Shown here: positions 1 to 64,000 of the stretch, in pieces
Layout: each line of letters begins with the position of its first letter
How positions within the stretch are numbered: the stretch's first letter is position 1
Source of the DNA: Tubiluchus corallicola
Taxonomy: Eukaryota; Priapulida; Priapulimorpha; Priapulimorphida; Tubiluchidae
Length of the DNA stretch: 64,000 nucleotides
Direction: 5' to 3'
Assembly: GCA_030141605.1 (NCBI GenBank)
Contig: JAQGDQ010000017.1
Coordinates: 562,001 to 626,000, forward strand
Made by a program: the position numbers and the translations under genes
Notes under the pieces: model-generated
Databases searched by the model: none
The model's input: only the letters and a program-made list of their open reading frames with translations
What the model was told of the DNA's origin: nothing

Positions 1-3000
1 TTGTTGTCGTACTTCATTATGGGATAATCCGCAATCGGTAATTTTCAACTCAAAGGTAAAAAGTAGTTAAATTGAGGAAGACATAATGAAAGTCTGGTTA
101 AAAGTACGTACTGTGGCGACTTGGCGAAGCAATAAGCTCAGACGAACTAAATAACTGGTGTTTTCACTAGCTAAAGACAGGTGTCAATAAAATATTGATG
201 AAAAACAGAAAGCTTCATACGTATCTAGAATACGAACGAACATCTCTGTCAAAAGAGCACCGTTTACAAATATATGCCTCCTGGGGCCTCTAAGTACCTC
301 AACGTAGTACTGTCGTGTCTTTCATTTAGCGCAAATTTTAATGGAAAGTTGCCTATCTGACTGCCTGTAATAATGGAATAGGAATTAGTTCACTCACTAT
401 TTAAACTCTTGAATTTGCTGTCCCAACTCCTCTATCCCACCCACTCCCCCTCTCAGGCCCAAATGATTCACAAAAGAACCAGTATTCAGCTTACAATTGC
501 AAACCACTATTTTGACAAGCAAATAGGATTTGGCGTGTACATGACAAACTCATTGTGGTTTGTATGGGCTCAGCAAGCTTTTAGACGTCTCAATGTACTC
601 ACAACTTTTGTAGATTTGACGTAACAAGGTGAGTTCAACCTTGCCAATAATCATCTTTATAATAACAAGTCTTTATTCAAAAAAGAGCGTACAGCTATAA
701 GAAAGGTGCCTCTTTTTGTAGGCTCAGCTAAACGCTTTACATATTCATGTACAACAAATGTCTTAAACATTTTCAGCTTAACATTCAACACTATATACTT
801 CAAGTAAAATATAAAGAAAATTTCTTTCGTGCATAGATTAACTTATGATTCACAGTTATACAAGATGAATATATTTCGTGCCATACTAATATTAATTTTG
901 TAAAAAAAGGGAGTACATACAATAGCAGTACTGTTAAAAATGAGCATAGTTTGACTCATTTTATAATAACTGATCGGCCCATACAAGCCCTCCAGCAGAT
1001 CTGGAAAATTATGTCCATGGGTTACGTTTTGAAATAATTTATGGTGAAATTATTTGAGTAGATTACACTTTTAAATATGTCATGTAACCTCCTGGACCAT
1101 TGTAATGGGTTCTGAAAATCCCAGCTTTCATGCAACTTGTTTCTTCAATTCTTTTTACAACATACGAAGCATAGCACAGCACTGTGCTCTCCCAAACTCA
1201 GCAGACAATAATTCCTTTAAACCACAGAATTGCATTTTCAAGTACATGCACATCAACCAAAGAAACCTAGGCAATGAAATGTGGGCAACTTACAACTACT
1301 GCAGTACTAAAACACTCAAATGCAACATGTACACTACTTGCTGGGTTTGCAATTTGGCTTTTGCCTAATACATAAAATGGACTCAGGTATTGCAATTGAG
1401 TTGATTGTGTTAAAAGTCGCAAAAAAAACAATTAAAAAGAAAGAAATCAGAAAACAATTCGAAGGAACAGCGAACTGGACCACTATAGCATCAATACATA
1501 GCATGGCACAGTTTCCTATAATGTAACATAAAACTAGGACAGGAAAGATTAAGTTTTTAAGAAAGCTTTTAGAAATATAATCAGCAACATACACTTGTAC
1601 CAGAACGACACACGTGCAACATTTAAATCTGATATTTAATCTGTGTGACCCATGTGGGAACTATGTATCATGCATACATGAAGCTTGCACATATTACACA
1701 GTGTACTTAATACAGAGAATTAAAAATACCCAACCCAAACTTATAAATGCCTAGACGGGCTTTGTACAGTACACACAAGTTGCGTAGGCGGACATTTAGC
1801 ATGTTTCCGCACATCAAACAGAAAATAGTTACTGTGTACCTCATTTAAGTCATTATTAGATACAGTATTTTGCGGCATTTAATAATTTTAAATGTGCTGC
1901 AAGAAATCATCATGGAAATACCAGGCAAACGTGGCGAAGGATTATTATTAATGAAACACAGTACACGAATAATGATCAAATACCTGAAAAATTCGCTGTA
2001 TTAATCCACGTGCTTTCCAAATTCCAATTCTCTAAGTATCAAAAACAATTGCGGTGTTTATAACTAATGACTAGGCACGGCATAGTTACTATTTTCTTGT
2101 TTCTACATTGTAAACGTACACTGTAAACTATCATCGGTGAAATACTACAGCGACTGTGGCGCCACAGCATATCAGAGATGAAAAACGATCTCTCGTAGAT
2201 ATTGCCGCGTTTTATGCGAGAGCAGCACTGTCCAACAAAGATCGAATGAGCAAAGACCTATTCAAACAAATTTTTACTTTACTTACACGAGTAAAAAATT
2301 CAAGCAAATGAACCAAATTTCTATTGATAAAAATAAAGAAGAGTAAATACCAAAATATGCCCTACCCTATCCCATCGGACAAATACTTTTAAGATATACT
2401 AATAATAATACTATTAAATAATATTAGATAATACTATTAAAATATTTAGTCATATTTATCACCCACTTCAGCAGCAATACATAGTTTACAATATAATTTC
2501 CATTACTCCAGAACGATTATGTACTATACTATATATATATATATACTAGAGAACAGAAAAAAAACTTACAAATAAACGACATAATTGTTAATCTAACAGA
2601 GTTAGGTGGTGCATGGTGGTTAAGAAGTTGAGCTTGTTAACCCACCATGAAAAGTGGAGAAAAAAACTTGATAAATTATTAAAAGAGAGAAAATTAATAG
2701 AAAAAACACAGAAGAAAGAAACACAGAGTAACAGGGAAAGAAGAAAAACCCAAGAGAAGCAAAATTGAAAGGAGTTTGGCAGAGAAAATGTAAAACCTTT
2801 AAAATATTATCAGTAAAGCAACAATGTAGTTGTGGGATGTACTGTAACTATCACAATTCATAGTTAAACTCAACAATGCAATACAAATACGGGTAAAATA
2901 TAAAATATTTCATACGTCTTTTAAAACTATAACTATAATGTTCATTGTGTGGTAACATACACAGATATTTTATTCAAATAAATTACACGGTTGTGTCAGA

Positions 3001-6000
3001 GATGCTACTGGTAAATAACAATCTATTCATTTCGTTGCGTTAGAAATAAACTAATCTTAGTCTATACGATTTCTAAAAGCCATAACAACCTATACACAGC
3101 TTAGAATGTTGGAGTGCTACTATAATAGTAAAAGCTATCACGGACCTGCGGAGCTAGTTTCAGCTATACGGTTTCAACTCACACTGCACAATAGCACCAT
3201 CTACCGGCGGTGTTGTTCAACTAAGTAGTTATACAAAAATATTTTTTAAAGTAGACCTTCCATGTCTCTCTCTCTATTCATCCCACATTTTACCGTGTGT
3301 TTGCTATTGTTGGTGCACTTTTCTGCAATGTTTAACCAACTGACAGTCCTTCTTATGCTGATTGTTCCTTTTATTAAAAAAGTAGCACAGCTTTTGTTGG
3401 CACTATTCAAACATGTTGGTAAAATTACACATCAATATTTGAGTTAGCCTATTTGTGATTAGCATTCAAAACTAACATTGTACTAGGCTATGTACTAGCT
3501 AGCTAGCTGTGTGAAAAAGAATGCCACATCTAACAAGATGCAAATGTACATTAATTTTATGGACAAGAAAATTTTGATTACAAAAAAATGCATTAGTTTC
3601 TTAGTTATATCAAATCATGTTTTTTATACAAATCATCCTGATAAACAATGCCAGCAGCCACTCAAGCACCAATAACTGGAAAATAGAATTTAGGAAAGGA
3701 AAAATATTTTTCATTTGTAAACTATTTTTACACAAATATATACTGTGTACTTTTTGTGTCTAATGATCAACAAATTCTTTAAGCCTGCTGGCTGTAATCT
3801 CTATAAAATTGTTTACAACTACACAAGAATTGAATGGAAAGTTTAAATAATTTAACAAAATTAATAAAACATTAACACAGTGCTGTAGTTGTAGCATAAC
3901 AATTGCACATAATGTACCAAAAATGAATGCTAACTAGCTTAAATCGTGAACTCATTGGTATATTCACAACTAAGCCCATGTGTTGGCAAATGTATATGTA
4001 TACGCCCATTCGTATTATGCAAAATTCCTGCCTCACTGGCCTTTGAATCAACACAGTTCGCACAATGACAAGTAACGTGAATTATTACAGCTTGCACCAG
4101 CTATTGTGTTACTGTAATACATTTACTGGTCGTCAGTGATAAAAACTCCCTAGTTTTAAGAGCTATTATTTTTAAATAATTTACACTCACTGAACTTCAC
4201 AAACACACTGTGGTTTTTGACAATTTTGAACTAATGTTAATAATATAATGTAGTCTCTATAATGTTAATTTTATAGACTACACCCGTTTTAGAAGAGTGG
4301 CATTTACTTAAATACAGAATGTTACGCCTCGTGCCCTGTCCGTGCTTCTGTTTCACACCATTGAAACAAGTGAACAATAGCTGAATCTTAAAACCTCACT
4401 GGGCCTGGCTAAACTATAAGTAAGGCAGGTGTGGCATGAAGATAAATCTTTAGCTCTCTACAACAAATGGGTGAGCTTATAGGAAGCTGAGGTACAGGTG
4501 AGGCAGAGAATCCTAATTAAGCAACTTAGCCAACGAGATAACTAGAAATACAACATATGAAGTTACCTGTAACAAAGTCCATGTGGGTACTAAAACTGCA
4601 AAAATATTTTTTATAACAATGAACGAGGTTTATAAAAATTTAATGGTTTATTACGAGGGACGTTCATGCATTGTAGACGGGAAATGTCGTTCACAGTTGA
4701 ACATTTTTATCTACGACAGGCTAATAGAACTTGTCATAAGTCATGTGAGACACAAATCACCACAAGCACATCGTAACCGAAACTCTAAATACCTTCTTCA
4801 GGATAAATAGCGTCATAAATAATATCAATTATTGTTATTATCAAACTCAAAGGACCCTGTAGTACCTTAGCCCCTATATTTACATGAAAATACTTTAACA
4901 GCATAGTAGCATTCTATCATATTGAAGAGTAGCGCCTTAGGATACCATTCTGCTACAAAAATAATACAGTTTTAAGTAATAAAGTTTGTTGCTTTTGATA
5001 AAATACAAAATACTTTCAAAATCAGAGTTTGGATTCGAATATCTCTCATGTCGGGACTTCTCAAGCCATTTATTACCGGAATAGGACTTTTTGGTTGCCT
5101 TCCCAGGCCTACTCAGCCAATTGGGCACTTCGACATTTAATGAGGGTCGGGGACAGAAAGGCGGTTGAGCGATAGGCTATAACCTCGAAAATGAGCGTCA
5201 TTAAATGCTCGACAATCAGTATGGCTATGTAAAAGTTTTATTTGGTTAACAAGTGGCGCTTGAATACCAAGGATAGCAAAGCCAACCCGCAATAAAATCA
5301 TTTGCTTTCTTACAGCAACTACAGGTGCGCTAACTTATGACACCCAGTCATAAAATCATGTGGTCGGACAGGTAAACCAAGTTCCGGTCGCTGTTTAAAC
5401 ACGAATCTGACCAAGAGTGTGTTTCCCTGCGCAAGATGGGACCTTTGACCCTTGGTGTGTGTGTCTCTGCGTTGCAAGAAATGAGAATAATGATACGTTA
5501 GGAACTACTTTCGTGTGAGAGTAATGGAAGGAAATGGAATTTTAATGAATGAGTAATGTAAAAACCATCCGGTGACAACATTGAAAATGAACTTACTAAA
5601 CACGAGCGAAATGACGCTGTTCCAAATCTGTCAAATGGTCTCAACGCCGTGACAAGATGAAAATGGCTCACACTCGTACAGTTTGTATAAGCAAAAGTGA
5701 TGACCTCTAATTAGTTTCAATGAACGTGATTTTTTGCTCCACTTAACATACTCACTAAGTGCTATTTTTAAATATGCAATCCTATATGCGTCCGACGCTT
5801 TTCAGGCAAGTTACTGCATAGATAAAATATTTCAATGATATTAATAAAATTTAGTCGAACGTTTAGTATATTTTTGGCACAATATAAGTCTTTTCTTCGT
5901 GACCTTTCATTTAGACAATTTAAATAATTAATTAAATAAACAGCTCTAATTAATGAAGGAGTTGCTATAATTTTTTATTTTCAACGAATGACATCATGAA

Positions 6001-6559
6001 AGTAATAATTCTGCCAAATTTCAACTCAACTGGACAAATAATTTGGAGTTGAAAAAAGGATGACGGACAGAGTGAGGGATTAACGATCGGGAATTATATT
6101 ACGGACTTTGCGGCACATTTCATTGATACCAGTACAACCCTAAGATCCCAGTGTGCATTATATACGTAGAAGTATTCTAATTAGAGAATTTTTAAATACA
6201 TGTAGTCCAATTGAAACTGTGCAAAAATGAAGTGAAAAGTATGAAAATATGCACAAAGCCCAAGAATAAACAAAATTTTATACAACCACAACAAACTGTT
6301 GTAACAAACTATTCTGCTTTTCTTTCTACAGTTCATGCTGTATTTGCTTTATTTCCGGCTACAATTTTTTAGCAGACGGCGAAAGATACGAGTGCTAAAG
6401 TCTATCAACAGAAGCAATGAGCGTAAATAATGATCTACAATTTCAATTCTACACAACACCTGTCCCAGAATCAGACACAGGCAACAAAGGAATGGACATC
6501 TTATAGGCCTTATTATCGGTTACCACTAGGGGGTGCGAAAATCAGCAACGTCTACTTAC
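1..6559. other. Non-coding AT-rich stretch
   Basis: I see no convincing coding exon here on either strand. The short open frames have no recognisable motifs and look like chance frames in AT-rich DNA. Because the first coding exon at 6560-6736 is on the minus strand, this stretch should contain at least one intron of that gene, and possibly later exons I could not identify. A minus-strand tRNA-like segment near 5029-5135 has an A-box-like run (TGGCTGAGTAGG) and a B-box-like run (TTCGAATCC). It may be a SINE relic, but it lacks a clear tail and matching arms. Confidence 0.4.
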
Positions 6560-6736
6560 CCCCTTGAACGAGAAGCGACTGGCCCTGCTGGAATTGGACA
6601 TATTGGAGATATCAGATCCCGCCAGGCTTGCAGTGTCGCTTACTTCCCCAGGACTTCTCGTCTTCCGCCGGATGCTGCCGAATCTCTGTTTCCAGGCTTT
6701 GACTTTTATTGGGGTCAAAGGTCGAAAACGATCCAT
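6560..6736 (-). CDS. First coding exon of an unrecognised gene (serine/arginine-rich N-terminus)
   Basis: The minus strand starts with ATG at 6736 and reads 59 codons to a strong splice donor (GTAAGT) immediately below 6560, ending in phase 0. The peptide begins MDRFRPLTPIKVKAWKQRFG and continues as a basic stretch (SIRRKTRS), then a serine-rich stretch with several SD/SN/SS pairs. This looks like a disordered, phosphorylatable N-terminal tail. Local base composition is clearly less AT-rich than the neighbours. The frame is open upstream to about 6862, so a start farther up is possible, but the residues there look like translated UTR. I do not recognise the family. The rest of the gene should lie at lower coordinates or off the window, and no later exon could be assigned. 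Confidence 0.55.
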
Positions 6737-9700
6737 GTTTGACGTAGGAAATTTTGCTGCTTCAAATATAATCGTAAACTTGCATTCACTCCACTGCTGT
6801 GAAAAACTATATGCAACACAGCTGTTAAATTTGGGCGTGTTTGAGAACAATGTCAACAACAATGTGTCGGCTTAAACACAAAATGATAAAAGCTGCTATA
6901 ACATTGTGGTTGTGTTCACACCAAGTTCACAACTCGCACCTTTTTGTTTTTTCAAAATGCAACATCACAGTGAATGTCAGGCTTGTCAGCAAAATAGCAC
7001 CTGGAGACAAGCTAGTTATTTAAGAAATGACAAATAGGACGTAAAATTCATCAAGGAACCTTAAAAAAAGCGACTATATGAAGGAACGTTAAAAAGCGAC
7101 TGACTGTATGTACTCACTTTTAAAAATTCACAAGACTTGTAAATAAATTTATCACGTAGCACAGTCAATTGTAAATTATTTTGCCTATTTATAGCACAAG
7201 CTTGGTTCTTATTAAATCTAAATATGCTTTTGAATGATTCCTTATTGACTACTCTAATAACTGTAATTCACTTATCAGTACTTTGTGATCTAGCGTCGTT
7301 GAAAAGAGCAGAATAAACGGTCAGTGGCGCACAATACAGTAGTAAACATTACAGCAGTAGACTGGTCCATTGTTGTAACGCGTCAAGCATTAACGTTCAA
7401 CTAAACTGGTTGTGCGCTAGAAGAGGAACAGAACGGAGAACAATTCTTCCCTTTATTGTCTCCAATTACGCCCCTGCTCATTCTGTATTCTGTCTTGAGG
7501 GGACTTCTCACACTTTACCTTCCCAATCTGTCAGACGAATAAAGAGATAAATGAGATTGTTGCTGACGTCAGCTTTGCGTGAGGTCTTGCTTCCCACAGT
7601 AGAGGTGCAACAGTAAATTGAAATTCTATGATGACTTGCCGATGTTTTCTTCTAAAGGATTTGGCAATTAAATTTAGGCACACTTTCTGACTTTGGTTTG
7701 AAAGAACAGAACAACACGTAGCTCTATAGCACAAGCTACAGATTTGTTCCAGCCACATACAGGTTTACTCTTACATCCAATTATGGTACGGAGGTGTCCT
7801 GTCTACCGTGTTACTGAGCCTGTACAATCAAACATATTATACATAATACACGCATATTACATTCTCTCTACGTTAATGTTTAGACTTTAACACTCCTCTA
7901 ACCTGACTGAGTAGAGGATCACAGAAATTCGAATTTTTTTATGAAATGAGTCGCCTTACTTAACAACTACTTAATTTAGGTAATTATATGCCCACGTGAA
8001 ATGAATTGCAATAACAATTGTGTGCTGCACTAATGCTAACACGCTAATCTAACGATTTAGAGAAATCGAAGGTGTTTTATAATGGGCGTGACTACAACAG
8101 CGTTGCATGGCCCAATTTGCTTTCATTAAAATATAGCCTGTTTTCTAAGTATTAAAATCCATGTCAAGGTTTAGTGAGCGCTCTGACCTGTGACAATAGT
8201 ATTTAAAACTTAAAATACTACATTGTAGTACACTGTACACAACCGTTCAACGTATTTACAGCTGATAAAGGTATTTAACAACCCTTGAAGGCTCTTTCAG
8301 ATAACAAAACGCAAGCGGTGGCATAGTACGTTATACAACTGTGGAGATTGGAAAAGAGAGTACACTCAATGAAGACCCATGGCAGACCTCAAAATCTCAG
8401 TTCATCGCTTTGTTGTTGTTTTGAGTGCCATTCAATTATTAAACAATAATGATCATTTCATTATTAGTTAATACTACTGAGTTATGGGTCTTTTCGCCCC
8501 AGTCAATTATGAATTAAAACGTACTTCACTTAACGCAGAACCTTCAATCTATTACAGCAGTCATGCACTTAGCTCGAGGCTTAAATTTAACACTTTCGAA
8601 TGCTAATTGAAATTAAACACTTCAGTTAACGATCGAAACTAATGTTATACAATTGCCGGTCACATTTATTAGCCACACACTTACAAGTTTTCAATCAAAT
8701 GAGATAATTGAGACAACATTACACACGTTTTGACTGATAAAATTTCAAAGCACGTACCACGCTCGTGAAACTTTCTTCAACTTCCAACAACCTGTTTCGC
8801 CCTGCGTACGCGGCGTTTCTTTGCAAAAACGAATTATTCCTGTTCGTTTCTTCAACACAAAAAGACGCTGCTTAACGACACATCGGTAAATCACTAGGTA
8901 GAGAAATACGAGTGTCAATCAACGTAAGAAAACAGCGGTTAAAACCCACTCCATCACTACAAGATGAACTCGACCAAGAAGTTTCAAGCGACAGGTATTT
9001 GGCAACAAAACAGTGGGAACGCGGACTGATAGGGGCAATTGGGAAATAAGTCACCCGATAGGACGTCTTAACTTGCGCTTACTCAGAATACTGTTTGTAA
9101 GGTAACAGTTTATGCTGGTTATCAGAATTCCACAGTTAAGGTGAGTACTATAAAATATTGCGAAAACTGTACAAGGGCCTAACGCCTACAGCGGTAAATA
9201 AAATTAACGACAGCGTTTCTCACTTGATAACGAATTAAAATTGAAAGCACCAGAAACGCAGACGAACTTCGACTTACATACCCTCCCCGTCGAGTTATAT
9301 GTCTCACGCTTCAAAGATACCGCCCAGTACATAGTAGTAATGGTATCTGACGAACTTAAACTCAGTTTGTATGCACAGAGCCGTCTCACAGTCTGTACAC
9401 TTTGTAATGCAAATAGCCATTCTGTTAGTGCTAGCTGCGAACGTTAACAATATTAAAGAACTTTGGGAAGGCATCTTTCTAGCTTTGCTTTACAATGGAA
9501 AACTATTGCAAAGACGTTTGGCAGTTGACAATTCAAAATCCTAATGCAAAAGTCTCTCAAAAGTGAAGACGTGTGAAACTAGATTTCTTTGGTAACAAAT
9601 ACCTTCGTGTCTTTTAAATCTGTTACAAACTTTCAAACTAATTAAGAATTTTCTTTCTTAGGCAAAAATTGCGAAAAAAACACCAGCAACTTTTGCAGTT

Positions 9701-12700
9701 TTTCACAAAGTTTAGAGGGCGAACAAGGAAACAAAAAACTCAAAAACATGATTTTCACCATCTAAATACTATAAAAGTATTTTATACTATATACAGTACT
9801 TGCAGAATTCACAAAACGAAATAAAATCTACTAATATAGGTTTCTGAGCGGAATTTCTCATAGAAGCACAAGACGCAAAACGCAATGTGTTAAATTGACT
9901 AAGAATCAGACTAAATATAACATAGCCACTCATCACCATTGACCTATATTTCGTGCGTATTTTTATTGTAGATTAAAGATAATTAAACAGAGTTAGTAGA
10001 CCACGAAGATTAAGTAGGATGAAGGGGAATAAGTACTTATCACAGTCAGTAATTTTTCTTGTAGACATTGATCACATTTTATTTAGACAAAGCTTGCTTC
10101 CCATATTGGCCAAAAACTAATGTAAAGCACCACTGTCCACCGCTTTTTGTCAACCAATGGCGCCACGGGCTTTGCATAGTAAACCACGGCAAAAGTATTT
10201 AAGGCGTGCTTAGGTGCTTGCATCAACTAAATTCATTTGAACTGATAAACAGGAACATTATTTTTTTTTAAATAAATTCAATGCAATATTTTGCTATTTT
10301 GCTAATTAATTTGTGGCTTGATATATGCTTATAAAGTAGAATATTAATCATTTATTTTCTATTTTGCTCATTGACAAAAGGAATAGCTGAGTAAGCATGG
10401 TGTGCACTTGAATGCTCAGTTAGGCAATACTGGAACATGTTAGTCAACGGGCTGGTGGCTGCTAATGAAAACTGCGGGTGGTCCCATATGACCATCGGCT
10501 ATTTTTTCAATGAGGAAGCATGCATGTACAACCAAATGTAGGTAAAACATCTCTGAAAGTTAGTATCTCATCTCAGAGGATTATCCCTAAAATGAACTAG
10601 ATTCCGGTCCTGCCATAACTAAACAGGCCAAGTGAATGTCAGACATCTACTTGTAGAATGCTGCAAGCATCAGTATCTACAGCCACATTGGCTTAATACT
10701 TTTTTACTGTAATCTTAGATCCAAGCTTAGTAGCAAATAACACAAGCTCTTTACAGCTAAAAATTATACTAATCACAATGACAATGACAGTGAGGGTATA
10801 ACTGTTTGTAGTGCACAATTTCAGAAGTGCACATAAAGAAACAGAAACACGTTTGTAGGAATTTTTCGTTTTTGTAAAGTTACGATCGCATTTAATGACC
10901 TTCTTAGGTAACGAAAACTTTGTGAATTTCATCGCAAGCCTAAGAATGTTCTTATGAATAAAACAATTTGTAGGAAGCTTTGTGAATCCAAACCCCACAT
11001 GTAGTACATTGAGTAACTATTGATGAACATATCTGAATATAATCTAGTGCACAAATTTCAAAGAATGAACATTTATACCTCGAATTTATATGAATCTCCA
11101 TTTCACGTTATTCCTGTTAAAGTTCTAGTGATAAAAAGCAAGATAGAATTATTTTTGTACTTAAAATTTATTGGACAAAAAGCCTCATAGTCTACATATT
11201 TGTTTCTTGTGGTCATGTACAGTGCACATTATACATGTCCCACTAAAGTAGAATAACATAATAAAATACTTTGTAATAGTTACACAAACCAGAAATGTTC
11301 ATTTTACGTGAAGAGGCAGCAATGTAAACATAGTGTATACCTGAACAATTTTTCAATAGTTTTCATATAACAAAAAAGCATTTATTGATAAATTAATAGT
11401 ACGACTTGAAGCAAATCTGGTAATTAATTTTATCTAAATCTACCAATCAAAATCAAGTCACCAAGCATTTGACACATGCACAGTTGCAGTTACCTACATC
11501 TTATGGCACGTCATGCTTACAAAGACAGTTTAGAGTTTATAAGCAGTTAGAAAGAGTAGCATTCACTCATATTTATCCTTTTCTCACACAAAATTCAGAT
11601 AGCATGTTAAAAAATTAACAGTGCAAGATGTGCGAAGATACAAGCGATCAATATCTTGACTCTTCACATAATTCAGAAGAACAAATTTTTAATGTAACTT
11701 GGAAACTGCAGGCAGTTTTTGTTTGTTTCACTGCATTACAACATGCTTCATTTTTGCACATTTTTGCAACATGCTTCATTATTGTGAATAGAAACATGTA
11801 AAAATCATACATGCCAACTCTATAAATTACCCATAACATTATTTATACACCTATCAATAAAATATGTACACTTATAATTCACATGATGTAAAAAGTTACA
11901 TTCACCGGTATGCAAACAGAAACCAAGAACTACCTCTATGCAGCCATCTTAATCATTTTGAAGTTAATAATAAATGATTAAGCAAGGAAAAGGTGCACCT
12001 ACAAAGATTAAATCCTTCACATAAGATATACAAACTAAATTAAATTTTACTTGTCAAAAATTGCAATTTACCTGTCACCCCATTTTAAATACAAATCAAT
12101 CCACACTTATTATATACTTATAGTTAATTATTAGTACAAAACTGCTAGGGTATAATAACAAACTACTCTAGTTTACATACACAACAGTTTAATAACATTA
12201 TGGCAGTAATATGCTGAGAGTAGTATGGTACACAAACTATACATTTCCGCTGAAATGATAACACCTAACCAAAAAAAAATAACATTGTCAATGACAACAA
12301 TATTAAAACAAAAACTACCGGGGTAAAATGAAATCTTATAATATGTGCCCTACTAATTTTAGCCTTACACAGATGTTGATGATTTAGCTAAGCTAGCGTA
12401 ACATGATTTTTTCACAATTTCTTTATACGAAACAAACAGCTGAAAAAAAGTGTAGAATCCTAAATTCAGTTTACAAGAAAGCAAGATTTCACTGCAATAA
12501 CATTACTACTCACGTACTAATAAATGCAAATAATTAACCATTTGAGTAAATTACTACGTTTTGTAACTATAATGGTCCGACAAAATTTGACCCACCACAC
12601 TACAGAACTTCACATCTTTTTCCGAGAAGAAAATAACTTATGTTTACTACAGGTATGAAATAGTAATTGTATACTATGGATTACATTTTAAATAATAAGC

Positions 12701-14439
12701 AATCAATTTAGTAGTGAACCATTTATGTACACTTGAAGAAAGCAAGGTTAAAGTGTGACAATAATGACTTATGAAACAACTATGCAATGGCGATTTTAGA
12801 TCAATACTTGGTTATTTTCCAAAAGTTTTTTAACCATTGTTTAATCACATTTTTGCTGCTAAACTGCTAAAGATCCGATTACTTTTGTATAACCATATAA
12901 TTTTTGTTTAGAAATTAAAAAAAATCAAACTCTGTCTTTGTTGGGAACTGGGATTTTCATAATACGCAAAGAAGTTTAAAATATCTACTATTTACCGAAA
13001 GAAATAATAATGGTTGACCTTTGACTATCATTACACAACTAGACTATTATGCTTCTAATTAAAGGTGGAAGCCCAGTTTACAATTAGAACTTAGCCTGCC
13101 TTGAGCAGCTATAAAATCTAAAATAGACGTGAACAGTGAGGTAATACCATACGACAAACACTTGATGACTTTAAATATAATGGGTTACTCATATTAATGA
13201 TAATTGCAAACAAGTCATCACTTTGAATGATCTATAATTACTTACAGCTTTACCTGTAAGTAATGCGAATTGCTAATTTTGCTTCATTTTAAATTAACAT
13301 GTACATAATTTTAATTGAAATTTAATGTGACCATGAAGCAAAATGATCTACACATACTTAAACAATTTTGCTCCAAAGGAATAGTGTTTTAATCGTTTGG
13401 AATCACAAGTAGTCAAATGAAACTGACTAGTTCTTAGACAGAGTCCAAGAGTCAACTAAAATTTGCAATTCTTTGCTGCTGGTGTCTTGGGTCCTAGCTG
13501 AATTAGCACTTACACAAATGTTTGGACAAACTCGGGCTTCTTACGACTTCTTTAGTAGCAAAAACTGAATGACGACCAGGACAAAATGCCAATGTTTCAA
13601 AAACACAGATACTTAGTAATAGCTTAATAATGTTTTCTTGATAGACATATATTCGTGTACACTCATATACACCTTGTTACACACATGTAAACAATACAAC
13701 TTAGTGGTTGAAGGACACTCAAAAGGCATTATCTATTAACTACACGGGATGAACACGTTAACATTTAAGTGCGGCAAAGTGCGAGTCACTTTACAAGTTA
13801 CATTATTATTTACATCCTTATATTCTTCCCGTACAACAGATACAATAAACTCACAAATCCAACATACAGTGCTAACTTTAGAATTTTCTCCAAAGTGAAA
13901 TATAAAGACAATAAGACTGGGCCAGTGACCCCTTTCTGAGATAAAAGCACACGCGTCGCTCGCCTTCCTTCAAATTAGAATTCCGTGCAGTTCCAAATTT
14001 TTCAGGCAGGCCAGGGACCTATAGCTTCACATTGCAGATTTATTTTATGAAACTAGGATTTTATAAGGGAAACAAAACTCAATTTTAGGTACAAACATTA
14101 ACACTTTGGTGTTGTAACCTATTTAGAGCATGAGGTTTCTGGGGTCACTAAAATTCCTGAAGTGAAACATTTATAGTCAAACCCATATGAAGTCAATATC
14201 AGATACGGAACATTAAGATAACACGCCTACATAAATAAAATTTAATACAAAATTATAAATATCAAAATAAAAGAAATCCCGAGCAAGTGATAGCCTGCTG
14301 TAACTCCTCAGAGGTTACTCACGTAATATATCACCGGGTAAAAAACTGAGTTAACTACATATACTTGGACTAAAATACTGGGAGTTCCTGCCTGCTTTGA
14401 TCGAGGTAAAGTTCAAGGAAAGCCACACCCAAGTCAATG
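6737..14439. other. Intergenic region without a supported gene
   Basis: AT-rich and mostly featureless. A less AT-rich segment at about 8745-9450 carries two overlapping plus-strand open frames without a starting methionine (to 8876 and 8877-9052); these are discussed as a finding but not called as genes. A possible polyadenylation signal for the receptor gene reads AATAAA on the minus strand at 14044-14039, about 400 bases beyond the stop. Confidence 0.4.
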
Positions 14440-15984
14440 TCACATAATCTTGATGTCTTCGTGAAAGGCAAGATTGGCTATTGTTTTCTTTATCCGTAGC
14501 ATGCTTAAGCGTGCAGCAGCATTACTGTACCAACATTCCTTCATCAATTTTGACATAACGCGCAGAGCTTCATTCTGAGCCCACCGATTTGGCATTTGAG
14601 GTCGACACATGTCTTGACACACCACCTTACGCATATCTTCTGGGGAGGGGTCTGAGGGCACAACATCATAATATGGCAGTTGGTAGTCCTCGCAAATTCC
14701 CTGTACTTTGGTTCTCCAAGCAATTTCCCAGAGGACCAGGCCAAATGAGTATACATCAGATCTTTTAAACGCATCGAAATGTGAAACATTCAATGTTTCA
14801 TCCAAGACCTCGGGTGCCATATATCGCTTGGTGCCAACGCGATTATTTTGGCCAATATTAATGGTATCGGTAGTTGAATCATGGCAAACGGCAAGTCCAA
14901 GGTCGGCGATACAGCATGTTCCATCCTTTTTTACCAGTATGTTCTTGCTCTTTACATCTCTGTGTGCAATGGCTGGCTTACCTTGGGTTCCAATGATTTC
15001 CATGTGCAGGTGAGCCAAGCCGCTGGCAGCTGTCAAAGAAAGGCGAATCATGGCCTGTATTTCATCAACACGGTAGTTACTGAGAAAGTCAAACAGCGAG
15101 CCATATTCGTGGTAGTCTGTTATAAGCCAGAGTTGCGTCCAGGTGCCATTATCTTTGTTATCAGCTGCTATAAAACCAAGAATGTTTTCATGTCTCAACA
15201 TCACCGTCTGGTATATTTCAGCCTCCCTAAACCATGAACGTTCATCGCGAGAGGAAAATATCTTTACCGCAACATTCTCACCACGCCACTTTCCCTTCCA
15301 TACCTCACCATATCTACCCTTTCCTATGCAATCTATAAGTCCAATCTGTCTAGCTATAGTTCGCTGAACCAGCAATGGCAAGCCTGATCCTGAACCACTA
15401 GTTGTCCAGTCCTGCAACAAGTCTCGAATGGAAGTGTCTGTGCTATCCATCATGGGTGAACTCTCAATGCTTGGATAGCTGTTGTATTGCTTGTACATAA
15501 GCATTTGCAGCCTATGTTTCTGTCTATGGTGAAACCAACAGAAAAATAATACTGCAAGGACACAAATCAAGCAAAGTGGAACCGCAACTAAGGTGGCTAA
15601 CTGCCACGTGTTTAGTGGGCCTAATGATTCCAGAGTCACAATACGTTCAGTACTAGTGCTTGGTGGAGGGCCAAGTGTAGGGCTCAAGTCTTTGTTACAG
15701 TAGTCATAGTCGCCACAACACTGAACGACATTAATGTGATTTAGTTGCTTATTTGTCAGACATATCAAAGGATTATCAGGGGGCAACATGGACTCCTTGT
15801 TGAAACATCTCATAGAGTACAGAATGTCTCCCCATTCTTGTCGATAAATGGCAGCAAAACAGATACCGTCAGTTTCGCATGTGTAATTATCAGCCTTGCA
15901 AATGTCACAGTGGCATTTTAGTGCAGCACTAAGGCCACTATAAGCTAACGTAACTATAAGCGCAAGAGCAAGTTTTAGCAACAT
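14440..15984 (-). CDS. TGF-beta/activin type I receptor serine/threonine kinase, intronless
   Basis: A complete 514-residue single-exon gene, close to the usual ~505 residues of ALK4/ALK5. Seen in order: signal peptide (1-21); cysteine-rich ligand-binding ectodomain ending in the family's cysteine box CCGDYDYCN (89-97); one transmembrane helix (about 128-149); GS box TTSGSGSG (194-201), the activating phosphorylation site that marks type I receptors; and a kinase with VAVK lysine 241, HRDVKSKN catalytic loop (Asp343), DLG (361-363) and [11 protein letters not shown] activation segment (384-394). The L45 loop (ADNKDNGTW, 274-282) is the type that in known receptors selects SMAD2/3 rather than the BMP SMADs, so it should act at the plasma membrane in TGF-beta/activin/nodal-like signalling. 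All key residues are present, so it appears functional. The absence of introns is odd beside the intron-rich neighbours. Family certain; the exact vertebrate counterpart (ALK4, 5 or 7) cannot be assigned. Confidence 0.97.
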
Positions 15985-17840
15985 ATTTCTTTGTTTTCAT
16001 CAAAACACTTTCGCCATTTTACACAATCAGCCATTAGCTATCTGCGCAATTTCATAATTCTCAGCCTTGCAAGCTTTCACCGTAGCTGAAATATTAACAA
16101 CGCCATCACTGCGACTCACCCCACAATATTAAACAAAAAATCCCAGATCTAAGCAGGCAGCTATGTAATTGGACAACGATAATGTATACAAATGGTTAGT
16201 ATAAAATCTGAGAACAAACGAAAAAATTTAGACTAATAAAACAAGTCCGATAAATATCTTTTTTATGTAATGCATAAAATGATAATTTTGTTCGAATCCA
16301 ACTGTTTCATGTGTAAGCACGTTCATTCAAAATACAGCTAGAAAACACCGCGATAGAAGCATCATAGAGCACAAACTGCTGCAACTAGCAGAAAAATAGC
16401 AAGAAAGGGGAAAAAATTGCGCATGGTGTTACCTAACATAACCTAAAGTAAAACGTATGGTATGTTACCTGTAAGCAGAAGATAGGAACTATTCTACAGT
16501 TGGTGTAAACTAAAGAATCACTTCAAAATGTGTTTCTTTGTTGAATAACTACGAGGTGATGTGGCCTGGAAGTAAAATCGAGGGGAAAATTGAAGACGAT
16601 TCGACAAGTTGCAAAATAAACCGAAAATGATTCTGACGATATTAAAATCAAAAGTATAACCCACTTTATTATGATCAACAATGACATTTTCAGATTTTTG
16701 AATCTTAATATCAAAAATGATTTTGTTCTTTAAATCGAGTTTTCAAGTACAGTTTTCCCAAAGTAGAACTTACCACATGACCTGCAGGGAATTTTGCAGA
16801 CACCACTAGGAGGATTAGTATTAAACTTTACTGAAAAAAATTGTTATTGTGCTTGAATATAAGTCTAATTCAAACTCAATCTAACTCAAACTCTCAAACT
16901 AACAGCTGTATTAAAGGTCTCAAGACTCAGAGGATGAGTTCAAATGAGTTAAAATAATGTGACTGGTACATAACATACATTAATTCAATAAATCGCACAC
17001 AATAATAATAATTAGGTGTACCTGTATTCAATTTCATTTACACTTTCATTTTAGACAGGTGAGCTACACATCAGCAACAAAACACACAAAATACACTTTT
17101 ACTTTAGTTGTAAATTTATACTATACATTTATTTCATTTAAATTTAAGAATTGTTTACAGGAACAAGATTATAATTTAATTACTAAAGCAATTGACGCTT
17201 GATAAATTGTGTATAATTTTACACAGCTACCCAGTGACTGCCTTCAGCTGCATGATAAAGCAGGTAGCATTAACAAAACCCACACATGAATTTCTTTGCC
17301 AAAAGGCAGCTTATATAAACTGGGCAAGTAGAGGTACCATTGGAAACCATACAAAGAGAGTTGTATGGTTTATTTACGTGACAAAAATTGACAAGGTAGA
17401 TACAAATACAATACACCAATTACGTCGTGCTAGTTTTTCTAGCGTTTTGGTACGAACAGTGGACAATAATACAAGTTTTATTATAAATTTGCTAATAACT
17501 CTTGAAATTCATCAAGTAGAGCCAGAGCTTCATCAAAAGCCAAACTGTATTAATAAGATTCGGCTGGAATGTTAGTAATATTGCACTTTCTCAAAGTCAC
17601 ATATTCCAGTAACAAACTAACAACATATAGTCAAAGCTCACCAGTTTATTTAAAAAGAGTAAACTATGTATAACACAAACATCTCGGGAAATTTCGTTTG
17701 AGTTACGCGAGGATACGAGTTAGACAACGTTCGTAAGACTACAAAATCGAGTCACTCACCAACGTCGTACAATACACTGCAGCCGGTGAAAATGACAAAC
17801 TGAGCCTTTACTCAAATATAAAAGAACAATCTTTGATATC
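15985..17840. other. Intergenic region upstream of the receptor gene
   Basis: Holds the presumed receptor promoter directly above 15984 and AT-rich sequence beyond. A low-complexity stretch at about 16860-16915 repeats CTCAAACT-like units. No coding exon is supported; the open frame at 17192-17575 has no recognisable motif. Confidence 0.4.
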
Positions 17841-17851
17841 ATCAGCTCATT

Positions 17852-20066
17852 TTGCATCCTGACTTAAGGAACGCAGGAACCTTCAGTACCCTGTGGGGAA
17901 ATTACCGACCTAAATGGCTGAGTTTAGGAGCAAAAGCGGCTGAAAATGCATTTGATGAAGTTATGCAGCATATTTTCGTGCCTATACACAGTTGCCTGAA
18001 TCAGAGAGACGACATCTTAATTGAAGGCAAGGATGTTGGAAGAACACAATCAAGCATTACAGCAGGTGACAAAATGCGCAAAAGAACTTGGCATAACATT
18101 CAATAGAGACAAATGTGAATTCGGAAAGTCGGAAATAAAATTTTATGGATACAAATTCAGTGCATCAGGTCTGAAACCTAGTCCAGAAAAAGTAGAAACT
18201 ATTAAACACTGTAAAAAGCCAGAAGAAAAAATAGCAGTTAGAAGCTTCTTGGGAATGACATCTTACTTATGCAAATTCATCCCAAGATATGCACCAATTT
18301 TGAAACAATTACGTAACTTGACACATAAGAACACCAGGTTTCACTGATGCTCGAAAGAAAGAAATGCATTCCAGAATTTAAAGGATAGCGTTACAAGTGA
18401 AGACACTATTGCATTTTTTGACTCAAGGAACCAATCATGATGAGAGTAGAAGCGAGTTTTGGTGAAAGTATATTCCAAAAACACGAGACAGCATCGAAAC
18501 TGATTTATTTCATCTCAAGAGCTCTCACAGATCCTGAAACTAGATATGGTCAGACAGAAAAAGATGCTTTAAGTGTCAAATGAGGTAAAGACAGATTCAG
18601 AACTTACTTGATTGGTGCTCCAAGATTTACTATCGTAACAAGCCACAATCCGTTACTACCAATGTTTAACAAACCAACAGAAAAAGTGCCACCTCACATC
18701 ACGAAGTGGGTTATGGATAAGCAAGACGTAGATATCGAGTTGGTATATGAAGCAGGGAAAGATTACATAGATTTCTTATAGTGCCACCCATTACCAATAA
18801 AGGGCAATAGCTCTACTGAGAAAATCATTGCATCAGGCATAGAGAGAAAATTTTCTAAGACAATGATAAGTCAAATACAGAAGAATATCTGACACTGACA
18901 ATGATAGCTGTTACTATTAAAAAAGACAAATAGGAACAAAACAAAATGACTGAGTAAGTACTATCTTATTAGGCACGAAATATACATAGGAAATGGACTG
19001 ACGTTCACAATGGAACAGATTATTGTACCAACACGTTTGTAGACAGACAATATAATAGAAGCACATAAGGGATACTTGGGAAGTAGCGACTCCACGAGAA
19101 GTATTAGTTTCCACAAATGAACGAGATGGTGGATACTGTGATGAAACATTGTTTGACTTGTCAAGTTGACACACAACAACACTGGAAAAAACCAATCAAA
19201 CTATCAATCATTTGTCAGAAGCCATGGGAGGTAATATCAGCTGATTTTAGAGGCCCATATCCTGATGGACATTACAGTTTGATGGTAATATCAAGCGAAC
19301 AAGATACCCAGTGGTAGATACTATCCTATCAATGAGTTTTAAACATAAAGATAAAACTAAAGAAAATGTTCGCACAACATGGTGTACCAAAGAAGCTAGA
19401 AACCGACAATGGGCCACCATTTAACTCCATTGAATTTAGACAATTTGCAAGAGACAAGGGTTTTACCCATCACTGCATCACACCATTACGCCCAAGAGCC
19501 AATGGAGAAGCGGAAAAGTTTATGCAACTAGTAAGCAAAACAGAGAAAAGAGTACAAGTAGAAAGCCATAACAGAGGCATTGCAATGTTAGACATGGTTA
19601 CAGCACATCCCGTAACAGGAGTCTCACCTTATAAAGCATTAAGTAATCGAAATGTTATAACCAATTTATGCTGCCAATAACGAGACAGAGGAAAAGGATA
19701 CCAGGATGTAGAAATAGATCAAAATGATAAAGAATATAAATCCAAAATGAAAAATGTAGGAAGAACCAGCAACCATACACTAATGCTAGGAGATTACATC
19801 TTGGTGAAGCAGCGCAAGATTAACAAATGGACAACTCCATTCGAACCAATTTTATACACAATTACAGATGTAAAAGGCTCCCAAATTACAGCCAGGAGAA
19901 CCACAGGCAGTAGATAAATCACACCAGATGCATCACATTTTAAACTTGTCAATACACTGATGAATATGGCAGAGAACATAGTTACAGAAGACTACATAAC
20001 ACAATTTCAGGAAAAATCAGATATGGAACAACAACAGTCTATTCACACTGAAGACGTGTTCACTGA
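17852..20066 (+). mobile_element. Degenerate Ty3/gypsy retrotransposon pol fragment (RT, RNase H, integrase)
   Basis: Reading across three frames gives a recognisable gypsy pol order. Reverse transcriptase palm and thumb occupy about 17870-18345; the usual catalytic Y-x-DD position reads QRDD, followed by ILIEGK, and the stretch through FGYKFSASGL-like and FLGMTSYLCKFIPRYAPIL positions is typical. RNase H is at about 18460-18660 (YFISRALTDPETRYGQTEKD-like region). The zinc-binding and catalytic parts of integrase are at about 19117-19680, with the acidic residues in SADFRGP, LETDNGPPF and NGEAEKFMQ, then a C-terminal SH3-like region (GDYILVKQ) at about 19790-19920. There are at least two frameshifts and several in-frame stops. 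No gag, protease or flanking LTRs are visible, so this is a 5'-truncated, dead copy. It lies between the receptor gene and the 3' end of MON1. Confidence 0.9.
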
Positions 20067-21223
20067 TTGGAGATTCGCATCAACAGACTAACACTAATGC
20101 TACTGTGGAGGAAAGTTCCATAGAAGCAGCACGGGAGAACTAACTGAGGGAAACTTCTGCCCAGGAAATTTCCAGATTTTGTAATGACGTAAAGTTACAA
20201 GATCAAGATGAAAAGAGTTTTGTATCAGATGTTACGCTATCAATCAGGTTACTAGGTTACATTAATCTGCATTGTATTACAATTAATTGACTCAAAAGAG
20301 TTACTTGCTTATAAAAAAAATCTAAAGCACTAGTAGACGCAAACAATTTTTTTAAAAGTTATATTTCAGAATATTTTAAGCTTAATCCAAGACTAATTTC
20401 TATCAGGTTTTGAGTTCGATACTATGTTGTTCAACATCAATTGTTGTTACTCATTTTGTTCTTTTCTCAAAAAAATGGGAAGTAATGTAATGATTAGAAA
20501 ATAAAATGATGCGATGCTATCGATGTTTACGATTGAGGCACCAGGCAAAGAAGGAAGAAATCAAATTTATCTTATAATTTTCTATATATTAACTATAAAA
20601 TAGGCACAACATGGTCCATCTCTATCAGCAATAATAATATTGTGATCTAGTTATTAAACCATGTTCGATAAGCCATGTAGTGTTCAGCTTTCTGCTAAGG
20701 TAATACAAGAAATATTAGCATTTTTGCTCAAACTAGCAGTTAGAACGATAATGTGGTGCACACTTCCATGTAGGATTTCTCGCTTGGGAGTTGAGATAAA
20801 CGGGGTAATTTCAGATAGATTCTTATAAATTGGGCCAAGAATTCGGTTTGAATTACATGATAATTCGAGTTACACAATGTCTGCTAAAGAAAAAAATGAA
20901 AGGTAAAATTCGTTCCTCGAGATACGCAAGAATTGGAGTGATAAAGAGTTGAGTTACACGTAGTTTACTGTGCTTAGACTAAATTAAGTACAGTCACACA
21001 TTTCCCACACGACTTTTCATTTACATAAGTTGTATAAAAAGTATAATGTACAACAAAAACAGAACAAACCAGACAGACGACTTTCCACTGGGATAATTAA
21101 ATACCGAGTTTCATTTTCTAAATATCTTTGGCAAAAATGGAATCATAATGCAGCAACATTACATCATACTGAACAAACAGCGAGCTGCCAGAAAACTGAG
21201 TCACTTCAAAACCAATCTGACGT
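20067..21223. other. Intergenic region downstream of MON1
   Basis: AT-rich, no supported gene. It should contain the MON1 3' untranslated region, but I see no clear AATAAA on the minus strand close below the stop codon. Confidence 0.35.
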
Positions 21224-24200
21224 TTAAAATGTCGGAGATCGCAGGATGAACAATCGGTCTTCTTCGCTTTTAATCCAGCGCAGTAGCTTCTCAACAGCTG
21301 CAATTGCTGCTGCCTTCATTATCAGTGGACTAAAAACTGCATAGAGTTCGAAGCTCTGTGTTACCTATAACAGAGAAATCAGTAAATTAGCATAGGACAT
21401 TGGAGGTGCAAGGAAGCCAAAAGTTTTAACAATTTTGTCAGAAAGAAATAACGAAGGACATTCTGCACTATGGGAAACAGATAAAAGTGGTGCACCAGTG
21501 AGCGAATTACAGATCTTAACTGCAGAGTGTAAAAGGGAACAGGTTGAAGTCAAGACCACAGAAATTAAAACATACACTGCATAGTCGTTTTAGTGTAACA
21601 ATGAGCAGTACTAGGTAACAGTGAGTATACGAATGTTAACTTTTAAAAGGCAACATATAGATATAATAGCAGCTAAGAGGTATGGAGAAATGCTGCAAGG
21701 TTATTCATTGATAAAACAAACAATTCATAGTTTGGTGAGAAAAAGCATTATGATTAAAATTGATTGCCAATTTGTCACTAAAAGGGACAATGCTAAGTGA
21801 TGAAAAAACCTGCAAATTTCGTGATGATGCACTTCACTTAAGCAAGTTCCCATTGCAGTTATAAACAAAGACGTACTAAACATAAATACACCAGGCTTAT
21901 CATTTTTTTCATAGTAACAATTAGCAGCAATTCAAAATTTTTTAGATAAGTAAAAAGCCAAAAAATTGTTTAGTTTTTTTTGGAAGATAGCAGAAAAAAC
22001 AAAAATCTCCAAGGAAAGCTGAGGCAGTAGCTAATCTTCATTATAATAATTATTTTTATACAACTTAATTATTCACTAACTAAATATTTACAACATAAAT
22101 GCATTTATAATTCTGAGAACAAGTAATTTTTAAGTTTTTTATGTGACACTACTTTTATTTTATAAAACAAAAATTGCAAGGAGAAGCAGTCCAGATGAAA
22201 CCACATACCCATCCCAAAACAGTTTCTTGAGTCCCGACTAGAAAGAGAATCTTTAGTGAGCGAGTGGGGTTATGTATGCGATGGTGAACTCGCTGGTATG
22301 TTCCAAATAAGGCCTGTCGCTCTTCCTCTGTACAATATGGGGCCTCGTATCTACAAATACAACATTATATTACAGCAGTTGGTAAGAAGTAGTTTACTAA
22401 TCACTTATTCTTCAGCATTCTTACCCCGGTAGACTTCAGTGAGCACTAGTCAAGCCATGTCACCTCGTTTAACTGCCTGACAATTTGCAATAGTTAGCAG
22501 AACTTCTTATCCAGTATGTTCATCCGGAAAGGGAAATTTCACTGTCGGACCTTATTAAAAATACAATTACACTTGTGCTCAAAACAAGCCTCTTATCGCC
22601 TTTTAGTTTTTAAAAATAAATTGTCTTGCTAATGGGAATGCAGGGTTGGCCATACAACCTCATCTTTCTACAATGAAAAAGCATTAGAGATAATTTGAGC
22701 AGAAGTAGTGGGGTCAAATGACACAAGAGCCCATACCCCCATGGGTGCATGTAAAAAGATCAACAAAAGTCAAACACAAAACATACACTACCTTGCCCTT
22801 AAAAGTAGATGTCACGTTTTTCAGCAAAAAGTCTAAAGATTTACAATGTAGCTAGTCACCCCTTAAAGCTTATAATAAACAACCGAAAGTAATTTGATCA
22901 CGAGACCAGAAATCAGATTTAAAGAATTTATTTAATTGTTATAATATGTGCATTAAACATTATTCCTAGAAACTGGTACAATTTCTAGGAATTTCTAGGA
23001 CAACCTGTATTTTTGTTAGGATAAAAGCTGTCAGCTAATGATTTTCCGTCATCCATGTCAGTACTTACTTTGGACATATAAATTGTGCAGTGCTTCGAGA
23101 TTTATAAATAAAATGGCGCAGGTCTTGAATTTTTGTCTGTCCTATGCTGCAGCTTCCTTCAGCAATAGCAGCAGTGACAGCTTCCAAACATTTGTGCCTA
23201 TTGAGACGCTAAAAAGCAAAAATATTTTCTTAAGTTAGAACTTAATAACACAGTTTTTTGCATCTGTTGCTTTATTGGATAATGTATTAGGCTACACACA
23301 CTAGTAGTGCAATTCCTAGCATTCAACCATTTCTCCTTATTTCTCCTGTACATTGCCAAGAACCAATATTCTCAGAGCATCTTGGTGCCTCAGACACTGT
23401 CCATAATTTAGTATTTATTTTCTTAAAAATATTTACTAAAACGGTATCGCAGAACATAAAACAGTAGCGCAGAAAAAGTTGAAAATATTAAACACAGTTG
23501 TAATAAAGGAAGGCACTCTTTAAAGGGGCAGAACCATGTTTCATAAAGCCTCTACAAGCAAAATTAATATTGTGACACTTTTCAACCTTGCAAACAGAGT
23601 TCCTTAGAATAAAAGAAGCAATGAGTTTCCAGGTCTTGTTCAAAAGTGAAGTACTGTCCTGTTTCAAATTTCTTATCATTTTATTACGTGGACAATAACA
23701 TGTATCATACTTAACATAATTAACCTGATGGCCAATTAACTGAAGGAAGTGCTGAAAAACTGTGACCCAACTGGAACAAACATACGGACAAACAGAAGAA
23801 CAGACAGATGCAACTTAACACATAAACCATGTTCTGAGTTACTATCTGCAAGAGTAACTCAATGAAATCTGAAATATCATTCTGAGTCACTATTGCTTAA
23901 CCATCAATCTTTTAGTTGCAGCAAACAGAAAAATACTAATTTAAAAGTGCCAATTTAAACATTGCCGCGGCATTCAATTAATCCAACACGTTTTACAAAC
24001 AAATACAAGGTGAAGGGGACTTCACTGTTAGTCGACTAGAAGTGGGCTGTTCAGAATGATTACAAGACACCTTTTCTGCTAATAAGACAGCTGTAAACTA
24101 ATATTTCCTTACCTGACAATGTACGCCATCTCACCTGATACTTGTAGCATTGTAATCCAGTGACGCTTAACATGAATGCAAATTATACTTATAACATAAC

Positions 24201-27200
24201 TTTTATATGATAATTTTAAAAATTCATGAGTTTACTTATTTTCAACTTGTGACACTAAGCAAAAGTTCTTTAAAGCGTAAACTAAAACCACACAATCAAA
24301 TTTATTACAAAAATGAAAATGTAACTAAAATCACCTCTACGATTTTTTGCTTGCACTCAGAAAGTTCATAGAAAATATCACGATGTACCGTGAGTAACAA
24401 CATACATGTAGTGCAGGCTTGATCTAAGTACGAGATATGAGCATAGAGAAAACCGCTGTAAATATAAAAGTACACGTAATTAGAGAATAAATTGACCTTT
24501 TTCACGATTTAAAAAATCTCCCATGGAAGCAAAAACATTCCAAAGACAGACTAAAAAGTAGACAGTATAAAAATATAAATATTAGTTATGTATAGTGTGA
24601 AATAAAGCTGTATTATGTATCTTACTGCCTACTCGACTTTTACTAGCGTAGTAAACTAAAAGCGTAATTGGCAATACCAAGTGAGAATTGAAGAATGTAA
24701 GGGAAATTGTACAATTATTTAATAAAAATATTAATTTTTATAAGAATAGTCAGATATTAATATAGATTTACTTAAACAGTCATATGAATTACAACATAAA
24801 TGAAGCCAGTGACAATCAAGAAATTACACATGGGATTAGTGTAATCGATTCACCTTTTATTTCAGCATTAAACTGGCATGTAATTCATATAACTATAAAA
24901 AAGATAAATTACTATACAAACAGAAATGCACAAAATACTAACTCTACTAATTACATGTAAAGGATGTCTGCAACCAAATTTTTTGAGGTATATCGTATAT
25001 GAGATTCATTAGCAATATTTGCTATCACAGCATTGCCAGATTGTACAATTCTGGTTAACAGCCTGTAATAAAATTGCGTCATACGTGAATAAAATCTAGT
25101 TGAGATCAGTCTACCTGCATTTGAGATGCACTGCAATCATATTAAAATTTAAAGTTTCTCTATACCATTGTTGAATGGTATCCCAGGTTTCTCTAGAACA
25201 TATTTGTCAAAATTAACCCACAGTGAACAAGAATAGAAGGTACGACAGTAGCTTTTGAACAGAAAGGATTCAACATCAGTAGAACAATTACTAAACTTCC
25301 TTATTATAGTATTAAAGTAGAAATAGATGTAATACATAAACACGATGGAATGTCGATACACAAATGTTAAGCCAACTGACCTCGCATCAAACTTCGGCAA
25401 GCAAATTGGCGACCAAGTTTCACCAGTGACAAATGAAGTCGTTGAAGCATTGACAAGATTCATTACTAAATGAAGGTCACTCGGGTGAAGAGAATATTTC
25501 TTCATTCTGACTAGCGCCACTAGCTGATTGTCTGCGATAACGATTGCAAACACCAAATCCTATAAACATGAGTTTGCAATATATTTTTCAATTCCCTGTG
25601 TAGCGACACAGTTTGAAAAAATATGGCTAGGTTTTGTTAGTTCATTTATAATGTTAATAGATAATGAAATCATAGATTACATGTGATGTAGCGACATCTA
25701 CTGATAAGATAGCAAATGCATTCTGGGCTAGTACCCTTTAGAATTTACAGAAACTCTTCAAAACATACACAGAGAATATTATAATTCACTGTTTACATTA
25801 TGCATAAAAGTAACAGTTTTTTAGTTCTAAAGTTCTTGTCACAGATGGAGATAGATCACAATCACAGAAATTTTTTCCCATAAACCGTATGACACATCAT
25901 AATTTCATTAGCCGAGATTGAACAAATTAACTTTCTTCATTTTTTTATGATTAGGAAATACAAGTAACTGGTAGTCATACAGTTAACTAATTTTGTTGCC
26001 CCTATTATATGGTATTAATACCAAACAATACCAAATTTAACATTTGCAATTATTAGCTACATACCTGTGTTTAAGGTGCCTAAATGGTCAGAAGACTGAT
26101 GTCTTTAATGACATTTATAAGGTATCTGACCCAAACACTTAGAAATTGATGTATACTAGATCATTTAAAACTTACCAGTTCTAACAATAGCCAGGTAGTT
26201 TCACAATAACTTACCTTTTGGGGGGCAACTAAAACAAATAGCTACTACTGTTAAGGCAGTAATCACTGCCACTACCACTGTCACTGCCACTGTCACTAGC
26301 ACTATCAATGTCACTAGCACTACTACTATTTCTACTACCACTACCACTGTCACTGTCACTAGCACTACTACTACTATTGCTACTACTACTACCACTACCA
26401 CTGTCACTGTCACTAGCACTACTACTACTATTGCTACTACTACAGCCACTACCACTGTCACTGTCACTAGCACTACTACTACTATTGCTACTACTACAGC
26501 CACTACCACACTCACTGCCACTAGCACTACTACTACTACAGCCACTATCACTGTCACTGCCACTAGCACTACTACTACTACTACTACTATAGCCACAGCC
26601 CTAACAAAATCCAGTAACTACCACTACTATCATTACTATTACTAAAACAACAGTACTGCGTAGCATATATATCTAACTTGCCATAAATGACACAACTTAA
26701 TACTGTAGTACTGTAAAAACAGTAAAAAGCGTGAGCTAAACTTTGTGAATTGAACTTCAAATCTTTGTTTGCAAATGGATACTTTTGCAATACAAGCAAA
26801 TTATGCAGGTTAAAGATTGATAGTAAATTACGATTTTAATTTTTAATCATTGGTAAGCTGTCAGTGGGCGGCGCGTCACTATTTAGTGGGCCGTTGTACA
26901 GGAAGTCAAACTGGCAAGCAATGGGCTGTATTAAAAATCTTGTCTGTATTTAACAGCATGTACAAGAACCTACATATTTATCAGCACCTTTATTACTAGC
27001 ACAAATTATATCACTTGTTGCGTTCTCGCAAACATTTCCAGCACGCATTAATTTTTACAGTAATTTTTTAGTAAATTGCAATTCTGATTATTAAATGGCT
27101 GGTTATCAATAGCACTGACAATAACTCAAATCACACACGTGTATTTTTTAAAATTTACTCTTAAATTGATAATATTTCTGCCATATAAAACATTGTTAAG

Positions 27201-30200
27201 TTTCACATCAAATATAGCAGTAGCTTTAATAAGCCGTTTCACAGTTTCGTTGTGTACACGAGCAGTTGTTGCAGGTCAAAAGTTAAGTGTACCACAGCAA
27301 CGCGTCTTAACTACAACCAACACACGACATGTATGAAAAGCAAAGCTGTCTTCCAGCATCAGTTTAGTAACGTCAGTTGTCTTACAAGGACTTAATTATG
27401 CATTAGTGTGAATGCAGAGTGATTCACTAGCAAGATTTTACCTGGGAACAAGAAAAATTAACTAACTAAGGTACTAGCTATCTGTTGAAACTGTTAGTAT
27501 TACAATAGCTTGGGCTAAGAGGTATTGTCAAGTAGCTTGGGCTACGAGGTGCTGTCAAGTGTATACAAATGCCTTGTCTGGTACACTTTGACATTTAGTT
27601 GTATTAATTATACATACCTTAACCTTGCCATACTGCACAATACTTTGTGCTATGGTTTCTCTCACTGTACTGTTCAAAGGCAAACACCGTACAGCACTGA
27701 GCAGAAAACACGGATCCACGTCCATCGAGTTCAACAAATAATCAATAAACTTTTCTGCACCACTCAGCAGTCTCCGCAAGTCGTAGTTCTGACGCTGTTT
27801 GAAGATCTTGTTCAGTTGCGTCACTGTCAAAACGCTGAGAATTTGGTTATAAACGTACGTCAGCTGGACCAATAATTGTTGCATGGACTCGGGCGTTGCC
27901 GATACTGCAACGAGAATCATCGGACCTCGGCTGAGAAAGACGAATTTGTGATCACCGGTAATGATACAGCGAATGCTGTCATTGCTGTCCTGTACGAAAG
28001 ATACGAGGGCTTGCATAACACCCATCACAGTTACTAGTTTCTCTTCGTTGCCATACCTATAAAAAATATCAAATTCATACTGTTTATAGAAGGCAGGGCT
28101 GTGGAGTCGGACTCGGCAAAAAATTTATTGCTAAAGGAGTCGGAGTTGTTAAAACTTAGGGTTTTGGAGTTGAAGTCGGGACTCGGGAGTACACTCACTG
28201 TTAGAGGAGTCGGTGTTAGAGTCGCCAAAAACAGACTCAAACTCAAACTCCAAGTAATTTTAACATTTAGCGCATTTATGCATAATGTCCCATTTTGGGA
28301 TGCTTTCGTATCACTGTCTATGCAGCTAGGCTGTTTTCGAACATAAGAAGTAGTGATGAAATGCCACCGTAACTAAATATTGAGAGCACTACAAACTATT
28401 ACTTAAAGGCAGGAGTCAGAGTTGGAGTCGGGAGTTGGGACTCTTAACATTTTAGGAGTCGGATATGGATCTAAAATTCTAGGAGCCGGAGTCGGAGCCA
28501 GAGTCAGGAATTTAATGTACCGACTTCTCAGTCCTGATAGGAGCACTTATTAAACTAACATGAATCTTATCACTTCACTCACTGTATTTTTATTGATACC
28601 GGTACTTTACAACTAGGTATACACTCATACATAAGATTTTGCAATTAGTCACAGTAAAATATTATCGTATTTGAATGTACTATTTTTATAGAGAATGCCA
28701 AGATTTATGCAGTATAAGTGTATTATTATATCATGCTTAAAATTTACTTATTACCTAATTTTGTATATTCTGGCCACAGTGTAAAAATTTAGCCTTCACT
28801 CTACAGACAAACAAAATTCATAGTTGCGCTTTAGTGATTTTACAAAAATTGTTTAGTGATTTTACAAAAATTACAAAAAATAGAGCATCAAAGATTTAAA
28901 GTACTGTTTGAATAGTTTGTATGGGTCGTTTATTAACTTAAAATTAGTTTACGAGCAGCTATAGTATACTACTACTAACTCTTGGATAGCTGTTAATTAA
29001 GGTGTTAGAAGATCACTCAAGAGATTTTTGTTTATTCTTTAAGGGGAGGGGGTATTATTTTGCTACATGTCAGCATGTATTTTTTCATACATAATTAAAC
29101 ACAAATTTCTTGTCATAAAGTCACTTGCTCAAAAATAAACGCAAATCTGAGCAATGACTTTCTCTGCTTGCAATGGCGTTACATCAGCATTAATTTAATA
29201 TTAAACATTTTTAATAAAATTAATTGCTAACAAAGTTGAAAACTTACCGTATAGCAATAAGTTTTATATTCATAGAAGATCCCAAATATAAAAAAACTGC
29301 ATCTTTTTCCTGAACCACTACAAGAATATTCCTGTAGATCTGAGTTCCATTCTATATGCATGAGCTATTGATATTAAAAAATTGTTCACTTCACAAACAA
29401 TCATCTAATTATTTATCTTTATTTATTATTTATTTACCGAGAATAGATTGGTTTACCAGCCTCACTTAATATAAACACATGCTTTCTTTTGTTACGCCAT
29501 TCTGGATCGTTAACGATGTCTTCAGGTTCATCTTCAGCAAGTTTTAGCTTGTCAAGTGATGACGTCATCACTGCAGAAGGTTCGGCATCGTCTTCATTTG
29601 CTTCGGTTACATTGTCTTCATCAGTCTCTTCAGCTTTGAGCCGCTCCTGAAACTGAAAGGTACGACTTCATGTGTAAGTAGCACGTTTTCCGTAATGCGT
29701 ATACAACAGTTTGTATTTAAGCGTGTAGAAGTGTTTCCATGCGCATGTAATGCCCAAATGCGTGATCTGTATTCATTCGAACGTGATCGTTATCATCTGA
29801 ATACGCATCACGCAGCAGTACGCAGACAGGAAACTGCCATTGCCTAGATGATTATAGCAAGTTTTCATGTTTTCGATAACCATTTTTGCTGTTTAGCTTT
29901 CTGAAAAATTTTGTTAGGGCTTAGGTGAGTTTTGGTCATTTTGGAATCTAAAAACAATAATATTTTTTCTATCTGAGTTTTTGAGAGGTGAAGAAGCATG
30001 TAGATATGTGTTGCACTACTAACTGCAATACTTTCACTGAATGATTACACCTGCCACATTGTTCTTTCCCTGCAAAATGTTGTGCACCCAAGACCTCCGT
30101 TTAATAGTACAAGCAACCGAACAAAAGTCACTGAACTTGAAAGTTTGCGAATAAGAATACTTCAGTTTTAAAGAAAACCATCTGCATCTTAATCCATTTA

Positions 30201-32399
30201 AAATTCTAGAGTTTATTCGTTTCCACACTGCATCTTACAATAATATAACCAAAATACAGATAATTATCCAGTAAAGTAAATACAAATACAATATAGTCCT
30301 GATAATACAAGGAAAGAGTCTTTAGTAGTTATACACGTGCAAATTACAATCCATAATAATTTTGACGCATACAGATTGAATGTAAAAGCATAGCTTGACA
30401 GGCCAAACTGTATGTGGAATCTTAAATAAAAAAAACGGTTAATAAATGAGATAATAATAAACATATGTATTGATGTGGGGGAATAGTGAATGAATGATAA
30501 AATGGAGCGACAACTAAAAAACCGTGATCGTGGTTATAAAACGTTTAGCAACCTATTGAACACAGTCGTGTTTTATCAAGATTGCAGTGGAAAAGGATGC
30601 AAGTGATCACCATTATCAAGTTGTGTTACTTTAGAATTTTTATCAATACTTTCTTTTCTGAGGCTTTTTTAAAAATCGAAAGGGAGTGACTGCATTTTCA
30701 ATGGCGATTTACTCTGTTCCATAGAACTAGTCCCATATAGGTAGTGAAATGTTTTGCCATATTTGCTCTACAACGTCTTGGTATATATTCATTAAATCGA
30801 GTATTGTATCTTTTTACACATATACATACATTTAAATTAATAACATCACCCAGTAATACTATTTGACATTGCTTGTTAATAATTAGATGCAGTCATTTTG
30901 ACGACAGGTCTGTCGTTTGAAACAAGTTTAGATAACACAGAGTAAAGTTGGAAAAAATAATCAGAGCATTCGTAGAGCACAAGTCACAAACTGAGTAAAA
31001 TTTTAAATTACTGCATCTTGTCAATAAGATTAAAATTATGTTTTGGTTAGTGAGTAGTGCACCCTGGAGGGTGAGCCAGTGACATTTTGCCAATTGGTGA
31101 AAACATGTTAAATAAATAAAAATTTTCTTTTCTAGTTACGTCTTTCGAGCACGTAAGCGAAAAGCTTAGTAATATAGATTCGCATGGGAAGTTTTTTGGG
31201 ACATAATTTAACATTGCCTTTTCTTCTTCTGATTTACATTTGCATAGTGACGTCATGTAATGACGACTTCGGTACAGTATTGCAGGAGATTTAAAATGAA
31301 GAAAAACAAAAATTCCTTTCAATGCGAGTACGATATATGCATAAAATTGCTATAAAGTAATATAACTTTTTAAGACGATCTTCTCCTACTTTAGGTACCC
31401 CTTTTCTTGTCCTTTCAGCTAGAACCACGAATAGCTCAAGGTCGAACTAAGACTTCTAACAACGCCAAAGACTATGTCTGTTGTACACGGCACACGAGGG
31501 TTTCACAAACATGTACCAGTTGGCACCATGATGGACTATTACTTCATTACATAACAGCTTTAAGGAACTAGCTCAATGAGGACAAACCTTGAAGTTGAAA
31601 ATGTTGTTTAAGGGCATAAGTGTCTACCATCTCATTAAAAAAAATGGTAAAGCCTTCAGAAGATTTTTGATTAGCAACCTCCAAGCACCAAGATACTCTT
31701 TTTCTTGTCCTTTAAGCATTCCAAACTTGCACAAGAGTAAGTAAAGCCCTATAATGTTGTGCAGTAATTCAAATATGATAATATTAAACTGTTATATAAT
31801 GTTAGAAGATGTGCAGTGTTCAGGAACTTTTTAATATGAGATAATACCTATATTTTTGATATTTTCAGTCTGATCATATATATATATATATATACATATA
31901 TGAAGCCTGGTCATGCATATAATAATAAATTATAAAGTGCAAACTAAGAAAAGCTATGAGCACAAAGTAGCCGAGCCTTGAAAGTACATTACATAAGTGA
32001 ACTAGAATTATTCTTCAAGTCTTGACTGATTATTCTACTTTAAATTTCAACCTGCGAAACTTTATCTACAGCTTCATCTGCTACAAAACAAGAATCTTCC
32101 AGCTCATCCACTAAATTTTCTTCTTCTGTGGACGACCTGCAGCTTTCACTATGCCTTGGAACATCCCTAGATCCTGGAATCGAGTGGCCCAGCTCGGAAA
32201 TTGAACCACTGTGATGTTTCACTCGATGAAATTGCTCGCACTGTTCATTTAAACATTCACAAAGATCTTGGAATGAATTTGTGGCCAACAGTACACTGTC
32301 CCGGCTCTTTCCAGGTGCCAGCATCGATAAAGATTCTGTAGAACTAGTTGTTTGAATTCTTTTTTCTGAATCACAACAGTTTTCGCAGGAGGCTGCCAT
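21224..32399 (-). CDS. MON1: MON1, subunit of the Mon1-Ccz1 Rab7 exchange factor (eight exons)
   Basis: Eight minus-strand exons join in frame with GT/AG borders: 32399-32052, 29652-29438, 28056-27618, 25559-25381, 24455-24335, 23208-23069, 22350-22209 and 21364-21224 (stop TAA at 21224). The product is 574 residues, within the family range. Residues 1-160 are a disordered acidic/serine-rich tail. From [10 protein letters not shown] and [12 protein letters not shown] (about 168-190) onward it follows human MON1A/B closely, including [11 protein letters not shown] (277-287), [40 protein letters not shown] and a C-terminus ending [16 protein letters not shown]1 is built of longin-type domains; with CCZ1 it loads GTP on Rab7 and drives Rab5-to-Rab7 conversion on late endosomes, lysosomes and autophagosomes. 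Invertebrates usually have a single MON1, whereas vertebrates have two. All splice phases agree, so this looks like a functional gene. Introns 2 and 3 contain inserted MITEs and a minisatellite. Confidence 0.96.
26240..26645. repeat. Minisatellite with 54-bp period built of ACT/CACTGT triplets
   Basis: A tandem array within a MON1 intron. Units starting with ACCACTGTCACTGTCACTAG recur at 26343, 26397 and 26451, exactly 54 bases apart, flanked by shorter degenerate units. The whole array is made of three-base blocks, so both strands stay open for about 95-130 codons, giving valine-rich (minus) and leucine-rich (plus) frames. These frames are by-products of the repeat, not genes. Confidence 0.9.
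27275..27592. mobile_element. MITE-like inverted-repeat element, copy A
   Basis: Bounded by GTCAAAAGTTAAGTGTACC (27275-27293) and its imperfect inverse at 27580-27592, which has lost about five bases. It is related along its length to the element at 49680-49919, including a stretch about GACTTAATTATGCATTAGT and the terminal CAAATGCCTTGTCTGG. Similarity continues about 40 bases left of the left repeat in both copies, so the true left boundary may be farther out. It lies in the MON1 intron, abutting the end of exon 3. Confidence 0.7.
28094..28536. mobile_element. hAT-type MITE rich in GGAGTCGG
   Basis: A 443-bp element in MON1 intron 2. Its left end reads CAGGGCTGTGGAGTCGG and the inverse of its right end reads CAGGACTGAGAAGTCGG. 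The flanking 8-mers, ATAGAAGG (28086-28093) and ATAGGAGC (28537-28544), match at 6 of 8 positions, as expected for an aged 8-bp hAT target-site duplication. GAGTCGG-like units are clustered in both subterminal regions (about 28097-28220 and 28405-28510), typical of non-autonomous hAT elements. Confidence 0.75.
30887..31425 (+). repeat. Dispersed repeat family R1, copy 1
   Basis: About 500 bases in the MON1 first intron that align in the same orientation with 42257-42755. Shared blocks include AATAATCAGAGCATTCGTAG, CTGGAGGGTGAG, CATTTTGCCAATTGG (one mismatch in the other copy) and AAGTTTTTTGGGACATAA. No coding capacity and no obvious terminal inverted repeats are seen, so its class is unknown. 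Confidence 0.8.
31876..31905. repeat. (TA)n microsatellite
   Basis: A run of alternating TA in the MON1 first intron. Confidence 0.85.
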
Positions 32400-32636
32400 G
32401 ATAATCAGCTTTATCCAAATTTACCACGCGGATGCAACCGATTAACTTTCAATTCTGCCTTGTTGTTGTTTTTTTCTCTCTCCCAGCTCGGTCGAGCCGC
32501 ATGCTGAATCGAAAGTCGTACATAATAATATAAATAAGAAATAAATAAAAGCACAACTTACCCAAAAATAAGAAACGGTATGCAACAAAAATATTAAAAC
32601 AACAACAGCAACAATAATAATAATAATTTTGAAAAA

Positions 32637-33400
32637 AACAGGAGTTGGGTCCGGGAAAACACCCGTCACTAAGGGTGAGCATCGAATCGAATTCGAACGG
32701 GTTTTTTAATTCGAACTCGATTCGAATCCAAAACTATAGATTCGAATAATTCAGCACTTCAATCACACATGTTCTTTATCACTAAAGCGATTGAAACATC
32801 ATACAATTAGCATAATTTAGCTGTGATTTCTGCACACAATTTTAAAGAAATTACTAGTCGTTTTATTGCAGAACAAAATCTAGTGATATGCATGATCTTT
32901 GTAAGACTAATTTTTGCTGCTGGTTCGAAAACTTGTTCGAAAATCTTTCGATCTCAATTCGAATTCGGTTTGAATTCGAAACACGGAAGTTCAGTTCGAT
33001 TTGAATTCGACCGTCGCAAATTCGGTTCGATTCGAATTTGCTTTCTGGTAGAGAATGTTCACCCCTACCCGTCATGGGACACCATAGCCCTCCTGCGAAA
33101 TCTAAATATAGCTATTACAGCCCCCGTTGAACGGGCTATCTAACCATTACTGACACTGCCCCCGGCCCATTCCGGATCTCTAGAAATGTATACGTTTTGC
33201 AAAAAGGGGCAAAAATGGCCATTTTTGGAGGTTTTTTTGGCACCCGTTCCTCTCAGTGAGCCCGATTCGAAAAATAAAAACTCCCAGATGCAAACTTACG
33301 GGTGGATACCTTTCATTTGATGTATAGATCGTCGAAAATGGCGCTGTCGTCGGACCTCGTCGGTTTTATATAAACCAATATATATATATATATGCCAGCA
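32637..33400 (+). repeat. Dispersed repeat family R2, copy 1 (interrupted by a MITE)
   Basis: A less AT-rich repeat running from GGAGTTGGGTCCGGGAAAAC to a (TA)n run at about 33380-33394. It aligns to the inverse of about 45610-45962, sharing GAACGGGCT-TCTAACCATTA, AGAAAT, GTTTTGCAAAAA, GGTTTTTT and the terminal TATATATATA. A 398-bp element (32670-33067) has inserted into it. No protein-coding potential is evident. Confidence 0.75.
32670..33067. mobile_element. hAT-type MITE rich in TTCGAA, with target-site duplication
   Basis: A 398-bp element with ends TAAGGGTGAGCAT and, inverted, TAGGGGTGAACAT. It is flanked by CCCGTCAC (32662-32669) and CCCGTCAT (33068-33075), a 7-of-8 match. The subterminal regions are dense in TTCGAA/CGAATC palindromic units. 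It interrupts repeat R2; the R2 copy at 45.6-46 kb lacks the insertion, which independently supports the boundaries. Confidence 0.82.
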
Positions 33401-36400
33401 AAATTAATATATACAGTAAACTTGAAATGTAGTTATCTTGTTCCTAAATTTTAATGAATGTTAACCCAGGCTAGATCGAAACTGTGCTGCTCTTTCTAAA
33501 CTGCAGGAGCATTGCTAGCTAGCCACACTAACACAGTTCAACCTACTTCTTTTTTCTGTATGCTCAAAACAGTCTACATAGTCTACTCTGTGTAGCCAGC
33601 TATTAATTTTTTTATCTTGCCTTCTTTAATCACATACATGTACTTCAGTCTGCTAGTGCACGCTAACAATACTAAAAGTAACTATGTGTGGTAAAATCTG
33701 CTAATTATTCAAACAGAGGAAACTGCTGCAAAAACCTGTCAATTATCCTAAAAGTTGCTAACTACGTTAAAAGAAATGCTAAATAACTTCATCTGTAAGA
33801 AAAAGTGCACATGTTAACCTGCACATGTTAATCTGACTATAACCAATTATATTAACTATAAGCACATTATTTAACTGATTAAATAAACTAATCACAAGCA
33901 ATTCAAATGGTTACTACAGTAATAGTTTAGCCATACTGCAAAACTGTTATTTCTCTTTTATTGTTTTTCTTACACTATAATTTGTACGTATGAGTGCGTG
34001 TATATGTGTGTGTAAGGCCAGGTTTATACATATTGCAAATTTTTTTGTGCAGCTCGTCGTTTAAATATAAAGTGGATTTTGCATAATTTCTGCATCATAT
34101 GTACAGCATGTAACATATTTTTTAGAAATCTTAATGATGATCATTAATCTTAATTGATAATGAAATGATATAAATGCGTATTAGTGGGCTTTCGAAGACT
34201 CGGGTGACAACTTAGTGTAGGGGTCTTGTGAGTTGCGATTGCGCAACGCTATTCAGGAATATACTGCCTCTGCCCAGCACCTTACCTTGAGCAAAAATTT
34301 AAGAACCATGTAAACATTGGAAGTCACTAAAAGTCATAAAATATATGGCTGTGTAACTGGCCAGATAGTTGCACCTAATGAGCTACGCATTCATGTGGGC
34401 AGCACTCCAAGAAACTGCGAGCTTTGAAACAATTTTGGAAGATTTCAGAACATGTACTATTATATAGTTATAATCTCACAGAGTTTAAAATTTTTTGCCT
34501 TTAGTTTACCCTGTTGTTTCTGAGAAGGAACTATTGAATAGACTTAATCTGGATATACGTTCAAGGAAAAAAATGAAATCAGAAGTTCACTTTGACGTAC
34601 AGTCTGTCAACATTCGAATGGTTTTACAGTACTCTGGCTTGTCTTCGCGCGAGTTGCTATGGAAATCATGTGTCTTTGGAGAACATTGCTTTTAAATCTG
34701 CAGGTACAGTCAGTTACTGTTGTTTTTTCTCCAAATAAGTATCTTGAACAATTAACAACTTTTGTGAATTTGTTAATTGCTGTAGTAGATTTTTTGCGAG
34801 GCTTCTTTATTTGTTTTAATTTCGATGCGTTATGCAAGCTTAGGTTCACCAAACTCACAGGGTTGGTACCCCTGGGCGGGGGACGAACAACTGTTTGGTG
34901 ACCACTTACCAAGGGAGAAGGGCAGTGGGCGTCAGTCAGTTGTTACAGATTTTTTTCACAAGCATTTTGGGTACTGTGGAGTAGATGTGCACTTGGGGTT
35001 TTAAAAGCTCGAGAGGGGCCAAAATGCAAAATTTGGGGTCCCCTAATTGGTGATCTTTTAGTTTTAGTGCTGAGAGCTAGTGACACAAAACTCACAGGGT
35101 ACACTCACTGGGCAAAAATTTCGGACGTGCATGTATCGCAAAATTTTCCACTAGGGGGCAAAAACTGAAAAATGTGGGTTGGGAACAGAAGTGCACCAAG
35201 TGTTGAGCAATGGTACCTTGTTGCATATCAAATGAAAGGTCTTGATGAGTCGGCATAGGTTACAATGAGAATAGTTAACCCGCGACCCCGCTAGGGGACA
35301 ACATAGGGGTCGAGGAGACGAATGTCTTCCTGTGTCGACCGAAACTAGCTTGATGTATATCATGTGAAAGGTCTCAATGAGGGAAACTGAGTGATATAAG
35401 TTATGCCAAGACTGGTTGACTTTTGACCCATAGGTGATGGGCTGAACAGTTAAATACTGAGGTTTCATTGTGAAATGCACTTCCCATGTATTCAAGCAAA
35501 GTGAATTCAATAAAAGAAAATTACCACTTTCAAGAAAAACTGTCATCTCTTCATTTTTAAGACTCAATTTTATAACTATTGTTGTAAAATCTTCAGTTTC
35601 TGACCACGTCAGTAACATTGTCAACTAATTGAAATTCATTAAAATTATTATATGTGTATATAAATAATTGGTGTAAGACAAATTAGGTCATTCAGGCTAT
35701 TCAAGTAATTGGTAAATTGTGTGCAAAAACTGAAAGAGACAAAGACGCATCTGACCCCAAACTAACCTGCCACTACTGAACGAACTACCTGTTCTATGAT
35801 ATCGAAGTACGCAGATTAATATACGAGTACTGTCTCATTTAGTTTATTACTTGCATGTACGTTGGGATAGGCGTTTTAAGATGTGGTTGGCTTTCAAAGC
35901 AATTACTTGTTTGATGAGGCTGCATGAGTGGTATGCTGGATATAGTTTAATAAAGAACACTGACCAAGTATATTAAAAGCAAGAGACTGGTGTATAGTAA
36001 GCTAGAGTTCGTGGTTGAATATGTGAAACCTAACTTTGCAGTTTTGCATCGTAATGGCTTAAGTTAAAATAGATTAACGTATAGCAAAACTCATTTACAA
36101 AAGATTGTTGATCTGTAAAGCCACATACCTAATCCTATCGAATTGGATTGTTAAAGCAAAAGTCTTTTGAAAAGTTGAGCTTATTTTAATATTTGAGAAA
36201 AATGTTAGAAAGTTTTAGCAATGAAACAGTGGTAAGCGCTCCGTGTAATTAGCAAATTAGTGTAATTTGAAGTTGCAATCACTTTGAGTTTGTGCGTTCA
36301 TTATCAAGTTTTTAGTTTGAAATGAATAAACTCTTGAAACTCTTGAAACACTTCTCCCACTAGGTGCTTGAGCGAACTTTTGCAGAGCTCTACAAACAAT

Positions 36401-37217
36401 CCAAAAATATTAAACATAAGATTATTATTATTATTTTTTGCTTTTTGATGTATCGTGTTGCTCACTATATAATGAAAACTAGTTACTGACGATAAATATC
36501 ATCTCCAACTTGGCTAGTTAATGCCTACAAAGTAACAGAGTAATTATTTTAACAAGCGAAAGCTGAAGTTTATAAGCTAAGTCAACTGCCCGGCACCTAC
36601 TGCATGCTCGCAGCCTCGCAAAATACCATGCTTAATTGTACATTATATTCTGTAGTACTTATATATTAATTCTGTCGATTAAAGCCATGTAAGCACTTTA
36701 AAGTTATTGCAAATTGATCTAATTTTTACATAAACATGGTTAAACACAAAGATTTAGTCAGCTAAAATGGTATAATTTCGGAGTGAATTGCAGAATTTTT
36801 GTGTGACTTCTTGCTGGCCACCAGCTGATGTCTGTTTTTTTTCAAATATGCCTCCAAGTGAGGTTCATTTTTGCAGAAGAAATTAATGTTTTAAATTGTC
36901 CAGTAAAATAAATTGTTCATTAAAACATAAATATTGTTCAAGGGTTGTTTTTTCCTTTAACATTTGATTTATTGATTTTACAAAACATCCAGTATATTAG
37001 AAGTCCTGCGAGTAGGGCATTGAAGCTTTTAAAGTAATTAAAGCTGAAGCATTTCACATTCAGGCAGCTTGATTTTAATAACAAGTGTTAGTGTGTTTGA
37101 GTGTAGATTGCATGTGCAATAATATGTACAGCTAAATTTAAAAACTGAATAAACTTATTAGCATAGCAGACTTGTATATCAGGTATTTACTTTATAGCCA
37201 TAGACTGTCTGACTTTT
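33401..37217. other. Intergenic region between MON1 and the cadherin-like gene
   Basis: No supported gene. The segment at about 34850-35460 is less AT-rich and has internal near-repeats (AACTCACAGGGT at 34853 and 35089; GAAAGGTCT at 35233 and 35366), so it is probably another decayed repeat. The remainder is AT-rich and unremarkable. Confidence 0.4.
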
Positions 37218-37221
37218 TTAA

Positions 37222-37779
37222 CCATTTCACTACGGAAGGCGGCAGCTGCTGCCCAAGCTCAGCACTAAGCGCAGTTACCCAGGTCTGTTTATTTCACTGC
37301 TATGGCCATGCAAAAACATTGTAGAAAAGTTCAACAGCCATGGATTGTGATTGCTTTGCAACAAGTAACACTAGCCAGCCAATCAGCATCTGAAGCCAGG
37401 TGCATTCCACAATACTGCACTGTGTGGTATGTTCCCACGCAAAATGCTTGTTCATAGTTGATAAAACGTGTAAACTTAGTAATTTTTTCTGTATTCTTAT
37501 AATGTAATTACGTGTTATGGATTAGTAATATGACTTTTATGAAAATTGGCTTCTATAGTATGCGCTTATTTGTGTGGGTGTGTGCTGTGCGCGCATGCAT
37601 AAGTGCATATATGTGTGTGCATGTGTATAAATAAAACTAACATTCAATATTAGTGTATAATAACAAATGGTTATTTGTTTATTTACAAAATTCTGTTTTA
37701 GCAACACACCACAGGAAGTTATTGTCAAATGTGCAAAAGCCAATACGACCCTGTTAAAGACAACTACGTAGTGAAAGGG
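37222..37779. mobile_element. piggyBac-type MITE with TTAA target site
   Basis: A 558-bp element flanked on both sides by TTAA (37218-37221 and 37780-37783). Its ends are CCATTTCACTACG and, inverted, CCCTTTCACTACG (12 of 13 match). A TTAA target with CC(C/A)TTT ends is the signature of piggyBac-superfamily elements. It has no transposase frame, so it is non-autonomous. It lies about 0.6 kb upstream of the start codon of the cadherin-like gene. Confidence 0.8.
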
Positions 37780-38368
37780 TTAAGCCGTAGACAGTTTTTT
37801 GTTACTGTAAATTAAACAAGGCCTTCAATTTTATAGCATCTAGTCTAACCTATTAGTTGTTACAAGTATATTTAAATTATCACATTTGCTTTTTTCATAC
37901 AGTTTAGCACACTGCAAGCTAGAACCCAACATTCTAGAGTCCACGGTCTACCTAACATTGATATTTGTAGCGAGACTGGACCGACTCATTATGAAGGCTA
38001 TGCCTCTAAGATTAACTGTATCTTACGTCATTTCGACTTATAAGCTATTCATCCTGCCTGATCGAGGTAAAAAGTCAGAATCAGCATGGAGAATAAAACG
38101 AGCAAGTGATGAACTTAAGTGGTCATGAGCCATTTACTGATTGGGTCAAAGTATATATTTTTGCATTTTATATGATGTGAAAAAGCCAAATTTCTGTTTA
38201 CTGACCAGGCTCAAAGTATATATTTTTTGTATTTTATATGATGCAAAAATGCTAAATTCTCCAGGTCAAATATGAAGGCACTATCTGGTGTTGATGTTTT
38301 GAAATATTTATAGTGTTTTTTATTTTTTTATAGATTTTCATTGAAAGAAAGTAAGAAAGGCATCTACC

Positions 38369-41300
38369 ATGAATTCTGCTGTAATTTTTCTAGTCACTTC
38401 CATATTTCTGTATCGTTACGTTGCTGCGCCGGGACCGAAATCTAAGTGGAGTCCGAGTTTCCCTGACTATATGCCACCCTTTGAAATTAATGTTGAAAAA
38501 TGTAGGTCACTTCTAAATTAATAGATTTACTCTCTAGCAAGCTTCTCACTTTTCCTCACAACTTGTCGTTTGGAGTTGGTTGTAGGTTGTAATCAGATTG
38601 GTGAGAAAGGAATCTTAATTCTCCACGAAAAGAAATAACAAGTGTCCAAGTAATTATTGACATCTTTCTGAAACAGCTTTTGAATTCTCAAGCATAGCTA
38701 GTATTTATAATCAATAAGCAAGTTTTTGGGATAGTTGTTGCAGAACTTTGTATACTGTAACATATTTTGGTTGTTATTAAAGCTTTAAAGATTTTACATT
38801 TTCATATAATATGAAAGAATTTTATGAAACAAAGATGTTTCTGCTTTGTTTCTGCATGGAAAGCAAAACAAACAATAATTGTATAATTATGTAACAGTTC
38901 TACATGTTTAAATACAAATTGTTGTAGATGCATTACGAATCATGCGTTACTTATTTTTAGTCTAATGAATTTAAGTGGTTATGTTTGCGTCCTTGCGCAG
39001 TCAAAAACCTTTCAGTGTTCTTACGAAGTTAAATGTGCACTTAACAATGTATCAAAAAAGCTTTTTAAACTGAATCGTCGCTAAACAGGGACTCATTTTA
39101 AACAAGGACCGTATTACTGCATTAAGTGTGACTTGTGCATCATTGCTGTTTTAGGGAGAGAAGAATATCGAGACAAACCATGGTGGGATTGTCGCCCAAC
39201 TGAGTTCACACAGTTATTCGAGGCCTGGAAGTTCAAGAAAGGTAACTTATAATAAATTAATGTAATATCTGAGGCCAGACACATCTTCAGATACATCTGG
39301 TGACAACTCTGTTTTTTTTAATTAGGCTGTATTAAATAGTTATTATTGTAATGACAGAAACATTTTCAACATAAGTTAATACCACTGAAGTACTTTATTG
39401 TAACAAATATCAGCACAGAAATGTTCTATTTAAGTAGATTAATTTGACTGTTTACTGCAGCAGTAATTAAACAGACAGGTGACTGACAGGTAACTGACTG
39501 AAAGCTGGTTGAAACTAAAAGGTTTACATTGCTGCCACAGATGGCGCAACATACATGAATTTATAAGCAGATTAACAAAAAGCATGCAGCTAAGTCTGCT
39601 ACAGTCATAGTACTTCAAGTAATAGATTAGATTAGATTTTATTCATCTCATTTAAAATTATACGCGTATAATAATATACAATGTTTCTTTAAGATGATAA
39701 AGACCACATTGAGACTGGGTGCTGTAAGACCTATCAGCCACCCCTATTTGTCCATCATTAATATTTATTTAGTCAATCAAGTGACACTTAGTACCCTGTT
39801 GCGAGACATGTTTAATAAATATAAGTATTGTAAATTTATAATAAAAATTATGTTAGTAACTAAAAAAAGGCATACTTGTTATCAATATCTAAATTACTTA
39901 AAACCTTTTGTCAGTGTATGCAAAATAATCGATAAACTAAAATGAAAATACATTACACAATTATAACAGACATAGCGCAGTAGCACAAGACTTTAAAACT
40001 TGATAAACAGACAAATCAAACAGGTCAAAAAATCAATCACAGTTTCACAACATTGACAACATTTACAACAATTGCATAATGATTTGCAACAATTACTTAA
40101 TGATTATACACCTAGTCATATATTTATTATTGCATACAACATTGCTATTTTTAAGGGTATTGTCGTAACAGTGGTAATGATAACATATTAAAATAAGAAT
40201 GTTGTAAGTTATAGTACTGCATTATATCTAATCGCTATTATGCATTAGAAGTTTGCATATTATGATGCAATAAACTCTGTAATATAGTAAGGGCTTGTTA
40301 GTATTAAGTTATTAACCCAATTTATTCTGTAGCAGAAATATAACAAAATAATCGGACATTTTTGACTGGCAAGAGTATCAACTCAAATCGAGGACCTTAA
40401 TTAAAATAGGTTTCTGCACAGACGTACAAGCTCTATATAGACACACAGCAGCTTTCATTGTAAGACATCTCATTTAATAATACACGCACGCACACACGCA
40501 CACACATACACACACACACACATTTATTCCAAGCTATTCCTTGTTTATTCCTATTATTTTTGTTTTTGCTGATTTTCTAGGCGATTCAGTAAAACTGGAT
40601 GAGGGTTTGACGATACTCACAAGGAAAATGAGACCTTATCGTGAGAGATTTTTCACATTAGGAGCGCCTTTTTATGGGGAGACTAAATTTAATCCGCCAC
40701 AAGCTAAAGATCTTTTTAAGATCACTGACAAAGTGTTTCTTGTCCTTCAGCAGGATCTATTAGAATGGGTAAGTAATTTTTGATCCTGACGCAAGTGTGG
40801 GAAGTGGAAACCCTAACGCTTGGTCAAGTTGTTGTTGATTGTTGCTGTTGCTATCAAAATTCCTAATTCTTTAAATTTTGTTTGTGTATAAAATAAGTTT
40901 TTTGCTTTATTGTTTGCAAGAGTGTTGTTTAATTAGTTCCAGTTTTTACCAGAGCTAATCTGTATGGAAAATAAACGTCTTTCTTCTTTGTCGTGTGTTA
41001 GGGAAATTATAGTTCTTTTTTTTGTGTAATACCATTTAATTGTACATCTTACAAGTCTTAAACACTTGAGCACCTAAACATGTCTCGAACTTCAAAACGA
41101 CACTGCACTATGTCATAAACTTGTGAAACTTCTCATTATGTATTGTTTGCTCTTAGGGTGTGGGAGCTTTTAAGCTATTTGAGTGAAGGTTTTTTGTACC
41201 TAAAGAAAGTTGACAAAAAGCATATTATTAATATTTCATGGATCTTCACTGCGGAGGTAAATAAAAGCAAAGAACGAATGATTAAAACATCACAATGCAA

Positions 41301-44300
41301 TTACTTATTTACAACATGTTGAAGTGCAATGATAAATATGTTAGATGCCATGCTGAGTTACAGTCATAAATGTTAGTAATAATTTCTCGATTTATCAGTG
41401 CACATTTTCGTACTATGTAAGTACTCTCTATAACATGTTAGCAATTGTTATAACATGGAAAAAACCTGTTCCAACCATTTCAAGTGCCAGACAATTTTTT
41501 CCCAGGGTCTACTTTCTGCCTACACTCTTATACACTACCATATGCATTCAGATAATTACGTAGTTAATGAGGCGATGACAGTAGTAATTCATTTGGCTTT
41601 AAAGTTATTCATTACAAGTAAGCTACAGAAGTTTACATTCCTTTCACCCAATTTACACGAAAATGTGTAAAGAACTACTGCACTAGCAGGCTGTGCTATT
41701 TTCACTACCTTCTTCAGGGAATTAAAGAATTTCATGAGACTAACTCAAATGGCAGCTCAGGCATGTTGCATTGAGAAAGTTTGTCACAGCTCACGAGTAG
41801 TAAGGAACGACTGCATCTTGCTGAAAATCTACATTGTTAATACTGAGATAATAGTGTGGTCCATGTGATGCTGTGAATTTCCGGTGAACTTCAGTTGTTG
41901 TTCGAAAGGCCTCATGCCAGGCTGATTTTGTACCTCATTTCTAACATTACTGTCATTGTCATAGCAATGTGGTTCCGGGCAAAAAAAATTATCAAAGGCC
42001 CCATTTGTTTCATGCAAGAGCTTGCTGAGATTGCAGAAAATTTTAAAGAGAAAATGTGAAATCAAAGTGTATAGTGATATTTTTAGACACCCTATGTATA
42101 CTTAAAGCAAAAGAAAACCCTCCACTTACATAAATCTTAAAGAATTTGTTTTGCAGTTTTATACAGCTTACGTGCTACCCTTTTGCATGCAGGGCCTGTA
42201 TCGGCCGCAACGTTGTATAAAACTTGTAAATTTAAACTCCCGAGATGACCGTTAAGCACAGCCATTTTGGTGGCAGGTTATTTAAAACAAGGTTAGATAA
42301 CACTAAGTAAAGTTTGAAAAAATAATCAGAGCATTCGTAGAATACATGTTGCAAACTAAGTAAAATTTAAAATTACTGTATCTTATCAATAAGATTACAA
42401 ATACGTTTTTGGCTAGAGAATGGCGCACTCTGGAGGGTGAGTCAGCGACATTTTACCAATTGGCGCAAACATTTTAATTAAATTTTTAGTTGCATAAGTC
42501 TTTGCAGTAGGTAAGCGAAATGCTAAGAAATGTAGATTTGCATGGAAAGTTTTTTGGGACATAAATTTAACATTGCCTTTTTTCTCCTGATTTGTCTCCT
42601 GATGACATCATGTAATATCAGCATCAGAACAGAACAGATCAAACAAAAAAATTTTTAATTCGAGAACGACGCATTGCTGTAAAATTGTTGTAAAATAGTA
42701 TGATTTTTTAAGGCAATTTTCTGAAGCCTACTTTTCTTGATCTTTAAGTTAGTACTACTGTATTTTGTTTCATTATGTTATTTGGAAAAATCTAAACTTT
42801 AGCTGATTTCAGGTTGAAACTTACAATTACACATTCAACAAGATCGAGTTTGAGATGAGGTGTGTTGAAAGTATATTCTTTATGCTCAGAGCACCGAATA
42901 TGTTGTACGATTGGGTATTACCTTACGTATATTTTTACTTATTTCACACTTCTTCATTACATGGCATTTGTTTTAAGTGACTTCCTGACAAGTGTCACTT
43001 AAACAAATTAAGTTAGAAGTCAACATAAACCTTTATAGTGATTTAGTTAGAATTTCATGCAATATTTGGACTTTCTTTTTTAATTACTCTGTTAGAAGAT
43101 AAAATAAATTTAAAATTTTACGATAATAAGTTTATTGATGAATACAGTACAGTGCAATACAGTACAAAGTAATAAAACACGGTATACAAAGACAATAAAC
43201 CTAAACGTTTGGGTTTAGCAATAAAAATTCAAAGTAACAATCAAAATTTTATATTCGCTTCTTAAGCCTTCTATTGTTATTGTCATTAATGTACAAAGGT
43301 GTTAGCCTGTTTTTTGCATTTGAAAAAAAGTGAAAGTATAACACTGATAACAATATTTATAGCTGTATCTGTGCTTGCAAACGAAAACCGTCCACAAGTC
43401 GGCATAAGTCCATAAGTTGGCATAGTTAAAACTACGTTATGATGCTTCAAAGTAGAATGCACCAAAATTTTAATCTAATGTTAATTTTTTGTTTTTTATA
43501 AAAAGAAATGCTAAATATATCGGACTATTATATTCTAGCATTAAATTATCAAGAAAATGTCCAAAAATACTAAAAATTTAATTTTACATCTTGTGCCCAT
43601 TCTCTGTCTAGAAACTAGTACTACAATTGTAAAAACGTGTATTTTCAAACTCTGATAGTAGCTCGTGGCAGCAGTCATTTTGCTTCAGGTTTTTTCTGTT
43701 GACAAACCCAAATCTTCGTCAGGAAGAGCCATCTAGTGGATTTAAACATAACTTCAGTGTGCTCTTGCAATTGCACGAAACTTGTATTTGCAAACTCCGA
43801 TAGTAGCTCATGACAGCATATTAGCAACCACACTTGTGCTATTGCTAAATGTTTTGTAAAGATGCGACAAAAAAGCAATGGCTGACTTTAATAGCGATTT
43901 TCTCGAGGTTATATTTTTCAATGCACAGCCTCAACTTCCAAGTGGATTATTTCAGCTTAGAAATAACATAGAGCGATGAGCTTGGTATCAAAATTATACT
44001 CATGAAATAGAGATTCGGGGCAATTGAATAACTAGAAAAAGTTGATTACCGACTTATGGACGATTTTGCACTGGAAGCACACATATGGTTCTGTCTGAAT
44101 ATTATATAGATTAGTTAGGTAAAGTTTACAATTCCCCACACAAAAGAAATTAGTTCATGACGCACACATTAGAATTAGGATTGGGGTTAGGTTTAGTTTA
44201 TTGTGTAAGCTTTTTTACTGTAAAACTTGTTTCCTTGTTTTATCACTTCATTTTTAGCGATATTAAATTTGAAGAAGTGCCATTTTTCGTTGCACAAGAT

Positions 44301-47300
44301 GAATGACATTATGAGTACAATACCATCACGAGGTCACCAAAGATAGGTAAACGAACATCTGTAACCAAAGGCACTCTCTGTACCTCGTATGTCATTCTCG
44401 CTCTTTCGTGCCAAAGAGGAACATGGCAATCTTTACGGTAATGCACGCGTTTGAAGTTCGCCAGGAAAAAGTACCGTATTTTCCCGTGTATAAGAGACCC
44501 TTTTTTGCTCAGAATTTTCACTTTAAAAATAGGGGGTCTCTTATACATGGGAGTAAGTCTTTTCAATAAGATGCATAAATTGTGACACTAATGATTTTAA
44601 AGAAATAAGTGCTCTACAACTGTTTTGCGTGTCGCGTTCGACTATGAAGCGGTTGTAAGCAATACAAGCATCGTGACACAGGCATTATCTCCTCGTTTCC
44701 TCTTTTCCTGTTACAGGTTTGCAGGTACGCACTTTAATATATACCAGTACTCTTTTTCTACAACACATTAACTGGTTTTATTTTGTTTTCAGTACCGCAC
44801 TGAGTTGAAAAAAGTTGTACTCTACCCTCTAAAAATGTCCGTCTGAAAAAACTTTTTTCCAGAATTTTTGCCTAAAAATTGAAGGGGTCTCTTATGCACA
44901 AGGGTCTCTTATACACGGGAAAATACGGTAAGTTATTTAATTTATAATTTTCTTTTGTTTAATAATAACTAAGAATTCTCTGAGTAATCATAACAATGTG
45001 TTAAAGAAACTTCAATGTCTGTAGGGATTATGTAGGCCTTTAATTAACAGTTTTATCTGTTGTTTTTTGTAAGGTTTCTTGCCCGCAAGATATAGTCACC
45101 ACAGTTGATTATTTAGTAAATACTAAAAGAAACGTTTATTAAATGAACATCAGATTAGATAAGAATTCAGTTCCTGTAGTAATCTCAGTAATGTTAGTAA
45201 TTGAAAACATTAACATGTTAACCATAGATTAGAGTGCCGTTAAACGTTATTTCTTTAGAGCTATTATTTTGTTTAGATAATTGTGCCAAAGCCTGTCGTG
45301 ATAAAACTAGACTTCAATCATTCTCGTCCGTCATTTGTTAAGGGGCGAAGTCATCACTTGAAAATAAGTGAGGTGAGGTTTCATGATTTTTCCATCTTAG
45401 AGGAGAGAACTAGTCACTCAGCATGTTGGGTTTATTTTTCTGTTGTTGTTTAAAGTTAGAAAAATATAACAAACAAATTTGAAAAGAATTGACTATAAAA
45501 CATAAATCTAATAATTATGTGGTATCTGGATTTATATATTGTATGTATATTACATATATAAAATCCAAAAACCACTGAAATTAATTATTAGATTTATGCT
45601 TTATAGTCAGTTCTTTTATATATATATACAGCTCCAACGACGGTACCATTTTTGCGGTCTATATATCAGACGAAATTGTCTCGATGTAGTGTCATTTCAT
45701 TGATGGTTTATTTTTTGAATTGGGCCCATCAGGAAGAACGAGGGGGGGCAAAAAACCTTCAAAACCTCGCCTTTTTTCGCCCGTTTTTTGCAAAACTTAT
45801 ACCTCCTATTTCTGGAGAACGGGAACGGGAACGGTGACAGGGTCGATGCTTATAATGGTTAGACAGCCCGTTCGAGGAGTGGGTGTTATAGTCATATTTG
45901 GATTTTGCGAGAGGACCATGGATCCCGTAAAACGGGAGTTTTTCCCAGTCCAACTCCAAATTTTTTGAACATTTTGGCCAAACAGCCTGTAGAAAATACG
46001 TTCTAGCGGTGTCTGGTGGAACTCTCAGAAGAAGATATATAGCTCATTAGAAAGAGTAGAAACAGGGCTACACAATGGTGTGGGTTACACGTTAGGATGC
46101 CTCCGCCAAGGGGAGTGGCGACGAGTTGATTAGATGTTTTGTTTTTGGCAATTCTCGCTTGCTGAAGCTTCCTGAAATTTGCTGAAGCTAAAGTGACATT
46201 TGCATTCTTCTGACGTCATTCCATTGTATTCTGCCTATAACTTCATTTCAGTAAAAGTTGCTGCTGGCTCTGCGTTAGGCAATTAATAAACAAACGCTAG
46301 TAGGATGTTCGCGCATTATTGATTATAAGTGCATTTATATGCAAAATGTTTTGTGGGGCATTTGCTAGTTTAAAATATACTACCTATAGAAATAGAAATT
46401 TGCAGGCGCAGTGGTTGTCACCATTCACCTGAAAATCATGAACTGGGAGACTTCGTAAATAGATGTGGCTATTTACATTTTTTTAAATAATTTACATCTC
46501 TTAACAATTGAGCAAAGTATTATATATCATTCATTGTTCATAAGTTATTGGATATAAGTTAAATTGCATTTTCTGCCATTTTTTATGTTTGCTCATATGC
46601 TAGCTTTATAGTTTCCGGAAAGTCACTGTTGTTATAACTATTAAGATTAGTATGTACAGTCTACTGCTTTTTTACGTCTTGTTGAATTATAAGAACATGC
46701 ATTGAACTATTCAATTGACTAGGATTTATTAAACAAGTTTCTTGAAGTTCGTGAAGAAGTCTATGGTTCTTTGATAAAGCTGGAATTTCTTTAATCTGTT
46801 TGATTGACAATAAAAATGCCAAAATCTTTAGCTCTAATGTTAAAGAAAAGCTAGATGGTTTTTCATATTCTGTCCCATTCCAAAGTACAGCTAAAATTTT
46901 ACTTTTTAACACCTATAACAATGCCAAAGTTTTTCTGATAATTAAATAACCTGTTAAAAATTTAAATAACATCTGGTGAGTGCATTTAGTGATGACGTCA
47001 CAGCTAAACATGATATTCAACAGCAAAACATTGCACATGTTTGCAAAAACGGAAATTGAAGTACAGTGCTACTGTACAGAATTCCGTGTAATATACAAAA
47101 ACTCAGCAAATTTTATGTTTAAAAATTTAAATTCTAAGTTCACTGCTGTGCTAATGCTTGAGCTCTCGAATGTGAGCGCACTACATCACAACAAACTGAC
47201 AAGTACAGTGGCTGTTTGTTTGCGAAACACGTTTCTTTGAGGCAGGTGCTGTGCACATCTATCTAGCAAATGACGAAATGCATGTAACTTGGCGTGAATG

Positions 47301-48843
47301 CGCCATCATTTCTTTCATGCGAGTCTCAGTTAAGAAAAATAATAATGTCTTCCTTTAATATTTTATGCATTAGGTTATTTTACTATGCTTTAAAATTTGG
47401 TTCTGTTGCCCTTTACACTCAAAAAATCATTGCTTATTTTTCAAGTACCAGTACAAATTTTATTAAATTAAATTTAATTTGACTTGATTTAACTAAGGAA
47501 AAATGTAGGTTCTATTGCAGACATTTAATGTACTACCTGTCATCACCTTTGTGATTTTAGGATAAGGCTAAACTCTCAAAATCTAATTCTAAGAGATTGA
47601 GAGGGGCTGTACTTGGAGAAGAGTATGAGAATCTGGAATTTTCTGCAGCCATCTACCATGCCTGGCTGGATCAATCCACGAAAAATTGGACATCAGGACA
47701 TGTTCAAGATGTTCATGGTAAAAAGTGGGTAAGGGTTTTTGTAATAATAAGTCACCAATAATTATTGATTTTATTTGCTCGCGTGTATGTGGTTTGAAAG
47801 TTTATAATTGCTGAAATATCCATTTAGGTTACACCTCTTAGTTAGCACCGATGAGACACTCATAATGTACATTGCATGTGTTGTGAAGCATCACAAGAGG
47901 GATCCGCTACATTTATTCATTTTTTACGTGACTTGAAGATTTCCGGTTTTGCTTGTTTAGGCTCGCTTTCGTGTAACAGATAAAAACTGCTGTTTATAAA
48001 GTCCAGCTTACAGTGCTGTTCTGTCTACTCAACAAAACACCCATTAACATTTCCCAACATGGTTTTTGACTCATGTAGCAGTATTAAAGTTACATAATAG
48101 TAAGTAAGTCCTCACCTAACGACTTCCCATTTTAACGACATTTGACACCTTTTCTTCATTGAAAGATACACGTTTCATTTTACCATATTTCAAATTTTTT
48201 CAGCAAATTTTTTACCATATTTCAAATTTTTTCAACAAATTTTTTACCATATTTGAAACATTAGAACTGTACTTACTGCATTATTCTGTTCTAAAAATGC
48301 GCAAGTAATGTAAAACAGTACACTTATTATATGTTTTTGCTTCCCGGCTAGCCGTTTGAGCATCTCTTTGCGATGTATTTGCTTCCAGGCACCTGAGTTC
48401 AAAATTTATGTGAAACAGTTTTGCCCATAACCTGTTCTTTTTGCAACCAGACTGAGTATCTAGATGAAATTGTTTCAAGGTCGCCACAGTGCTTGGGTTG
48501 TACTATGCAATGTTTAACCACTAAGTGTGTATGGCATAACATTTACAAAAACGAAACAGCTAGCTCTAGGTATTGGTATGAAAGATCGGGAGTTTCAAGC
48601 AAGCAAAAGAAATTAATCAGTAGAAATATGAAATAAAACGTTTAAATTATATGTTTAAAGCAGTCTTGATTTCTGCTCCTGGAACGTATTTCAACTTTTT
48701 TACATTTCTGTGAAAGTCTTGGTTTCGTTTAATGCTGTTTCACTTAATATCATGTTTTGCTGGAACACATTAGCATCGTTAAACGAAGACTTACTGTGCC
48801 AAGCTTTTAGCAACACTGTCCATGGAGACCTTTGTATGCTGAC

Positions 48844-48899
<56 letters not shown>

Positions 48900-51800
48900 G
48901 TTTATTACATAGTCCAGGGATAACACCTTAAGTAACTCAATATTTATTTCCAAGATTTTCTGGATTATTATTACCTGCATGTTACTTCAATAAACCCCCT
49001 TTCTTGATGGAAGAACCAGCGGTACCATTTTTCAAGTCTGTGGTATGACTCGGTCGGGAGTTAAACTTTTGACCTTCTTGGTTGGAAGACAACATGTTAA
49101 CATTGAGCTACAGCACCCGGTATATCCCCAAACTATTTGCAAATGACTCACCTGATCGTAATCACCCTGTTGTAAAGTGATGCTAATACTCAACTTTAAG
49201 TAAACTGGACTTGAGCAGTACAGAAGCGTTTCACCGTCTTTTCATATCAACTGCCCTTTATAGGTAAAAAAACTGATGTAATTACAGGGCGTCATGGTCA
49301 CTGTACTTTTTGTACATTGCAATTCCATTTTGATTTCTTGTACATTAAGGAAGTGCGAGGCAGGCCATAGTTAACACATTTTGGAAATGTTGGTACCTTG
49401 TTATTGTTTTTAGTGTTGCTGGTCTTCTGTTTCGTATTACGGATACTGATAACGTTTGTTTGTCTTTAGTGGGCGATACCAATTCATCCAGAGATTAAGG
49501 CTACTGACCTATGTAGGTACAACGTTAACTTAACGTATCACTTTCCTGTTGGTGAGTATTACTGAAAGCATACGGTACATAAGTGGATATAGTGCATAAA
49601 TCTGCAGCTGTCAGTCGGTACAGTTGTATTGTACTGAGCTTTGTCACAGCTTTGTTCTGTGTACACGCAGTTTCTGTAGGTCAAAGGTTAAGTGTACCAT
49701 AGCAATGCATCTTAATTTCAGCCTTCACGTGATGTGAATACAGCAAAGCCGCCTGCCACGTCAGTTCAGTAGCCACAGTTGTTTTACCTGAACTTAATTA
49801 TGCATTAGTTTGCATAATTAGGTATGGTGCTAGCTAGCTGTTAAAACTGTTGCTATTACAATAGCATGGCATTGTCAAGTGTGCACAAATGCCTTGTCTG
49901 GGTACACTTAACCTTTGACTTTTTCACGATCATCATCAATCGCTGGAACTGTGAAAAGGCTTTTTGTCTTCAGTCTTACATTTGCAAGCTGTTACAATAG
50001 GTCTTTCAAGTGAAAAACTTGCATAGTGGATGTGCTGAAGGTGTCAGGCAATAGCGTATTGTTTTCCGTGTTCTGGATATTTCAGTTTTCTGCAAATTGA
50101 TTATGCTATGTTTTGCTAAACTAGCATACTTTTGCTATGAGACTGCAAAGCTCTAGCTTTAGAGGCGAAACTTCGTGTAACTTGCATATGTGTAATTCTA
50201 ATGCGGTTACACATCACAGGAAATGGTTAGAAAGAAACTGCTGTTAAGTTTCCCAGTTCCACAGTTAAGTTGGGTAAATCCGGCACTGTATCAAAGCATT
50301 TGGAAAGGACTTCAGACCTTCATTCTTTTTTTGGTACTGAACGGAAAGAAGTTACTGGGGGTTACCGTGCAGAATATGATAATGTTGAATGTGCAACATC
50401 ACAATTAACAAAACTCTAAATTGAATTGAATTGAATTGATGTACTTCTTTTAAACGGAAACCGGATGATTGTGTAAACATTCACAATAAGAATGTTCTAG
50501 AATAAAGAATGCTCTAAAATATTGAAAACTACAATAGCTTTTTTAAATCAAAGCTTAGGTTAAATAATAATTACTTCGGATACTCAAATTTCGTTAAATT
50601 TTCAAAGCTACGGCTCAGTGAATCTACTAAGATTGGCAGCGGCGTCTTTCTGTCTCATTCACGTGGCCGACAAATAGAAGGCGGCACCGTGATAAGCATG
50701 ATCATGAACTGCAGTATTAGTTTCTGACGTAATATGGATATAGAGCCCATTTTTCGTGACATCATGCATTTAAACAGTACTGTAACACTCATGCAAGGGA
50801 AAACGCCTGCCAATGCACAAACTGTGGCTAGTTTCTGACGTAAGCACTTGCTGTGTTCGATTGCCAAGCTAAGCTAAGCTAATTATTCAAATATAAGGAA
50901 CAATTATTAACTTTTATAGGCAAGAAAATGTATATTTTGGACAGTAAATTAAAATGAGTTTGAGTCTAAACAATCGTCCAGTTTTCCTTTAATGTATTGA
51001 CAGCAGAATTCAGCGGGGTTAAAGCTTAATTTAATAAACGCATGAAAGCAATCAGAGGCATATTAACCAATAGGCTAACTAGGCTATAGCCTAGGCGGCA
51101 AAGTTTGAGGAAGCCGCAGTTTAGAAAAAACTTTTAGTCTCCTTTGAAAATGTGCATGCTTTCATATTCATGTAAAGGGCACATTTTATAACACACCACA
51201 GGCAGTTATTGAACTCAGCGTCTATATAAGTGCCACATAACGAACAGTTACAAAGTATTACACAACAAGCAGTTGCGCAGCCTCCTAAAATATAAGCGCT
51301 ATTGAAATAACCACGTAGAAAGTAGGTTAATGGTGTTCCTATTACGCCACAAGTAATTGCTTGATCTGCTTGTTACATAAACAATGGTAAATTCACAATA
51401 GAGATGGGGCGGGACAAAATTATGAGCCCAGGGTGACGTAAAGTCTTGATACGCCACTGAAAGCCAGTCAGAAAAATTTTTGCACTCCACTGGGAATCGA
51501 ACTGTGGCATTCGAAAAAGGAGAAACCGAGTTATAGATCGGTTTCTTTTAGAAATGCCTCTGTCAGGATGAAGGATTACGAGCTAAATTGGGGGAACTTT
51601 TTTTCTGGGTGACCAGTATAAGAATTATGACGATAATTCGTTAGATGCCATGAAAAAGATAATTGAAATTCTCATAATATCCTAACTGCTGTCGGGAAGG
51701 TATTGTACATCAGTCACAGGATACCTAAAGTTCTTTATCATTTTGCAGCATCTCAAACAGAAGGGATGTTTCGCATACAAACTAACTCTAACCTCGGTGA

Positions 51801-54617
51801 AAGCCCCACGATATATTTTGATGGCTCAATACGTGACGGCGACCGCGATTATTTCATCCTAATTCAGGCAACGCGAGCCATTGAAAAACATTGTTACAGT
51901 ACTGCTGTCATTCGAATTCACATGGTAAATGCCAACCTCCCCAAGTTTACAAAGAAGCATTATTATGTGGAAATCGTAGACATCACGGATATTCATACAG
52001 AAATATTAACTCTGTATGCTCACCCAAATGCCACCTATGAACTAAACTCCAAAAACGGGGCGTCAGTGGAAGACTTTGAACTGCTTCGGTTGAATGGTAA
52101 CTTGAGGACGACCAAACTGCTTGATGCCAATAGAACAAATATCTACAACTTGCAAGCCAAAGCCATAGTGGGAGAAAACGTGGGTAAAACAGATATTACA
52201 ATTACAGTCCTGAAAACTAATAGCAGGAATCCAGTGTTTGAAAAAAATGAGTACTTTTTCCAGTTAGATGGGCCAATTGTTCAAACAGATGTCAAAATAG
52301 GGCAGGTGAAAGCCACTACTCAGACGGGACAAATATCATACATTATTCAGCATCACAAAGAGTAAGTGTGTACTGTTTATTGTTTACTATTCTGCCTTAA
52401 TATCTTTTTTTTGTATTTTTCAATGTTTTATGCAGTAACAGTTAAAGTTAAAGGTAAAAACGGTGTAGAGATGTTACAGTTAGTGAATGGATAATTATTA
52501 TCGTACCGATGCTATCCCAAAAAATCGGTATTGTGTCAATACCAAGACGTATTACCCCCCAATACCGGTTCCATGTTTTCTAGCTTTCTAACGACTATTT
52601 TTTTGAGAAAAAATTCCCACAATTTTCCTGTTTCCCTTTAAGCCTGCAACAGTGGTAAAACTTATATGTTATTGAATTCAAACATGTGAATTAGATATAA
52701 TACATGTAATTTATACTGAATCTTAAGCTATTAAGCAAAGCCTGTGCCGGAATGAATAATTACCAAAGTAACATCGATGGCTATGTCTTTATACAGTTCT
52801 TTCAGCTAAATTGCCGGAATGGGAACACAAATCTTCACTCTTCTTATTCAACCGCCTGGATATGTTTGTAAAAATGATTGTTTGTAGCCCACTTCTTCAT
52901 TTTTTCTCAACAGATCAATTAAACCACAAATTCAAACTAACTTGTGCAAGTTTTGTGGAAAATTGATGAAAACTAGCCAAAGAATGATATTGTTTCCATT
53001 TCTTTATCACATTGAGAGTGTTTATTTTGTTGCAAAAACCAAGTATTTATGTAACCTATTTGTGTACATTTTCACAAAGTTGTGATCGATTGCCTTTAAA
53101 AACGGTGCAAGTGCACGATACTCCCAAAAAGCATACCATACTTATAATTCTCTTTGTTAAATGAACTTTCGAATGATATGTAACATACTAGACACAGTCT
53201 CATTCTCTGCTTTAAAAAGTTCAGCAGAAAAGTACTCATTGTGATCATATTATAGTTTATAAGAGTCTATAGCCTCATTAATTGATGTAGGATCTTCGTG
53301 TTCAATCTTTTCCTGCTGTTTGTCCCATTTTATTTTTACATATAAAAAGCTCAAGCCTTATCCGTACGAGTTCCTTCACAAAATGTACCAGCAGAGTTAA
53401 CACACATGTTACATGTTCAATCCGGAGCAAACTGTATAATTTGTCTCTTTTCAGCCATTTTCTAATTGATGATAATACGGGAGAAATCTTCACACGGCAA
53501 AATCTCCTTGAGGGAACGTACGGGCAGTGGAAGATTGGTGTGCTGGCATGCAACGAAAAGATGCCTGAATTCAACGAAGATAAAAGATGCACGGATGTCT
53601 GTGTGACTCTGCAAGTTGGCAATCCCCCGCCCACTTCAACTGATTATCCGTCTTACGATGCCATTAAAATGCAAAAAAAGACAAAGCGTTCCAAGATTCC
53701 TGGCTTAAGTGTGTTGGGATGTATTGTGGGAGCCATTGCTGTTGGGATTGTCGTGGAATTGACTTTACTTCTTCCAGGGTAAGTTCGTAAATGTAAGGCA
53801 AATGCACGGTTCTAAAAGTTCATGGAATTGTAACACTTTAACAGGTTCACACTGGATCCAAAATGCCCGTGCTACCCTAAGTGACCAGAAAGCCCTCAGG
53901 AGGGTTGAATGTAAGAGCACTATGGCTTCAGTTGTGCCAACACTCCCCTCTGTCATGTTGGTTGCATCCTATTTGTGATGTAGGCATTACTACTTTACTG
54001 TTAGCCTCCGCCCAATCTGGGCTTCCCTGTTGTAAGCCAGCTGTAACATTTCCACCTTAAGCTGATGAGTCTGTTGCTATGAAATTGCTTTACTGTTTTC
54101 AATAAAATAGTCAATTTTGCCTAAATCTGTGCAATTTTGATGTTTCCTGTTAGTGACTTTACACGAAGCCTTCCATGAGTTCTGTTGAAGCCAACAGTTA
54201 ATTGTGCCTCTTTTTCAATGAATTTAGCCTTCACTTCACAATTTATCTCAAAATATACTCTGTATAAATTGCTATATTTGTGTTTAAGCTCTGAACTAAA
54301 GTTCGCAATTCTCCACATACAAAAAATTAGTTTATGAAGCAGATTAGGATTAGGGTTGGGTTAGGATTTTTATTATCTAGGAATTGTGCATTCCTTCTGC
54401 TCTCTATATTTTCATTGCATTTTTTTCTTTCGATAGCTGTAAAGGTTCGCTTTTTTCATCTTATGTTTCTTGGCATGGTCGCACGAAATGACTCTAATTT
54501 TTTTTACTGTTTAGTTCTCTTCCACTTACCTACATGGCTTCAGAGTTAAACTTGTTGACGCCACCGCCAACGCCAAACCCGGTGCCACCACCAACACCAA
54601 ATCCAGTGACAGTACCT
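38369..54617 (+). CDS. Cadherin-like single-pass membrane protein with unrecognised N-terminal region (ten exons, 3' end uncertain)
   Basis: Ten exons join in frame: 38369-38501, 39155-39241, 40581-40768, 41167-41256, 42813-42914, 47561-47728, 49470-49551, 51749-52361, 53455-53778 and 54544-54617, giving at least 620 residues. Residues 1-20 form a signal peptide. Residues 21-270 are rich in Trp and charged residues and match nothing I know. Residues 270-349, 350-446 and 447-542 look like extracellular cadherin repeats: the IRDGDRDYFILIQATR strand, boundaries VNANLPKF and TNSRNPVF where cadherins have DxNDNxPxF, and DDNTGEIFTRQNLLEG. The calcium-binding acidic residues are largely missing. A KKTKRS cluster (563-567, a possible proprotein-convertase site) precedes the membrane helix (about 570-594), followed by a short tail. 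It probably works at the cell surface in adhesion or recognition. Weakest junction: the exon 4 acceptor, chosen because the nearer AG breaks the frame. The last exon and stop codon are not established. Confidence 0.72.
40484..40524. repeat. (CA)n microsatellite
   Basis: An interrupted CACACA/CACG run in the intron just upstream of exon 3 of the cadherin-like gene. Confidence 0.85.
42257..42755 (+). repeat. Dispersed repeat family R1, copy 2
   Basis: Aligns in the same orientation with 30887-31425 (see that entry). This copy sits in the intron before exon 5 of the cadherin-like gene and ends about 60 bases upstream of that exon. Confidence 0.8.
43370..44081. mobile_element. Non-coding element with ~33-bp terminal inverted repeats
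   Basis: The left end 43370-43402 (beginning TGTGCTTGCA, ending CCACAAGTCGG) and the inverse of the right end 44049-44081 match at 26 of 33 positions, strongest over CGTCCA-AAGTCGG. The 712-bp interior has no transposase frame. I could not identify a target-site duplication, so the superfamily is unknown. It lies in intron 5 of the cadherin-like gene. Confidence 0.6.
44472..44930. mobile_element. TA-flanked MITE with perfect 29-bp terminal inverted repeats
   Basis: The left terminus 44472-44500 and the right terminus 44902-44930 are exact inverse complements over 29 bases (outermost TACCGTATTTTCCCGTGTAT). If TA is the duplicated target, the element itself is 44474-44928, beginning CCGTATTTTC, which fits the Tc1/mariner-like group. 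Internal partial copies of the GGGTCTCTTATA motif appear near 44525 and 44885. No transposase frame. Perfect ends suggest fairly recent movement. Confidence 0.85.
45482..45617. repeat. Near-perfect 136-bp foldback (hairpin) sequence
   Basis: The two halves are inverse complements: AAAAGAATTGACTATAAAAC at 45482 pairs with the inverse of the sequence ending GTCAGTTCTTTT at 45617, and pairing continues through ATAAATCTAATAATTA, a TGG/CCA-containing middle and TGGATTTTATATAT-like sequence, with a small loop near 45541-45550. It could be a foldback MITE or a precursor-like hairpin RNA; there is no evidence of expression. It lies in intron 5 of the cadherin-like gene, immediately left of repeat R2 copy 2. 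Confidence 0.75.
45610..45962 (-). repeat. Dispersed repeat family R2, copy 2 (uninterrupted)
   Basis: The inverse of this segment aligns with 32637-33400 after removing the MITE from that copy. It is less AT-rich than the surrounding intron and ends at a TATATATATA run, as copy 1 does. Open frames across it are not protein-like. Confidence 0.75.
48844..49120 (-). mobile_element. tRNA-derived SINE with (TTA)n tail
   Basis: Reading the minus strand from about 49120: GGGTGCTGTAGCTCAATG resembles a tRNA start and RNA polymerase III A box, and about 45 bases on AGTTTAACTCCCGACC resembles a B box. A body of about 140 bases follows, then a simple (TTA)n tail (about 18 units on the plus strand, 48844-48898). 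This head-body-tail order is the usual SINE structure. It lies in intron 6 of the cadherin-like gene. Confidence 0.75.
49680..49919. mobile_element. MITE with perfect 19-bp terminal inverted repeats, copy B
   Basis: GTCAAAGGTTAAGTGTACC at 49680-49698 has its exact inverse at 49901-49919, enclosing a 240-bp element with no coding capacity. It is related to copy A at 27275-27592. The superfamily is not identified because no clear target-site duplication is visible. It lies just downstream of exon 7 of the cadherin-like gene. Confidence 0.8.
51053..51459. mobile_element. hAT-type MITE with target-site duplication
   Basis: The left end begins CAGAGGCATATTAA and the inverse of the right end begins CAGTGGCGTATCAA (11 of 14 match). 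The flanks AAAGCAAT (51045-51052) and AAAGCCAG (51460-51467) match at 6 of 8 positions. A CAGNGGC-type end plus an 8-bp duplication indicates hAT. The 407-bp element has no transposase. It lies in intron 7 of the cadherin-like gene. Confidence 0.72.
51468..51560 (-). mobile_element. Possible tRNA-derived SINE head
   Basis: The minus strand reads ATAACTCGGTTTCTC followed about 25 bases later by CAGTTCGATTCCCAGTGG, resembling A and B boxes of a tRNA promoter. Its downstream part seems to be interrupted or replaced by the hAT MITE that ends at 51459. Short and not independently bounded. Confidence 0.4.
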
Positions 54618-55726
54618 GTAAGTCCAAATGCTAGCTCCATTCAGCAAGTTCCTGAATGAGTGTTTTTGTGTGTAAAATACTTTACCTGTTTTATGTTCTT
54701 CATATATAGATTCCTATATTGTGTCTTATATATTTTGCTCTTTTTACGTATTTTTCTTTATATTTACTGTAATCTGCTATATACTCCATTTTATTTATCA
54801 GATATTTTTTGTCCTTCTGTTTATTTATTTATTTACATGGCAATAATAATAATAGATTTTGTGCATGTATTGCAATTGGCTTTGTTTTTTCTGAATGAAC
54901 CAAAAAATGTAACTTTGTATCAAAGATCAACTTCCAAGAAATGTGAAAGATTACAGATGCTTCCAACTTGGCATTTAGTGAAACAATGGAGAGTTAACTC
55001 AAGTAGCTCCAAATGAGCTTCATAAGTTCTTTTATTGGCTTCTGAGATTTTTAGCAAAAAAGCACAAAGCTACGGGAATATCGGTCAAGTTTCTGTTTTG
55101 TATGAACCTATTCCTTTCGCAACAGCCATTATTTGGCTGCCATGAATGTAATTAAAATCCATGCAGAGCCATTCTGTCTTTGTTGCTTTTCTTATGATCA
55201 AACACAGCATAAACAAATTCTGTCACCACTGCTTCAAGGTCGTGCATCCTGTGAAAAAGCATACTTCGTGGCCATGTGATACCTTATAGTACAGTCAAGT
55301 TAAGGTCAAACTAACATTTTTTTGTTGCTTTAGTTGCTAAAAATTTAAATAAGTTGTATGTTAAATTGGATCAGTGGACTACTCAAATCGTCCACAGGTG
55401 TCCTGATTAATCAGAAGTGCTATCCTTTCAAGGGTAAACAAACAAATCAGGGATTGGAAAGTGCCGTGCTAGGGCACTTAAGTTTACTATTTATTTGAAA
55501 TATAAGAAAAATACATTAAGAAAGACAAAAGAAGTGCAATAAGGTTGGTGTAGTCATCAATGCACAAGCATGTACAGAATTCTATAAATTTGCATATTAA
55601 TAAATAAATAAATAAATATTTTTTCGGCGAATACTTTTTAAGGTAAATTTACAGCCACATTATTATAATCAACTATATGTATGTTCAAAATGCTAATTTG
55701 AACAGCATTCATTTCTATTTGGAAAC
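54618..55726. other. Downstream region of the cadherin-like gene
   Basis: Should contain the remaining exon(s) and 3' untranslated region. An acceptor-like ACAG at about 54957 would add a short tail in frame (ending LAFSETMES and a stop), but its pyrimidine tract is weak, so I did not include it in the model. The rest is T-rich and AT-rich with no supported gene. An (ATAA)n run lies at about 55600-55618. Confidence 0.35.
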
Positions 55727-56288
55727 GGTGTAGCAGGCCAGAGTATACCTCGGGAGATAAAAGGTCTTAGGTCAAACTATACCCGGGGTGTAAAATAGCT
55801 TAGGCCAGACTACACCCCTCCAGGCCAAAATGTAGCCCTCTTGTGTGTTATGACTTTCGTCACATTATGAACAATAGGACACTTATGTTACAATTTCATT
55901 GTGTTATTTTGGGCATGTGCTTTTATTTTAATGTGTGAACACTACTGAGAAGTGTGGTAGTAATCTTTCATCTTTGTGGAGTCTAATATTTTTACTGATT
56001 GTGTCCCGGTTGAAGTGGTAAAAGTCTATGTGTTCAGAATTTTGGTCTTATTCGAGTTAGTTAGCTTTCTCTCTTAACTTACGTGACAAAGCTGTAACCC
56101 CCATTAAAATGTTGAAAAATTAAGTAATTTTTGTGTATCACTCAACACTGCTGAAATCATAGGTGTATAATCTGGACTGGTAGGTATGAATTGGCGTAGG
56201 TCATAATATACCTAGGGTATTATATAACCTAGGCTGCTTTAACCCAAAATATAGTCTGGACTGAAGGTATACTATGGTCTGTTACACC
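55727..56288. mobile_element. MITE-like element with ~24-bp terminal inverted repeats and internal copies of the motif
   Basis: GGTGTAGCAGGCCAGAGTAT at 55727 and the inverse of the right end (GGTGTAACAGACCATAGTAT) agree closely over the 24 bases 55727-55750 and 56265-56288. Inside, related blocks such as GGCCAGACTACACC and GGTGTAAAATAGC recur in the subterminal regions. No coding capacity; target-site duplication not resolved. Confidence 0.68.
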
Positions 56289-58116
56289 AGTACCGGAACC
56301 GACAAAGGGAAGAAAAATTCGAAAACATCTGATAAATGGTCAGAAAGGTACAAGACTTATGTGCAAAATACTGATAGTTTGTTTGCTTATGCTTTCTGTC
56401 CTACATAAATATGAACATTAACTCTCTATTATGCTACATTACCACCTATAAAAATAAAAATGACAATCCATATAAATATATATTATCCAATACATAAAAT
56501 GTGCAGCTTGTACAATGTACAAATAAAGCTATTATAATAATGTATCAACGCACAGTCCATATGAATATAGATCTTTCAATACATGCAATGTATAGCTTTA
56601 TGTAATATAAAAACTAATGTGTATCAATATTGATATTGGTAATTCATTAATTGCATGCCAATTGCATTACAATCATGTTTCATGGGGCAGCACTGATTCC
56701 TAAACAGGCTACTTGGTGAAAAGGCCTATCTCTATTGTTGCCCGTTTTACGAAGGGCTTTTTGCGGTATTATAATGTAATCTAATATTTATTTCCACTTC
56801 AAACAAAACATTTTCACAAAATTTATCAAAAAAAACCACTCAATTTCTACACATTGTGCATAATAAATAATATTTCGTTTGTCTGCCAGAATTAAGAGGA
56901 TCTTGTGCTTTCTGACAGAGGAGTGGAAATGGCTAGGCAAAAAACAGGCAGTTTTTCCAAACGCTGTTGTAAATCTGTACTCGTATCTCATCCTGATAAT
57001 TCCAACAAATGAGTGTATTGGCTAAATGAACACAGATAAGAGATTCAAATAAAGACAACATTTGAGAAAATGATCATACATTTTTACAGGCAATCTGCAT
57101 TTAAACCTGCAAGCAGTCTTGTACATTCTCTTTGACCAGTTCGACTACACATTCTTCTACTGTGCAAACAGAATATGTGTGCATTATGCAAGCACAAGTT
57201 GAACCAGTAATACAACGGGCATCAACAAAGTATTTGTAATTTCAAAAATTTGCGGTAAACATGATGTTCTGCTTGGGCAATTCAGTCAAATGTGTTACAA
57301 TATGCTGAGTGCCCATAAAAGTAACATTACCTCAGATTACCTCTGCTTCCTATAATTGATTCAGAAAACCCCCTGGAAACACAAAACCACCAAATTTTCT
57401 GCAGTTACCCAAAATCGAGAACCATCCAGATCCTCTTCATGTGGCCATTGATGCCAATGCATGAGTGAAGGAACAAGGCAGTGCTAACTTTTACTAGCGA
57501 ACTCTATACATCATAACAACGTTGATATAATTATTCTTTATCAATTAATTATATAATATTTAAATTAATAATTAATTAACGTAATGAATAATATTTCAAA
57601 AATACAGTAAACATTTCCCAGCACCTGATTTCTTAGACCACTAATAGCTTTTGACAAATGATATTTCACATTCAGTTGTCCACAAAAAGTGGACATGTGC
57701 ACTGTTACATGTTACAACCACAAATCCTGCCTTTTGTTTTTCAGTAACTGTAATTTTTAAAATGAGAATTTTGCCAACACATCTATTAAGCAATTTAACA
57801 TTTTAAAACACAAGTATTTCTTTACTCAAGGCCTTAGACCTTTTAAAATACCTAATCAGTTTTGTTGATATAATCAGAACTAATAAACTTTAGTTTATGG
57901 ACAGAAGAAAATCATTTTAATTAATCTAAATTTAAATTTATGTTGTATTGTCATACTTTTTTTGAGTTTTGGATAGTGCTGCCACCTTCAGGTGTTCTTG
58001 TTAAAATTGTTAAATCTTTCTCTTTACTGTTTAAACTTTCACTGGCTTCTAGAGCAATATTTGGAGAAAAAGTATATACGATAAGTGGCACCAGATGAGT
58101 TAACAGCAGTTCCCAA
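56289..58116. other. Intergenic AT-rich stretch
   Basis: No supported gene. AT-rich with unremarkable short open frames. The upstream boundary of the BEL/Pao relic may extend somewhat into its end. Confidence 0.35.
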
Positions 58117-59660
58117 ATGGTATCTTCCACATTTTGCAGTGGTGCGTCAGGAATTACCAAATTACAAAATGCCAAATGGTCTTTGATGGCTCTACCAAAT
58201 GTGATGGAATTTCCTTGAATGATACCGTGCATCAAGAACCAAAATTGCAGCAGGACCTGAATAGCGTTCTACTTCGATTTTGGAAGGAACCAATTGCCTC
58301 CGGAAGGAGCTCAACTTGTCACACAGGAACATGCAAGAAAGAATCAAGAGAAATTTCCAATAGCTGCAGACACTGTGCTGCATTCAACATACATGGATGA
58401 CAGCATGGATTCTGTTCCTACAGTTGAAGATGGAAAGACTTTGTACCATGAACTGTCAGAACTCTGGGCACTAGCTGGCATGTATGCAAGAAAATGGTTG
58501 TTGAATTCATCAGAAGTCTTAGCAGAAATACCAGTGGAACGCCTGCAAGAAATAGATTTAGAACATGAGCTGCCAACAACCAGAACTTTGGGTGTCATTT
58601 GGAGAGCAAGTCCAGATGTTTTTGCATTTCACATCAACATGCCACCACTTAGCAGAAATACCAGTGGAACGCCTGCAAGAAATAGATTTAGAACATGAGC
58701 TGCCAACAACCAAAACTTTGGGTGTCATTTGGAGAGCAAGTCCAGATGTTTTTGCATTTCACATCAACATGCCACCACTCGAATTCAAGATGACAAAGAG
58801 AAATGTTCTGAGAAAACTAGCAACAATTTTTGATCCTGCTGGATTTATTTCTAAATTTGTAGTCCGTGGGAAGATATTACTGCAAGAAATTTGGACAGGA
58901 GGCTTTGGCTGGGATGACATGATAAATGCTTGTTTGGAGACTGGTTTTTGGCAATGGTTTTTGGAGTTAGGAAAGCTGGAGCTGCTTACAATTCCACGTT
59001 GTCTGCAGATGGATCAGACTCAAATAGTCATCTGTATAGACATCCATACTTTTGCTGATGCTTCACAACAAGCTTATGCTTGCGCTGTTTATGCTCGAAC
59101 ATCGTACATCAATGGCACCGTGGACACCAGGCTAGTAGCATCAAAAACACGAGTTGCTCCCCTAAAAGTTGTCAGTGTACCAAGATTGGAGCTAATGGCA
59201 GCTGTGCTTGGCTTACAACTTAGCTTGTCAACCACAACAACACTGCAAATTTCTATTACCAAGGTGACATTTTGGTCAGACAGCATGGATGTGTTATGGT
59301 GGATACATGGAAGGAGCAGAGCATTCAAGCCATTTGTAGCCAACAGGATTGGAAATATACAAAGTCACACGGATCCCGAACAATGGAGGCATGTGCCAAC
59401 CAAAGAAAATCCTGCTGATTTGGCTTCTGTGCAACTATAGACGAAATTGCAGGGAACTCAATTTGGTTAAAAGGACAAGCATTTCTCAAAAAAGATCCTG
59501 CATTGTGGCCGGCAATGATCGTTAGAAAGCAACAGTCAGCCACAGATGAGATGAAGAAAACTGTGGTTACAACATTTTATACTCAAAAAATGAACTTGGA
59601 AAGACTGCAACCCGAACGGTTTTCATCATGGCTTTCAGTGCTTCCAGACATGTGTTCTTA
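58117..59660 (+). mobile_element. BEL/Pao retrotransposon pol pseudogene (RT, RNase H, connecting region)
   Basis: The reading starts with the typical BEL entry WYLPHFAVVRQE (about 58117), then reverse transcriptase motifs VFDGS and [20 protein letters not shown] (58160-58275). A deletion follows, then the catalytic block [10 protein letters not shown] (about 58386-58415). The region TLGVIW, NVLRKLATIFDPAGFISKFV, a second domain with ADASQQAYACAVYAR and KVVSVPRLELMAAVLG (59050-59215), and TFWSDSMDVLWWI (RNase H-like) end with the HVPTKENPADLAS motif typical of BEL/Pao. The frame breaks at a 130-bp tandem duplication and by stops in the 5' part and after 59440. No gag or protease is seen; the integrase core is absent. 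It is inactive. Confidence 0.92.
58518..58777 (+). repeat. 130-bp tandem duplication inside the BEL/Pao relic
   Basis: Copies 58518-58647 and 58648-58777 differ at one base (CAACCAGAAC versus CAACCAAAAC). The period of 130 is not a multiple of three, so the duplication itself shifts the frame. The near identity means it is young compared with the rest of the decay, or an assembly artefact. Confidence 0.9.
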
Positions 59661-59772
59661 AGTTCACAGTACACTTATGTATTGTGGAATTGATTGCTAG
59701 ATATATACATATTTTGTACATTTGTCAGCAGTCATGATTCTTTAGGAAAGTTTGTAACTTCCCAAGGTGGGA

Positions 59773-60050
59773 GAATGTTGGAATGTGTGAGATTAGGTTT
59801 TAATGATTGCTAAGGTCCCTCACATTGATTTCATTCACGTGATTTGTTGCTCAGTGGGCTTATCGTCTCGTTTATTTCTTTGAGTCTAAAAGTAAAATAA
59901 ACCAGTTAACCACCTAGTTTAATGCTTTTATATTCTTTTGCACAGAGAAAGGGCAGAGCCATTAAACACGACTGCAAACCTGGCAAAACTGTGCTTTGTT
60001 GGTCCACCTAAGGAACTGTTCAGGTTTGGGATTGGCCCCTGACACTCAGT
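59773..60050 (+). repeat. Putative 3' LTR of the BEL/Pao element
   Basis: A purine-rich tract (AAGGTGGGAGAA) is followed directly by TGTTGGAATGTGTGAG, the usual polypurine tract/TG start arrangement, and an AATAAA lies at about 59896. No 5' LTR partner is visible in the window, so neither the start nor the right end can be confirmed. Confidence 0.45.
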
Positions 60051-60089
60051 TCTAATTGTATAAGTTGTCCAGGGTAAAAACAATACATT

Positions 60090-60290
60090 ATCTCCCTGTG
60101 AGGTTGGACGAGGAAACGATGGACATTGAAGGCCCAGAAAAAGTACGGATCGTTCCAAAAAAATCGAGACAGCGGACCCTTACGCAAGATAGCAGAGTTA
60201 TAGCTTTTGTGTCAAAGAGCCTCACAGACACCAAATGCAGATATGCCAACAATGAACATGTATTACTGGCATAGAAATTTTGTGGTAAGC
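60090..60290 (+). mobile_element. Ty3/gypsy RNase H fragment
   Basis: The plus strand encodes DSRVIAFVSKSLTDTKCRYA followed by NNEHVLLA, a stop and KFC. This is the standard start of a Ty3/gypsy RNase H (VAFASKSLTDTE-RYA-IE-E-LA). No further domains of that element are recognisable, so it is a scrap lying between the BEL relic and the hAT element. Confidence 0.7.
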
Positions 60291-60357
60291 ATTTCGACAC
60301 CTACGTTCACACAATTAATATTTTGTCAACATTTCACAATAGGTTGTAGTCATCGAA

Positions 60358-62930
60358 CAAGGGTGTGCAAACTACAGCCCTCTGAAAGATCTTTCCTGCT
60401 CAGGTGAGGAATCAAGTATCAGGAAGATGTTTCTAGCTAAACTCAGCGCATGATCGCAAAGATAGTGTGGGTAGATCGCATGGCATTAATAGTTTAATGA
60501 TCATGACTTTAATGGCTAGCCCTTACAAGACAGTTGTCACTTAATGTCACTATCAGACATGATGAAATTTTACGATACTTGGAACACAAAAAAAGCGACA
60601 GAACACAGCAAACTATCACTGAACACGCCACTGAAACACTCAAATGTGCAAGAAATGCGAGAAGCAACATAGTAGGTAGATCATTTTCACTTGGTTGTAT
60701 TACAAAATAAATTATAAATATATTTATAAAATAACCTAGTCAAAATGATCTACCTACTATGACCAAGAAGACGAATGGGCCAATCAATTTATAAGTAGCT
60801 AGTAAGCTGAGAAAGTGTACTCAACCAAGGGGATTCACAGATATTAGTTTCTGTTTTGGTTCAGTAGTGGCTGTTTCATCAGTGTAGTGTTCTTATAGAT
60901 CAGTATCATGGATAAGAAAGAGGAAGATTGAAGAAGAACATAGAGTGACAGATGGACAGACGATTATTTTTTCATTGAGCAAAAAGATAAACCGACCTGT
61001 CTTATTTGTGGCGATAATTTTAGTGTGCTCAAAGAATACAACTTGAAGAGGCACTATGAAGCAAAACACTAAGACGGAAAGTTGGAAGGAGATAAGATAG
61101 CGGAGAAAATCAAGAAACTGAGAAGCACCCTTAGTGGTGAGCAATGTATGTTTCAGAAGTTACAAAGGAAAGGGGAAAACACAGTGTGAGCTAGCTATGT
61201 CATTTCGTATCATGTGTATGAAACCATATTCCGACGGCAATTTTGTGAAAGAATGTCTCTGTCATCTGTTTTGTGTCCAGAAAAGGCAAAAGACTTTGAG
61301 AAGATGAGCTTATAATCGATACCATGGCGGAAGATGTACGTGGAACACTGAAAAAGAAAATGAGTAAGTTCATTGCTCAGAGTTTTGCTACAGACGAGAG
61401 CATCGATCGCAAAGATACAGCTCAACTGGCCATGTTTATCAGAGGGGTGAATGAAAGCCTAAATGAGGTTGAAGAATTTATGAAAGGTATGACTACTGGC
61501 GCAGATCTTTTTCTTGAACTTAAGGAGGCATTTAGGCGCTTCAGTCTTGGCTGGAGCACCCTTTCTGGGATGACTACAGATGGCGCACCTGCTATGTCGG
61601 GAGAAAATACAGGCCTTGTGGTACAAATTAAGTCGGAAATGAAAGAGAGAAATCTGAAACCAGAATAACTTGTAGTATGTCATTGAAAAATTCGCCAAGA
61701 AAACTTGGCTGCAAAAGCCCTTGTAAATACGTTAATGGTCCAGTTGTACAAGCTATCAATTTCATCATAGCCAGAGGATTAAACCATCGACTATTCCAAC
61801 AGTTTTTGACGTATTTAGAAGCAGATCATCAGGACTTCATCTGCTTCTCGGAAGTTCGTTGGTTAAGAAACGGGAAGATGGTCAAACGCCTCTTTGATTT
61901 AAAGGAGGAGATAAAACTGTTTCTAGAGCTGAAGGGAAATCCAATGGAAGAACTAGATGATGAGGTGTGGGTGTGTGATATTGGCCTCATCGTAGATGTG
62001 ACGACGCATCTGAACAAACTGAATAATAAGCAACAAAAAAGAGGTCAGTACACAAATGAGATGTACGGACACATCAAGTCATTTCAAAACAAGATGAAAT
62101 TTTGGATACGAGAGATGGAAAACAAATGGCCTTGCTCATTTTTTCACTCTTAGGCAAGATGGATTATGTTGAGGGAAAGCAACAGAATTTCGTAAACAGT
62201 TTTAGAAACTACAGAATGAGTTCCGATCGAGATTTGAATATCTCCAAAAACATGATGATTCCATGAAAATGTTCACCGCGTCCTTCCATGCTGATGGTGT
62301 GCCCTCAGAGCTTCAAATGGAACTGATTGAGTTACAAGAGAGTGAAGATGTGAAAGTATATTTCCAGGATAATTCACATTGGGGACTTCTACAGAAAACA
62401 CTTGAAGGAAAGATTATTTCCTCACCCGCATAAATTCGTCGCAAAAGATATGGCATTGTTTGGTTCGACCTATGTTTGTGAGCAGTTCTTTTCAAGAATG
62501 GGGATTATGAAGTCCCTGTTCCGTTCTGTACTCACTGATGAATACCTGGAGAAAGGTTTGAAAGTGTTGACTTCATCCGTCGATTCAGCCAAATCTGGAC
62601 AAAGTTGTATCGCACAAAAATTGGTACCACGAGTCGAAATAATACAAATTTTACTACACAGACCATGTGATACAATGTACTAATATGCATTGTAATAAAA
62701 TTATCACTATCTGACACGAAAGTTGAATATAAATATTATATAAATTTTAATGATTTCTAGAATAGTTTTCCTTAGTGTACTGTAGTAGAAATCATGCACG
62801 GAGATCGGATGCAAAGAAATCACTATCAGATCCTGCTGTTCTTGGCTCCTTGACCAAACTGCATGCGGCCCGCAGAAATTGTGAAAAAGTTTAATGTGGC
62901 CCGGCGAGTTAGATAATTTGCACACCACTG
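60358..62930 (+). mobile_element. Full-length, inactivated hAT transposon (BED finger plus hAT transposase)
   Basis: A 2573-bp element. The left end CAAGGGTGTGCAAACTAC and the inverse of the right end (CAGTGGTGTGCAAATTATC) are matching terminal inverted repeats. The flanks TCATCGAA (60350-60357) and TCATAGAG (62931-62938) match at 6 of 8 bases, an aged hAT duplication. Inside: a BED-type zinc finger (CLIC and HYEAKH, about 60985-61068) preceded by DRWTDDYFF; transposase pieces at 61324-61668 (FATDESID and TTDGAPAM, two catalytic aspartates), 61677-62153 (ARGLNHRLFQQF, EVRWLRNGKMVKRLFDL) and 62402-62683 (GSTYVCEQFFSRM, the dimerisation end). The sequence is close to the GTF2IRD2/ZBED-like hAT lineage. 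At least two frameshifts and several stops inactivate it. Nested inside is a short hairpin (60668-60761). Confidence 0.9.
60668..60761. repeat. Short palindromic hairpin inside the hAT element
   Basis: CATAGTAGGTAGATCATTTT (from 60668) pairs with its inverse ending at 60761; the arms are about 29 bases with few mismatches around an AT-rich loop. It may be a separate foldback insertion, or a subterminal structure of the hAT element. Confidence 0.75.
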
Positions 62931-62938
62931 TCATAGAG

Positions 62939-63862
62939 AAATCACACTTTAACTTGTATGTCATTGACTCATTCATAATCTGTGTGCAGTGTATGCGCCT
63001 ATAATTGTTTTGGTCATAATTTTGCTAATTTTTGTAACCTTAAGTATGGCCCTGCAAAACGATAATTTTTCTACGTTCGTGGACCATTTTAGATAGAAAC
63101 CACATATGCCATTGAAGATTAGTATTGTAATAGTGCATAATACAGTAATCGATGAACATAGAGCTGATACTCATATTCTGAAGAACTAAGTTTGGGAGGC
63201 GAGGGTGATTCCTTGGGAGATGCAGCCAACATAGTAGCTCAACGTGGTAAACATTTCGTTTTTTGCCAAGCAGCTACAGCTAGGCCGGCTTTATCTCATG
63301 GAAAACCAAATGGGATGAACACTTTGAGTTATCAAGTGTTAGTTCTTTGCCAGAAACTCAATATAGAGAGCAGCATAACGCACTTGTGATTAACGTAACC
63401 GACAAAACCTTAAAGGTTATTCCGAACTTTACATACCTGATGCGGACAAACAAAATATCACCCATATGCTCAAAGAGTTACAACACCATACATGAGGCAA
63501 AATTAATTGCTGATGTCAGAAGAAAGAGACAGCCAAGATTTGCACACTGAAAAGAATGGCTGAACAACAGATTAATGCCACGTGTCATTGCACAGTAGAG
63601 ATACAGGGTTAATATTCCCTGTGAAATACCAGATTATCTAAATAATTAATTAACCAAAAATGTATTTTAGTTGTAGTTTGGCCATTCCATTCATTGAGGC
63701 TGTGTGCAAAAAGTTAGGTATTAAATTTTGATGACACATCTAAAAAAAGTCAGTGTATTTTTAAATAATTTATAGCAGACAAATGAAATCTTGTGAAGAT
63801 TTTACTGCACAAAGCTGTACTTATTTTGTAGAATATGCAACAAAATTGATTAGGCATTTTAG
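62939..63862. other. Region right of the hAT element
   Basis: No confidently supported gene. Open frames at 63192-63389 and 63347-63550 have no motif I recognise; they are somewhat less AT-rich and could be remnants of another mobile element. Confidence 0.35.
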
Positions 63863-64000
63863 GATGAGGTGGAAACCCTTACCAGAAATCCCTATTATTC
63901 TGTGACAGACAGAATAGCATCAGTGTTACCGTTGGCAGTAATCCCTGGACCGAGAAAGGTCAATGTAATGACTATTATCCAAGCAGCAATGACAATAAAA
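63863..64000 (+). CDS. Possible internal exon running off the window end
   Basis: A good acceptor (GGCATTTTAG) is followed by an open frame of 46 codons to the last base, beginning DEVETLTRNPYYSVTDRIAS. A second frame is also open over most of this stretch, so the coding frame is not certain. I recognise no family and cannot link it by phase to the cadherin-like gene upstream. Confidence 0.3.

Follow-up and report, generated by a model that had tools for sequence, protein, structure and literature searches.

The gene considered here lies on the forward strand of a window of 64,000 nucleotides (the whole stretch of DNA that was analysed, positions 562001-626000 of its contig, labelled C716, in a 343.5-Mb assembly), in which ten exons between positions 38369 and 54659 can be joined in frame, with 0 internal stops, into a predicted protein of 641 amino acids. 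In the gene as rebuilt from the raw sequence nine of nine introns begin with GT and end with AG, and the exon phases are shared with intron-bearing paralogs found elsewhere in the same genome (C562, C1268 and C2082, the last with two genes, C2082a and C2082b; further partial matches occur at C185), which bears out the ten phase-compatible exons of the preliminary description. The product is a predicted type I membrane protein with a signal-like start and one transmembrane (TM) segment, and its extracellular part reads as an EC1-like domain, a remnant of EC2 and three complete cadherin repeats, EC3-EC5.

Exon 1 (38369-38501) provides the start codon, a signal-like hydrophobic stretch (recognised by eye) and a Trp-containing linker, and ends in phase 1 as judged from translation and splice site. 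The N-terminal, EC1-like domain begins in exon 2 (39155-39241; phase 1/1) with its first Cys (WWDC), and the phase and the '..KK/G' end of this exon (the slash marks the exon boundary) are common to the window gene, C2082a and C2082b. Exon 3 (40581-40768; phase 1/0) encodes the middle of the domain (LFK...FLVLQQDLLEW); its phases and 'G/DxV'-like start recur in C2082a and C2082b, and A1, a profile of the N-terminal domain, aligns there weakly. The late strands of the domain follow in exon 4 (41167-41256), which has a weak acceptor (GAG, 46% pyrimidine) and in which the second family-conserved Cys is absent, and exon 5 (45277-45372; phase 0/0) holds the last strand, a linker and the first strand of EC2 (..LKISE), with a '..SE/GT' phase-0 donor behind it in all four genes compared (window, C562, C2082a and C2082b). 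Exon 6 (47561-47728; phase 0/0), of which the phase-0 boundaries are identical in C562, C2082a and C2082b, contributes the last strand of EC2, a linker (ENLEF) and the first strand of EC3 (IYHAWLDQ), and exon 7 (49470-49551; phase 0/1), with boundaries and phases again matching those three genes, contributes a further part of EC3 (IHPEIKATD...YHFPV). The remaining EC3, the whole of EC4 and the start of EC5 are encoded by exon 8 (51749-52361; phase 1/2; family profile E 7.7e-38), the boundaries of which are common to the window gene, C562, C2082a, C2082b and C1268, and exon 9 (53455-53778; family profile E 5.7e-15) completes EC5 with its conserved Cys pair (LAC...KRC) and adds a juxtamembrane stretch and the TM helix. 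Exon 10 (54515-54659) encodes a predicted Pro-rich cytoplasmic tail that ends in ..SIQQVPE and a stop codon. The gene had been taken to end at 54617; this position proved to be a donor-like GTAAGT, and the reading frame continues to the stop that ends at 54659. It is also possible that the gene ends after exon 9 instead of exon 10, as exon 9, when left unspliced, runs into a stop directly after LLLPG, and an AATAAA lies at 54101.

The first Pfam, CELSR1 and genome searches were made with an early gene model that lacked exon 5, and the full model of 641 amino acids was re-tested against Pfam and PDB. With the full model Pfam Cadherin matched in the C-terminal half only (E 8.9e-9; 36.1 bits against a cut-off of 28.8), with residues 471-521 as its best stretch, and a sub-threshold FAT4-like match was found as well, the best stretches of both falling within residues 465-521. 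The closest match of the repeats, as obtained with the early model, was CELSR1 (E 3.2e-19), and their solved relatives in that search were CELSR1, Protocadherin-15 and Cadherin-23. The cadherin-like nature proposed for the C-terminal half is thereby confirmed, and the three complete repeats in a single-pass surface protein agree with the gene model, Pfam and hydropathy. A simple hydropathy scan places the TM helix at residues 572-590, followed by 51 residues, and the tail had rightly been called short and free of a visible catenin-binding motif: Cadherin_C had no match in the protein in Pfam up to E 10. Likewise, PF08374 (Protocadherin family) was without a Pfam match, Pfam found no other domain type, and the gene product contains no DxNDN linker. 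Residues 21-270 had been assigned to no known domain, which holds for residues 56-225, with 0 matches up to E 10 in Pfam or among PDB sequences (residues 1-250 of the early model likewise gave 0 Pfam matches up to E 10), but not for residues ~226-270, which are already part of EC3, the first complete cadherin repeat: this repeat starts at 'YHAWLDQ...', and the exon-6 segment ENLEFSAAIYHAWLDQ comprises the EC2/EC3 linker and the first strand of EC3 and lies outside the unrecognised domain. AlphaFold applied to the exon 8 piece alone was uninformative (mean pLDDT 29.7).

We also found several other features in the window. On the reverse strand, a full-length intronless frame at 14440-15996 encodes a TGF-beta/activin type I receptor (Activin_recp, GS motif and kinase; TGF-beta receptor type-1 is the closest solved protein, E 8e-173), which may be a retrogene since animal relatives of this gene usually have introns, and an exon at 27555-28124 encodes a MON1/FUZ/HPS1-type first longin domain (Pfam E 5e-37). 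Mobile elements are represented on the forward strand by a Pao-type retrotransposon peptidase frame, the coding part of which contains a short direct duplication (58261-59440), by an integrase-core-like retroelement fragment just under the Pfam cut-off (19336-19680) and by a stretch at 60900-62640 that we take to be a possible broken hAT/ZBED-type element, of which a single frame was scanned and gave no Pfam match. Elsewhere in the genome, locus L033 (contig C2201) carries a Hox-type homeodomain followed by KKENQALKEMKEQ, presumably a UbdA-like peptide, which suggests that the animal is probably a protostome. COX1 had no match in the assembly, and neither had a molluscan hemocyanin family, the control for which matched nowhere either.

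Searched across the assembly, the early model gave 74 matches, many of which lie in one uninterrupted open frame each (about 630-850 amino acids). By hand count the genome holds about 44 full-length intronless frames (15 in clade A, 25 in clade B and 4 singletons), a number taken from the best-scoring candidates, in which possible duplicates of the assembly, for example the C170 pair, are still counted. The clades were split by genome searches with three paralogs; clade A has short tails and comprises fragments in addition to its 15 full-length frames, and clade B has mostly long tails. We read 37 of the 44 frames (15 of 15 in clade A, 18 of 25 in clade B and all 4 singletons), 19 loci at first, from which the fragment L019, a twentieth locus, had been set aside, and then 18 more. 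Among the singletons, contigs C1711, C1797 and C2115 have identical match scores and were counted once; identical scores also occur among C2107, C2074, C2072, C1974, C1831 and C1752. In view of such identical scores across contigs the assembly may hold redundant copies and the family counts may be inflated. The intronless paralogs share one layout, namely a signal-like start, the N-terminal domain, four cadherin-like repeats, a TM segment and a tail, and family proteins measure about 615-841 amino acids with a tail that is short or acidic (6-35 amino acids in 21 of 38 models). Several paralogs are neighbours on a single contig, for instance on C2085, C1423, C2157 and C2331. The C2082 paralogs (matches L027-L029, L057 and L059) have an additional Cys-rich exon (phase 1/1 by splice-site reading) upstream of the N-terminal domain, a counterpart of which was not seen in the window gene.

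Pfam Cadherin was matched by all 19 members scanned, and Cadherin_C was absent from the 14 Pfam families listed for these paralogs up to E 1. PF08374 matched two of the 19 at E up to 1, with a best score of 25.0 bits below the cut-off of 26.3, and NCBIfam gave no relevant match for three paralogs. DxNDN was found in none of the 37 paralogs in any EC domain, and NDN or NDH in one of them; the intron-bearing C562 has a GINDNAPSF linker. DxD is kept in EC2 of 36 and in EC3 of 27 of the 37 paralogs, so that calcium binding may not necessarily have been lost in the family. We recognised no description of this family in the open-access literature that was searched.

Paralog profiles missed exons 2-5 of the window gene at the exon level, and the N-terminal exons of C562 were not found. 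Those of C2082a and C2082b were revealed by comparing these two genes with each other, and they match exons 2-5 of the window gene in order, in phase (1/1, 1/0, 0/0 and 0/0 by splice-site reading) and in short motifs. In global alignments the N-terminal domain of the window gene reached z values of 3.3 with C2082a and 3.7 with C2082b, and 0 of 500 shuffles attained either score. Profile A1 gave the same domain 2.7-4.1 bits, which was equalled by 17 of 1000 and 15 of 2000 shuffles, and after extension of A1 by C2082a and C2082b the score was reached by 23 of 2000 shuffles. Given the order, phases, motifs and global alignment shared with C2082a and C2082b, the N-terminal region of the window gene is a homolog of the family-wide first domain, and residues ~56-186 are, as judged from these sequence comparisons, the family's divergent, fast-evolving first domain. 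The preliminary description had regarded the region as an unrelated new domain fused to cadherin repeats, a view that gives way to homology in order, in exon phase and, weakly, in sequence.

As to its nature, we consider a sandwich fold like that of a cadherin EC1 to be quite probable for the domain. In 19 paralogs it ends in a strand and a linker that read like strand G and the linker of a cadherin repeat, and its length of 112-158 amino acids in these members fits one EC domain with inserts. With a limit of E 10, profile A1 retrieved 56 sequences from PDB. Of these, 53 are cadherins, with many closely similar copies of E- and P-cadherin among them, and the matches stop at the EC1 boundary in most cases, though not in all. 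Protocadherin-17 had the best whole-sequence E value (0.0005), and the best match with an individually passing stretch was E-cadherin at 0.05. When the last strand was removed from A1, two PDB sequences were left, Protocadherin-17 (E 0.51) and one unrelated protein. These cadherin-like features speak against a genuinely new, non-cadherin domain that would have been fused to cadherin repeats throughout the family, an explanation that we hold to be unlikely even though the N-terminus of the window protein is without a library match, Pfam has no credible match for the 19 paralog domains and hhalign fails to align the domain to EC2-EC5 (in the same test EC2 against EC5 fails too). Two conserved Cys residues, invariant in 19 of 19 paralogs, would also suit a new domain; here we cite the full-length alignment, since the first invariant Cys of A1 arises partly by construction from segments that were started at a Cys. 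It is very improbable that exons 1-5 form a gene of their own for a short secreted N-terminal protein and exons 6-10 a second one for a cadherin-like protein: the large introns (4.0 kb between exons 4 and 5, 2.2 kb between exons 5 and 6) and the phase 0/0 joints would permit such a separation, but the N-terminal domain and the repeats stand in one open frame in the 37 intronless paralogs read, C2082a and C2082b have homologous exons in the same order, and exon 6 starts without a start codon or a signal-like stretch.

The state of the window copy itself turns on EC2, the core of which is encoded, in each of the three intron-bearing paralogs compared, by two further exons between the positions of exons 5 and 6. 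Both of these exons are of phase 0/0 in C2082a and C2082b and therefore frame-neutral, so that their loss would leave the frame open. Across 45373-47560 a scan for open stretches of 50-260 nucleotides bounded by AG and GT gave three with fair splice sites, none of them EC2-like, and the paralog profile found no EC2-core exon in the window either. Inside this intron 5, where the paralogs have the two exons, lies a high-copy repeat of ~750 bp (45627-46380, forward strand) with at least 122 matches in the genome (the best 40 of 3735 candidates scored); on some contigs copies of this repeat follow each other at steps of ~0.8 kb. The window gene has moreover kept the first conserved N-terminal Cys and lacks the second, which we read as a derived loss because order, phases and repeats hold. 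The window copy is probably a shortened, diverged member of the family, and it may be in decay. According to the latter explanation the EC2-core exons and the disulphide were lost, perhaps on insertion of the repeat into this intron, and the frame has stayed intact so far. The lack of a fitting exon at 45373-47560, the repeat, the missing Cys and a long branch without a close paralog all suit decay; nevertheless we think it rather doubtful, as all ten exons are open with GT/AG introns, the frame has been kept through the loss of phase 0/0 exons, and the Cys pair of EC5 and the TM segment are retained. There is also a small chance that two diverged EC2-core exons are present and escaped detection, in which case the protein would have all five domains. 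Such exons occur in three intron-bearing paralogs, exons that are both short and diverged are poorly detected by searches, and the strict splice filter used would have missed even exon 4 of the window gene; on the other side stand the three open stretches, none resembling EC2, and the empty result of the paralog profile.

In a tree of 42 rows built on the exon-8 region, the intronless state requires three changes, two of which are forced by well-supported branches. Intronless L005 groups with intron-bearing C1268 (support 97/91), a grouping for which the tree tool warns that long branches are joined, and the window gene forms a long branch with no supported partner or close paralog, its highest identity being 32% (with C562). 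Judging from this tree, introns were probably lost more than once. That the family expanded by repeated intron loss, for which retrocopying would be the likely route, and by subsequent tandem duplication is a reading that we hold with good confidence.

We estimated dN/dS per domain by summing over 11 close pairs, each paralog being used in one pair at most (6 pairs from clade A and 5 from clade B, not all of them phylogenetically independent). The values for clades A and B, respectively, were 1.09 and 0.92 in EC1, 1.02 and 0.95 in EC2, 0.55 and 0.78 in EC3, 0.99 and 0.96 in EC4, which is an inner domain, and 0.63 and 0.60 in EC5. In no domain was dN/dS significantly above 1, and values of up to 3.6 reached by single pairs and domains were excluded as evidence. 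EC1 has the highest dN, and dS is also highest there, nearly level with the TM/tail part in clade A. The share of amino-acid-changing differences was larger in EC1 and EC2 together than in EC3 and EC5 together (Fisher P 1.5e-4), a grouping that was picked after the rates had been seen and that omits EC4; in clade B alone EC1 and EC3 did not differ (P 0.51). These rates agree with EC3 and EC5 being constrained and with the outer domains, together with EC4, being under relaxed or diversifying pressure; they do not prove positive selection.

Taken together, the best explanation, which we favour with moderate confidence, is that the gene belongs, as a divergent member with introns, to a family of short cadherin-like receptors that expanded in this lineage and would serve catenin-independent recognition. 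The architecture of the family comprises an N-terminal EC1-like domain, EC2-EC5, a TM segment and a short or acidic tail. Its outer, fast-changing domains would bind a partner on another cell in trans, its linkers would be less stiffened by calcium than those of usual cadherins, and adhesion would proceed without direct coupling to beta-catenin. That the members are diversified recognition or adhesion receptors with these three properties has, in our judgement, about as much for it as against it. A role in recognition (of gametes, neurons, or self and non-self) is plausible from the size of the family, its clustering and the domain-wise rates. The receptor architecture that had been proposed as new appears to be that of a divergent member of a large family and not a lone fusion. 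More tentatively, and with more doubt than belief, we propose that in a protostome a cadherin gene with introns gave rise, through several intron losses and through tandem duplications, to a repertoire of ~50 short cadherin-like receptors, that the hypervariable N-terminal domain of this repertoire would serve the recognition of individuals, gametes or neurons, and that the window gene would be a domain-shortened, intron-bearing relative. Cell identity depends on large diversified families of surface receptors such as clustered protocadherins, Dscam and the protocadherins of cephalopods, and, if the proposal is true, an independent expansion of short cadherins whose linkers are degenerate and whose first domain evolves fast would be another route to a receptor repertoire. 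The failure of domain libraries to recognise the N-terminal region is explained by this as well.

Among known systems, the CELSR/Fat-type cadherins provide in CELSR1 the best match of the window repeats (E 3.2e-19), but the window protein has no other Pfam domain type, is far shorter and has degenerate linkers. The classical cadherins (E-, N- and P-cadherin) resemble the family in having five extracellular domains, and the N-terminal profile aligns weakly to their EC1; the family differs from them in the lack of a Cadherin_C match and of DxNDN linkers and in the two conserved Cys residues of its first domain. With the protocadherins (vertebrate clustered and delta protocadherins and the coleoid expansions) the family has in common cadherin repeats, a single TM segment, a tail without a catenin-type match and lineage expansions in tandem arrays, and solved structures of protocadherins and of CELSR1 rank among those that the family profile matches best. 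Protocadherins have six or seven EC domains, whereas the paralogs have five and the window gene four and a remnant, and the family further differs in its unrecognised first domain, in DxNDN (0 of 37), in its tails (6-35 amino acids in 21 of 38 models), in PF08374, which can be used as a test of protocadherin membership and stayed below its cut-off, and in the ten exons of the window gene. An assignment to the protocadherins proper was rejected on the number of EC domains and the PF08374 result. The octopod protocadherin expansion is reported to have proceeded by tandem duplication on one chromosome (PMC9795677). In coleoid cephalopods 168-288 protocadherin genes are reported in multi-megabase arrays, with multi-exonic sub-arrays in squid, and the same source gives only a handful of protocadherins for other spiralians and none for ecdysozoans (PMC9068888). 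The nearest known kind of the family described here is such a lineage-expanded protocadherin repertoire.
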